Part shown: positions 1 to 64,000 of the stretch, piece after piece | How the letters are laid out: every line of letters begins with the position of its first letter | Numbering within the stretch: position 1 is the first letter of the stretch | Assembly (NCBI GenBank): GCA_037501455.1 | Contig: CM074857.1 | Location: 106,487,501-106,551,500, forward strand | DNA: 64,000 nucleotides | DNA from: Lantana camara | Lineage: Eukaryota > Streptophyta > Magnoliopsida > Lamiales > Verbenaceae | Reading direction: 5' to 3' | Position numbers and translations under genes: made by a program | Notes under the pieces: model-generated | The model's input: only the letters and a program-made list of their open reading frames with translations | Databases searched by the model: none | Told to the model about the DNA's origin: nothing

Positions 1-917
1 AACTTTTCCGAGGGTTCGATCCTTACCTCAGGGCGAGGAAGTTCGAGCGCCCTCTTCTTTCCTGTCAAACGGTCGCCAAACGCTGGTTCACTTTCTCCCG
101 GCTCGTCTCCTTCTGAGGACGATCCACCAACGGTCCCTGGGGGAACATTTTCGAGGGGATTCTCCCCGTTGTCCCCCCTCTTCTTTTTGTTCTTCTTCTT
201 GTTCAACTTTGCCCTTTTCCGTGCCGGGCTGTCCTCATCCAAATTGGGGAAATCCACTGACTTCTTGGTGGAGCCAACTTGGAAGGTTTTCTCCGCCTTT
301 GGCTTTCTGAGGGACAGCATGTAACATTCCCAAGCCTCTCGCACATTGCACAGCACTTCTCCGACGCCCTCAGAAGTAGGGAATTTAATCTTCTGGTGGT
401 AGGTGGAGATGATGGCTTTGAAATCCACGAGGGCAGGGCGCCCAATTATGATGTTATATGGAATGTCAATCTCCACCACCGCGTACGTTACCAAGAGTGT
501 TTTGCGTTGAGGGGCTCGTCCGAACGAAGTAGCTAGGCGTATTTGCCCTCGTGGGACAACTTCTGAGCCTCCAAAGCCAATGAGGGCTGTTTTGAGAGGC
601 TCGAGCAGGAGATCAACCTTCATTTTTAAGAATGTAGAGTAAGGCAAAACATTAACGGAGCTTCCACTATCCACCAATACCCTTTTTACAACATGATTAT
701 GAACATCTAGACTAACCACCATGGGGCAATCTGAGGTTATACCCTCCCCATGGGGCGTTACAATATGTTCTAGATCCCTATCATCAAAGCCTATTACATC
801 ATTTTCTCTTGATCTTTGAGCACTTGATCTCTGGATGGCGTAGATAGGTTTGGGTACTGCTGGGCGTTGGTTGTAGCTCCGGACGTACCTCCGTCGGGAG
901 GCGTTCGAATCCCCCCC
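1..917 (-). pseudogene. Tat-type Ty3/gypsy protease/pol N-terminus (partial)
   Basis: Reading the minus strand from about 917 to the window edge gives one open frame that continues the retroelement polyprotein after gag. It contains a retropepsin-like motif VLVDSGS followed by VNVLPYSTF (near 705-640), then a hydrophobic IIIGRPALVDF segment and a Lys/Glu-rich linker typical of Tat-lineage protease to reverse transcriptase spacers. The aspartic protease would cleave the gag-pol polyprotein in virus-like particles. This frame is offset from the gag frame; the shift falls at an eight-base C run (911-918; G run on the coding strand). The rest of pol lies outside the window. The domain is confident; whether the element is functional is not, because of the frameshift. 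Confidence 0.75.
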
Positions 918-2988
918 CTGATGAGCCTCCTGCAATCATATTTATGACTGCGAAGGGCTCGTTTTCTTGCTCAGGGGCTTTGCCTTTATTGCCTCGGCGG
1001 CTGCTGCTTTCAGGGGGTCCCCTACCCCTTGGGCTCTTTGACCGGGAAGGGCTCCTCCTTCTTCTTCCGGAGTGCTCATTGCACTGATCATCGTAGCGCT
1101 CGAGCACCCGGATGAATTCCTTTAGGTGGCCCCCTGCAACGAGCCTTTGGATTTCAGCTTTTAACTGCCGGCACTCATCCGTGTCGTGCCCTCTCTGCTT
1201 GTGGAAGGCGCAGTATTTGTTCGAGCGCCTTAACGAGTCTGTTTCTCTCATTTTGATGGGTCTTTTGAAGAGCTTTTTATCTGAGAGGTTGTAGACTTCT
1301 GAATTTGGCCTGGTGAGCGGAATTCGCTCGAATCGACGAGGGGGTGGTGGCGACCTCCTGCGCTCTTGAGGGCGCTCCTTCTTGACAGCCACATCCCTTC
1401 CCCGCTCGTGATGAGGTCGCTCGTTCCTGGCCGGGCTGTGATGCCTGGGACCATTCGTCCCGTACATATCTTCGAGCGCGAAGAACGGCTCGGCTATTTC
1501 TCGTAGGCCCATGAGGGTCCCAGGCCTCCTCTCCACAATGGCATCAGCAAATTTTTTGCTCACATATTGCTTGTGATCCACAGCTTGAAAGAGCACTGGG
1601 ATCAAGAAATCCATTGAAGGCCTTTCCACCTGCAAGATCTCCTTGTTGAAGCGGGCGAAGAACGAGCGCAGAGATTCGCTCTTGCCTTGCACCACGTTGT
1701 ACAGTGCGGTGGGTGCGGTGACTGGCGCTTTCAAAGAGTTGAAGTGGTTGAGGAAAACGTTGGCCAGTTCTTCATATGAGTGGATCGAGCGCGGCGGCAG
1801 TCGCTTGTACCACTCTTGAGCCATTCCTACCAAGGAAGTGACAAACACTTTTGCCCAGTAGTTGGTGGAATGCTCGTAGAGGTGCATGAGGTGCACAAAG
1901 TGATCCAAGTGTTCAGCTGGATCAGTTGTCCCGTCGTAACGGTTGATGGAAGTGGGGACTTTGGCCATGCCTGCTTGGGCCATCAGAACTTCTTCGACGA
2001 GGGGTGAACCCCTCGCCAGTGGGTGATATTCATACGTGCCGAAGTTTTCCTCCGGCTCCTTGCGACGGGGGACCCTTGGTGGAGGGTCCTTGGTGCGGGT
2101 GCTTCTGGCGTCAACCCGTTCATCCCGACTAGGGGAGATCTGAGTTGATCGCCCTCGTGAGAGCTGTCCCACGATATCCTTGAGACCCTGCAGCTGGTCT
2201 TGCACAGCCGCGAGGATGTCAGGATTTACGTCTACTTGCTTGTCCTTGTGGGCTCGTGAGCCCCTCCTGGAGACATGAGAGTCCCCTTCATTTTCGTTCA
2301 CTCGCTCCGTGGGCTCTTTATTCCTGCCCATGGAGGGACGCTCGTTGCCCTCCTGCTGGGGCACTTCTCTCGCTGGTGGTGGTAGTGGTTGTGCCCTCAG
2401 GACAGCCTGGGCTTCTCTGAGGGGAAAGTTTTGTTGTCCGCCTAAAGGGGCTGCAACTTGAGTGGCCTGCCCAGCGGGAAAGTACATGGAATGGAACCTT
2501 TCCCATGCCCCCTGAGCCGCCTGAACCTCACATTGGGCGTAGAGAGCCCTCAATTGTTGGGTGGTCAGTGGAGGTAACTCCACTCCTTCAATCTCCCTGG
2601 GGACCACCACTGGGAGCTGGAGTTGTCCGGCATGATATGGCTGGACCGGCGGCATCATCATAGCCGGAGTAAGGGTGTATCCAGGCGGAGGCATCATATA
2701 ACTCTGTACTCCGAGATTCATTTGGGGATGGACCCAGGAGTTCTGTGCTAGCGGCGGAGGAGCAGAAAGAGAGACTCCTCCAGCGGTGGGGGGAATGGGC
2801 AGCGCCGGCGGTGCAGGTGGTGGTGCAGAAGATTCTGCCTGTGGAGTCACTCCGGCGGCGGGAGGTGCTCCACCAGCGGCGACGGTAGGTGGCGGGGCTC
2901 CACCGGTAGCGGTGGAGGGAAGAATGATATTTGTGTCCTGGGAGGCGTTATCTCCTCCTCCCACAGCTCCAGATCTCGTAGCTACCAT
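799..2988 (-). CDS. gag: Ty3/gypsy (Tat lineage) Gag polyprotein
   Basis: A 729-aa frame read on the minus strand. The N-terminus is Pro/Ala/Gly-rich (about residues 1-120), followed by a charged Arg/Glu/Lys region. A retrotransposon Gag capsid domain (about residues 350-510) contains AEHLDHFVHLMHLYEHS, a WYKRLPP segment and LYNVVQGKSESLRSFFARF. A CCHC-like knuckle (CAFHKQRGHDTDEC) lies near residues 595-610 and is followed by a LKAEIQRLVAGGHLKEF helix, a combination I associate with Tat/Retand elements. Gag packages element RNA in cytoplasmic particles. The start is the first ATG after the primer-binding site. The last 35 or so residues are read in a shifted frame after a G8 run (911-918), so the natural product probably ran on into protease. 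Confidence 0.8.
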   Translation of the reverse strand: MVATRSGAVGGGDNASQDTNIILPSTATGGAPPPTVAAGGAPPAAGVTPQAESSAPPPAPPALPIPPTAGGVSLSAPPPLAQNSWVHPQMNLGVQSYMMPPPGYTLTPAMMMPPVQPYHAGQLQLPVVVPREIEGVELPPLTTQQLRALYAQCEVQAAQGAWERFHSMYFPAGQATQVAAPLGGQQNFPLREAQAVLRAQPLPPPAREVPQQEGNERPSMGRNKEPTERVNENEGDSHVSRRGSRAHKDKQVDVNPDILAAVQDQLQGLKDIVGQLSRGRSTQISPSRDERVDARSTRTKDPPPRVPRRKEPEENFGTYEYHPLARGSPLVEEVLMAQAGMAKVPTSINRYDGTTDPAEHLDHFVHLMHLYEHSTNYWAKVFVTSLVGMAQEWYKRLPPRSIHSYEELANVFLNHFNSLKAPVTAPTALYNVVQGKSESLRSFFARFNKEILQVERPSMDFLIPVLFQAVDHKQYVSKKFADAIVERRPGTLMGLREIAEPFFALEDMYGTNGPRHHSPARNERPHHERGRDVAVKKERPQERRRSPPPPRRFERIPLTRPNSEVYNLSDKKLFKRPIKMRETDSLRRSNKYCAFHKQRGHDTDECRQLKAEIQRLVAGGHLKEFIRVLERYDDQCNEHSGRRRRSPSRSKSPRGRGPPESSSRRGNKGKAPEQENEPFAVINMIAGGSSGGGFERLPTEVRPELQPTPSSTQTYLRHPEIKCSKIKRK

Positions 2989-3058
2989 GACTGCTAAGGT
3001 AAGGGTGTGCTTGCTTTTCTACCAACAAAAAGAAAGGAAGAAGATGGAGGACTGGTTT

Positions 3059-3074
3059 CCCACAGACGGCGCCA
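3059..3074 (-). other. Retroelement primer-binding site
   Basis: On the minus strand TGGCGCCGTCTGTGGG begins four bases after the end of the LTR. It starts with TGG, as required to pair with a tRNA CCA end, and resembles the TGGCGCCG primer sites of many plant Ty3/gypsy elements. The tRNA was not identified by alignment. Confidence 0.6.
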
Positions 3075-3078
3075 AAAA

Positions 3079-3888
3079 TGATGGGTTCAGAAATGGGTGG
3101 ATCCGAATCCGATCACTTTACTATTTGTATTTGTGGGGGAAACCACCGGAGCTTCGCCGGAAATGTGAAAGGGGTTCAACCTGTTGGGACAAGCACAAGG
3201 AAAGTCAGAAGGCCAAGCTGGGGAATCTGGGGGTGATACCCAGTTTGGCTCTCCGACGCTCAAGTCAGTTCAGTGTATGAAGAAAGGTAAGTTCAGTCAC
3301 AGTTGCAGTGATGAAGAAAGCTTACTTGTGTAGAAGATGACTTTAGCTATTTATAGTTGAGGGTCAAGGGCCCTTTGGTCATTTGCCTCAAGTGGTCCTG
3401 GCCGAATGTTGCCCTAACACGTGGCGCTGTGGGAGAGAAACCTAGGAGGAATCTTCTACAAAAGCGGCCAAAAGTTAGTGCTGGCAACAGTGGCAGGTGC
3501 GCGGGCATGTACGTTGTGTCAGAGAGCCATTTGGGCGGTTGGTAACGAGGGCTTGAGAGCGCGCTCGTGACAACCTGGAGTACTGGAAGCCAAGTCATCC
3601 GCTGAGGGGAACGAAGGCTTCAGTTCAAATGACGAGCCAGAGGGGAGGCCGCTCCGAGGGAGTGTGACGCTCAAAGAGGGCTCCCTTGGCACGTGGGCGT
3701 ACCAATCAGTTATTAGATAGGACGCACGTAGGAGTGATAGCGCTCGTTGGGCTTAACTCCTGAAGAGGGATTGCACTCGTTGCTCTTGGCGCTCGTGCGC
3801 TGGTGGGTGCAGCCTTGGGGGGACAGATGTCATCATCTCGGTGATGCCACGTGTCTTAACGTGGGACGATCGTATTTTGACCCCATCA
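3079..3888 (-). repeat. 5' LTR (810 bp) of the gag-bearing gypsy element
   Basis: The segment begins TGATGGG and ends CCCATCA on the plus strand, so it has TG...CA termini with a short inverted repeat. It abuts the primer-binding site on the gag side, so it is the 5' LTR of the minus-oriented element. On the coding strand a TATA-like CTATAAATAGC lies near 3356-3346. The motif CTCCGACGCTCAAGTCAG near 3251-3268 is shared with the 707-bp LTRs at 48.7 and 51.3 kb. The five bases after the LTR (AATAC, 3889-3893) would be one half of the target duplication; the other half lies outside the window. Confidence 0.75.
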
Positions 3889-4454
3889 AATACTTTAAAA
3901 TATAATTTTCATATTTCATATAGAAAAATTAATATATTTTTTTTGTGTAGGTGGATGATGGGGTAAAAATTAATTGTTGATTTATATTTTGAAGTATTAT
4001 TTGGAAACTATAAAGTATCTAAATTAAAAAGCAGAATATTGAAATTATAAAATAGAGTATTATAAAGTTTCTAAATTATAAAATAGAGTATCCAAATTTA
4101 AAAATAGAGTATTATTTGTAAAAGTTAAAGTAAATTTAAAATTGAAGTATGAAAAAGAAAAATAAAAAAAGAAGAAAAAGAAAATATATTATTCGTAAAA
4201 GTTAAAGTACTTATATTTTAAATTAAAGTATTATTCATAAAAATTAAAATACCTATATTTATAATTGATGAAGTATTGTTCATAAACACTAAAGTATTCA
4301 AATTTAAAAATAAAGTATTATTTCTTAAAGTTAAAAAAAGGAAAAAAAATAATTAAGAGTATTGTAATCAATTTAAATGAGCGAGGAATGAAAATCTAAT
4401 TATAAATTTGAATTGGAAAGTTAGTATAAATATTGTTTACATAAAAAAATAAAT
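3889..4454. other. AT-rich spacer with degenerate repeats
   Basis: No gene is seen. The stretch is very AT-rich and made of degenerate, loosely periodic words such as AAATAGAGTAT and AAAGTTAAAGTA. It looks like decayed non-coding repeat sequence between the gypsy LTR and the LINE fragment. Confidence 0.6.
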
Positions 4455-4646
4455 TATTTTTAGGAGGGGTTGGATTGGGTATTGCAGAGGATTACAAAAG
4501 AGGAAACAACGGAATTTGCAGTCACATGCTGGATTATATGGTGGAATCGAAACAGATTTCGGGCCGATCAGGAGCTTTAGACAGCGGCGGAGCTTAATGT
4601 CAAAGTGAATGATCTGCTGTCTGAATTTAATTCAGTCACTCCCCAT

Positions 4647-4816
4647 TAGGGATGCAAACGAGACGAGCCAGCTCGCGAGCTTAGCGAGCTGGCTCGAAGA
4701 AGGTTTGGGCTTGAGTTCGAAGGTGACGAGCCGAGCCGAGCTAAGGCTCGGCTTGTGGAGTTCCAAACCCAAGCCCGAGCCATCTATTTCTTGGTTGCTT
4801 GCGAGCCATGTAATAA

Positions 4817-4865
<49 letters not shown>

Positions 4866-5246
4866 CATATACTCTTGTGGAACAAACCCTACCCCTGATT
4901 TGTTTTCTTCCCAATTCCCGTCCAAGCAGCGGAGGCGCCCAGTTCCTGTTCAAGCATTGGGATCCTGTCACGACGCCACCACCCATCGTCGCCACCACCT
5001 CCTTCTCAAACGCCAAAAGCTTAACAACATCCTCTCTATCCTCGACGAGCAGGAAGAAGAGGAGCAGCCAACCGAAAACCTTTCCGCCATGCTCACAACC
5101 TTAGAACAGGAGCTCTCCTCTTCGAACAGCTGCGACTCCGCCGCCGCCTTCGATTTCGACGAATCACCGCCGTATGCGGCGGAGGAGATCCAACTCCAGA
5201 AAACCTCCTTCTCAACCGAAGCGCAGCGCAGCGCAGCCACCACCTC

Positions 5247-5277
<31 letters not shown>

Positions 5278-5846
5278 CGATTTATTTACTTGAATTTCAG
5301 CTATGATCCCTTTACAAGAATTAATGTGTCAAAATACTATGAATTTTCCCAAGTTTTTGATCCGATTGCATCTCTATTTTCTGCCTTTTTTGTTTTCCTC
5401 CTCTCTCTATCTCTTTTTTTTGATTTATTTCTATGAATTTTAGTTTGGATAATTTTGGAATAATTTAGAGCAATTAATTTGTCAAAATACTATGTAATTA
5501 GATCTGGTTTTGCTTTGGCTATATGGAAAAATTAGATCTGGTTTTGTCAAAATACCTTTCTGATTTTTGCATTGGCTATATGGAAAGAAGTAGATCTAGT
5601 TCTTCATTGCTTTGGGTTGGAGATATGTAAAAGAGACCAAATTTGGCCAATTTCCAGGGTTTTTCTTAATGGCTCGTGGCTCGGTTCGGGTCGTTCGAAC
5701 TTCACTGCTAGCCAAGCCCGAGCCACTTCAGCTAGGGTTCGATGGCTCGCAAGCCGAACCCAAGCCTATTTTTTTAGGGCCGAGCTCGAGCTCGAACCTT
5801 GAAAAAACACCTCGACTCGGCTCGGCTCGGCTCGTTTGCATGCCTA
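4647..5846 (+). mobile_element. Non-autonomous hAT element, 1200 bp
   Basis: The ends form inverted repeats, TAGGGATGCAAACGAG on the left and TAGGCATGCAAACGAG (complement) on the right. Both are followed by subterminal GAGCCGAGC / GGCTCGGCTCG words. Flanking 8-bp sequences CTCCCCAT (4639-4646) and CTCACCAT (5847-5854) form a hAT-size target duplication with one mismatch. There is no transposase. The interior carries an (AT)n tract (about 4823-4861), a (TC)n tract (5249-5272) and a gene-like GC-rich ORF. It interrupts a LINE. Confidence 0.8.
4900..5436 (+). pseudogene. Gene-like ORF inside the hAT element (possible captured exon)
   Basis: A 178-aa open frame whose first 110 or so codons have coding-like, GC-rich composition, including a basic stretch HHLLLKRQKLNNIL, an acidic DEQEEEEQ patch and a Ser/Ala-rich part. 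The end runs into the (TC)n tract and AT-rich DNA, so the natural exon probably stops near 5240. I do not recognise the protein. hAT and other DNA transposons can pick up host exons, and this is the simplest reading; it may also be unselected sequence. Function unknown. Confidence 0.35.
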
Positions 5847-5865
5847 CTCACCATCACTGTGAGAG

Positions 5866-6173
5866 TGGTGTAAGGCAAGAACGTAATGGATGGACGAAGC
5901 CTGACCCAGGGGTTGTTAAAATTAATTTTGACGGAGCTGTTTTTTCAAACAGTTCGGAGATTGGTGTAGGAGTGGTGGCACGGGATTCAGAGGGTAATTG
6001 TGTTGGTTGGGAAGAAAATCAAAAACGACTTTTACCGGATCCAGAAGTAGCTGAGGCGTTCGCTGCTTTAGCCGCCATTACACTAGGACACGACTTCGAT
6101 TGGAGACATGTCGTGGTTGAGGGTGATTGTCTTAACGTCATCAACAAAATTCGTTCTTCCGAAGATGATTTGT
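5866..6173 (+). pseudogene. LINE RNase H domain, part 1
   Basis: The frame reads WTKPDPGVVKINFDGAVF, then GVGVVARDSEGN, PEVAEAFAAL and VVVEGDCLNVINKI. This is the plant LINE-type RNase H fold with its D, E and D positions (FDGA, AEAF, EGD). RNase H degrades RNA in RNA:DNA hybrids during target-primed reverse transcription. The frame is broken after EDD by the solo LTR at 6171 and resumes at 9303 with LSHVGNLISDIRALVCHFD. The upstream side is cut by the hAT element. Confidence 0.75.
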
Positions 6174-9100
6174 AACGCCCCAATGTCCGGATATTCAGGT
6201 ACGCACGTCACGTGTGCGTTTCGGGAGTTAGGATTTATTTTATTTCCTTCAATTATTAAATTCTTACATTTCATTACAATTATATGAATTATATTTCTAC
6301 CTGTTTAATTGAAATACTTGTCAACTTGAGAATTACTACGTGACTTGCATTTAATTGTTCCGTGAAATAAATTGCCGGCCGTGATTTAATTGTCTACTTG
6401 TCCTTAATTGATCATTCATTTAAATTTGAGGATCAAATTGCATGATAAATTCTTGGAACAAAGTGCTCAATTATCTAGAAATGGAACTTAATTGCATAAC
6501 TTACAAATCTTGAGGGTCTAATTGCAATTTCAATCAATTCATCAAAACCAAGGAATGAATTACGTGATATATCTTCTTCCTTCTTCCATGTTCATTTTCA
6601 TACAAAAATACACAATTTTGCTTTCTTTCTCCCTACCGATCAAACCCATTAAAAAGGGAAGAAGAAATTTCATCCTTTCAAGCTAAAATTTTGGAGGAAT
6701 TGGGATTTTGAAGCATCATCATCATCATAACCATCTCTCTTCTTTTCTTTTTCACTTCAAGGTAAAGATGAGAATTTTTAGTGAATTCTTGAATGAATTG
6801 ATGAGGTTAGGGTTATGATTTGATTGAATAATTTGTGTTTTAGTTAGTGAAAGTGTGATCATAAGTTGATACCATGAATTCTATGCAAGAAATTGTAAGT
6901 ATATTGGAATATATGGCATAAACTTGTTGGGGTTTGATGTTGATGAATCTTGATGATCTAAGCTTGTTTCCTTGGATTAAATGGTACTTAATTGATATAC
7001 TTGAGTTGTATGCATGATATATGATAGTTTTGAGTTGAATTCTTGCTTTGGTTTGATGTGGGGAGGCTTGGGAGCCAAATTTCAAACCTTGCCCAGTTTT
7101 CCCGAAGCTTTCGCTACTGCTGGAATTGGGGGTCGCGCCCGCTACCGTTTTGTGACCATTTTTGGTCGCGGCCGCAACCAACAAGTCGAGAAGTTGGCCA
7201 TTTTCCTTCACGGCGACTGCTTTTCAGTACAATTTTGTCATGGTCACGACACCCTCAAACGAACTCCGATTGACCTGATTTTTTAACCCACAAAAATCTC
7301 TTGAAGTCTAAAATATTCTCCAATTGGAATAACCTCAATATCTTTTCTCATTTGTGAGATATAATCAATTCGTTTTGGTGTCGCCACTTCCTCGACAATC
7401 TGCATTCGCCCAAATTCAAGCTTACGCCATTTTCACCTCGCTTTGAACCAGAAAATGAGCCATATATCATCGGAAAGGTCTTTGTGTCTAGTTTCATATC
7501 CAACAAGAAAAACTCAATTCTAACTTCTAGAACTCAAGATATTCCAGTTTTCCTACAGTGTGTGCATTTCCAAAAATTATCGGTTTTGCCCAAACTTCAC
7601 CAAAACCTTTCTTCTTGCATTCCTTTCACTCTCTTGGCTCCCGTATGTGAATTATATGATATATATGCTTGGTTAATTGATAATTATGATCCTACTTGAC
7701 ACTTCTTGGTACCTAATCTCTCAAACGTGATTGTGTGACTCCATGCCTCCTACGAATTGAACTTGAAATGTTTGAATGATATGAATACGTGACTTCTTGA
7801 GATTAATTTCATCTCTTAAGTGTTAATTGGTTCCCATACATGTTTAAGTGTCACTTGATTGCTAATTTATTTGGTTATTAAGGTGTTGGGATAGTTTATT
7901 TAATTACATGAGCATTGTCGTGCGTCATATTTGGTATCATTATTGGGTCATGTCTCACGGGTACACAATGTCCTCTTTCTTGTCCAGTTCTTCTCCAGGG
8001 CGGAGATTATGGATCAATGAGCACCTTCATGCATCCTTGAGTCGTGTTGTCGCCTGCCAGGTGAGGTTTAATGACTAGTTATCTAGAACCCTTAATACCT
8101 TTACGTGAAACTTTCGGCCAAAAAGGTATACACATATCTATAATCTTTCAAAGGCATTCAAATGATTTCAAGCAAGCCATGTTAATCGAAAGCAAGTCAT
8201 GTTCATTGCAAGCAAGCCATGTTATTGTCATGTATCGAGCATGTTTGGCGAGTATCATGTATTGTTCACTGTGGGCCCGAGGGTAGTGTCTTGAGCCAAT
8301 CGGGAAAGCAGAGGGCTGACGGGTAACTCCTGCGCTATCCTCACTATTGTGGGGTCAACCCTGAATCCACCAGGAGGTTTGGTGGAGGAAGAAGTCCCGT
8401 ATGTGGGAGTCATGTTCTTGACGTACACCTTGTCGTGGATGGTTGGAAGGCTCGCTACCTTCCCATCATTGGAGGAAAAAGGAGTTCATGAAACTGCTAC
8501 TTGCGCACTGTAATTGAATTGCATGATCACATGAAAAATTAAACAAAGCATGTACTGTTCACTGTGGGGGTAAGGTTGGAGATTCGCCGTCACTCGCCGG
8601 GCCACTGATTGATTGATTGAAAATGATTAAATTGTTAAATTGGATAGTTGTAATCTCGGGCGATGTTTACTTTATTATTGAACTTATATTGTACCTTTCC
8701 TTAAAACTTCACGCGAGGTTATAACTTGCAAGTTATCTGCGCTAATATTTAAATTATACCCCTCACTCAGTCTTTCATAGACTGACGCCTCCACCTTTTA
8801 GGTTGTTGCAGGTACAAGCTAGGCGGGAATTGAGTCGAGTCCAATCTTTGCATTCAAGTCAAGCACGGTCCATTTATAAGTTATTTATTGTAATTCATTA
8901 TTTACTTCGGGGAATGGCCTGAACGTCGATGGGCTTGTTTGGGAAGACCACCCGGGAGATATCTTGGGCGGTTATAGAGATATTCATGGCAACTAGTTTT
9001 GCTCGAGACTGTTGCGACCAAAAAAAAATTATTTACTTCGGGGAATTGTATGTCTTTGTATTAATACGTACCTGAGTAGTGACCTATTTACATATGTTAT

Positions 9101-9297
9101 GATTATGCTTCCGCGTTTCATTAGTATGCATGAATGTGAATGGTTTGGGGTTCTAGTCCCGTCTAGAGCTAGAATGGTGTATTTTCTTTTACTGTCACCC
9201 CGTTCGCTATAGGTTAGTTCATGTACGGATTACCCATTCCATATGTGGATCGACCTATAGTGCGGGGGTGTGGCATCTTTACGTGTAGGGTGCTACA
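6171..9297 (+). mobile_element. Solo LTR, about 3.1 kb (Tekay/Del-like)
   Basis: Begins TGTAACGCCCC and ends GGTGCTACA. It is flanked by TGATT (6166-6170) and TGATC (9298-9302), a 5-bp target duplication with one change. Removing it restores the reading frame of a LINE RNase H domain, which confirms the insertion boundaries. The TGTAACGCCCC start and kilobase length fit LTRs of Tekay-type chromoviruses, but no internal coding region, primer site or second LTR is present. The interior has direct repeats, for example AAGCAAGCCATGTTA-like words (8170-8225) and two copies of CATGTAYTGTTCACTGTGGG (about 8258 and 8550). No gene is credible inside it. Confidence 0.65.
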
Positions 9298-9546
9298 TGA
9301 TCTATCTCATGTTGGCAATTTAATTTCGGATATTCGGGCTCTAGTTTGTCATTTTGATAGTTGTTCGTTTTCTTTTATTCAACGTGAGGCTAATTATGTA
9401 GCCCACTCACTTAGCTAAAAATGCGACTTCGGCCCGTGTAGGTGCATTTGATATTCCGGTTCACTCCATGCCCTTTGTAATTTCTGACTTGATGTTCTAA
9501 TCTATTGTTTCCCATTTGTTCAAAAAAAAAAAAAAAAAAAAAAAAA
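9298..9546 (+). pseudogene. LINE RNase H C-terminus, 3' UTR and poly(A)
   Basis: After the solo LTR the LINE frame resumes with LSHVGNLISDIRALVCHFD and FSFIQREANYVAHSL, the conserved end of plant LINE RNase H. It then has a stop and frame change, a short 3' region and A25 (9522-9546). The poly(A) tail gives the LINE orientation as plus. Confidence 0.7.
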
Positions 9547-10630
9547 TTAAATTAAGAAAATATTATTAATTATGCCCCTTAAAATAATACAAAAGATGCT
9601 TTCTATATAATTTCTTTTCTTTCTCCCCCAAATACGAGCAGCACACGGTTTGTTGGATTGAACTTGCACATCAAGAAGGTATCGGTATGCAGACTGCTCA
9701 TTTTGATTTAAATTATAAAAGAAGAACATTGATGGATATAATCGTCAACCTTTAAAAAATATACATAAATAAAAGATAATTGCTTTAAAACTCATGAAAT
9801 TCATGACCTTCTAATGAAAAATTACACTCCACAAATATCCTTATATTGTATCGTATCATATTAAATATTATATTGAACAACTTTAATATAATAAATTAGT
9901 TTTTTTAAAAAAATTACATTGCCATATCTGAATTTCCATGGATTTACTTTCGTGTTATCATACACATTACTCAATTCTCCATAAATATAAAATATTTTTT
10001 GTTGACTTGTAAAGTCTTTAACTATACACAACAGGAACGAAATAGGAAATTTCCCACTGTCAACATCTGAAAAATTCAGAAGATGCGTTTCTAATTTATT
10101 ATTTAATGAATTACCAAATTATTTTTTAACTTGATGCTTTTAAGAACCCTGAAAAGCCTGGGTATTGTTTCCTTCTTTGTAATGAAAAGGAGTGTGAGAA
10201 ATTATATATTTCTTTAACTCAAATACCTAGTAAGAATTATACTGATACTTTATTTGTTAGTGTTCGATTTATCCCGAAAGTGTTAATTGAAATAATTAAG
10301 TACTTTTCAAGATCAACAGATTTACAATTTGGCAGATGTAAGGGATGGCGAAAGCATCTCAAAGTAGATAGCGATGATAGTATTCTTTCACATTCGAGTT
10401 TGATTAAACCTCAATAAAATTCTTTTATGCTAACAAGAATGGTCTTTTTAAGTATTCAAACTCGAGACTTCTGGTTGAACTAATCATGATTGTGACGCAA
10501 AGTGTATATTATTGAATGTTAATTGACAAATTCCACGTACATTGTACAATTTAGGGAGCTCGAAAAATAAATACTTTTTGTATTTTGAAGGGCCAAACTG
10601 TAATATGCAAACTATAGAAGTAAGGGTCAC
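9547..10630. other. Intergenic / upstream region of NPF-1
   Basis: About 1.1 kb of AT-rich DNA without a convincing ORF, lying between the LINE poly(A) tail and the first NPF exon. I see no transposon ends in it. Confidence 0.5.
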
Positions 10631-10641
10631 CCTTATTTAAG
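10631..10641 (+). promoter_or_regulatory. Candidate TATA element of NPF-1
   Basis: CTTATTTAAGT lies about 60 bp before the NPF-1 ATG at 10700. It is the only TATA-like element at a plausible distance. An in-frame TGA just upstream of the ATG fixes that ATG as the start. Confidence 0.3.
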
Positions 10642-10794
10642 TAGTGCTTCTCCCCTCTGCCGGTGGGAAACAGTTGGTTATTGAGGAAGAAGTGCAGGCA
10701 TGCTTGCGAAGAAGGTCACTACATGGATTGTTAACAAGTTTCATTTCTATGTTGTCTTCTCCTTGGCAATCTGTTTTCTCTTAGGTAATAATAC

Positions 10795-10802
10795 ATATGG
10801 TC
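10795..10802. repeat. hAT target-site duplication, left copy
   Basis: ATATGGTC, identical to 19743-19750 on the other side of the hAT insertion. Eight bases is the diagnostic hAT duplication length. It begins 10 bases after the last base of NPF-1 exon 1. Confidence 0.9.
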
Positions 10803-10990
10803 CATGGTTTGCAGGAACGGCTCCGGAACGGCCGGAACGGACGGAACGGAACGGGAACGGCAGTCTCCGTTCCGCTGTTCCGGTATGGAACGGATATCGA
10901 ACTGGAACGGCGATTTCTTGCAATAGAACGACGTTCCGTGGCGTTAAAGCGGAAGAACGGAACGGAACGGCCAAAAAAGAGAAAAAAATG
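10803..10990 (+). repeat. hAT left end with subterminal GGAACGG cluster
   Basis: After the terminal repeat, about ten copies of GGAACGG or its complement are packed within 180 bp in both orientations. Such clusters are where hAT transposases bind in well-studied elements. The same word recurs at 15450-15534 and 19680-19742 near the right ends. Confidence 0.75.
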
Positions 10991-11905
10991 TCTTTTGCTG
11001 AGCCGTGACCTGTGTAATGCTGAAAATGTGACCTGTGTAATGCTGAAAATGTGTATTATTGTTGTGTGTATTATATTTCCTTTTGCAAGTGGATATGACA
11101 TAAGATTCTCAGCATTATTGATTTCTCACAATTTTACCTCTCACTTTCTCTACGCCTTCATCTTTCTTCATTTGATGAGCGAGAAAAAAAAATCCCAGAT
11201 TACTGTCTCTACGCCTTCATACTTCTTTTGAGCAAAAAAGAAATTCCAAATCACTCTGTCTCTACGTCTTCACCTGTCTTCTTTTGAGCGAGAAAGAACT
11301 CTGTCTCTACGTCTTCATCCGCCTTCTTTTGAGGGAGAAAGAAATCCATTGGCGAGAGAAAAAAGAAGTCTCAACACCCATCCAGATCTGCAAGAGAGAA
11401 GAAGTTCATTGGGCGAGATAAGGAAGAAGTTCCAAGAAAGAAGAAGTGGCGTGAAAAATCTTTCAGATTTGCTAGGGTGAAAATGCTGAGCAGATAAGAA
11501 GAAGAACTTGGTCCCCTTCTCTTCCACATTCATCCGTTTATTTAAAAGTTCAAGTGAGTATGTATCTTTTCTATTTTAAATATATTTTTATTTTGTTTTT
11601 GAATGCAAATTCTTTTATTTATTACTTGTAGTTTAATTTGCCGACATACTCCTTTTTTTTTTTTAACTAAAATTATTAAATTATAAATTTATTTTTTTAA
11701 TAATTTAGAGTCCATACTAAATTGGAAATAAAATTAGTCGATGTTTATTTGAACAAAACCCACAAAACCCAAAAGTCGTTCACCAAATTCTACCATTTAA
11801 TTTTACTTTGATTACATGTCTTTTCCTAATTCTAGCATATAATTCTATTTATTTATTTTTTATATTAGTTAACGATGTTGCGTACATGATATTGTTAATA
11901 GTTAT

Positions 11906-13802
11906 ATGCCTCCGAAACGTGATATCGGTTGGGAATTTTGTGAACCTATCGGTGAAGGTCGTAAGAATGTAAAATGTAAATTTTGCAATAAAGTTATTAC
12001 CGGAGGAATTACAAGATTGAAACAACATATTGCACTTGTGAGTGGGAATGTGGAAACTTGCACAAAGGCGCCAGATGAAATTCGAAAAATGTTAAAGAAG
12101 AACATGCAAGATTCAAAAATCGAGAGAGAAATTATGAAACGAAAAAAGGAAGTGGCACTAAATGCTATTCGGGATGAAACATATAATGCAGTTGATAGCG
12201 ATTGTGAAAACGATTATAATGAAGATGATTTGCAAGCATTAGAAGCGAAACAATTGCGTAATGCAATGCGTGAAAGTCGTCAAATGGCTTTTACAGAGGA
12301 GATGAGTAGACAATATGGAGCAGGTATGATGAAATCTTAAGTTTAATTGAACAGACATTTTTACTAATATCCTAATTATTATTATACGTATATTCGTAGG
12401 GAATCCTGGTGCTAGTACATCCAAGACAGGAGTGAAAAGGGAAATTTCACGCAGTCAATCTTCAAGAGGTTTTGACTCGTCCATGAGGGCACCTAAACAA
12501 AAAAGCATCAAACATTGGTTTGCTCCACAAAAAATAAAATCAGTCAGTAAAGCGGTTTCAAAATTCTTCTTTTTCAATGCGATTCCGTTCAATGCAGCTG
12601 ATAGCGGGCGTTATTACCAAGGTATGATTGATATTATTGCTGAAGCTGGGCCGGGAATTAAAGGTCCTTCGGGACGTCAAATTGGTGGGATGTATTTGGA
12701 TGAGGAAGTTGATGAAATTGATATTTTCCTGACTACACTAAAGGCAAAAGCTAAAGAGTATGGTTGTACAGTTATGTGCGATGGTTGGAGAAGTCGTAAT
12801 AAACATCCCATAATCAATTTCATGGTATATTGTGACCGCCAAATGCTTTTTATTGATTCATTTGACTGCACAAATTTAAGGAAAACGACTGATCTTATGG
12901 TGGACTTGATGAATAAAATTATTGATGCAATAGGAGAAGAGAATGTGGTTCAGGTGGTTACAGATAGTGAAAGTGCAATGAAATCAGCTGGACATACGCT
13001 TATGTTGGAAAGACCACATTTATTTCGGTCGCCGTGTGCTGCACATTGCATCGATTTAATGCTAGAAGACATGGGCGAAATGAAAAAGATAAAAAAAGTG
13101 ATGACAAAGGCAAAACAAATCACTTCGTTCATTTACAACAGTGAAAAACTTGTGAACCTAATGAAAATATATACAAATGATAGAGAATTGTTGAGACCAG
13201 GTATCACCAGATTTGCAACAGAGTTCATCGCCATAGAAAGTTTAATTCGACATCAATCGGATTTGAAAAAAATGTGCACAAGTCAGGAATGGGAAGATTA
13301 TAACGTGAGAAGACGTAAAGATGCTGAAAAGGTTTACACAATAATTATGGACATACAATTTTAGAAAAAGGCGAAGGAAGTGCAATGTGTAATGGAACCA
13401 CTTGTTAAAGTTCTAAAATTGGTAGATCAAGATAAAAAGCCAACACTGGCTATCATTTATGAAGCAATGGACAGAGCAAAGTTGGCAATAAAGGAGACAG
13501 TTAAGGACTGGCAGTTGTATTGGGAGGTCATCGACGAACGGTGGTATAGACAACTACATCAACATTTGCACGCAGCAGGTAAAATTGTATTTTTTTATCA
13601 AAAAAATAACTGATTAAATTTTACATTATTATAATTTGTATAAATGTTTTTCAGCGTATTTTCTTAATCCGGTACTTCAATACTCGGGAACTTGTGCGTA
13701 CACGGATGAAGTAAGGCAAGGGTTAAAGACGATGATCAAAAGGTTAGAACCAAATCTGGAAGCACAAAGTCATGCATTGAATGAGGTATTATTATTTGTA
13801 TT

Positions 13803-13834
<32 letters not shown>

Positions 13835-15197
13835 AATCTGAATGGAATATTTTATTTTTTAGCTTAAGACTTTTAGGGACAAAGCGGGAGAATTCGGGAC
13901 TCCACTTGCCAAAAGAGCAATAAATACCATGTTGCCATCTGAGTGGTGGATGAATTTTGGAGAGGAAACTCCCCATTTGAGGAAAATTGCAATTAAAGTC
14001 CTGAGTCAGACATGTTCATCAACTGGTTGTGAACGAAATTGGAGCACATGGTCTTTAATACACACAAAGATTCGCAACCGATTAGCAATGGAGAAATTAA
14101 AAAAGTTAGTGTACTGCCACTACAACATGCGACTCCGGGTACGAAATTTGATGCATAGTAAGAATGATACTGACTACGATCTTCCGATTGATTTAAATCA
14201 AATATTCCAAGAGGATGATATTTTGGATGAGTGGACTCGGGAGAATGAAGAGCCTATACTTGATAATGATACAGAGTGGTTGGACAACGAAATTCAAAAT
14301 ATCCAATCAACAGAAGACGATGAGAATCTCACAATCAATGATTGGAGGCGCAAAACAAAGAAATGTAGTCAGACATTAAAAAAACAAGAAAAAGGAAAAT
14401 CCACCCAGACAAGCAGTCAGGCTAATGACAGTGACACAGGAAGTGATGAAGACACTGATGATGGAACTAATGATGGTGGCGATAACCAAGGACCGAATGT
14501 TGGTGGTGGTTCCAGTGGAGGACAAATGAATGCTAATATGGGAGGATCTAGCAATCAAGATAACACTGGGATGTCTTGGGCACGAGGAGATGAGAATTAT
14601 TATGCAACTCAAGACACAGACCATGGTTATTGTCCCGGAAGAGAAGAGAAGCAACGTTTTTTGGCGGATCTATCGAGTGGTAATGATTATTCATATCCAA
14701 CCGGTTCATTTAGAAGATCATACCAAAATGTTGATGAGCAGATGCAATCATTAGGCTTAAGAGAATATCGACAGAATTGGCGGGACGAAAATGCTAACTA
14801 CATCAATAGCTATGACAGTGGCTCAACTGGAAGTCATGTAGGTTCAAGTGGCCTCCATTATGATTATTCATCCCACGATATAAATGATAGAACACATCGT
14901 AACTTTGATCAAGGGTTCTCCGACTACAATCGATATTTGGAACCATTATCATTTAGTGGGGGATACGGGGGGTCATCATATGGATCTTTTGGGATGTCAC
15001 GTGGATCTTCTGGCAGTAGTGGTAGCAGCATAGGGTACCGAGGATTTGGATATTATGGTCATGGTGGTGATCACATTCCGTATCCACAACCATCTTATCC
15101 TAATATAAGGGAATATATGCAACGTCAATTTCGAAACTCCTCAGAAGAGAGAGATAATTCCGATGTTCTACCCCCTCGTCATTCCACTTATTATTAA
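11906..15197 (+). pseudogene. hAT transposase gene, copy 1 (nonsense mutation)
   Basis: Exons 11906-12323, 12400-13578, 13655-13785 and 13863-15197, all with GT-AG introns. Exon 1 encodes a BED-type zinc finger (WEFCEP then KCKFCNKVITGGITRLKQHIA). Exon 2 has a DUF659-type catalytic region with CDGWRSRNKHPIINF and VTDSESAMKSAGH, and a CAAHCIDLM element. Exon 4 has the hAT dimerisation domain (WWMNFGEETPHLRKIA, CSSTGCERNWS) and a long Gly/Ser/Tyr-rich tail. A TAG at 13362-13364 replaces the Trp codon of copy 2, truncating the protein before the dimerisation domain. Two more changes hit conserved sites: S to R in CDGWSS, and WP to RS before CAAHC. Intron 3 carries a (TCA)n tract. Confidence 0.85.
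13800..13836 (+). repeat. (TCA)n microsatellite in hAT intron 3, copy 1
   Basis: About ten ATC/TCA trinucleotides just after the exon 3 donor. The matching tract in copy 2 is at about 18029-18061. Tract length differs between the copies. Confidence 0.8.
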
Positions 15198-15534
15198 TAA
15201 ATAATGTATTATTATATATCTATTTCAACATTCCTGTTGTAGTATGTTGAACAACTTTTCTTTTGTAACACAACTATGTTTATTGTATGGTTTGCTAGTC
15301 ATTATAAGAATATGTGCAATCTTTTATTTGAGTAAATATAACAAATCTAAATATAATACTAATTGATTCTAATATAAAACTACAAATTAAAATGAGTTTT
15401 AAAACAATTTTTTGGGATTTTATACATCTTTTTGGGAAGTGGCCGCGTTTTTGCCGCGACCGTTCCGCGTCATTGCAACTGAACTGGAACGGTGGCCTCC
15501 GTTCCGTTCCCCGCGACCGTTCCGGCGAACCATG

Positions 15535-18500
15535 CTACGTCTTCATCCGCCTTCTTTTGAGGGAGAAAGAAATCCATTGGCGAGAGAAAAAAGAAGTCTC
15601 AACACCCATCCAGATCTGCAAGAGAGAAGAAGTTCATTGGGCGAGATAAGGAAGAAGTTCCAAGAAAGAAGAAGTGGCGTGAAAAATCTTTCAGATTTGC
15701 TAGGGTGAAAATGCTGAGCAGATAAGAAGAAGAACTTGGTCCCCTTCTCTTCCACGTTCATCCGTTTATTTAAAAGTTCAAGTGAGTATGTATCTTTTCT
15801 ATTTTAAATATATTTTTATTTTGTTTTTGAATGCAAATTCTTTTATTTATTACTTGTAGTTTAATTTGCCGACATACTCCTTTTTTTTTTAACTAAAATT
15901 ATTAAATTATAAATTTATTTTTTTAATAATTTAGAGTCCATACTAAATTGGAAATAAAATTAGTCGATGTTTATTTGAACAAAACCCACAAAACCCAAAA
16001 GCCGTTCACCAAATTCTACCATTTAATTTTACTTTGATTACATGTCTTTTCCTAATTCTAGCATATAATTCTATTTATTTATTTTTTATATTAGTTAACG
16101 ATGTTGCGTACATGATATTGTTAATAGTTATATGCCTCCAAAACGTGATATCGGTTGGGAATTTTATGAACCTATCGGTGAAGGTCGTAAGAATGTAAAA
16201 TGTAAATTTTGCAATAAAGTTATTACCGGAGGAATTACAAGATTGAAACAACATATTGCACGTGTGAGTGGGAATGTGGAAACTTGCACAAAGGCGCCAG
16301 ATGAAATTCGAAAAATGTTAAAGAAGAACATGCAAGATTCAAAAATCGAGAGAGAAATTATGAAACGAAAAAAGGAAGTGGCACTAAATGCTATTCGGGA
16401 TGAAACATATAATGCAGTTGATAGCGATTGTGAAAACGATTATAATGAAGATGATTTGCAAGCATTAGAAGCGAAACAATTGCGTAATGCAATGCGTGAA
16501 AGTCGTCAAATGGCTTTTACAGAGGAGATGAGTAGACAATATGGAGCAGGTATGATGAAATCTTAAGTTTAATTGAACAGACATTTTTACTAATATCCTA
16601 ATTATTATTATACGTATATTCGTAGGGAATCCTGGTGCTAGTACATCCAAGACAGGAGTGAAAAGGGAAATTTCACGCAGTCAATCTTCAAGAGGTTTTG
16701 ACTCGTCCATGAGGGCACCTAAACAAAAAAGCGTCAAACATTGGTTTGCTCCACAAAAAATAAAATCAGTCGGTAAAGCGGTTTCAAAATTCTTCTTTTT
16801 CAATGCGATTCCGTTCAATGCAGCTGATAGCGGGCCTTATTACCAAGGTATGATTGATATTATTGCTGAAGCTGGGCCGGGAATTAAAGGTCCTTCGGGA
16901 CGTCAAATTGGTGGGATGTATTTGGATGAGGAAGTTGATGAAATTGATATTTTCCTGACTACACTAAAGGCAAAAGCTAAAGAGTATGGTTGTACAGTTA
17001 TGTGCGATGGTTGGAGCAGTCGTAATAAACATCCCATAATCAATTTCATGGTATATTGTGACCGCCAAATGCTTTTTATTGATTCATTTGACTGCACAAA
17101 TTTAAGGAAAACGGTTGATCTTATGGTGGACTTGATGAATAAAATTATTGATGCAATAGGAGAAGAGAATGTGGTTCAGGTGGTTACAGATAGTGAAAGT
17201 GCAATGAAATCAGCTGGACATACGCTTATGTTGGAAAGACCACATTTATTTTGGCCGCCGTGTGCTGCACATTGCATCGATTTAATGCTAGAAGACATGG
17301 GCGAAATGAAAAAGATAAAAAAAGTGATGACAAAGGCAAAACAAATCACTTCGTTCATTTACAACAGTGAAAAACTTGTGAACCTAATGAAAATATATAC
17401 AAATGACAGAGAATTGTTGAGACCAGGTATCACCAGATTTGCAACAGAGTTCATCGCCATAGAAAGTTTAATTCGACATCAATCGGATTTGAAAAAAATG
17501 TGCACAAGTCAGGAATGGGAAGATTATAACGTGAGAAGACGTAAAGATGCTGAAAAGGTTTACACAATAATTATGGACATACAATTTTGGAAAAAGGCGA
17601 AGGAAGTGCAATGTGTAATGGAACCACTTGTTAAAGTTCTAAAATTGGTAGATCAAGATAAAAAGCCAACACTGGCTATCATTTATGAAGCAATGGACAG
17701 AGCAAAGTTGGCAATAAAGGAGACAGTTAAGGACTGGCAGTTGTATTGGGAGGTCATCGACGAACGGTGGTATAGACAACTACATCAACATTTGCACGCA
17801 GCAGGTAAAATTGTATTTTTTTATCAAAAAAATAACTGATTAAATTTTACATTATTATAATTTGTATAAATGTTTTTCAGCGTATTTTCTTAATCCGGTA
17901 CTTCAATACTCGGGAACTTGTGCGTACACGGATGAAGTAAGGCAAGGGTTAAAGACGGTGATCAAAAGGTTAGAACCAAATCTGGAAGCACAAAGTCATG
18001 CATTGAATGAGGCATTATTATTTGTATTATTATCATCATCATCATCATCATCATCATCATAATCTGAATGGAATATTTTATTTTTTAGCTTAAGACTTTT
18101 AGGGACAAAGCGGGAGAATTCGGGACTCCACTTGCCAAAAGAGCAATAAATACCATGTTGCCATCTGAGTGGTGGATGAATTTTGGAGAGGAAACTCCCC
18201 ATTTGAGGAAAATTGCAATTAAAGTCCTGAGTCAGACATGTTCATCAACTGGTTGTGAACGAAATTGGAGCACATGGTCTTTAATACACACAAAGATTCG
18301 CAACCGATTAGCAAAGGAGAAATTAAAAAAGTTAGTGTACTGCCACTACAACATGCGACTCCGGGTACGAAATTTGATGCATAGTAAGAATGATACTGAC
18401 TACGATCTTCCGATTGATTTAAATCAAATATTCCAAGAGGATGATATTTTGGATGAGTGGACTCGGGAGAATGAAGAGCCTATACTTGATAATGATACAG

Positions 18501-19742
18501 AGTGGTTGGACAACGAAATTCAAAATATCCAATCAACAGAAGACGATGAGAATCTCACAATCAATGATTGGAGGCGCAAAACAAAGAAATGTAGTCAGAC
18601 ATTAAAAAAACAAGAAAAAGGAAAATCCACCCAGACAAGCAGTCAGGCTAATGACAGTGACACAGGAAGTGATGAAGACACTGATGATGGAACTAATGAT
18701 GGTGGCGATAACCAAGGACCGAATGTTGGTGGTGGTTCCAGTGGAGGACAAATGAATGCTAATATGGGAGGATCTAGCAATCAAGATAACACTGGGATGT
18801 CTTGGGCACGAGGAGATGAGAATTATTATGCAACTCAAGACACAGACCATGGTTATTGTCCCGGAAGAGAAGAGAAGCAACGTTTTTTGGCGGATCTATC
18901 GAGTGGTAATGATTATTCATATCCAACCGGTTCATTTAGAAGATCATACCAAAATGTTGATGAGCAGATGCAATCATTAGGCTTAAGAGAATATCGACAG
19001 AATTGGCGGGATGAAAATGCTAACTACATCAATAGCTATGACAGTGGCTCAACTGGAAGTCATGTAGGTTCAAGTGGCCTCCATTATGATTATTCATCCC
19101 ACGATATAAATGATAGAACACATCGTAACTTTGATCAAGGGTTCTCCGACTACAATCGATATTTGGAACCATTATCATTTAGTGGGGGATACGGGGGGTC
19201 ATCATATGGATCTTTTGGGATGTCACGTGGATCTTCTGGCAATAGTGGTAGCAGCATAGGGTACCGAGGATTTGGATATTATGGTCATGGTGGTGATCAC
19301 ATTCCGTATCCACAACCATCTTATCCTAATATAAGGGAATATATGCAACGTCAATTTCGAAACTCCTCAGAAGAGAGAGATAATTCCGATGTTCTACCCC
19401 CTCGTCATTCCACTTATTATTAATAAATAATGTATTATTATATATTTATTTCAACATTCCTGTTGTAGTATGTTGAACAACTTTTCTTTTGTAACACAAC
19501 TATGTTTATTGTATGGTTTGCTAGTCATTATAAGAATATGTGTAATCTTTTATTTGAGTAAATATAACAAATCTAAATATAATACTAATTGATTCTAATA
19601 TAAAACTACAAATTAAAATGAGTTTTAAAACAATTTTTTGGGATTTTATACATCTTTTTGGGAAGTGGCCGCGTTTTTGCCGCGACCGTTCCGCGTCATT
19701 GCAATGGAACTGGAACGGTGGCCTCCGTTCCGGCGAACCATG
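15535..19742 (+). repeat. hAT tandem unit 2 (no left terminal repeat)
   Basis: Begins directly after the right terminal repeat of unit 1 at a position equivalent to 11307, so the first 504 bp of the element, including the left terminal repeat and its subterminal cluster, are absent. It ends at the outer right terminal repeat. Copy 2 can be mobilised only together with the left end of copy 1. Confidence 0.85.
16132..19423 (+). CDS. hAT transposase gene, copy 2 (open, about 1020 aa)
   Basis: Predicted exons 16132-16549, 16626-17804, 17881-18011 and 18089-19423. Domain order is BED zinc finger, DUF659/RNase H-like catalytic core (CDGWSSRN, VTDSESAM), CAAHC element, C-terminal dimerisation domain (SSTGCERNWS) and a Gly/Ser-rich tail. 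The Asp, Asp and Glu residues expected of a hAT transposase are present. It would cut and paste the element in the nucleus. The exon 2 frame is open through the site that is a stop in copy 1. The donor after 18011 reads GAG|GCATTA where copy 1 has GAG|GTATTA. A GT 12 bases on (after 18023) would keep the frame and add four residues. Whether it splices correctly is uncertain. Confidence 0.8.
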
Positions 19743-19750
19743 ATATGGTC
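19743..19750. repeat. hAT target-site duplication, right copy
   Basis: ATATGGTC, the perfect partner of 10795-10802. Confidence 0.9.
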
Positions 19751-20338
19751 TCACCTCTTAGTCTTGAAATTTCATTAAATTTTTTAGTGAAAAAATCGTT
19801 TGCGTCTCAAATTTAAATTTACAACTTAACAATTGAAATATATAACATTTTAAGTTGTTACCCAGACATTCTTTAAAAAAATAAAAAGAAAAAGTTGTTA
19901 CATGAGCTAGCGTTTTAATTCAGATTGCTATCTTCGTTCATTTCTTTACCGGAAAAGGACACATATCACCCACTAATTTTGTCACGTGTCATTTTTCAAG
20001 TTTATTGTACCAAAAACCCTGTGAAATACCTAATTAGCATTTCGAACACTGTGATTTGAAATGTCTCAAAGCGATCCTGTATTAAATTAGCACTCAAAAC
20101 CCTACAACCGTGGTTGTTGTCGCGATCGTAAGGTTAATTTAATACAATCACAGGGTTCACTTTGAGACATTTCAAATCATAGGATTTGAAATGCTAATTA
20201 GGTATGTCATAGGGGTGATCGGAGATAACAATCTGAATCAGAGATGATAGTTCAGGTCGTAAGTAGTAAATTTTCGCATAGTGGTGGTGGTGAATCCTTT
20301 TACATGTTGTTGACATGAGTTTCTGATGAAATGCATAG
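19751..20338 (+). other. Remainder of NPF-1 intron 1
   Basis: Non-coding sequence between the hAT right flank and the exon 2 acceptor (AG at 20337-20338). Without the hAT insertion the intron would be about 0.6 kb, the same size as intron 1 of NPF-3 (593 bp). It contains a fold-back MITE. Confidence 0.7.
19999..20217. mobile_element. Fold-back MITE in NPF-1 intron 1
   Basis: Two arms of about 90 bp are inverted repeats of one another. The left arm has CCTAATTAGCATTTC and GATTTGAAATGTCTCAAAG; the right arm has their complements. The spacer is short and the element encodes nothing. The same family occurs in the BAHD intron at 27458-27727. Confidence 0.7.
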
Positions 20339-22638
20339 GGCCCGTATTCATGTACACCCTTATGGACATTGCACTGTTCAGTGTCTTGGTCACACATCTC
20401 CCATATAAGGACCCCGATCTGCCAAACGCTGCTGTAATTGTGAATTTACATGAAGGAGCTTACCGAATTCTGCTACTTCTCTTGGCTTATATAACTGATA
20501 CGTACTCGGACCACTACAATTTGTTGATTTGGTCCCTCGTGATATCCTGCTCCGTAAACACGAAAACATATGTTTTTCCTTTTTTTTTTTTTTTAATTGA
20601 CTTTTTACAATTTTAACTTCTATCGTTTCTTCTTGAGAACCCAGTTTTGCGAATAACTCTATAGTCAAGTCGGGTAATTCTAGCCTGAACCTGATTTGAC
20701 CAAATTGATGTAACGAAAAGCAAAGTATTTTACACTTGTCATTATGTCGTGTGATTGATGAAAAATTTATGAAGAATGACCAATTAAATGAAAAGTGTAA
20801 TACACTTAAAAATTTTCAAGTCAAGGGCAGTACCTCGATCCCTTTGGCCCTGGTCAGCATATATATGTCAGGCCGATAAATTTAAGGAAAATTTTTTTGT
20901 GTCTCCATGTTGGATATTTCCGCAAGTTGTGGATAGTATTAGAGTTTTGTATGACAAATTATCGTTGAAGACTTCATTTTAATTTGCAGGGATTGTCTCT
21001 ATTTGGTGTTGTAGCTCATTTTGTATCCAAGTCGAGGGATCTAAACTATGGAGTATTTTACATTGCATTGTGCTCCTAACTTTGTCGCAAGCAGCCACAG
21101 GGGCCACTTTGAAAGCATTTCTTGATGCTCAAGTGTTGGCGAAGGGAAGAGCCAACGACAGAAGAAGTGGAAGAAAGAGCCCGCAGCCGTGGAAACTTTT
21201 GGTGGAACGCTGTCTCAGTTTTGGCTGCCATTATTGTTTTCATTGAAGGCAATTTAGAACTGATCAAGTCATTCCGCAATCTTTTGCTCACATTAGGGGT
21301 AGGGTTGGACGTCGCAGTCGTCTGGTTCATTGCCGGGGCTAAATGCTACACGTATGTTAAACCCACCAGGAGTCCGCTCAGTGATGTTGTCTCCGTTATT
21401 TATACAGCAGTGGCGAAGAGAAATGTGGAGTATCCTCAGTCGCCGGAACAGCTTTTGGGAAACTCAAGTGGGCTTGTGCAGATTAGGACTGAGGTTCCTT
21501 GGTTGAGGTGTGTGCCTATGTGTGTTTATCCCCCTTGTTTTTGTAATCACAATATCACTAAACTTCGTCTTCTCCGGGAAACAATGACTGACAATGTATA
21601 TAAAACAGGTGGTTAGATAGAGCTGCAATAGTTTGTAAACGATCAAAAAAGCCAGCAGGAGACAACAACATTTTCACAGTTGACCAAGTGAAGGACGTGA
21701 AGTTCTTGTTAAGGATGCTTCCCATGTGTACGACTTTCCTCACATTCAGTATGGTAGCTGCCGCAGGGAGCACTTTCTTTCTCAAAGAAGCTACAAATAT
21801 CGACAGCCATTTCCCCGTCATCTTCTTCATAATTCTACAGAGACTTGCAGGATTTGTGGTGGCACAAGTATCTGACTACGTTCTTGAAAAACTCAGTAAC
21901 AAAAAGAACAACACAGTACAAAGGTTGATTCTTGTCAGAATCGGCATCGGCATGATATGCTGCATCCTGTGCTGCATCGCAGCCTGGATAAATGCCCTGA
22001 TTAGACACAAACATCCGGAGGGGCATATGAGTATCTATATGCTAATTCCACTGAGTATGTTATTGGGAGTCATGGAGGGACTTGCTGTAGATGGGCTTGA
22101 AAAATTTTCGAATTCTCAGGTTTCGAAGCCGATGATAAGATACTGGCCGCTATTTGGAAGTTCTGTACTGGGCATTGGGAAGTTTCTGAGCGCGATTTCT
22201 ATACTCATCTTCAGAAAATGGTTCAAAAGTGACGTGAATGGTAGTCGCCTGGATAAGTATTACGCTGTCTTGGTATTTATAAGTTCAGCAAATTTGATGG
22301 TGTACTGTTTGGTTGCATATTGGTACAGAGATGTTGGGTCTGCTCAAGAAGATTGGGTTGATAGAGAAAGGGCAGATTCTGCAGGAATAGAAGCAAAAGC
22401 ACAGGAAGATACTCCCCCTTTGTTAAACTCACAATCAGGACAAAAAACTGAAACATTTTTCAGTTATGAAGCACAAACAGTGGTTCATGGTATTAAATCA
22501 AAGGACCAAGTTTCATCTTGGGTTCTCGAACCGGCCCCAAGAGATGATAGTGCAATGGAAGCTCCACTGCTGAACGCGAAACGATCTTTCTCTCGTTCTT
22601 CCAATATAGTCCACAGAAGGTTCAAATCAATGCAATGA

Positions 22639-23594
22639 AGTTTCAGTATGAAATGATTTGCATGTAATTGGTAATGTGATCATCTTCATTTTGTATGTCC
22701 TTGTTCCATGAGTTGAACAATATTCATGGTTGGTGCAATAAGTTCATATTTCAATCATGAAACAAATTCGCAACGATTTCTGGTATAACATGAACTTTCC
22801 GGTAAACTGGACAAAAGTAAAATAACCAGAGAAATTATCGTGCATTCAAACAAACGAAAAGAGATCACTAGGACAAATGGCTGATGTTAAAACTCCAAAC
22901 TTCGCAATTTGTTATTGATGTGAAAAGAAATGTCGAAAAGTTCAACTTGTATTCATTAAATCTATATTGCCAACTACCATGCTGTCATCAGCTTACAGGG
23001 ACATTCACGATCAAAAACTCGAATTTTACAAAACTTACAAGTGGGTCCCAAGGGCAGCTGCTTGCATTCCCCATGCTAGAATTATACTGGTACTCTTTTT
23101 CCACGATAACGATCAAAAAACTGCAAGGGGTATTTTCAAACAAAAGATATCATACTGAAAAGATACAACATCAACACAAGGAAAAATGTCGAAAAGAAAA
23201 ATAACACATCAATTCAGCAAAATACACTTCATTAGGTGGCGGATTCATCTCCAACATATAAAATAAAACCAAGTTAGACATTTCAAGATTTGCTTAACCA
23301 ACAATATGCTTTTATCAAAATTTGGAATTTATTTTGGCTAAAATCAAGAATTAATTTAACCAGGAGAACTCAAACAAATAATATATTTGAAAAGAGCAGA
23401 GGAGATTGCATCAGAAGCCAACCTCGGAACATCCGGAAGGCACATCTCATGTCAATATAGTAATTGTATGCAAAGACCATCATTTATCACACTCTATGAG
23501 CTGTTGGCAAGGTTTATAGCTTGCAGAATAAAGGTATAAAACAACGGCTAGCCAGAGGCAATTAACATAAGGGTTTTTCCTTTATTATTGCCTT
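22639..23594. other. Intergenic region between convergent NPF-1 and GOT1
   Basis: No further gene seen. It must hold the 3' UTRs of both genes, since they converge. Short ORFs here have no coding character. Confidence 0.5.
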
Positions 23595-25073
23595 TCAGGC
23601 ATTTCCATCTAGCGTCTGTGAACGAATGATGTAGAAGGCATTGACTTCCTGAGTAAAGCTTTACCCAAATAAATTAATCATGATGAAAAACACAGGAAAA
23701 TTCCTGTCTGGTATTAGAGCTCCGCCAAAATTATCTTTCATTCAAACTTCTGGAATGCAGGTTTCAAATTTTATATCTCAACCTACACTTATTGATTGAA
23801 TCATACTAAATTTTAGACACAAAACACAGATGGCAACAAAGCCAAGTAGAGGTAACACAGATGACTGTCACATACAACATATAATCGAAACTCAAATTAA
23901 TTCCATAAGTCATCGCACCCTAAAATCCAAACACTTGATGAAGATGTCAAAGCAAACATACCGTTCTGATAAAAGGTTGCTGGAAGAGCCAACCAAGAAA
24001 AGGTATCTTCTGCAGAAAAACAGCCAGTGTAGGCCAGAAGCCACTGCAAATAAATAATAAACACTATATAACTCTTTCCAAAACTGAGTTGAACCAAAGA
24101 GATTATCCAATACGCATAACCAGCATCAAACCTGAAGAGCACAACAAATCCGTATGTCTCAACAATCATTCCTATTATGGGCCATCCAATAACGACCACG
24201 AGAAAGCCAAAGCCAAATGAAACTGTCCCCTGCGGTCATTGTGACAACAAACAAATAAGTTACAAAAGAATAAGCAATGGGACCAGAAAATACTGATGGA
24301 GTCATACAAGCAAAAGAAACCTTTAGATTAGAACGTTTCATAAAGAACTGCAATGAAGACTTGACTCCAATGGTTAATATCACCCCCGAGACGAAGAGGA
24401 TCTGGTCAAGTAAAATGAGAGAGTGTTAATAAGATGAGAGAGGGAAAGTATTCAATATAAAACATTTGATCTCTTGTTTAAATTTTCCAATAATATTATA
24501 ATATACTTACATTTCCCATCGCAAGTAATCCCTTGTCGAAGAAGAAAATGATCCCCAAAATTGAGAAGAAAACTCCAAAACCCGTCAAACCAATTCCAAT
24601 TTCTGTTAAAATACCAAGGAAGAAAAATACTTTTATCAATCACGAAGAGATCTCTCCATGCTATTATGCTGTAAAGGCACTATTCCCATCAAATAGAGAG
24701 CATTTATACCATAACTGAAAGAAAATCCGTTCAATGATAAATACCAGAAACGAAAAATGTATGATTTAAACGGCAATTTGATGATATAAACCAAAACCAA
24801 ACCCAACATTGAATCTGTTATGACTTATATTCACTCATTCAGAATGAGCTGTGAAAATCATCCACAATCCTAAAAGCACTTTCCACGAATAACATTCACA
24901 AAGCACTCATAGTTTCTGTTAATGCCTCAATTCTAAACAGTCTTCATAAATACATACTCGCCCACAAACACGCTAAAAACAAAAACAAAATTGCCAGCAA
25001 TTAACGGAAGAAATATAGGAAATGTAATTGGAATTCACTTACTTTTCCGATCGTTCATCTCCCAGGACATCAT
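23595..25073 (-). CDS. GOT1: GOT1/SFT2-like vesicle transport protein
   Basis: Exons on the minus strand: 25073-25043, 24602-24511, 24401-24321, 24229-24132 and 24043-23962, plus a tentative terminal exon 23615-23595. All junctions are GT-AG. The joined protein starts MMSWEMNDRK and continues KIGIGLTGFGVFFSILGIIF, ILFVSGVILTIGVKSSLQFF, GTVSFGFGFLVVVIGWPIIG and SGFWPTLAVFLQKIPFLGWL. That is the four-helix GOT1 family, small Golgi membrane proteins acting in ER-Golgi vesicle fusion. Length is about 136 aa, near the family norm. The first five exons are confident. The last coding exon is not: the candidate gives only seven codons (TLDGNA then stop), and reading through the donor would instead add four residues. 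Confidence 0.8.
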
Positions 25074-25580
25074 TTTGCCGATTCAGATTCCAACACAAAC
25101 ACGCCGAGATTTATCAGCTCAAACTCCGACAGAAATCCCACACCACCTGCAAATTCTAATGATCACCGCAATCACACAGAGAATATTACTGAAGAATCAG
25201 TATTTAGAAATATAAAATCAAAACAAACACTCCAAAAGATACAAAATCAGAAAGATCCAGCAACATACCCAGCTCCAATCTCCTCAATAGAATGATTCAC
25301 ATATATCACATCCACATATACATGCATACATACACGCATATATATCGCAATAGAGAGAACATCGAACCTCGGATTGTACGTAATGAGTGGAGATTGAGGG
25401 TTGGCTATGGAGTTTCTACACTTTCAATTTCCACGAGAAGGAAGAAGAAGCTCTTGTTATCAGGTAACTGAGAATGAAAATTTACCGTAAAAGGGGAAAT
25501 TTTACTCATCGAAACAACAGCACCAAGTATGTAATGGGGCGATTAGGTGGGGCCTTTTGTTAATGGGCCGAACAAAATGG
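25074..25580 (-). promoter_or_regulatory. GOT1 5' UTR and promoter region
   Basis: Sequence upstream of the GOT1 ATG. The part from about 25374 to 25580 has a diverged copy at 35.58-35.84 kb in the same orientation. The transcription start cannot be placed by eye. Confidence 0.5.
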
Positions 25581-26635
25581 ATTTTTTATTCAAAATTTTA
25601 AATATTTTAAATTGTTATTTATATTTTCTAAAAAAAATTGGATTACTATTTATACCTTCTGAAAATTTTCAAATTATCATATCGGTCGGTCACTTAGGTG
25701 TTAACACGTGATATATTTTTTGTTAGAAACTGTTAATTTTTCTCCGAAAATAAATCACATTTTAACACCTAAATAACGGAGATAAATATTTGAAATTTTT
25801 TACAAAATATAAATAACATTCTTAAATATTTGAAAGTTCGAATAAAAATTAAAAAAACGATCACAATATAGGAAATAAGTTGTTTTTCATTATTAGTCGG
25901 TTGACTAATTAAGTATTTTCTAAAACAAATAGATGATTCTTTGTTTTTGATCTTTCAGAGTTTTCCCCCACCCAATTGAGTGAAGGACTAATCTCCCGGG
26001 GTAGCTGAAAGTGCTTATTGCGGGGACCTCTCCCAACATAGTTTTTTACATCCACAAGGTTCAAACCCGAGACCTTGCTTAAGTGAACTCAAGCCCCTAT
26101 CCACTTGAACCAACTTCAGTGATAAATATTTATACCTATAAAGAGATAATCACTTGTTTGAGTCCTATCGGAGTAATTGAAAAAATAATTCAATCACTAA
26201 AAGAGAGTTTACAAATTCTAACGAAGTGTTTTAATTATTCTATGTTATTTTCATTATAGTTGAGGAGTATTTGAAAAATAAAATTTTGTTTATTTTAAGC
26301 AAAAGTAACATATGTTGAAAAAATAGAAATAATCTATTATATCTCCTGACATACTTTTAGATTTTAGTTATAAATTTTTTATAAATAGCTACAATTTTAA
26401 ATTTTATTTGGACAATTCTATCCTGAATTCCTGATTAATGAAAAAAGATAATTAAAAAAGATGGACTAACCAAATTATGAATATATGATTTATGACAGTT
26501 ATTATAGTTTATATTAAAATCTATTTTTAGTTTCCACCTACCCAAAGTGATTCATGAGGCGATAACACACTCCACGTCACCACAAACACATATAAAACCC
26601 ACGCGCCACCACCTCCAATATCATTCCCACCAAAA
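25581..26635. other. Intergenic region between divergent GOT1 and BAHD genes
   Basis: AT-rich DNA holding a SINE (about 25955-26125). A TATA-like CATATAAAACCC at about 26588-26599 lies some 45 bp before the BAHD ATG. Confidence 0.5.
25955..26125 (-). mobile_element. tRNA-derived SINE (minus orientation)
   Basis: On the minus strand an A-box-like TTGGTTCAAGTGG (about 26115-26103) is followed about 35 bp later by a B box GGGTTTGAACC (26068-26058), the internal RNA polymerase III promoter pattern of plant SINEs. The body continues through GGTCCCCGC and CTACCCCGGGAG to a GGGTGGGGGAAAA tail. No coding capacity. Exact ends and target duplications were not resolved. Confidence 0.6.
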
Positions 26636-28884
26636 ATGCCGGTCGAAATCCAACAAACCGCCGTGATCCGCCCCCTCCAACCACCATTCGACGCCGATCA
26701 CCGCCTCTCTCTCTCCCACATCGACACCGATCGCAACCACCTCGTCACTCTCCGCTACCTCCGCGTCTACTCCAACACCACCCACCACCAAACTTCAGAC
26801 CCCTTCCTCGTCATCACCTCCGCCCTCTCCGCCGCCCTCCTCCATTACTACCCCTTCGCCGGAACCCTCCTCCGCCGCGACTCCGACGGCCGCCTCGAGC
26901 TGCATTGCCGCCGCGGCGACGGAATTCCGGTGGTTAACGCCGTCGTCGCCTCTCCCCTGAGCCTCGTGAACTACCTCGATGGAGACATAGACGAAAGCTT
27001 CGCAGAGAAGCTGGTACCCGACCCGGATCCGGATCAAGACCCGATCCGACCCATGACGTTGCAGGTGACCAAATTTGGGTGTGGTGGGTTTGTTCTGGGC
27101 GCTGCAGTACACCATGCGATATGTGATGGTCTTGGAGCGACTTTGTTCTTCAACGCCATAGCTGAGTTGACTCGTGATTCGGGTCGGATAATTGTTGACC
27201 CGGTTTGGGATCGAACTGAGCTACTTGGGCCTAGAAACCCGACCCGATTGGGGTTTCCAATTGAGAAGCTCTTGACTTTGGACCCGGATTTTGAGCCTTA
27301 TGCGGGTTCGGGCAAACGGGTTGTGAGGGAGTGCTGTGATGTGAAGGAAGAGTGGGTGGAACAGCTCAAGGGAGTGATATATAAGCAATCCGGGTTGAAA
27401 TGTACAACTTTTGAAGCATTGGGTGCATTTATATGGAGAGCTAGGTAAGGATATTTATCGAGTTTTTGTTTTTTTGCTCGGTTACGCATTGTGATATGCT
27501 TAATTAGCGCTTCGAACCCTACAAGTTACGGCTATTTTGTTGTCTCAAAACAAAACTTATGATTTTATTAAATTAGTATTCAAAACCCTACAATTATTTC
27601 GTTGTCTCGACCGTACATTTTTTAGTATTAATTTATGGCTAATTTAATACGCTTTGAGACATTTTAAATTATAAAGTTCAGAATGCTAATTAGATATATC
27701 ATAGGATTTTTGGTGCAATAAACTCGATTTTTATCCGAAGTCATATCATAAAACTTGGTTCAATTTTTGCATGAGATCTTATATTTGTGTTTTGATTATG
27801 TGTCATGGATGGAGAATTTCAAAGTCAAATTTGGTTCAATGCTATTCCAAGTTTCCAACCAATCAGATGACAAACTATCATACTGTATAATCGACAACTC
27901 TTTTTAAAATTTTTAGTAATCATTCAACAAATTTTAAATTTAAATAATCGTGCTTTATTGTAATAGTTTAGTCGAGTCAGATTCGAGTTTGAATTACCTA
28001 AAACGTAGTACACTTTATGGTTGGTGTTAATTTTGTGAAACACTAAAGTCATATGATGGAAGAAAATTTTAGTTCAAAGCTAGTTCAACTGAATTCCAAC
28101 CAATTATTAGATAAAGTGTATTATACTTGGTTATTCAACTCGTTGATAAAATTTCTAAGGATAAATAAGTGTAAAACACCCACATTTTTAGTGATTGGAT
28201 TGCGTCGGCATTGATTTGGATTGACCGAGTTAGGTCGGAATTAAAATTAGTGTACAATTGATTGAAGTAATCCAATTGATATGTTGATGATGATTGTATT
28301 CTTTTGAATTTTCTTTACTATCCAATGTTTTAGTGATAAATCTCTGGTACTTGTGGCACAGGACGAAAGCCTGCCAAGTCCCTGCCGATGAGAAAGTCAC
28401 GTTTGCGTATTCCATCAACATTAGAAAGATAGTTAATCCACCACTCCCCGCCGGCTACTGGGGCAACGGCTGCGTGCCAATGTACATCCATCTCTCCGCC
28501 GCAGAGGTGGTGGCGCAGCCCATCTGGAAAACCGCCGCTTCCATCAAGGAAAGCAAGGATAACGCCACCTCGGATTACGTCTCCTCTTATATCGACTTTC
28601 AGGAGATGCACTACAAGGAAGGGATCAGCGGTGGCAGGAGGGTGAGTGGGTTCACGGACTGGCGGCACTTGGGCCATTCCACGGTGGACTTTGGGTGGGG
28701 CGGTCCCGTCGCGGTGGTGCCACTGTCGCGCCGCCTGCTGGGAAGCGTGGAGCCTTGCTTTTTCTTGCCGGGAAAAGAGGGGCTGAAGGTGGTGGTGCAT
28801 TTGGAGGAGGACGTGATTGTGGCTTTCGGGGGAGAAATGGATGAGTTGGGAAAGATGGAGAATGGATTGGTGTCTGCAATTTGA
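26636..28884 (+). CDS. BAHD acyltransferase (spermidine/alcohol hydroxycinnamoyl-transferase-like)
   Basis: Two exons, 26636-27444 and 28362-28884 (GT-AG, phase 2), give a 443-aa protein, the usual BAHD length. The catalytic HXXXD motif is HAICD (H160 to D164), and the structural DFGWG motif is at residues 379-383. BAHD enzymes transfer acyl groups from CoA thioesters to alcohols or amines in the cytosol. Stretches such as LHYYPFAGTLLRRDSDGRL and LQVTKFGCGGFVLG resemble spermidine coumaroyl-CoA acyltransferase and related clade members, but the acceptor cannot be assigned from sequence. Exon 1 is markedly GC-rich against its AT-rich surroundings. The single intron (917 bp) contains a fold-back MITE. 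It is divergent from GOT1 and convergent with NPF-2. No lesion is seen. Confidence 0.88.
27458..27727. mobile_element. Fold-back MITE in the BAHD intron
   Basis: Arms carrying TTAATTAGCGCTTCGAACCC and, inverted, GAATGCTAATTAGATATATC flank a short centre. Words such as TTGTCTCAAA and TTTGAGACATTTTAAAT match the MITE in NPF-1 intron 1, so it is the same family but more diverged. Confidence 0.6.
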
Positions 28885-29262
28885 TGGAGATGATTGTTTT
28901 CAAGACTGCTTTCAAACTTTGAAGCCTCAATACACTTATTTTTTGGACTACATTGATATTATTCTCACAAAATAAAGAACTTAGGTATTTGTTCTTGTGC
29001 TAACTATTGCAGTATAAACTAAAGGAATTTTCAGTTTACAACCACAGCCAATTTTCACACAGAAAAGAAGTTATGATTGCAAACTATATGACTTCCTCAT
29101 TGCACCAAAGTCCAAATAACAGTATCTTAAGGCTTTGAATTCGAAAGGAAACAACAACGACATTGACAGATTAAGCATCCGACTCAAGAAGAGCTAAGAA
29201 ATTGAAAATGAGGATGGAAAACGAACAAATTACAATCAAACCCTTTTGCAGGTGGAGTAACT
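28885..29262. other. Short intergenic region between convergent BAHD and NPF-2
   Basis: About 380 bp with no ORF of interest; it presumably holds both 3' UTRs. Confidence 0.5.
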
Positions 29263-32200
29263 TCAACTCATCGTGTACACACGTCTGTATATTCCCCCGG
29301 ATGAAGGATGCTGCAGAAATGGTGACGGGCCTGAAGGCGGAAATGATGATGATGGCTGAAATGATGCTTTAAGAATAACAGGATCCTCTGTTTCTGCAGT
29401 TTGTTGACCTCTTCCTGGGCTCAACAAAGGAAGGGTGTTTTGTGATTCTGTGATAGTCTCAAGAAGACCTACTGTTTCTATATCGACCTGATCTTCTGCA
29501 AGAAATTTCTCATTGCCATATGAGTAAGCAGCAACGAACACGTAGATGATCAAATTTGCTGAACTTAAGAATACCAAGACGATGTAATACTTGTCCAGAT
29601 GACTCGAATATATATCATGCGTGAACCATTTTCCAAGTATGATAACAGAAAGAGCACTCAGAAACTTCCCAATGCCTAAAACACATTCTCCAAAGGGCGA
29701 GTCATATCGAGTCAAGGACTTAGGAACCTGAGAATCGAAGAAATTCTTAAGCCCGCGTACGGAGAGCCCTTCCATGGTTCCCAGTAATAAAAACTGTGGA
29801 ACTAGTACAAAGATACTCATATGTCTCTCCGGATGAACTCGTATTTTCTTGGCAACTGCCCAGGCGGTGATACAGCAGAGCACACAACATGTCATTCCAA
29901 TCCCAATTCTCACAAGCATCATCTTTTGTACGATGTTCTTCTTTCGCTCGGAAAGCCTTTCAAGATATCTGTCACATTTTTTGCCAACATTAGTCTTGAC
30001 AAATCCCTTCAAACCAATGAAAACTAGCAGGGGAAAATTATGGTTGATATTGATGGCTTGTTGAAGAAAGAAAGTGCTCCCCGTGGCGACAACCATGCTA
30101 AATGCGAGGAAAGTTGCCCACATGGGAATCATCTTCAACAAGAATTTCACTCCGGTCACTTGTTCGACACTGCAAATGTTGCTGTTGATTGTGTCTTCTC
30201 CTTCTTGTACCACAATTGCAGCCTTGTCTAACCACCTGCCATTCAGTCAATCATTATATCAAACGAAAGAACTCAAGAAGTGACGACCAAACTTTTATTC
30301 CATTTTACTATACAACAAACACAACCCTTGTGAATTCAATATATTACAGCGGCCCCCCAAGGATGCATCAGTAATTTATCAAATAACAGTCGTACTTTTG
30401 AAGGGGTGTATGTGTAATTATTAATTGGCCCTAAAAACGAAAGTTCCATATGTTTACACTGTGTAAACTGTAAACCGTTGCAAAAAACAATTGATGGACA
30501 TAGCATAGAATGACATCGGATTTCATATTTCAATTATGTGTTTCATATCTTATTTCACTCACCTCAAACGCTAAATGTATTAATAGACGATTGAAATCAG
30601 AAGACATATAATCTTTTGAATTTTTTTCCATATCATAATCTTTACTTATTTAATCTCAACAGTCTACCAATACACGTGACGTGTGTACTAATATGAAATA
30701 AGAGATAGAAACATAAAATTGAAACAGGGGATACAGAGTCAGCACAAAATATGAATCAACAAACCTCAACCACGGCACATGCGGCAAAATCTCCACAAGA
30801 CTAGTTGAGTTTTGGAATAGCTGCTCTGGAGTCTCTGGATATTCCAAATTTATCTTAGTTAGGGCCCTAAATATCACAGATGCAACATCGCTGAGAGCGC
30901 TGCCAGTTGGATTTGTAAAGCTGTAGAATCTGGCACCCAACAAGAACCATACAAATGCAACATCCATTACAATTGCTGATACCATCGCAAGCAGCACGAA
31001 CGATTTAACTAGAAAAGTCAATAGCATAACAACAATGCTGGCGAGGTAAAACATGGCCATCCACCAGAATTTGCAGCGTTTCTTCGCTCTTTCTTCCTCC
31101 TCTTTTGTGGTCGGGCGCTGATCCAATGCCGATACTTGATCTCCGAGAAACGCTTCTAATGTCACACTTTTTGCTGCTTGGGATCAGCCCCGGTGTAGTG
31201 TAAAGCAATCTATGGTCAACAAATATTTCTTTATGACGGGCCGCAGTGTAATATATCCATAATCCCTGCAAAAGCATTAAGTTGCAGAAGCAATATCAGA
31301 TGATTCATGAAACTTAAATTAAATTTTGAACTTCTTGTTAAAGTTAACACCCTCCGTACAAAATCTATATTAGCTATTTGCGCTTCATCACAATTATTAC
31401 CTGATATCTCTAGTTTACACTTTACCCTTGTCGATTAAACCCTTTTCTTTTTATAAGATTCGAACCCAAATCATTCCTCGGTTAAACCCTTTTTGTTCCT
31501 TCCTTATTTTCACTTTTCTTTTCTCCTTTTCTCCCCTTTTTTACTTTCCCCACCAAATCCCACCATGGCCACCTCCACCTCCAACCCAGCAAACTCACGC
31601 CACCCTCGCCGTCCCCTAACCCCAACTTCAAACTGTATATCAGCATTTAGCTCAAGATTGCAACTTTTATGTCGTCGATTTCATGTGATTCTTAGAGAGA
31701 AAAAGAGCAAATGTATTGAGAAAGAAGAAAATTCAAGATTGTAATGGAGGAGACGGTCAGCCAAGTACCACAACCGAAATGCTATGTGGGTCTAGCTTAT
31801 TAACTCGACCTAACCTAACACTGGGGTAAAGGACGATGCAAATAGCTCAAACAAATGTCCATTTCAGCTTACCGAAATGTAAAGGGTGGTGGACGAAACC
31901 ACCATGAAGTAGAGGCCCGTGTAGGCGTCGGCGACAAAAGCAAAGAAGATCTGGAAAACTGCGAGAGTTCCTTCATATAAATTCACAATCGTTGCAGCTT
32001 TTGCCTCATCGGTGTTCTTCCACTCGTTGGTGAGATGAGTGACCAAGGTAGTGAATAGTGAAAGATCCACAAACCTATGGCTGAATACCAGACCTATGTA
32101 TATATACATACAAACACACATAATGCAGTTCGTCAGGAAATGGAAGACTAATCGTGTGATAATTAAGCACAATATTATAACACAGTACAGTACCTATGGT

Positions 32201-32269
32201 GAAAATGATTGCCTTGGAGAAGACAACATTGTATCGAAACTTGTCCGAACACCATGCAACAATCCTCAT
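29263..32269 (-). pseudogene. NPF-2: NRT1/PTR-family transporter gene with an exon 3 frameshift
   Basis: Minus-strand exons: 32269-32194, 32093-31873, 31265-30765 and 30235-29263, with GT-AG junctions and the same architecture as NPF-3. Exon 1 begins MRIVAWCSDKFRYNVVFSKA; exon 2 has RFVDLSLFTTLVTHLT; exon 4 begins WLDKAAIVVQEG. Exon 3 starts in one frame (GLWIYYTAARHKE) but its remainder (AAKSVTLEAFLGDQ onward) is in another. Against NPF-3, eight bases are missing near 31177, within the stretch encoding ITLSQ. Exon 3 length is 501 bp (0 mod 3), where the family plan needs 2 mod 3, so the frame cannot be restored by the other exons. The protein would be cut after about 130 residues. Intron 2 contains an unrelated plus-strand ORF. 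The first-helix region lacks ExxER. Confidence 0.75.
31428..31744 (+). other. Gene-like ORF antisense within NPF-2 intron 2
   Basis: A pyrimidine-rich leader (31490-31560) leads to CCCACCATGG, a good plant start context at 31565, then codons for MATSTSNPANSRHPRRPL and a stretch ending in KKSKCIEKEENSRL (stop at 31742-31744). It is 59 codons from that ATG. The Thr/Ser/Pro/Arg-rich start resembles an organelle-targeted first exon. It might be a captured gene fragment. I do not recognise it, and no downstream exon was found. Confidence 0.25.
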
Positions 32270-32483
32270 AGCTGCAAGATAATTGTTTCGAACCCCTTAA
32301 AACAAGAAATTAGGCAAACACGTATAGATATATAGAGATATATATATATATATATACTTCATCTCCAATTTTCTGAGACGTGTTGATCAATCTTTGTCCC
32401 TCTTGTTATTGTTTATTTTATTAACCACCCTTTAAAGTTTCAGATATTACAATTGAACCAATATTAGTCATTTTATATATTTT

Positions 32484-32790
32484 GGGGTTAATCTTTGTTT
32501 GCACCCCAAACTTTGGGAAATTTTACATTTTAGTACTTAACATTTGAAATTTTATATTTTAGTACTCAACCTTTCAATTTTGTTGCATTTAAGTGCTCCC
32601 AATCAATAAGAAAATGGCACGTCTATCCAACAGACCAATAAGAAAATGACACGTCTGATATTGAACACTTAAGTACAACAAAATTCAAATGTTGGGTACT
32701 AAAGCGTAAAAATTCAATGATTGGATACTAAAGTACAAAACACCCCAAACATTGAGTTGCCAAAAAAGATTAATCCTATATTTTGTTCCT
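32484..32790. mobile_element. Fold-back MITE, about 300 bp
   Basis: The left end GGGGTTAATCTTTGTTTGCACCCC is an imperfect inverted match of the right end (CACCCCAAACATTGAGTTGCC then AAAAAAGATTAATCC). Inner arms also pair (TTTTAGTACTTAACATTTG with CAAATGTTGGGTACTAAAG). In the centre AATAAGAAAATGRCACGTCT occurs twice directly. No coding capacity. Confidence 0.6.
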
Positions 32791-35573
32791 TCCAAAAATT
32801 ATAAATCACATCAATTAAATTTTTTGTTAAATTTAGGTCACGTAATAGATTTTGGAATTTGAAATTTTCTGTTTTACCCATATCTACAATTTAGGCTAAA
32901 TTTTATATAAAAAAAAAGCCCCCATTAGGATAGTAGTAAAATGAAAAATTCGAATCTCAAAATCTATAATATCACCCTAGTTTTGATAAAATACTAATCT
33001 AATATAGCTTATAGTTTTTAAAAGAGTCCAAAATATAATAAAACAACTAATAGAGATTCAATTATAATATGTAAATTTTAAAGAACGTTAAATATAATTC
33101 ACCTTTATTTTTGTGAGAAATCAGACTTGAGTCACTTTCACTTGTTTCACAGGACCCACAAGTCCACAACTACACGCCTACGCGGTAGCCAGTACGACTA
33201 CATATTTTCACTATTCTAATTTCTAACACGTCTTCGCTACAAGATAAATTACTAACAATTTTTTTATTATAATAGTTTATGACCTATTTAGGAGTAAATG
33301 TAAACTTACAAAAAAAAAACATATTAATTACAAAAATATTACTACTAACATCTTCATAGAAGCTCTACATTCTTTTTTAATTTATTATTCAAACACTTGT
33401 ATTAAAAAAAGACGCAACAAGCGTCTTAACTCTTATAGATGTAAAAGCTTATAAAAAATTTCAAATAAGCTTAGCCAAATACACTTTGTACACAATTTAG
33501 ATATTGTATTAATTTGAATATCGAACAATATTTTTTTGAAAAATCACTCAATGTATGTAGGATAGTGTACTAACTTGAACAACGAAAAATTTTTATTGAG
33601 AAGTCTTTTAGCGTGTCTTCCAATGATACATTCTTGTATTTAGATTTTTATACATTTGTTGGTACAAACTCTCCGATATTGTAGTATCTACTAGACATTT
33701 TTTGAGGCCAACTCTTAGGTGGCATCTTTTTCTAACTTAATATAGCATTCGTACCAGTGCTATCTGGACGTAGATTTCACTCCATGAAGGACGACCAACA
33801 ACACAAAAAGGGTCTATGTATTTTGCTTTTACCTCGATTTTGGTATATAAAAGAAAAAATTATCATTTTAAAAGGAAAAGAGGTAATTTTATAACCATCT
33901 ACGTAATAGTTTTTTCACTCTTATATTAAAAATATATATAGCAAAATGTTTTTGTAAAAACAATTACGAATTTTTACTATAAGGTTGACGTTAGACTTTT
34001 CCTTTCTCCTCTAGCCCTTGAAAAGAAAGATTGCTGCGATCCCAGGAAATTTCTTCCACCAACGACACACTACTTCGAAGCAGGAGCTATAGGGATAAAG
34101 CCTAAATTAAAGGTATAATTAAATAATCCTTTATGCGTTATTTCTTTTGAAAATTAAAAAATTGATGTTATAAGTTATTTTATTAATCACGTGTGAGTGA
34201 TGATATTTTCATAGGATTTTTTTCTTTTAAAAATGTTGGATGTTTAATTCACGAAAATTTCTATAAATATCATTTTACTATATCACACCTTAGCGAATAC
34301 TATATCAAATATACTTCCTACGTGAAAAAAAAAAAACAGAAATTCCGTGCGCATCGATGTGAGTCGATATCATCATAGTGTTCGTTTTCATGCATTACAC
34401 ATTTATACTTAGACACATGGGATTCCAAAATTTTAAGACTTCAAACCTAATAACATTTTTTCAAGAAATTATCAATTTTCCTGAAGTAGAAATCCTTGCA
34501 TGACAAGCTTTAAACAAGCACTTGGAACAAAAGCTTGTGTTTGAAATTCAAAAGCATAGTCATGGAACAGAAAGGAGACGCAAAACGACATCGTTCTACA
34601 CTAAGAAACACACAGACATAGAATAGAAATAATTTAGACCGGCCGTAAATGTATTATTTGTATAATGTGAGGGTAGCAATACGTAGAATTCATATTCGTG
34701 AGGGCAAAAATAATTATATTTTAAGGGCATGAATCATAAGGTACATTCCTTGTGCCTCTAATAAAATGACGCCAGTAAAATAAACATATTTTTCAGGAGA
34801 AAGTAAAAAAACAGTAAAACCCTAGCACGCACTTTTGTAAAGAGTTTGTCTTATTGTCGCTTTCTCTTAAATCTTAATCTATATTCTACTCCAGGGCTCT
34901 TTTTGTGCGGCTTTTTGTTTGGAAAGTAGATGAAAGGTTGGAAATTAGAATGGACTTCAATTTCATTATTTTCGGAAAAGAATAGATAAACTCGTCAATA
35001 TTTTTATAATTAGTAAGATGGGTTTTGTAGGTTGGTATGGATGTAATGATGAAGGATTAACGCTTTTAGAAAAATAATACATAAGTCCTAATGGCTTAGA
35101 AAGAGAAATTAGAAAATATTTTTAGTGCAGCTTTCTTTTAAAATAATAGACGAGGAGAATTCAAGCCTAAAGGAAGGATTCTGATTGGTTTGTCATAGAA
35201 GAATAGACAAGCGGAATTAAAGGGAAGGTTTAGTTGGAATTTGGAAATGTTTTCCACTTCACATTCAAATGCAAAGTTAGTACATATATTTATTACTTAT
35301 GTTTTAAAATCCAGACCTTGACTTCTAAAAGGAAGCTTTAATGGTGATTGGTATGATTATCAATAAAAACAAATAAAATTCATAAGTCTTGCATCGGATA
35401 TTGTTCTCATGGGTCCACATAGTATTTATTAGTTTTAAATTTTTTTTCGGCTCGCCATAATTTTTAAAAGGAGAAAGATTTTATGTGTTGTTTTACTCTA
35501 GACAAGATTGACAATTATATTGTTTTATTTATATTTTGAACAAATCTTTTATTATGTTGCGTTGAGATTATCG
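32791..35573. other. Long AT-rich intergenic region
   Basis: About 2.8 kb without a supported gene. The short ORFs lack coding character. A phrase of the form GTTCATTATTTGTATAATGTGAGG near 34650 resembles one near 43270, suggesting shared repeat sequence, but no boundaries could be set. Confidence 0.4.
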
Positions 35574-35840
35574 TATTGTAATTTGTACATAATGAGCAGA
35601 GATCGAAGGTTGGCTATGGAGTTTTTACAGTTTCAACGTCCACGAGAAGGAAGAAGAAGGCTCTTGTAATCAGCTATGAGCCAACTGGGAATGGAAATTT
35701 ACTGTAAAAGGGAAAAGTTTTACTCACAGGCCACAGCGCCAAGTAAATAATATAACGGTTCCACCAAAAACAAAAAAATAATATAATGGGCAGAGTGGGT
35801 TGGGCCTTTTGTTACCGGGCCGATCGAAATGGGCCTTTCA
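35574..35840 (-). pseudogene. Diverged duplicate of the GOT1 upstream region
   Basis: This stretch aligns with 25374-25580 in the same orientation over about 200 bp. It includes GGTTGGCTATGGAGTTT, CCACGAGAAGGAAGAAGAAG and GGGCCTTTTGTTA, roughly 80-85% identical by eye. In the intact locus that sequence is the GOT1 leader and promoter. No GOT1 exon follows, so this is a remnant of a duplicated GOT1 5' end. It has a 30-bp A-rich insertion relative to the original. Confidence 0.7.
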
Positions 35841-35879
35841 GTAGTAATACCATTTCTTCTAATTATAGGACAATTTTAA

Positions 35880-36290
35880 CGCATGAAATATGATATAAAT
35901 TAGGGATAAAAAAAATTTGTCATTCGAACTATAGACGTTTTTAAATTTTCACACCCAAACTAAATTTCGTAACATACCATCATCCCTACTTCACATTTAT
36001 TATAAAAGGAAAAAATATTGTTTGCCATCCGAACTTTGCTTCTTTTTGCAGTTTACTATCCCAACAAACTTTTCTTGCAAATCGACATCCAATCTTTGCA
36101 TTTGTAATAAACTGCCATCTAAACTTTTTTTTGGTGGTTTTGATGAAAATACAATTGACGTTTATCTTTTATAAACATGACACGTATCATATTTTTTAGC
36201 TAAAACCAAACACACACAAAAAAAAAAAATAAAAAAATTCAGATGGTCGTATGTTACAAATGAAAACATTGGATGATGGTTTGTAACGAA
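35880..36290. repeat. Probable MITE-like repeat
   Basis: Words such as GTTTGCCATCCGAACTTTGC and GGATGATGGTTTGTAACG suggest inverted arms around a centre with ACATGACACGT. Ends and target duplications are not clear. No coding capacity. Confidence 0.35.
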
Positions 36291-36294
36291 AATC

Positions 36295-36628
36295 TGTTGG
36301 GATATTATGATAAGATATTTTGTAACAATTAGATCCTAGATTAGTTTAGATTATTAAAGAAAAAAGAAGAAAAGTCTAGAAATTAGCACATGATTAATTA
36401 GCCATAAATATCAAAAATAAAATATGGGTATATGTAACCGACCTAGCAAAGTCGGCAAGCAACCGCTATAAATATGTACAACCCATTTGCATTTGTATGG
36501 AATGAAAAAGAAGTTCTATTTCCCAATTCCAACTAAATCCTTCCTACTTTTCCTCCGTCCAAGCCTATCACTATTATTTCTCATTTCTCCACTTTCTCCC
36601 AATTAATATTATTTTATAAATTCCAACA
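36295..36628 (+). mobile_element. Solo LTR, 334 bp (copia-like)
   Basis: Begins TGTTGGGATATT and ends TTCCAACA, giving TGTTGG...CCAACA termini. CTATAAATATG lies at about 36468-36478, an LTR-type TATA box. Flanks AAATC (36290-36294) and AAAGC (36629-36633) form a 5-bp duplication with one mismatch. The size and ends fit Ty1/copia LTRs. There is no internal sequence, so it is a solo LTR from recombination. Confidence 0.65.
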
Positions 36629-37189
36629 AAAGCTTCGCCATTTTACTGCATTATGTGACATTTTATCATTCAATCTATACATACTTTTATGTTGAGATAA
36701 TTATAATGGCATAACCAGACATTTGACCTAATTACGCAAACTTCACTTGTTTAAAAAATTACACAAACTTCCCCTATCATTGAATTTACATCACATTTAG
36801 ATCTATGAACTTTTGATGATGTCATCCATAACGCCCTTTTTACCTTTAAAATGTACTAGACAATTGACTTTAAATTCACGATTGTAATAACATGCGTCCG
36901 ACCAAGCCTCATAACATGCAAGGGGAAGTTTTTGTAATTTCTCAAACCTTTAGCCAAATTTGTGTAATTAGGTGTTACAGTGCAAATACCCCTTTAATAT
37001 TCTATTCAGATTGATGTGCATTATACAATATATTATACCCCGCCCGAAGATGTGATACACGACCACCTAAAACAGCTTACAATTAGGATGATGAAGAATG
37101 GCTAAAACATGTGTATAATTTGGATGAAGAAATGCTTCTATGTTTATTGCTGCCCTGCTTCATGAGTTCAGAGACGGAGCCAGGATTTA

Positions 37190-37290
37190 AGATAAGGGGG
37201 GGGGGGGCGAAATTTTAATTTTGGGGGGGCGAAAATATAAAAATTTCAAAATATATATACAAACTTAAAAAAAAAAAAAAAAAAAAATTA
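37190..37290. repeat. Transposon-end-like G-run and poly(A) patch
   Basis: GGAGCCAGGATTTAAG, a 13-base G run, GCGAAATTTTAATTTTGGGGGGGCG and then A20 or more. The GGAGCCAGGATTT phrase recurs at ends of plant DNA transposons, but only one end is visible. Confidence 0.3.
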
Positions 37291-37429
37291 GGCCCATGCA
37301 TGAGTTGAGATAGCTTTAGAATACAATCACTGTTTAAAATGAAAATCAGCACTGACTTGTTCCTTGAATGCATGGTTTTTAGGTGCAGTGGATGATATTT
37401 GAAGAAATCAAGAGAATCGAGGAAGTCAT

Positions 37430-37898
37430 GGATCGTTCCAACTGTTGATTGTCTAGTTAGTTAGCTGAGGAAAGAGAGGATTTCTAATATGGATGGAGAT
37501 ATGGTGTATCAAGAGAGATATCAAGATGGAGATGCAGAATATCACGTGAGATATCAAGAGAGAATAGGAATTGGATAAGTTTCAATATTTAGTTTGATAG
37601 GATTTATATTATATTATTTAATATTTCGTAGTTATATTACGTTGTTTATTTCAGCACTTTAAGGGTCTTACTAGGTTTAGGATATCTTTACCTTTATATA
37701 TTGTTAGTCTTGTTACGTTTACAACATTCAAGCAATAAACAAACTTTTCAATTCCCAATCCCTTATCTCTGAAATCTCTCTCTCCCCCCTCAATTTCCCC
37801 CGGCCGGACGGTCCTTCGGATTATCCTTCTCTTCTCCTCTATTTCTCTAACGAGCCTGAGACTGCTCTAAAGTCTCTTACGATACGAAACCGTATCAA
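37430..37898 (+). repeat. Possible copia-like LTR remnant
   Basis: Contains direct repeats of AGATATCAAGAKRGA (37505-37570), a TATATATTG box near 37696 and the phrase CAAGCAATAAACAAAC near 37731, followed by a C-rich leader and an ACCGTATCA end. The arrangement is LTR-like, but a matching TG start and target duplication were not found. Confidence 0.3.
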
Positions 37899-38226
37899 TT
37901 TCATTAGAAATTCAGTATTCAGTGACATTTTATATTTACCGGGACCTCTTGCATTGGGGCAAAAAATGCCTTCTTTTAGCTGCATATATTTTGGGTTCGA
38001 TCCAGGTCGGACCTTTTTGGTTTATGAATCGTGAAAGTACTTATGTTCTTTTCTTACATGGTTTTCGTTCTTTGAATATTAATTTTCCCTCCTCGCATGT
38101 TTTGGAAATGTCGATGCTTGAAGATTGTACAAAGTGCTGATAGGCTACAGAGATTATATAACAACGAGTGAGATACATGCATGTTTCACATAGCTATGGA
38201 ATGTCTACTAACAACAACTATTATGT

Positions 38227-41200
38227 TCAATGCATTGAGTTGAACCGCTTGTTGAATCGTCTAGAAAACGTACGAGGAAATGATCGAACCTCACCCAGCA
38301 ATGGATCCGCCGGACCATTTGCGAGGCCTGATGAATTGTGGTCCGTTGATCTAATATCATAATTTGTTCTCTCTCCTCCATCACCGTTGGAATCACAAGA
38401 CGACATTGCCTTTTGATTCTGAGTAACTACCTTTATTTCTAGCAGAGGTTGTGACTGTTTCGAGACCTGTACTTCTTCTTGGACCGCTCCTATATCCTCC
38501 ACCGGAAATCTACCATCTCCATACCAATAAGCAATCAACCAATAAACTACCAAATTCGTCGAACTCATAATTGCCAAAATCGCGTAGTATGTACACAGAT
38601 GACTCCCCTCTATATGATCTTTAAACAATCCCCTCAAACTGAGGATCCAAACTGCACTCAAGAACTTCCCCATTCCCATCACACACTCTCGAAAAGAAGG
38701 GCCGTATCCTGAAATTGACTTCGAAACCTGAGAATCGAAGAAACTCTCGAACCCGTCTCCAGAAAGTCCCTTCATGGCTCCCAGCAAAATAAACTGTGGA
38801 ACCATCCTGAAAACGCTGCCTACAAAACTCTCGTTTATCCATGCAGCGATGCAGCAGAGAACGCAACAGAACATGCCTATACCTATCCTGAAAAGAATCA
38901 ACCTTTGTACAATGTTGTTGTTCTTTTTCTTACTTATCTTTTCAAGAACAAAGTCAGACATTTCTGCGATGACGAATTGTGTGAACCTCTCTAGAACTAT
39001 AAAGAAAAGGATCAGGAAATTCTTGTCAATGTCCTTTGCTTCTTCGAGAAAGAAAGTCTTCCCGGTGGCAACAACTAGACTAAATGTGAGGAAAGTTGCC
39101 CATAACGGAAGCATCTTTAGCAAGAACTTCACTCCCATCACTTGCTCAACTGTGCAAAAGTTCTTGTTGTTGTTTCCGGTGTTTCCTTGATCTTGTACCA
39201 CAATTGCAGCTCTATCTAACCATCTGTTATTTGAAATGACCTTCATTAACATGTATTAATAAATGATAACGGTTGGGTAACAAACCCATCCCACATGGGA
39301 AGATTGGAAGAAATTTATCCAATATATAAACGAACTCCCTCTGACCCGTTATCTCATCCATTAAATTTAACGGAATATCCTGTGCGAAATACAATATCAT
39401 TGGGGAGTTAGGGTTGAAAAATTACGAACTCCCCCTGGCCCATTATCTCCTCCACTAAATTTAACGAAATGTGTGAAATTTACTATTTTATGCAATACTG
39501 TAGATATTGCCCCTAATATGCTGAAATTCAGTGGGTATATGCAATAAAGAGCCCAAAGGTAAGGAGGTTAATGCAAGAACTGAAATTTTTATGGGGTTTG
39601 ATGTAAATACTTAATGATATTTTAATATTTTTATGATAAACTAATTTCATATTGAGAGTTTATGAATGCCTAATATTTTTCTGTAGATATTGATCATTCA
39701 TGTTCAACGTTTCAAATAATTGTTTAAATGACTTTGACGGATATTTATGTGAATTTATTATTACATTTATTGATATTGGTGTGTTTATTATGATTTTCAA
39801 TTTTGAAGGAAAAATTTGATAATGCACTAATTGATATTTGTGTGGTTTTTTTTATATGAATTTTTATTTTGAGGAGAAAATTGCCATGATGCAAATAAAT
39901 AATTTTAAATTAACTTTAAATGAATTTGTACAAAATATATTTAAAACTAAGAAGTAAATATAAGAAGGAATTTATAACTTTCTATCCTATTTCAGAAAAA
40001 TAAATATGCATGGAATATCTAATTTAATTTATATCTATAGATAAAATATAAAATATTAAATTAAATAACAACTTTTAAATACAAAAAAAATCCAAAATTA
40101 ACTAATATTACAATTATATCATCAAACTCTCAGTAAAATTACAATATACCCCCTAAGGGTGTTTTTGGAATGTAAATATGAGTTTGAACGGTGTTATTAA
40201 CGGTAGGTGAAATTTATGAGAGAAAGTGTAAAGGTCAGGGAGAGTTCATAATTTCTAAAACCTTAAGGGGGTAATCTGTAATTTCACCAAAGTTTGGAGG
40301 GGTTGTTCGTAATTATTCCTAATGTATGAACTTATAATTTAGGTTTGAATTGTGGCCCCTCCTACATTATAATATTGGTTCCAAGTATGCATCAAACGAC
40401 TCAATAGTCTTAACCAAAAAAAAAATAAAAATCAAATGACTCAATAGTCTAACTTGGTTCAGTCATACCAACATAATAAGGGAGGCGTATTTTATATTTA
40501 TAATGTGATTGACCTAAAGTATAAGGAAAAATAATCAATCAAATAACATACAGCACCACCAAAATTAGAATGAGCACACGAAGAGTACACACACCTCAAC
40601 CATGGGACACGAGGCAAGAGCTGCTCCGGCGACTCCACATTTCTCTTCACCACCGCCGCATAGATCACAAAAACAACATCATTGAGCGGACTGCCAGTGG
40701 GTTCATCATACGTGTAGAATCTAGAACCCAACAAGAACCACAGGAATCCTACGCCCATCGCTATTGCTGACACCGTCAAGAGCACCCTAAATGATTCTAT
40801 ATGTATTTGCGAAGTTCCAGTTCCGTAAATGGCGACGATGGCGGCCGACAACGAGACTAAGTTCCACCAGAACTTGCCGCGGCTGATGGCTCTCTCTTCA
40901 TCGTATTCTTGTGCTCTTTTCTCATCTTTCGCCAATATTTGATCACCAAGAAATGATTTTAGCGTTACCCGTTTGGCTGATTGTGATAGAGTTATTAGCA
41001 CCAATGCGGGGTAGAATATGCCAAGGTGAAGAACCCTTTCTTTTAAACTTGCTGCAATAACAGATAGCACCAATCCCTACAAATAAAAGTAAAAAAAAAA
41101 AAAGAGGAAATTTAGAACCAGAGGGTGGACCTGAAGTTGGGAATCAACTTTGCATAACACTCAACATATTTGCAACAGTCATGGAATTGCGGAGGAGAAA

Positions 41201-41415
41201 GATGAAAAACCTAATTTGGATATTTGAAGAGAGTGAGGACTACCCTTTTAATAATCCAATTTTCTCTCCAACTTTTTACTCTGTTAGTTTTCCAACCGAA
41301 TTGCCAAATGAATTGGCTCCAAAATTTAACCAATACGGGCCACTTGCATTGCATGTGATTTTTTCCTTACATTTTTTAACATTTGTTAGACAGAGAACTA
41401 AAATTGAGAAATTAA

Positions 41416-41452
<37 letters not shown>

Positions 41453-42762
41453 AATGTGAGAAAAGTTAAAAGATCAGGTTCAAAATCGAAAATAACTTTC
41501 ATAAAGGATTTTCCCTTATTTAAATCAACTCATGCAAAGAATTAGCTAATGAGATAAGAGTTGTTCATATCTCATAAATTAATAAGTAATTTAGTACGCA
41601 CATGACCTATGTGATGAGACAATAAGACACCCTGCGCACAAAGACCCCGAACAATCAAGAAACAATTTGAGAAGTAAAAATTTAAATGCAAGATACATTT
41701 ATGTGATATCATATTAAGTAATCTGTGTTTGGATTAACTCAACACCAAAACTAATGTGGACGAGGTGAGAGTTATCCAAACATTATAAAAACAGTAAGAT
41801 GTAATCGAAAATCGAGCTGTTAACATAAATTTATAAACTTACGATAATGTAGAGGATGGTGGAAGAAATCACCGTATGGAAGAGTCCCAAATAAGCATCA
41901 GCTATATAAGCAAAGAAAATCTGCAAAACTTCATAAGCTCCTTGGTGTAAATTCACCATTGTAACAGCTTGTAGCAGAGTTGGAGGGTCTATCCAATCGT
42001 CAGTGATATGCGTAACCAGGATATCAAACACTGCGTACTCCACGAATCGGTACGTGAACAACAGACCTATAAATACACACATATACAGTTATATCTATCG
42101 GAATTAGACTTTTTTTTAGTGATTTTTTTGAGCAAGTATCCCTAAAATCAGAAATGATAAATTAAAACCAAAAAATGCAAAATGGAGTATGTTATTGTCC
42201 CAAATTTACAGTTTTTTTTATTTTTTTATTTTTCGTTTCTTCTTCTTCTTGTTTTTTTTGTTTTTGGGAATGCAAATAAATATAATTAATAAAAACAACT
42301 TATTTTTGTATCTGAATTTCAGATGCAAAATTGATAAATATTTTCTAGCTAGCTACTTTGCAATGAAAATTCGGCTGCAAATAAATATAAAAAAATAAAA
42401 AATAATTAAACTTTGCAACAAATTTTCAATTGCAAAATTGGTACACACTACGTGGCTTACATGCTACGTCTTCAGTTCTTTGCAATCGAATTTCAATTGC
42501 AACCATGGTTGTAAAAATTCGATTGCAAACATTTACAATGATGGTTTTTGCAATTGAATTTTTTAGTTGCAATTCGATTGCAAACTACTATTTTTTGTGG
42601 TAAAATGATTTTTTCCGATTGCTAAAGTCGATGTTTTCGTTTAATTTTTATATTATTACCTATGACGAAGAAGATTGCCTTGGACAACACAACATAGTAC
42701 CGGAAGTTGTTGAGGAACCAAACAACGATCACCTTCATGGCTGCAGGAGAGCTCTCTGCCAT
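38227..42762 (-). CDS. NPF-3: intact NRT1/PTR-family (NPF) transporter, 601 aa
   Basis: Minus-strand exons: 42762-42660, 42066-41843, 41076-40595 and 39223-38227. The junctions are GT-AG with phases 1, 0, 2, and the lengths sum to 1806 nt (601 codons plus stop). The protein begins MAESSPAAMKVIVVWF. Exon 2 has AVTMVNLHQGAYEVLQIFFAYIADAYLG, matching the family's TM2-TM3 region (VN-W-G, AD-LG). Exon 3 has FLLGSRFYTYDEPTGSPLNDV, matching the central-loop FLLGTR-Y signature. Exon 4 starts WLDRAAIV, the usual FLDKAA site. The protein should be a 12-helix membrane transporter; the substrate is unknown. The first-helix ExxER proton-coupling motif is missing (it reads LFTYRF). It is the only one of three local paralogues without a lesion. 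A possible relation to NPF5.5-type members is a guess. Confidence 0.85.
39320..40330. repeat. Inverted-repeat (MITE-like) sequence in NPF-3 intron 3
   Basis: GAACTCCCYCTGRCCC followed by TTAAATTTAACG occurs twice directly (about 39333 and 39430). Its complement-like GGTCAGGGAGAGTTCATAATTTC occurs near 40235. Together they suggest a decayed non-autonomous DNA transposon with long inverted arms in the 1.37-kb intron. Ends are not resolved. Confidence 0.4.
41418..41450 (+). repeat. Poly(A) tract in NPF-3 intron 2
   Basis: An uninterrupted run of about 33 A. It might mark the tail of a retroposed sequence, but nothing recognisable precedes it. Confidence 0.6.
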
Positions 42763-43520
42763 TGCATTATTGTTTTAGAGCCTGCAGGGAGGGGAGGAGA
42801 AGTAAGGGTCCATTTTTCGCTTTGCCCCCACTAGTTCATTCATATGAAAGTTTGCCCCTTCAAATCATGGGAACTTAAGTTTTCGTCCTCTCCAAGTTCA
42901 TACTGAGGTTCTGAAAAAGAATTTTGAATTTAATTATGAATAAGACATGAATGCTCGAACTATAAACTAGTATGTGTATTTTAAGTGATTTTTTATTTTC
43001 ATTGGAATAATATTCATTTTGAAAGACCTTAAGCAAAATAATAAAATTACTCGAAATCGACTAAGGTGGAGATTAACTTAACTGCAATGAATTGATCTCT
43101 CTATATCCAAATGACAAACAAAAATTTACTTGTTGGGGAACGAGTTTTAAGTAATTCGATTAAATGTCAATAGCTCAATTTTTTAAATTAAAAAAAGACA
43201 CGAGAAATTAGATTGTAACTAGAGACATTTACAATAGTTTAAGAATATGAGGCGACTAAAGGGTGTAAAATGTATTACTTTTATAATATGAGACAATAAA
43301 ATGTTAAATGCACATTGTGGAGGGGGCTAAGTAAAATAATCATATTTTAAGGGCATCAATCATTCGGAATACCCCATGTAATCCCATTATGTGTTCTTTT
43401 TGAAAAGAGGTTTAATTTGGCTTATTATAACTTCCTCTTAATCTTTGTCCACTCCTTTTCGTGAGGCTTTTCAGCAATAATTCAAGGCTTCCTTCAACGA
43501 GTGGTTGGAAATTTAAGATC
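42763..43520. other. Upstream region of NPF-3
   Basis: AT-rich, no ORF of interest. It contains the NPF-3 promoter by position, but no clear TATA box was picked out. Confidence 0.4.
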
Positions 43521-43578
43521 AAGGCAAAATGTTTTTTTTTTTTTTTTTTGACAGCAGAAGCCCACAGAAGGGCAGAAA

Positions 43579-44322
43579 TCAGGCCAAACAGTCGGCCAGA
43601 AGAAAATCAACAAGAAAGGGCGGAGTAAAAGAACCACCCACGCAAGCCGGAGCTGCATTGCGAGCTAACGTATGAGCCACGGTATTGGCATCACGTCTGA
43701 CAAAAAGGAAACGACAACAAGAGAAGGGGCTCGCCAAAAATCTGATATCCTGGACCAGATTACCAATCGAAGAGCAGTCATCCAGAGTCGCCTTAATTTT
43801 GTTGATGAGGTTGAGGCAATCGCTTTCGATCCAGATATTCTGCCAACCCTTATCACGAGCAAATTCCAAAGCACGGGCTACGACAACAACTTCCATAGCT
43901 TCCGGCTCTAAGGAGCTCTCAAATCTATCTCAAAGCCAGCCCAAACAAGTCCCGCCATGGTCACGTGTCACAATCCCAATTCCCGCCTCCCCTTTGTTAG
44001 CAAACAAAGCCCCGTCCACATTAAGTTTAACAAAACCTTGGTCAGGCGGAGTCCAACGGCACACAACATCATTTCCAATCGGGGGGAGGGAATCAGCAGA
44101 GGGGGGAACGTGGTGAGAGAGTGCGAAATCAACCAACTCATCCGTTCGCCAACGACAACCTTCCGTCCTCACTTTATTTCTTAACCACCAAAAACCCCAT
44201 AAGATCAAGGAAAATTTCGCACACTCGCCCAAATCAAAAGAAGAGAAGATCATCCCGATCCACTCGTGGACTCCCCCCGGGAAATTCGAAATGGTAGTCC
44301 AAGGGAGGAACGAGATTGCCAA
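43579..44322 (-). pseudogene. LINE ORF2 C-terminus with RNase H
   Basis: Two frames on the minus strand together give WGFWWLRNKVRTEG, then FVKLNVDGALFANKGEAGIGIVTRD, ARALEFARDKGW, WIESDCLNLINKI and FVRRDANTVAHTLAR. This is the plant LINE RNase H domain with its D, E and D positions. A frameshift near 43900-43930 separates the halves. Confidence 0.75.
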
Positions 44323-44344
44323 ACTTGGCGAGCAAAAGGACAGG

Positions 44345-45985
44345 CAAAAAGAGTGTGCTTAATATCCTCAATCTGCTTTTGTCCCTAAACGCCTCATTAC
44401 TGACAATGTTCTGCTTGCTTTTGAGATCACTCATTTTCTGAAAAGGAAAACCAGGGGAAGAGATGGTTTCTTTGCCTTGAAGCTTGATATGAGCAAGGCT
44501 TTTAATAGAGTTGAGTGGAGGTTCCTGACGTGGGTGCTTGAGAGGTTAGGTTTCCCTCCTTCTCTGATTCATCTTATCTCTGCCTGTATTACTTCGGTCT
44601 CTTTCTCCTTTATTTTTGATGGCGCATAATTTGGTTCGATTACCCCGGAGAGAGGCATTCGCCAGGGCGACCCTCTCTCGCCTTACCTGTTTCGCCTTTG
44701 CGTAGAAGTCTTTTCACTTTGGTTATAGGATTTGAAGAGCAAAGGTATTTTGCAGGGGGTTGCTATTTATAAGAATGCCCCTCGGATTTCCCACTTGTTA
44801 TTCGCTGATGATACGCTTGTGTGTGGGCGGGCAGATGAGCAGGCTTTTGATGGTATTGCTGGTATTCTTGACTTATTTTCTAAAGCCTCGGGCCAGGTGG
44901 TAAATTTCCAGAAGTCTTCAGTTGTTTTTAGTCAAAATGTGACCCCTGAGGCAGGTTCGAGTTTAGCTTCTCGCTTGGGAGTGCAGAGAATGGATAAATT
45001 TGATCTCTACTTGGGCCTTCCTTCTGTTGCTGGAAAATCCAAGAAATCCTTATTTGCCTCACTCAGAGAACGTATTAGGAAGAAAGTTTCTGGTTTCTCT
45101 GAAAAGAATTTACCGTCTGCCGGTAAAGAGATTTTGATCAAAGCTGTTCTTCAGGCAATCCCCTTTTATTCTATGAGCTGTTTTAAATTGCCGAATTCCT
45201 TTATTAGAGAGCTTGACTCATTCTCTGCAAACTTCTGGTGGAACAATAAAAATCGTAACCGTATTCACTGGCTTGCTTGGGAAAAGCTTTACCTCCAGAA
45301 AAGTCGTGGTGGTCTTGGTTTCAGAAATTTCAAAACCTTCAATCTTGCTCTCTTAGCCAAAAAGGCCTGGCGAATTGTTTCGTTTCCGAATTGTCTCCTT
45401 AGTCAAGTTCTTAAAGTGAGATATTTCCCTAACACTGATTTTTTTGGCGCGGGTTTGGGGCGTTCGCCCTCTTTCACTTGGAGAAGTATTTTGGAGGCCA
45501 AGCCTATCTGAAGGCGGGTTCAAGATGGCGCATTAGTTATGGTAATTCTGTTAATATCTGGAGCGATAGATGGCTACCGAGACCGAACTCTTTTTGTCCT
45601 CTCATTCGGTAGACACGGGACCCGACGATCACCCGAGTTAGCCAACTCCTTCTCCCTAATTCTGCGGGTTGGAATCTGAAGTTGATTGATAAAACTTTTT
45701 GCCCTAGTGATGCTGCTCTTATCCGAAGCATCCTGTTGGGACGTGTGGAACGGGATGATAAACTTATTTGGCATTTTGAGAAAAGTGGTTCTTTCTCGGT
45801 CCATAGCGCACATCGAGTGGATCTGGCTCTTGATGGAGCTTCCCGTGCCTCCTCCTCTTTCTCTGGTAATGGTTTATTTTGGAAGAAGATTTGGAAGCTC
45901 CATGTGGCTCCGAAAGTTCGGGTCTTTTATGGAGAGCTGCTCATGACATTCTTCCGACCTCCTCGAAACTCCGTTCTAGACACTG
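44345..45985 (+). pseudogene. LINE reverse transcriptase and zinc-binding region (inverted 5' part)
   Basis: The plus frame reads [26 protein letters not shown] and HLLFADDTLV (the FADD catalytic pair), then the LYLGLPSVAGKSKK and FWWNNKNRNRIHW regions that follow the RT in plant LINEs, and finally KLHVAPKVRVFYGEL, the start of the zf-RVT region. In-frame stops (for example TAA near 44628 and TAG near 44729) and a frame change near 45510 make it non-functional. The enzyme would copy LINE RNA at the target nick. Confidence 0.8.
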
Positions 45986-46005
45986 TTCTGTAGAAGGAAA
46001 ATATG

Positions 46006-46846
46006 TTGATCACTTTAACTTTTGACGCACAAAGTTGATCAATTTTGATATATGATTTACAAACACTTTTTAAAATATCATTTTATCATTTTAAACATTT
46101 ATCGCGTAAAAATTAAAGAAAAAAAGTAGTAAGTCAATGTTATATCTATATCATCGTGTTTATATTCATGCATTATAGTTGAATTAGGTTAAACTAAGAA
46201 TATATTTTTGTTATGTCGTGTCGATCACTTCTCACTTGAAAATTTCAAGAAAAAAGTCGTGTTGTCGTATTCATATCATATGTTGGAAAATCCGTTTTGT
46301 GGTAGTACTAGATTATCACATATAATAGATAATCAGATTTTGCAATATACATATGATGTACAATAAGACATGTAATTCCAAAAGTAAGTACCAGAAACAT
46401 GTTGAAAACATACATATTGAGATCTAAATACCAGCAACATGTAGATCCAACATATCCATTGCGACATAAGTTGCATCTGCCAATAGATCCTCCATACTCA
46501 TCATGATATCAGTATCACCGTTACATAGATTCACGTAAAGATAAATACCAGAATCTAATAGATCAAAATAGACATAAATACCATAACAATAGTATGCAGA
46601 AACATATCGATATAAGTACCAGTAATGTACCAGAAATAGATTCATATGAATATGAAAAGTCAGAACAATACTAGAAGGTAAACCGAGAGACTTATCATTT
46701 GTTATGACTGAATCGTGAAAAATGCCGACTTTTCTTAAAGAAGTATTTGCCCCACTACCGGTGCATTGGGTTGTCGCAAAGCTCCTTCAAGGATAAGACA
46801 GTTCAAAGATTTCCGAATCACAGATATGCACGATTTTAGAGGAATT
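46006..46846. other. Unassigned AT-rich sequence
   Basis: No gene seen. The region from about 46390 to 46650 repeats words like ATACCAG and CAGAAAYAT at loose intervals, probably degenerate repeat sequence. Confidence 0.4.
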
Positions 46847-48680
46847 GTAGCGCCCCCACTTTGCTGGTAGAGAGCGGCGCCCCAACCCCCACACTGAAGC
46901 ACCCCTCAAGTAATGGTGTGAGCCATCACTCAAGAAATACCCCAGCGAATGGTATGTCCATTAACGATTAACAATAACAGTGTTTAACAATGTGGCTTAT
47001 GCAGCGGAAAATCAGAGTATTTTAAAACTTTTCAAAACATGTGCGTGATGGCATATAAAGAAGCAAGTACTGATCGTTAAGCAGAAGAGACTATTAACAT
47101 TACTATATCAATTGAACATTATCACGGGAGCATATGATAGCAATTGTAGCAGTATCCAAGTAGCAGAAGGATTATTACAAAAGCATTAAAGCAAGGTATC
47201 AATGCAGCCATATAACATATGCAGAACACAAAATAGATTAATAAAGTAAAGTCCTGACTTAAACAAAATGAACACTCTAGAGCTTCAAGATACCTCTAGA
47301 CTGCGGCTGCAAGACCTGGAACCATGAGGCCAGAAAACAGGTAGAGGTATTAGTCAAAGTGACTAAGTGAGGGATATCTTTTAAAAGAAAGTACTTGAAT
47401 TAAACGTTTGGAGTGAAGTTCACAAGGTAAGACCTTTAATGCTTTGCTTTAATGAAGAACTTAAGAATAAGTTCAAGTGATAAAACCCTTTAATGCAATG
47501 TTATAAGAAATGAGAGTTTTCAAAACACTTTCATGAATGCTGTCACATGCGCACACATATGCTATGATTTGGTTCATATGATTTTCATAAAATGGGATAA
47601 GGGTAGGGAACAACTTTGCAAGATATGAACCAACTTTATGAAAACATTGATGCCCGCAAGCTAGATTTCTCCATCCTTACTCCAGAAAACATGACCATTA
47701 ATAGGGTGTCGAACCGAGATCAACAACACCCTAACACATACACACATGCACCATCCTCCACCAAGTTTCACTTCGGGGAGCGACCCCTAGGTGACCATTA
47801 ACCATTGATTTGGGAATAGATTTGCGGTCCATTCCCGACAATTGTCCTGACTTAACCAAACCTCCTGATTAAAGTTGGTGTCAATCGTCTAGTGTGGCGG
47901 CCGGTATTAGTGATGTCGTTGGCGCTCACCTCCCGAGCATCACCTCTACACATAACCGCCGGGCCCATACCATTAACCATTGATTGCTTGCACTATTGAT
48001 GACATCCAGAATAAATCCGAATGTATGAACCATTGAACATATGCATTGAACCATTGATGTAATACTTTGAAAACATGAACCATTGATGCATTACTTTGAA
48101 AACATTGAACCATTGATGCATTACTTTGAAAACATGATCCATTGATGCATTACTTTGAAAACATGAACTATTGATGTTGTACTTTGAAAACATCTACCCT
48201 TGATCAATGAATATGGATAGGTCTGGGTTCTTTGAAGAATCATCCCTATAAAGGGTATTTCAAAACAAGAATGGTAAAGCACTAGGCTTTGAGTTTCAAA
48301 ATAATTGAATCTATAAGTATTCATGGTTCCAGTTGAAAATATTTTTAACCTCACCTATTAGTAACAGTAGGTAGGATAGATTATGCAGTGCCCTGGGGAT
48401 TCTAGTGCTCAACCTTAACTCCTGTAAGTGTGTACTAAGGTGAGCTTAAGAACTAAGACACACTTCTATAACGATGCACATAAACATATAAAACAAGTAC
48501 AGAACATGTAATGACAAGAGAGTAATACCATTTAAGGTATTAGAGAAGGATAACACACAAAGGAATCCTTAAAGTGAGTTATCATTAACGTGTGACTATG
48601 ATCTTACCATAATCGATTAGGAATTAATCAAATTATGAATCCTAAACGTATACCTTAAGGTTATAAAACAAGTCTGATCG
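46847..48680 (-). repeat. Tekay-like LTR fragment, minus orientation
   Basis: Starts TGTAGCGCCCCC on plus, similar to the complement of the end of the 6171-9297 solo LTR. On the minus strand a segment near 47380-47290 (TATCCCTCACTTAGTC then CTCTACCTGTTTTCTGG and CAGGTCTTGCAG) parallels 8755-8815 of that LTR. The other end is not seen. The 3.34-kb inverted-LTR element inserts at 48681, and the LTR may resume at 52022. No gene is credible. Confidence 0.5.
48048..48192 (+). repeat. 30-bp tandem repeat, five copies
   Basis: A unit of the form GAACCATTGATGCATTACTT followed by TGAAAACAT repeats about five times with small changes. It sits inside the LTR fragment. Short ORFs on the minus strand here only reflect the repeat. 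Confidence 0.85.
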
Positions 48681-49387
48681 TGTCAAAATCTGGGCTCTGT
48701 ACGGGGCTGCAGATTAGGACGCTAAATCACCCAAGATATTTGTAATGTGTGGGGAACTCCGACGCTTCCTCCAACTGAAAAGGTAGAACAAACGTGAGCT
48801 CAAAAGCCAAGACGGGGAAGAGTGGGGGTTGGACCCGTTTTGGCACTCCGACGCTCAAGTCAGCTCAAGCTCTCGGTCGAAAAATGCTAGAGTTAAGAGT
48901 TTTGGACGTGAAAAAGAGCTTACCTTTGGCCCTCGCAGGGCGAGGCTTTTATAGGGTGAAGATGGACTTCGCGGGAGCAAGTACACCTCCCAGAAAGTGT
49001 GGATCTGGTTGGGAGGAGAGAGTCTTGGCCTCTGGCCGGAACAGTGCTTTTCCAGCCAAAGCACTGTTCGCCTGCTCCTGCCAGGATCCCTGACACTGTA
49101 CTGAGCGCGGCTGCAATTAATGCGGCCAGCCGTAGGTGGTACTCGCATTGAATGCGGTTGTCCGGTAGTGATCGGGTCGGGATTCCGCTGGGTCGCGCCT
49201 TTCTCTGGAGTGAAAGGAGACCCTAGATCGCGGGAGACCGCCGCCAAACCAGGACTTGTGGTCTTCGGCCAAGTAGTGGGTCGATGATCGCCTAAGCGGC
49301 TCGGTCGCGGAAAGCTTACGAGGCATAGGCTGCTATCTGGCAATGACATCTGGCGCTCAATCAGACTCCCTGATTTTCCCCTTATCA
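48681..49387 (-). repeat. 707-bp LTR, inverted partner A
   Basis: On the minus strand it begins TGATAAGGGG and ends TTTTGACA. It is the inverted counterpart of 51315-52021, with the same length of 707 bp and few differences. TATA-type CTATAAAAGC lies at about 48954-48945 on the minus strand. Its U3 (start) side faces inward and its U5 (end) side faces outward. Confidence 0.8.
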
Positions 49388-50703
49388 TCTTGGCCCTCTC
49401 GGCTTGTTTCTTCTTCAACAGGCGATCCACGGCTTTGGCTCGTCCAGCTACCATTATCGACCCTGTACATGGGGGAAAAAATAAAGTTCAGCGGGCAGAG
49501 TTAGAAATCAATGCGGTAAAGAAAAGATGAAGTCAGGGAAGGGAACGTGCTTGGCCTAAGGGTATTGAGGGTGTAGTTACCCATTCTGAAATCAATGTGT
49601 CTCCGTGTCCCCGGGGCCAACCCCAAGTTAATTAGCAGATGGGTGTTCGTGAAGATCCCTGTATCCAGGGGATGCACCCCCCTCAGTGCAGCTAACAAGG
49701 TGTTGGGCCAGCGTACCGGACCCCTCTCCAACCTTACCTGGGCCACGTCATTCCAGGAGGTGTGTTCTAGGCCGTTCCACCCGTCTGTGTATCTCAGGAA
49801 GACAAACTTCTTTTTCCAATCCACGCCATGAGAGGACTTCTCGGTGTCAAAAATCTTATTCCCCGACCGAGATTGCAACTTCACAAACCCCCTCCTGTTG
49901 GGGGAAGCAGCTGAGTCGACGGAAGCTACGAATAGTTCCGCAAAATGCTCCACGCATTCAACCTGACCCAAGATCTTCATCAAGGACCTGAACGCTGTTA
50001 CCATCGCATGACCGTTTGGGAGCAGTTGAATGGGGCTGATCTGGAGATGATTAAACAGAGACACCTGGAAAGGGGAGAGAGGGAGTCGGAATCCATATTC
50101 AATGGCCTGCAGGGACATGGCGATACACCCTTCAGGTGGTGCTCCCATGTGTTCATCTTTGTTGGGAGTAAAAACTTCGCAACGGTCGTCCAAATCTCTC
50201 CAGCCGGTCAGCCTCTTCAGGGCGGTGGTCCTCTCCGACCCATACACCTCGGCCCTAAACTCGTAATAGTGTTTCTGGCATTTTTGCTGCCCTCTCCTTT
50301 TCGCCTTCCCCTTCTGGGGCCCCCGCTCAACATCCGAAGCTGCGCCGCCGCGACCTTCTTCCTCCAACGACATCTCCTCAATCTCAGCGGCCGTATCCTC
50401 TACAACTTCGTTGTTTACTTCGTCTCGCATTCTACCACCGCTTAATGGGACGGATTCAGCTTCTACAGAACTTTCACTGTCGGCCGATTCCCTCAGAACC
50501 GATCCGGTGGCCTCCTCCGCCGGGTTCCTGAAATACATTGTCACAGTGGGATCCTCCCACCTAGCTCTCCCTGGAGCTTTAACCCCTATGCATTCTATTG
50601 ACACCTCAGGGTCCGACGGAATGTCCCGCGGACCGTAGCTTCTCACTTGCTCATTTGGGGGTTGGCTCTCGGCAGGCCCGGAGACGTTCCTCTTGGGAGC
50701 CAT
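49388..50703 (-). CDS. Tat-element additional ORF (putative gypsy-type transposon domain)
   Basis: The likely start is the ATG at 50703 (MAPKRNVSG); an upstream in-frame ATG at 50820 also exists. Exon 1 runs to 49581. A GT-AG intron (49580-49463) gives exon 2 from 49462, which encodes a basic, coiled-coil-like KAVDRLLKKKQAERAK and runs straight into LTR A. An acidic, Ser-rich N-terminus leads to a domain with GCIAMSLQAIEYGFRLPLSPF and VSLFNHLQISPIQLLPNG. I associate this with the 'putative gypsy type transposon' family, carried antisense near the 3' end of some Tat-lineage elements. Function unknown. The C-terminus is replaced by LTR sequence, so the gene is broken by the rearrangement. Confidence 0.6.
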
Positions 50704-50879
50704 TTCTAGGATGTGAGGGAGAAAGGAAGAGGGGAGAGATCTGGGATTGAAAAGCGTACCTCGAGAATGTGCTTGCGAATTCTCCCGGAGTGCGTTTTGA
50801 CAGAGTCTGGTGGAGGGCAAAAGTCACTTCAAATCTAGGGTTTGCTCTTGTGAAAGGCGTGGAAGGGAGAAAAACCGCC

Positions 50880-50960
50880 TAAGTCACCAATTTATAGCAA
50901 CGTTTCAACTAGGCGTGGTTATCCCTTCCCACGTGGCCATAAATTAGTATACTGGGGAAG
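50880..50960 (-). promoter_or_regulatory. Candidate promoter of the additional ORF
   Basis: On the minus strand TTGCTATAAATTGG (about 50905-50892) lies about 190 bp before the MAPKRN start. About 40 bp further upstream is a CCACGTGG palindrome (50930-50937), a G-box core. This supports separate transcription of the ORF, as proposed for antisense ORFs of Tat elements. Confidence 0.45.
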
Positions 50961-51314
50961 AACGTGGCCCCTTACCCCCAAAACGGCCGCCTGTAACCGA
51001 ACCTCAGAACCCGTGCTAGTCCCTCAAATTTCAAAAGTGTAATCATGACTCTGACAAAGGGAGTTTCCAGAGTTCCCCGCCCAGTGGGGCACAGTTAGCA
51101 TGCGTGCATGAGGCCACGCCTCATGTCTTGGGTCGAAATATATCTGGGGTCGAAGGAGGTTGGCTCGTCGAATCCTGGCTCGGACAGTTTTCCCAACGAT
51201 CCAGATCACCACAAGATCATCGCGACCCAGGCCTCCCCTTTTTACCCCAGCCAAAAAGCCTTCCCTGAGATCAGACACCACTCTTTTAATGGTGCCCGAT
51301 CTGGGGGGGAAAGA

Positions 51315-52021
51315 TGATAAGGGGAAAATCGGGGAGTCTGATTGAGCGCCAGATGTCATTGCCAGATAGCAGCCTATGCCTCGTAAGCTTTCCGCGACCG
51401 AGCCGCTTAGGCGATCATCGACCCACTACTTGGCCGAAGACCACAAGTCCTGGTTTGGCGGCGGTCTCCCGCGATCTAGGGTCTCCTTTCACTCCAGAGA
51501 AAGGCGCGACCCAGCGGAATCCCGACCCGATCACTACCGGACAACCGCATTCAATGCGAGTACCACCTACGGCTGGCCGCATTAATTGCAGTCGCGCTCA
51601 GTACAGTGTCAGGGATCCTGGCAGGAGCAGGCGAACAGTGCTTTGGCTGGAAAAGCACTGTTCCGGCCAGAGGCCAGGACTCTCTCCTCCCAACCAGATC
51701 CACACTTTCTGGGAGGTGTACTTGCTCCCGCGAAGTCCATCTTCACCCTATAAAAGCCTCGCCCTGCGAGGGCCAAAGGTAAGCTCTTTTTCACGTCCAA
51801 AACTCTTAACTCTAGCATTTTTCGACCGAGAGCTTGAGCTGACTTGAGCGTCGGAGTGCCAAAACGGGTCCAACCCCCACTCTTCCCCGTCTTGGCTTTT
51901 GAGCTCACGTTTGTTCTACCTTTTCAGTTGGAGGAAGCGTCGGAGTTCCCCACACATTACAAATATCTTGGGTGATTTAGCGTCCTAATCTGCAGCCCCG
52001 TACAGAGCCCAGATTTTGACA
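51315..52021 (+). repeat. 707-bp LTR, inverted partner B
   Basis: Begins TGATAAGGGG and ends TTTTGACA. Directly before it is a purine run (GGGGGGGAAAGA, 51303-51314), a good polypurine tract, so it is the 3' LTR of a plus-oriented element. CCCTATAAAAGCC lies at 51747-51759 and is followed at once by a GC-rich hairpin (CCTCGCCCTGCGAGG). The core CTGACTTGAGCGTCGGAG (51838-51855) is shared with the 3079-3888 LTR. Confidence 0.8.
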
Positions 52022-52173
52022 CGATCAAAGTCCATGAAAGAAACACATTTTGAAAAGATATTTTAGATCCCAGGTTTAGAAAACCTAGGTTCAAACGTCT
52101 AAGATCAAAGCTCAAGTTTTATTTCATTTTACTATTCAAAAGCACTATTCACAATTACTATTCTAGATTACTA
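52022..52173. other. Right flank of the inverted-LTR element
   Basis: Starts CGATCAAAGTCC; the left flank ends GTCTGATCG. A GATC is therefore present on both sides, one base away from each LTR end. Phrases like CACTATTCACAATTACTATTC suggest that this continues the interrupted LTR. Confidence 0.4.
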
Positions 52174-52350
52174 AGCTTGAGCCGGCTCGCAAGCCTTGAG
52201 CATCAAAGAAATAGGCTTGACCTTGGCTTGACACAAACCGATCTCGATTAAGCTTGGCTTGAGCTTGACATCGTTCGAGTTCGAGTCAAGCCAGCCTGAG
52301 CTCGGTTTGTGCGGCTCACAAGCCAGCTCGGCTCAGAACACACCCCTAAG
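52174..52350 (-). mobile_element. hAT-type MITE fragment (GAGCCGGCTCG-rich)
   Basis: Read on the minus strand it starts AGGGGTGTGTTCTGAGCCGAGC and is rich in GAGCC, GGCTTG and CGAGCTC words, the same style as the hAT element at 4647-5846. Only this terminal repeat is clear; the other end at about 52174 looks truncated. Confidence 0.4.
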
Positions 52351-53754
52351 TGGACTAGACTCCAAATTGAGTTTGCTTAGCCGACCGACATTCTCCCTTA
52401 GTTGAGAATTTTCTTTTTCTGGGCCGAGTTGAATTAAACCAACTCTTCTTGTCTTATTCCTTTGGGTAATGGCCCATGATTTGTCTTTGGGAATGGGCTG
52501 TAATTTAATTTGGTTGGTTGAACTTGCAGGCCTTCCTTTCCCTTTATTTATTTTATTTTTGTTTCGATTTGGGCTGCAACTTTTTCTCCTTTTTGGCAGC
52601 CCACAGTGTGGTTTTTTTTTTTTTTTTTTTTTTTTTTTCTGGTTTTGGCAAAGCCCACGCGAGACTTTCTTTGTTGGCCCAAGGAGATTAACTTCCCTTA
52701 CGCTTCTAATAAAACCCAGGCTGAGAATCCACCTATTGAAGATGGAAAGATTTCTGCTGTATCTCCTATTCAGCGAAACATGAGCGGGAAAGGGGAGATT
52801 CTTGTGAAGATTGCGTTCAAATTCTACTTATTTTTTTTCGCCGAACCCTTTCTCAATTTGCCTAAATAACTTTGAGAAGGAAAAGAAATCAAGCCCGTGC
52901 GCCTACTCGTGGAATTGAAGGCCTTCAAATTGAATTGTCAATTATTTCCTTCAATTTATTTTCTTTGCCCCCAAGTTTTATGTTTATGGAAATACATTTT
53001 TCCTTTTCGCGAAGCGCCATCTTCTATAAATGTTCGGTCGCCTCCATTCTTTCTTCACATCATATTTAATTGTTTGAGCATCGTACTCTGGCTTCGATTC
53101 GATTTGCGGGCGAAAATCTTGTAGGTGAGGGGGCGACTATTGTCTGGTGCAGAGAAACCGGTCTTCAAGCCCTTTCTTCCCTTTTGCCGAACCAAATTCC
53201 TCTTCTATATCAGGTGCTCAGGTGCCGGATTTAGGTGAAGAAGGAGAATTTGTGAGTCAAAGTTTGAATTTGGTTGGGAGAGAACTCAAATTTCCCATTT
53301 TTCTATCTTTTCGGTTTTCTGCCTTCAGATTTTCTTTGTCGTTGAATCAATGTTTGCTTCTGTCTCGCAGGTACCAGGATCTTGTCGGGAGTTTGAGAAT
53401 CGGTACCGTCTCTTCGACAGCCGACCGAATTACTTGACGCTCTTGTTTTTGTCCTTTTTCGTTGGTTTGAGCATGATAAAAGCAGCAGCAAGTATAGCTT
53501 GTGGATTTCATATATTTGCTTCTTCTGTTTCCCATTTTCTTGATGCAAATAGGATATCTGATATTTTTTCTTCCTTTCAACCTCACGTTTTTTAAATACC
53601 GGAATCAACAAGCTTTTCCCCCATCAGATTTTTGTTATCAAATTACACAGCTTTTTAATAAGGGAAATTGGGTCTTCCAATTTATTATACATATATCCTT
53701 TCAAAAAAAAATTTTTTTTTTTATTATACATATATGCATAGATAAATATATGAA

Positions 53755-53789
<35 letters not shown>

Positions 53790-54133
53790 TAATACGCGCC
53801 CCCAACTTTGATTAAAGTCACCAAAAGTCCACCCTTTGGGGACAAAAATAAATAACAGTTGCAATTTCATTGCACATTAATTAATGCGGCACCATCTTGA
53901 TTTGCAATAGTGCTGGGCACCACTAATTACTTGTCATCACATTATTAATTCCATGATGGCATAATGATCCAGTGACTTAGATATAGTCTTTTCTTGCAAT
54001 TCCATCATTCTATATCGCAAGATCATGAAGAATATGTGGTTCACTCTTTTTCTTTTTTCCTTCTCTTTTTGCATATATTTGTTGTAAATCACCTAACTCT
54101 GTGTCCTTTTTTTTTTGGGATTGATAGGTAATT
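52351..54133 (+). other. Non-coding leader/promoter region of the plant-mobile-domain ORF
   Basis: No long ORF. It contains a T27 run (52612-52638), a TATA box CTATAAATG at about 53024-53032, a 5'-UTR-like stretch with possible donor sites, and a (TA)n tract (53757-53783). It may include remains of the 3' LTR of the minus-oriented Tat element, but no LTR ends were recognised. Confidence 0.4.
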
Positions 54134-54570
54134 ATGGTGCACTTCAAAGATATCACTCTTGCCTTCGGAGTCAAACACCTGGTGTTTCTCGACGATAAGA
54201 AGGAAGAACTCGAGAAAGGCACGGCGTTAGTGGTTTGTCCTTGTCTCATCGGACCATATGTGGATAATCGGGGGAAGATGACGGTGCCCTTTCGCATCAA
54301 GGAGTGGTCGGATCGATTTGACTTGAGCAAAGCGTCGCAAGTGTGGGTTCTGCAAGTGGGTCATCATCAACACTCGAACGAACCGACTCATCTACCGACA
54401 CTAGGGTGAAGCATCATCGAAGGCAAGGCAAAGTGGGGAGACGACCTTCGGTTCGATGGCGAGTTCCACTACGTCGGCAGATATTGGGAGTGGATCGAGG
54501 ACATACTCAGCCTGTGCGAGGACAAATTGAAGTCGGCTCAAATATATGGCTTGGTGCGCGCCTTGCTGTG
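54134..54570 (+). pseudogene. Plant mobile domain ORF, N-terminal part
   Basis: The frame reads MVHFKDITLAFGVKHLVFLD, LVVCPCLIGPYVDN, MTVPFRIKEWSDRFDL and VWVLQVGHHQ. After a frame change near 54360 it continues as FHYVGRYWEWIEDILSLCED and LKSAQIYG. This matches the start of plant mobile domain (aminotransferase-like) proteins carried by Tat-lineage retroelements and some host genes. It is cut at 54570 by a solo LTR and resumes at 56083. The biochemical role of the domain is not settled. Confidence 0.65.
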
Positions 54571-55573
54571 TGATTTAAGTTAAACCAATCGTGCAAGTGT
54601 ACACTTAAGATATACGCATAGCACAACAGGATCGTATCCTTTTCTAATCTAAAGACCGGACGAGATCAAGTTGCTTATTAATCTACTAGAACAGAATTAA
54701 AATAACTAACTGAAATAAAATGCCATTAACTACTACCACGCGCGGATTAAATTCAGTAAACTAATTAGGCTGGGGAGTAATAGTTCATACATTCAGGATT
54801 CAATATAATACTCGTTTGACAAGTGTAATTCTACAACCTAGTCACTTAAATTTGTATTATCCACTCTCAAGGTATAACCAAGTGCTCAATTAAGCTCAAC
54901 GTTGCTCTCGCAATCATTAATGAATTAATTAAATCAACAAGACCAAGACTAGTGCAAATCAAATTCTAGCGGCTCGGCATGGAAAGCAATTTATCGTTGC
55001 ATAGATTAAGAACCAAAACTCTTTGCATTCCTAAAATCTACTAGTTATGAAAACCATCTCAATTACCATCAATCTCTCGATTCTCCGGTAATTCTAGATT
55101 ATGCTACAGGTGATCAGGCCATCGCACTTCAATTCAAATCAGTTTTCAAACTAAGAATTAACACAAGTCATTCAAGCATCATATCAAACACTTAACATGC
55201 ATTCATCATCACTCCCCTAGCCCTAGGGAATTAGCTACTCATAATTAAATCAAAACTCATAAAACTAAAAGAAATTGCATTAAAGAAATTCATGTTCATC
55301 AAGTCTAAACAAAGTCTCATAAACCAAACTCTAAACATTCAATAAACTCTGGAAAAACAAATCTAACATGAAAAAACGAATTAAAACCAAACTTAAAGGA
55401 ATTAGTTTGATAATTAAAGCAATAAATAAAACCGAAAAAATTGAAATTGCTTAAGAACTCGATCCTTTCGTCCTCTCGAAATTCTCTGAAAAACTCTTCC
55501 AAACCCTGTGTCTCTTCTCCCAAAACTAGGTCAAAAACCGAAGAACAACTCTTCAAAAGGACTCCAAAACAAA

Positions 55574-55582
55574 CTATAAATA
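55574..55582 (+). promoter_or_regulatory. LTR TATA box
   Basis: CTATAAATA in the 1.5-kb solo LTR, about 30 bp before the expected transcription start. The first hairpin begins 29 bp downstream of the box. Confidence 0.5.
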
Positions 55583-55610
55583 GCTCCAAAAAATTTATCT
55601 CGCCGACTCC

Positions 55611-55912
55611 GGTAACGGGCGTTACCATTTCATGCACAAACTGTGTTAACGCCCGTTACATGCATGAAATCGTATTTGCGCTTTTATAAGTGGTAACGGG
55701 CGTTACCACTTTCCTTCTGCCCAGGGGTAACGGGCGTTACCCCTCCTGCGCTAAAAATCTCTTCCTACTGCCTCTGGTAACGGGCGTTACCAGAGTTGTA
55801 CTGCCAGAAAGTAATGGGCGTTACTCCCATAATTCGTCAAAAGGTATGTGCTTGTGTCCGTTAACGGGGGTTACCAATCATGTACGTCCAAGGGATAACG
55901 AGAGTTACTCAT
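55611..55912 (+). repeat. Array of eight GTAACGGGCGTTAC palindromes (predicted hairpins)
   Basis: Core copies lie at about 55612-55625, 55645-55659 (inverted, one extra T), 55691-55708, 55727-55741, 55777-55791, 55811-55824, 55860-55874 and 55893-55909. The last three are increasingly degenerate. Stems extend beyond the core with complementary flanks that differ between copies: AAGTGG/CCACTT (55688-55711), AGGGG/CCCCT (55723-55744) and CTCTGG/CCAGAG (55772-55795). Copy 2 is framed by ATTTCATGCA and TGCATGAAAT. Spacing is 32-50 bp. Function unknown. Confidence 0.85.
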
Positions 55913-56082
55913 TTTTCCTCCAAAAATGCATGAATTCGCCTCGTTTCGCCGTTTCTTAACTCTAACCTCCAAAACACATAAATGGAGCAAAATAAACACA
56001 TAAACGCATCAAACGACACAAAAATATACTCTAATCAACGCTTAAATCCATGCGAATTTCACACTCAACACGCCTCACTGTT

Positions 56083-58320
56083 CATCTACGTTCCTTAACT
56101 CGGAGATCATGAAGGCATTCTGCGAAGCGTGGTGTCCGACAACCAACACTTTTCTGACGTCGAATGACGAGTTGTCCATATCACTTTGGGATTTGCATGC
56201 TTTGGCGGATCTTCCTATGACGGGTCTTCTCTACGACGAAATGGATCCCGATGTAAAGGAGCTCACCGAGAGAGGTGAATTCGGGAGGAGATATGCCTCC
56301 TCTAGTTGTCAGTACTTGTTCTACACCTACCACTTCTTGGCGGTCAAGTTTCTATTGAGGCGTAGGTGTGTTTTTGGTGCAAAGAGGTGAAGAAGTATGT
56401 CCAACCATCCCCTAGCAAGAAAGACGAGTCGACATACAACCCATTTGGTGACTTCGGACCTTATGAAGCTTGGAATGCTGCAGAGGAGAGGCTATTTACC
56501 AGACTTGGACTCGAGGGGAATAAAAAAGAGAATACTTATTTGGTGGCATTCATAGCTTGCTGTTTCTTCGTTCTTCTAACAGAAAGCATCGGCTCGATAC
56601 GCCCAAGTACTTTCAAGATGGCGAACGTCATAGCAAGCTGCTTCAAGGTTGACTTGGCTATTCCGGTTTTAGCAAGCATCTATCGTGGTTTGGACAAGAT
56701 ATCAGCATCCGCCCGACCGACTCGAGTTCAAGCTCCATTTCCTGTCCACTTCGTTTACGGCTGGCTAGCACACTACTTCCAGATGCATTACCAGGTCTAT
56801 CAAGACATCCATGGTCCGAAAATGATGCGGTTTTTCGGTGAGGGAGGGGCGAAGGATTATGATACGAGGGAGGCCCGCAAGAAGATTCAAAAGGCGGAGT
56901 TCGTGGCTTGGAACTGCAACGCGATTATGGCCCACAAATAGTTCTGGTTTATTGATAATGTGAAAGGCTCAGAGATTGAGCATAACTATTTTATGTCGAT
57001 TCGATCTTGCTACCAGTCTTTGACATAAGGGGATCACTTCATCATCGAGCCATACAGACCCCACCGTTTTACTCGTCAGTTCAGATTTTATCAAGTGGTG
57101 CCCGGGGTTTTCAAGGATGATTTTCGCGATGCTCGTCTAGACTAAGGACTCAACCATTGGTGTGTGTGCACTTCATCGAAGTCTATGGATGGAGTAGTCT
57201 TTCCCCCAATGACTACGACTGTTAAAAAGTTATGTTCTAAGAGCTATATGGAATAGTGGTCAAGAATTTACAGCAGCTTCTTCGATGACAACATTACGAA
57301 GTTAATCAATTTGAAAACCGTCCCTATTCAAGTTGAGAAAGTCGACCTGATTGAAGGAGAAAAGAGAAAAACTCCCCCTATTCCTTCGGTTAAGAGTGAA
57401 AGTGGCACTGCAGATTGCTATTGGAAGAGGCCGAAGAAGTGTGAAAAGCTTTTGGCTGACAAGTCTGGTGAAAAGGTAATTTTAGCCTTCTTCTTTTCAT
57501 TGTTCTTCAATACTTTTCTATCTGCTTTCATTAAGCATCGAACGTGTTTCACTTGTAGTTGGAAGAGGAGCCTCTTAAAGCTGATGATGTGGAGTCTCAA
57601 GGATCGATCCCCGGGCCGATTCTTTTAGAGACAAGTCTTATTTCTAAAGGAGACATGTAATCAGAGACACTTATGATATCCGAAGAAAAGCAAGCGCCTC
57701 AGCGTCTCGCAACCTCAGTTTTCCAAGCATCCACATTCGTCGCAACTCATATGCAAAAGTTTGTCAAGATGATGTGGAGTAATCTTCTCCAGAAGATAGA
57801 GAGCACTCTACTTGACTCCAATTCATCCCTCAAGGACGAAGTTTAATCGGTGTTGAACACGATTAAGGGTTTTGATGAGCCTTTTATTTCTGTCGTTGAG
57901 AAGTCATTGGCAATTTTGTTTGGCAAGGTGACTGCTTATGATGTGGAGAGGTCTGCAGCTTTTGGAGAGACTTTGAAAGATTGACTTTCTCAATAGTTGA
58001 GCAAAGCAAGAGATCGACTTGTCGGTGCCCAAGCCGATGAAACAGCCGAAGCGGGTCAAGTTAAGGCCACCAAGAAAGCATTAAAGAGCATTGATATGAC
58101 ACTTAACAGCCTGTAGAAATAGAGGACATACTTATCGAGTTCATTGAAGCGACATTAACTCCTTTATCACAACACCAAATCTCTCGTCCAGACTATTAGT
58201 AAAGAGATCGAGACCCTTGAGAAAACTCCTCCATCAGATGGCAAGGCGCTTGAAGTTGTGAAAGATACACTGGCACTTCTGAAGGTGGCTAAGGAAGACT
58301 CGAAGAATTTGTGCCTCTCC
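56083..58320 (+). pseudogene. Plant mobile domain ORF, main part (degenerate)
   Basis: Continues the N-terminal piece with EIMKAFCEAWCPTTNTF, ISLWDLHALADLPMTG, FGPYEAWNAAEERLF, LTESIGSIRPSTFKMANVIA and FVYGWLAHYFQMHYQVY, then GEGGAKDYDTREARKKIQKAEF. These are typical of plant mobile domain proteins. Stop codons follow (from TAG at 56939-56941), with recognisable text continuing to about 57300, then a Lys/Glu-rich tail. It lies antisense to the Tat polyprotein at 59022-63675, as expected for an additional ORF of such elements. Confidence 0.7.
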
Positions 58321-58351
58321 CCTCCCCCCCCCCCCCCCCCGGCGCGCGCGC
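58321..58351 (+). repeat. Poly(C) plus (GC)n tract
   Basis: About 18 C, with a short C run before it, followed by GGCGCGCGCGCG. A simple-sequence tract just after the degenerate ORF. Confidence 0.85.
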
Positions 58352-59021
58352 GATAGTTTAGGATGCTTTTATTTCTCTTTGTTTCTCGAATTCGCGTTGG
58401 ATGTAATGAACCTTCTTAATATTTTGAGACTTTTTTGATAAAGGACTTTTTTTTTTTTTACTTTATTTCATTCTTGCATGCATCTTTCTTTCTTTTTTTT
58501 TTTAATAGTTCATAATGAAATCACTTTCGAATGAAAGGTATGAAAGCAAAACTCATTGAACTATCACAACTTCTTAACTTCCCAAGTTTGCTTCTTTTGC
58601 ACTTCTTTTGATTTGTTTTAACTTGAAGAATAAAGTTTTCAATAAGAAAACATAAGCCAACGAACAATCTTGATTGAACTTAGTTGATGTCTAAGCTGCC
58701 TACGTACCCTAGTGAAGGGCTCAAGTCATAACGTAGTTCAAGGGAAAACTTCTTTTGAGAAGATTAGGGGGACCGTTCATATATAGTTTATACTCATGCG
58801 GGCCAGGAGTATTCAAAGTTTAACCACCCTGAACAGGAGTGGGAATTTTCTGTTTTAACCATACGAAACACCGTCAGTGGAGTAACTTAGTAGTTTAGCC
58901 ACTTGCTTTACCATTGGTGGGTACCGTACACAATTTATACTCATGCGGTCAGGAGTGACATGCAATTTAGGCTCGATGTCAAGGAGCAATCTTCAACTTA
59001 TGTGTAGTAGCATTTCAAGAA
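58352..59021 (-). other. Tat element spacer between integrase and the antisense ORF
   Basis: No ORF of interest. The phrase GCTGCCTACGTACCCTAGTG followed by AAGGGCTCAAG is of a type common between pol and the additional ORF of Tat-type elements. TTTATACTCATGCGG and CAGGAGT words repeat (about 58789-58812 and 58935-58958). Confidence 0.4.
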
Positions 59022-60314
59022 CTACCCGTTCATGGGCCCAATTCTCAAACCATCTTCGGCGACCAACCTGTAAGCGCTGCTTGTGTAAACTTCCTTCGCA
59101 ACATACAAACCATCCCATTTGGAGGTGAACTTATTCCTCGTTCGATGAGTAGTGATTATCGGTCTTCTCACAGCAAGTACCAAATAACCAACTTGGAATG
59201 AACGAGTTCTCACCTTTATGTTGAATGACCTGGAGAGATGAGCTTGATAGCACAAGAGTCTTTGTTGAGCCTCCAACCTCTCTTCTCATTGAGCTCCTCT
59301 AACTCTTCAAGTCATAGGAGAGCATTTTCATCTTGGGTTAAGTCTTCTTGAATCGTTGTCCTTAGCGATGGAATTTGTTATTTAAGAGGAATAACGGCTT
59401 CGACACTGTACACCAATGCATAAGGGGTCGCTTGGGTAGGTGTTCTATAGGTGGCTCAGTAAGCCCACAAAGCTTCTCCAATCCTTTCATGCCAGTCTCA
59501 TTTTGACTTGGAGACCAACTTCTTCAGCAAACTGCATAGAGTTATGTTGAAAGCTTCGACAAGACCGTTGGCAGTGACGTTATACATCGAAGACTTCTTT
59601 TGCTTGAATCCGAACTTCAGACAGAGTTTGTCTATCAGGCTATCACTAAATGGCTTCCCGTTATCTGTGATGATATAACAAGGCACGCCATAGCGGTAGA
59701 TGGTGTTCATTCGGATAAAGTTAGCAACATTCTCCTTCTTCACTTATTTTAGAGGAACTGTTTCCGCCCACTTAGAAAAGTAATCAGTCGTAGCCAAAAT
59801 ATAGAGGTGACCGACAGAAGACTTCGTTATTGGGGCCTACCACATCCAAACCCCAAGCATCAAAAGGCCACGAGGTAATCGTCGGGTGCAACGGTTCGGG
59901 CGGTTGGTAAATGAAGTTGGCATGAAATTGGCAAGCTTGACATTGCTGCATGTATTCCATGTAGTCTTTCACTATCGTTGGCCAGTAGTATCCCATTCTC
60001 TTTATGCGAAAGTGTAGCTTTGGGCCTGATTGATGAGCACCGTAAACTCTAGAATGTGCTTCTTCCACGGCTTGGTTTGCTTCGTCTTCGCCCAAACACC
60101 TCAAGAAGACTCCATCAAATGAGCGCCAATAGAGTATATCCTTAAAGTAGATATATCGAGCTGAGTGCCGTCGCACATCAACTTTCTGCCGTGGGTCATT
60201 GGACAACTTTTGATACTTGAGATAATCAATAAGGGGTTGTCGCCAATCCTCCTTTTCGACTTTGAGCATTTCAACCACGTGATTTTTTTTCTTCTTCGAA
60301 GTCTTCATCATCAA
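59022..60314 (-). pseudogene. Tat-type integrase
   Basis: Minus-strand frames (60314-59784, 59743-59498 and 59276-59022) give an HHCC zinc-binding region (AHSRVYGAH and CQACQFH), then the catalytic core with WGLDVVGP, IITDNGKPF and NGLVEAFN (D, D and E all present). A C-terminal part has GYLVLAVRRP and FTSKWDGLYV. Integrase inserts element cDNA into the host genome. Stops and frame changes split it, so it is inactive. Confidence 0.8.
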
Positions 60315-60531
60315 AGATTGGAGGTATATCCCAATTCTTACAAATCGACACTCGAGTTTCCTTCTCCGGCATTGCTAACGTAGAGGCAAGTTTCACTACT
60401 GCATTCGCTTAATTGTTCTATTTTCTGGGCACGTGTTCGATCGTCACATCTCCGAGCCATCTTATCAGCATTTTAGCGTAGTTAACATAGGGGATCAATT
60501 CAGGCTTTTTGACATCGTACGAGCCCTCCAA

Positions 60532-60855
60532 TTAATTGACCACTAACTTCGAGTCTCCATACACTCTAAGGTGTAACTGCTTTATGTCGACCGCCATTTT
60601 CAACTTTAGTATGAGGGCTTGATATTCGGCGACGTTATTGGAACACTTTTGTATTAGGGTGAAGGAATATGGTAGAACCTCTCCGTCGAATGTGAAGAAT
60701 ATGACCCCAGCGCTGACTCCTTCTTTATGTGAAGCTCCATCAAAGAACATCTTCCAAGGAGGAGTGACTTCGACTAGAAGTGCGTCTTCGACCGGCAAGT
60801 CGTTGGACATTTCCCATTCGGTGGGTATAGGATGGTCCGCCAAGAAATCAACCAT
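60532..60855 (-). pseudogene. Tat-type RNase H
   Basis: MFFDGASHKEGVSAGVIFF, SNNVAEYQALILKLKMAV and VYGDSKLVVN carry the D, E and D residues of retroelement RNase H. It lies between reverse transcriptase and integrase, in the normal Ty3/gypsy order, and is preceded by a degenerate connection region with stops (61153-60856). Confidence 0.75.
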
Positions 60856-61153
60856 AACATATCTTTTTACCTACTTTTGGGGGATGTAAACAATCTCGAA
60901 CTGCTAAATTTAGAGATACCATCTTGCGAGTCTATCCGAAAGTACCAGCCTCCAACGGATCGTTCTTGAGCTGCGATGTAGAGAATCAATGGCGTCCCCG
61001 AGTAGGTGCAACTAAGACAGGTGGCTTCATCAAGTACGTCTTTATACTCTCAAAGGCTTTGCGGCACGCTTCATCTCATTCGAAAGGAACACCTTTCTTC
61101 ATAAGCTGACTGAATGGTTGACACCGACCGGCGGCTAGGTTTGAGATGAATCT

Positions 61154-62082
61154 TCATATGTAAGCCAACTTTCCTTGCAAAATTTTCAGGTTGTGGATAT
61201 CTCGGGGTTGTGGCATTTTCAAGATTGCATCTATCTTTGCTTGTTCGATTTCAATACCTCGATGGCAGACGATGAACTCGAGGAACTTTTCTGATGAAAC
61301 TCTAAAAGCACACATAAGCGGATTCATCCGGAGTTGGTATCTTCTTAACCATTCGATGATTTTCCTTAAGTCTTGTAGATGATCTTCTCGCTTCTTGGAC
61401 TTTACTACCAAGTCGTCCACATAACATTCGATGTTCTTGTGAAGTAGATCATCGAAAATTTTCTGCATCGCCCTTTGATACGTGGCACCTGTGTTCTTCA
61501 AGCCAAAAGGTATCACCTTGTAGCAGTATACCCCTTTAGGGGTATGAAATGCCATTAATTCTTCATCTCGGGTGTCATTCGTATTTGATTATATCCCGAT
61601 GAGCTATCCATGAAAGAAAGAGCTTCAAAGCCCACGGTAGTATCGATCATGAGCTCGATTATAGGCAGTAAATAATCATCCTTCGGGCAAGCAATATTTA
61701 GATCTCTAAAATCGACGCATACGCTAATTTGCCCATTCTTCTTTCTCACCAGCATTATGCTGGAAATCCGCGTGGGGTACTTCACTTCTCGAATGAACCC
61801 AACTTCGATGAGCTTTTTTACCTCGGCTTCGATTAAGAAAACCAGGTCCGGTCGGAATCGTCGCTGAGCTTGTTTCACGGGACAAGTACCTTTCTTTACG
61901 GAGAGGTGACATACTGCAACTTTTGGATTTAGCCCCAACATTTCTTTGTAGGACCATGCGAACACGTCCCTAAATTCGAGTAAGAGTTCAATATATGCTT
62001 TCTCATGTTTGTAGACAATTGTCTCCCACCTAGCTTTCAGCATTGAATAGCATGAGACGATCAGATTGGTGCACTGTTTCAT
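61154..62082 (-). pseudogene. Tat-type reverse transcriptase
   Basis: Two minus frames (62082-61555 and 61555-61154). The first has ISSIMLVRKKNGQISVCVDF, RDLNIACPKDDYLLP and SSGYNQIRMTPE. The second has MAFHTPKGVYCYKVIPFGLK, NTGATYQRAMQKIF and YVDDLVVKS, the catalytic YVDD. A stop codon and frame change at 61555 divide them. The enzyme would copy element RNA to cDNA in particles. Confidence 0.85.
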
Positions 62083-62322
62083 ACGAGACGGAACTGCACT
62101 TTGAATTTTTGGAAAGCCTTGTACCTTACGTCTCCTTAGCCAGTGGTTAGCTTTGGCTCTTTTGGGCGGACTGAGCCTATCGAAGACTGATCTTTGCCGA
62201 ATCTTTTCTCCATTCTCAACAAAAGTGTCTTCGGTTGATGAGAGTTCTTCAGATATACAGTTACTTGTCGCTCTGTTTATGTCGATTCGAATAGGGTCTT
62301 ACGTAGCAAATCCGAGTCCTAC

Positions 62323-63675
62323 TCATGAGTTTGTAGAGACATTGCCATCTTCTTTCGAGGACCTCGACTTCGTTTCTTTTGCCTTAGCAGTTGGAATAAG
62401 TGTTCCCAACTTAGACTTCTCTTGAGGGTTGCACCCGGCTTTAACGAGAAGTTTGTATGCTTTGGGATCGTACTCCTTTGTATTTTGGAGTTTGGTTACT
62501 TCTCCGTGCTCCATCTTACTTCCTTGGATCAGACGAATGAATCTATTGAGTGGTGGAGAAGGAGGTTTAACAACGTCTAGTTTGGTGAGGGGCAACGTCA
62601 GCCCTTCTAGTGCCTCGGACTTTATAAGTAGTGATCTGTCCTTTTCTTGGCAATCGATCGAAGTTGAGGCTCCGACTTTATTTTCACCTTTGCTATCATC
62701 TTGTGGATCAGGGACTTTTTTTCCTTTGATTTTTTCCACTTCTTTACGGCAATACTTTGCATGGGTGAAGTGGGCTTTTACCTCGGTGAAAGGTTTACTA
62801 TCTCTAAGAACCTTCTTTATCATATCCTTCCGACAATACTTGAAACATTGATGCCAAGTAGATGGGATAACTCCATTTTCATGTAGCCAAGGCCGTCCTA
62901 GAAGCATGTTGCATGAAGTTTTTGCGTCTATAACATGAAACAGTGCGCTTGATAACATGTCGTCTATCAATAGTTTTAGCCAGAAGATGCCGAGAGCTCT
63001 TTGTCCTCCTTAAATGAAGCCTTGGATCATCAGACGACTGTTTGCTAGTTCATCCTTTGGGATTCCTAACTCGTTCATCACCCTCAAAGGTAAGATATTG
63101 ACTGCAGATCCCCCATTGATGAGCATTCTATTCATCTTTTGTTTACGAGCATATCCTGTCACAAATAGTGGCTTGTTGTGGGGCTTTGAACCGAGTAGTA
63201 AGTCTTTATGGGAAAAGGTCATGGCTACTCTACATTCATTGTCTTTGGAGTGAGTTTTTTCGGGAACCTCTTCTTCACTTATCATCAGGCAGGTCAAGGT
63301 TGTTATAGCGTTTGACGTTGTACTAACATCTTCAAGCGCGATCATTCCTTGTCGTGTCAACTGCATCACCTTATCTTTGAATATGAAGCAATCATGGATT
63401 GGGTGTCCCAACAGACGATGATACTTGCAATACTTTGGATCATCAGCCTTTCCAGCTTTGTTGGGCCTCTTCATTTCGGGTAACTCGATGAGGTTTGCCT
63501 TGAGTAGATCGTCAAAAATATCAGAGACATCAGAGTCCTTGAAAGGGTATTGCTTGGCTTGTATCTCTACTAAGGACAAATTTTTGAATGTTCTCTCCTG
63601 GAAGATTTCCTTTCTTTCGTCCGTCTTGTCGTTCATCTCGGCCCGAACTTTGACAGGAATTGTGTTCATCGCCAT
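62323..63675 (-). pseudogene. Tat-type gag end, knuckle and protease
   Basis: Frame 63675-63010 contains a CCHC-like knuckle YCKYHRLLGHPIHDC and a protease motif reading MLINGGSAVNILP, where the catalytic Asp is Asn. Frame 62970-62323 continues with SALFHVIDAKTSCNMLLGRP, the C-terminal protease flap region, and a Lys/Glu-rich linker. It joins upstream gag beyond the window end and RT on the other side. The Asp to Asn change and stops show it is dead. Confidence 0.75.
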
Positions 63676-64000
63676 GGATTTTTAGCTTGGGGCTTAGTAA
63701 AGGGTTTGCCCCCTTTCCTGAATTCTTACTTTTCCCTAGGCCTGCAGAACTCTTGGACTGGTGGTCCTTTCACTCTGGTAGCAATCATGCTTTACTCCAT
63801 AACATGTGCTCGAGTAGTAAGCGTTTCGAACAACTTGGGTTGAATTCCTTAGAGGATGTAGCGGAGACCCCAATGCATCCCTTGAATACACATTTCAATT
63901 GCCGAAGCCTCTGACAGTCGATCTTGGCAATTCAGACTAAGGTTTCTCTATCGATTGATGTAGTCAACGACATGCTCTTCTTTCCATTGTTGAGAGTTGG
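63676..64000 (-). pseudogene. Start of the degenerate Tat gag region at the window end
   Basis: Presumed continuation of gag on the minus strand, interrupted by stops. It runs out of the window. Confidence 0.35.

Follow-up and report, generated by a model that had tools for sequence, protein, structure and literature searches.

The U3 regions of the Tnt1 and Tto1 LTRs carry tandem enhancer repeats. Sireviruses have a short Met-tRNA primer-binding site and repeated polypurine tracts. In 13 Sireviruses, palindromic repeats have been described within the LTRs; most lie in the first (upper) half and precede the TATA box (available sections of PMC2829016). According to the same sections, their core is CGG-CCG with one published exception, Tnd-1, and a poly-C integrase signal is found in 17 of 21 elements, at a distance of about 21 bp from the 3' end of the LTR. 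In maize, small RNAs concentrate on palindrome-rich regions of Sirevirus LTRs (Bousios 2016, as reported in PMC10760457 and PMC5311732), and Ty3 elements are generally without such a peak (PMC10760457). In the accessible text of the latter source, LTR palindrome structures are said to attract silencing, and the reason why elements keep them is an open question.

The window analysed here, a stretch of 64,000 nucleotides of Lantana camara DNA, contains an array of eight short palindromes with the core GTAACG-GG-CGTTAC (GTAACGGGCGTTAC-like):

55607..55630, plus strand: palindrome copy 1 (core 55612-55625), exact core, one further arm pair
55641..55664, minus strand: palindrome copy 2 (core 55646-55659), one core change on the reverse strand, central GG read as CC
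55688..55711, plus strand: palindrome copy 3 (core 55693-55706), AAGTG/CACTT arms, 11-bp stem with 2-nt loop, left arm the outlier among siblings
55722..55745, plus strand: palindrome copy 4 (core 55727-55740), 10-bp stem
55772..55795, plus strand: palindrome copy 5 (core 55777-55790), CTCTG/CAGAG arms, 11-bp stem, right arm the outlier among siblings
55806..55829, plus strand: palindrome copy 6 (core 55811-55824), one core change
55856..55879, plus strand: palindrome copy 7 (core 55861-55874), two core changes
55890..55913, plus strand: palindrome copy 8 (core 55895-55908), three core changes

The first-pass annotation had reported eight palindromes, one of them inverted, and the core positions bear this out. 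When both strands of the window were searched for the core with up to two mismatches, 11 matches were found at 7 places; 100 shuffles gave a mean of 0.10 and none reached 11. The cores span 55612-55908 and start 34, 47, 34, 50, 34, 50 and 34 bp apart, so that the repeated close spacing noticed at first stands and its range of 32-50 bp is corrected to 34-50. The alternation of 34 with 47-50 bp divides the array into four diverged units, each about 84 bp long and containing a pair of palindromes. Copies 1, 3, 4 and 5 have exact cores, and the rise from one to three changes in copies 6 to 8 agrees with the decay toward the plus-strand 3' side described earlier.

The three units starting at 55693, 55777 and 55861 were compared without gaps in an 84-bp register, unit 1 being excluded for its spacing of 81. 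Core identity was 0.96, 0.82 and 0.79, and spacer identity 0.38, 0.46 and 0.45. The mean spacer identity of 0.429, against a shuffled mean of 0.254, was reached in none of 2,000 shuffles. By these values, the spacers share an old common origin, and conservation has been much tighter in the cores. Invariant in all eight copies are TAA with the G after it, a single G of the loop, and GTTA; they form two facing TAAC/GTTA half-sites. CpG counts per 200 bp peak over the array (12-14); the observed/expected ratio is also high elsewhere in the LTR (1.36 and 1.91), and the array is therefore not unique in this respect. An inverted 14-nt repeat, TACCATTTCATGCA, flanks copy 2 at 55623-55636 and 55661-55674, and a near copy of ATGCATGAAATCG directly follows copy 8 at 55926-55938.

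The array sits in a solo LTR with a 5-bp duplication, inserted in a degenerate host gene:

54564..56070, minus strand proposed as sense (inferred strand): solo LTR of an LTR retrotransposon, from its borders, the empty site and the lack of a partner
54559..54563, no strand: target-site duplication CGCCT, left copy, identical to 56071-56075
56071..56075, no strand: target-site duplication CGCCT, right copy, from the boundary-pair test
54134..56938 (widest extent 54134-57640), plus strand: degenerate plant-mobile-domain (PMD) gene region into which the solo LTR is inserted, from PF10536 matches and homologues

The insert measures 1,507 bp and has TG...CA ends (54564 TGCTG ... CAACA 56070). Among 63 TG/CA boundary pairs, comprising all pairs at most 30 bp from the edges, one showed a perfect 5-bp duplication, for a chance expectation of about 0.06 at 1 in 1,024 each. 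Five base pairs is the dominant length of LTR-retrotransposon target-site duplications in the available part of PMC6911290. A partner LTR was sought in the 64-kb window and none was convincing, the best other match covering 45 bp at 78% (E 0.006); the element is thus a solo LTR, with its duplication and empty site and with neither internal region nor partner LTR.

After excision of the LTR in silico, the host frame reads Arg-Ala-Ser-Leu-Phe-Ile-Tyr across the junction. The joined host piece matched 9 of 12 candidate proteins at E <=0.001 with 49-65% identity (Sesamum species and Erythranthe tilingii among the sources). All nine homologues contain PF10536 (plant mobile domain) and the Ala-Ser of the empty site, both residues being invariant in the 10-row alignment. 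PF10536 matched the two gene pieces at 1.9e-4 and 1.2e-6 (21.2 and 28.5 bits, below the curated Pfam cut-off of 34.9). A by-eye guess of a 3-bp CTG duplication as borders was rejected because it would leave Ala-Leu instead of the Ala-Ser of the nine homologues. The LTR had been proposed before without borders, and the borders at 54564-56070, the duplication and the empty site now confirm it.

The PMD gene, on the plus strand, is antisense to a decayed gypsy-type pol (59784-63681, minus strand) with reverse transcriptase, RNase H and integrase at 59784-61588. According to PMC11963269, as far as its text was available, Retand elements have antisense ORFs downstream of pol; the term 'mobile domain' is absent from its main text. 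Neither the accessible portions of this Retand literature nor those on LTR ends (PMC4963935) offered lineage clues. Two reading frames in the LTR (minus 55320-55655 and plus 55690-55956) found no protein relatives on search, Rfam matched neither the LTR (E up to 1) nor, at gathering thresholds, the window, and four strings from the LTR end had no relevant match in a full-text literature search.

Both orientations of the LTR were considered with respect to the promoter-like site next to the array:

55575..55582, no strand: near-symmetric TATA-like site, TATAAATA on plus and TATTTATA on minus, 29 bp from the copy 1 core

On the plus strand, TATAAATA ends 29 bp before the core, as originally reported, and the box CTATAAATAG is the better, perfect TATA motif and precedes the array. 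Five AATAAA occur on the plus strand of the LTR, and a search of its minus strand for AATAAA, AATAAT and AATGAA found none; the better TATA and all AATAAA matches favour the plus strand. Read on the minus strand, TATTTATA lies 29 bp past the last core and is one base off the published Sirevirus motif. In LTR positions, the array then occupies 163-459 with TATTTATA at 489, and on the plus strand 1,049-1,345 of 1,507. The Sirevirus placement, as given in the sections of PMC2829016 at hand, is matched if minus is the sense strand, which would put the array in U3. On this positional comparison, the minus strand is probably the sense strand. A copy of TATAAAAG lies on the minus strand at 55681-55688, inside the array between copies 2 and 3. 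The minus-strand 3' end of the LTR presumably resembles Athila-type LTR ends. A primer-binding motif was searched for in viral contigs, where the 12 loci examined included no plant element, and a full-text literature search with the primer-binding string gave nothing relevant among the matches listed.

On the strength of the plus-strand TATA box, the first-pass annotation put the array into the 5' leader of the RNA made from the element. With plus as sense, transcription would start near 55605 from TATAAATA at 55575, and the array would be a structured 5' leader whose RNA stems are selected. This arrangement is favoured by two plus-strand features, namely the perfect CTATAAATAG, which precedes the array by 29 bp, and an AATAAA at 55991. 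The position of the array at 1,049-1,345 of a 1,507-bp LTR is unlike the Sirevirus precedent. The plus RNA of the array folded better than 100 shuffles (z -3.98), in line with a leader and with the folding check recommended at the outset; the minus RNA (z -3.57) and the minus single-stranded DNA (z -4.55) also folded better than 100 shuffles. Such stability is expected of palindromes as such. It is therefore not specific to the plus RNA and does not indicate which molecule matters.

The arms of copies 3-5 are complementary beyond chance, on one array of eight related copies. Beyond the core, copies 3, 4 and 5 have five, four and five arm pairs, and copies 1, 2, 6, 7 and 8 have one, none, one, one and none. 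The summed run length was reached by 96 of 40,320 whole-flank permutations (0.24%). In column shuffles within the two palindrome classes, which left out copy 2, the sum was reached in 483 of 200,000 (0.24%) and three copies with at least four arm pairs in 527 of 200,000. When all pairs within 8 nt were counted, which is a looser measure, the departure from expectation was weak (1,928 of 40,320 permutations). In the 8-row, 24-column alignment, the share of paired cells is 76.1%, a value reached by 13 of 500 shuffles, and the covariation score of 0.214 was reached by 7 of 500 shuffles (1.4%) and in no slid register of the six compared. Cells with changes on both sides numbered nine (1 of 500 shuffles), further pair types ten (31 of 500) and pairs with a change on both sides five, the last being weaker (43 of 500); all these arm and covariation values describe eight related copies in one decayed LTR. 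The earlier observation that at least three copies have differing yet complementary arms thus holds for copies 3, 4 and 5, beyond most shuffles.

An ordinary decayed tandem repeat, its arms pairing by chance, would agree with units that are clearly tandem duplicates, with long arms in only three of eight copies and with the weak result of the loosest pairing measure (1,928/40,320). The stricter measures, reached in 0.24%, 0.24% and 1.4% of shuffles, and the far better conservation of cores than of spacers make it very improbable. Four places in the 64 kb carry stems of 9 bp or longer whose loop is no larger than 6 and whose arm contains three or more G+C: copies 3, 4 and 5 and 20168-20193. With nested rows counted, nine such rows were observed against 0-4 in twenty block shuffles.

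Repeats of larger size were also recorded in the window. Two inverted arms, each about 720 nt long and 99% complementary to each other (48675-49396 / 51306-52027), surround a 439-aa minus-strand ORF (49501-50820) that matches Pfam Transposase_28; they are a recently formed or recently converted inverted repeat. A 4.2-kb tandem duplication (11307-15506 / 15535-19732) has 99.4% identity, with DUF659 and hAT dimerisation ORFs in the first of its copies. Three ORFs matching POT family PTR2 lie in diverged repeats at 21688-22638, 29263-30213 (minus) and 38227-39252 (minus).

To find which arm had changed, the 5-nt arms were compared with those of sibling copies in the same palindrome class. The left arm of copy 3 matches siblings 1, 5 and 7 at 1, 2 and 1 positions and its right arm at 4, 2 and 3. 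In copy 5, the left arm matches siblings 1, 3 and 7 at 4, 2 and 3 positions and the right arm at 2, 2 and 2. From these matches, the left arm of copy 3 and the right arm of copy 5 depart from their siblings, each now complementing its partner. Copy 4, compared with copies 6 and 8 (left 0 and 4, right 2 and 2), has no clear outlier arm. The core of copy 2 differs mainly by CC for GG, with the 34-bp spacing kept. The arms of copies 3 and 5 look like one-sided rewriting, on the basis of two copies.

This asymmetry bears on two explanations that invoke selected stems. Compensatory point substitutions in a selected hairpin or cruciform, of DNA or RNA and in either orientation, would yield the covariation counts and the permutation results with no template switching. 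They should alter both arms, whereas copies 3 and 5 changed in one, and the remaining copies tolerate lost arm pairing; we regard this explanation as unlikely. The structured 5' leader would also be served by covariation that exceeds shuffles. An arm pairing of 0-1 in five of eight copies is odd for a conserved stem, and in copies 3 and 5 the departure from the siblings concerns one whole arm and not the other. On balance the leader is doubtful, as is its premise of a plus-strand promoter, which has the better TATA and the AATAAA on its side and the Sirevirus placement against it. Since one arm can be rewritten with no selection for an RNA stem, of the two causes first offered for the paired changes, selection or a palindrome-generating process, the second is favoured and the first is not required.

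Quasipalindromes are known to become more perfect via template switching (PMC7202029, in the part available). The likeness to that mutagenesis is that an imperfect inverted repeat is perfected, one arm being copied from the other. The published system consists of E. coli reporters and other cited systems, while here the process would be deduced from two LTR copies and possibly took place at reverse transcription.

Palindromes could also persist mainly through host small-RNA biology, as proposed for maize Sireviruses, hairpin transcripts being diced and feeding silencing. Small RNAs are indeed enriched on Sirevirus palindrome regions (PMC10760457 and PMC5311732, accessible text), and three hairpins of 10-11 bp are present here. 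Stems of this length are short for miRNA-like precursors. Moreover, silencing harms the element, so that the conservation of the cores is left unaccounted for, and we find this explanation distinctly unlikely as the main cause. Small-RNA production from the hairpins may, as a host response, coexist with the explanation that we prefer.

In this preferred explanation, to which we assign a probability of about 0.5, the array is a promoter-proximal U3 array of paired protein-binding half-sites, tandemly duplicated, whose arms were matched by template switching. Conserved half-sites, fixed spacing, diverged spacers, tandem duplication and a nearby TATA-like site fit a putative upstream protein-binding array. 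With the minus strand as sense, the array would lie just upstream of the promoter and the best-kept copies would be promoter-proximal. Each core would offer a facing GTTA/TAAC pair of half-sites to a putative host protein. MYB-type factors prefer AAC/GTT cores, and our guess is that the binder is such a factor. The copies would have multiplied by tandem duplication because they strengthened transcription. Within an imperfect palindrome, a polymerase or the reverse transcriptase of the element would have switched template and rewritten one arm to match the other, and the GG-to-CC loop of copy 2 would be an event of the same kind; RNA pairing need not be selected. The packaging, dimerisation or translation roles suggested initially are without support here. 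A regulatory role was also what the Sirevirus authors proposed, with a call for reporter tests (PMC2829016, available sections).

As a more tentative extension, the array may be a fossil record of palindrome self-repair, in which hairpins of U3 make the polymerase, whether reverse transcriptase or replicative, switch strands each time the element is copied, an arm is overwritten by the complement of its partner and the loop can flip, as in copy 2. If so, regulatory palindromes of plant LTRs would be renewed by mutation bias and would look covarying with no selection acting on the structure of an RNA. Covariation seen in arrays of this kind, should template switching indeed rewrite the arms, would then be no evidence for functional RNA stems and would be a trap for structure searches in transposons.

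Compared with known systems, as far as the available sections of PMC2829016 describe them, the array shares with the RM boxes of Sireviruses (Ty1/copia) the many short CpG-rich palindromes per LTR near a TATA-like site, the conserved cores with divergent flanks and a length of about 300 bp. The CGG-CCG signature is absent, since in GTAACGGGCGTTAC CGG faces GCG and not CCG, and the poly-C signal was not found either, no run of at least four C being present in the last 100 nt of the LTR in either orientation. The 84-bp units of two palindromes also differ from Sireviruses, and on the minus strand the array starts at LTR position 163, slightly earlier than the 200-400 of Sireviruses. With the palindromes of maize Sireviruses (Bousios 2016, through the accessible text of PMC10760457 and PMC5311732) it has in common the clustering in the regulatory part of the LTR, the ability to form hairpins and fast evolution around conserved cores, the core itself being different. 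The enhancer repeats of Tnt1 and Tto1, likened here by description only, are also repeated, partly symmetric binding sites in U3, and symmetry is mentioned for Tnt1 box I in the same sections of PMC2829016.

The core string, in either orientation, had no match in a full-text literature search, and a literature search on LTR palindromes of Athila and other plant elements returned the Sirevirus work and nothing on this core motif. In collections of prokaryotic and viral sequences, two cores 15-45 bp apart were found in no genome contig and no viral contig. The string GGTAACGGGCGTTACC was met in 20 stretches of viral contigs with one match each, which was taken as chance. Palindrome arrays in plant LTRs are already known; what differs here is the core, the two-palindrome units, an LTR without the Sirevirus end signal and the one-arm pattern. 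An LTR with a different core and without that end signal would widen the known pattern of palindrome arrays.
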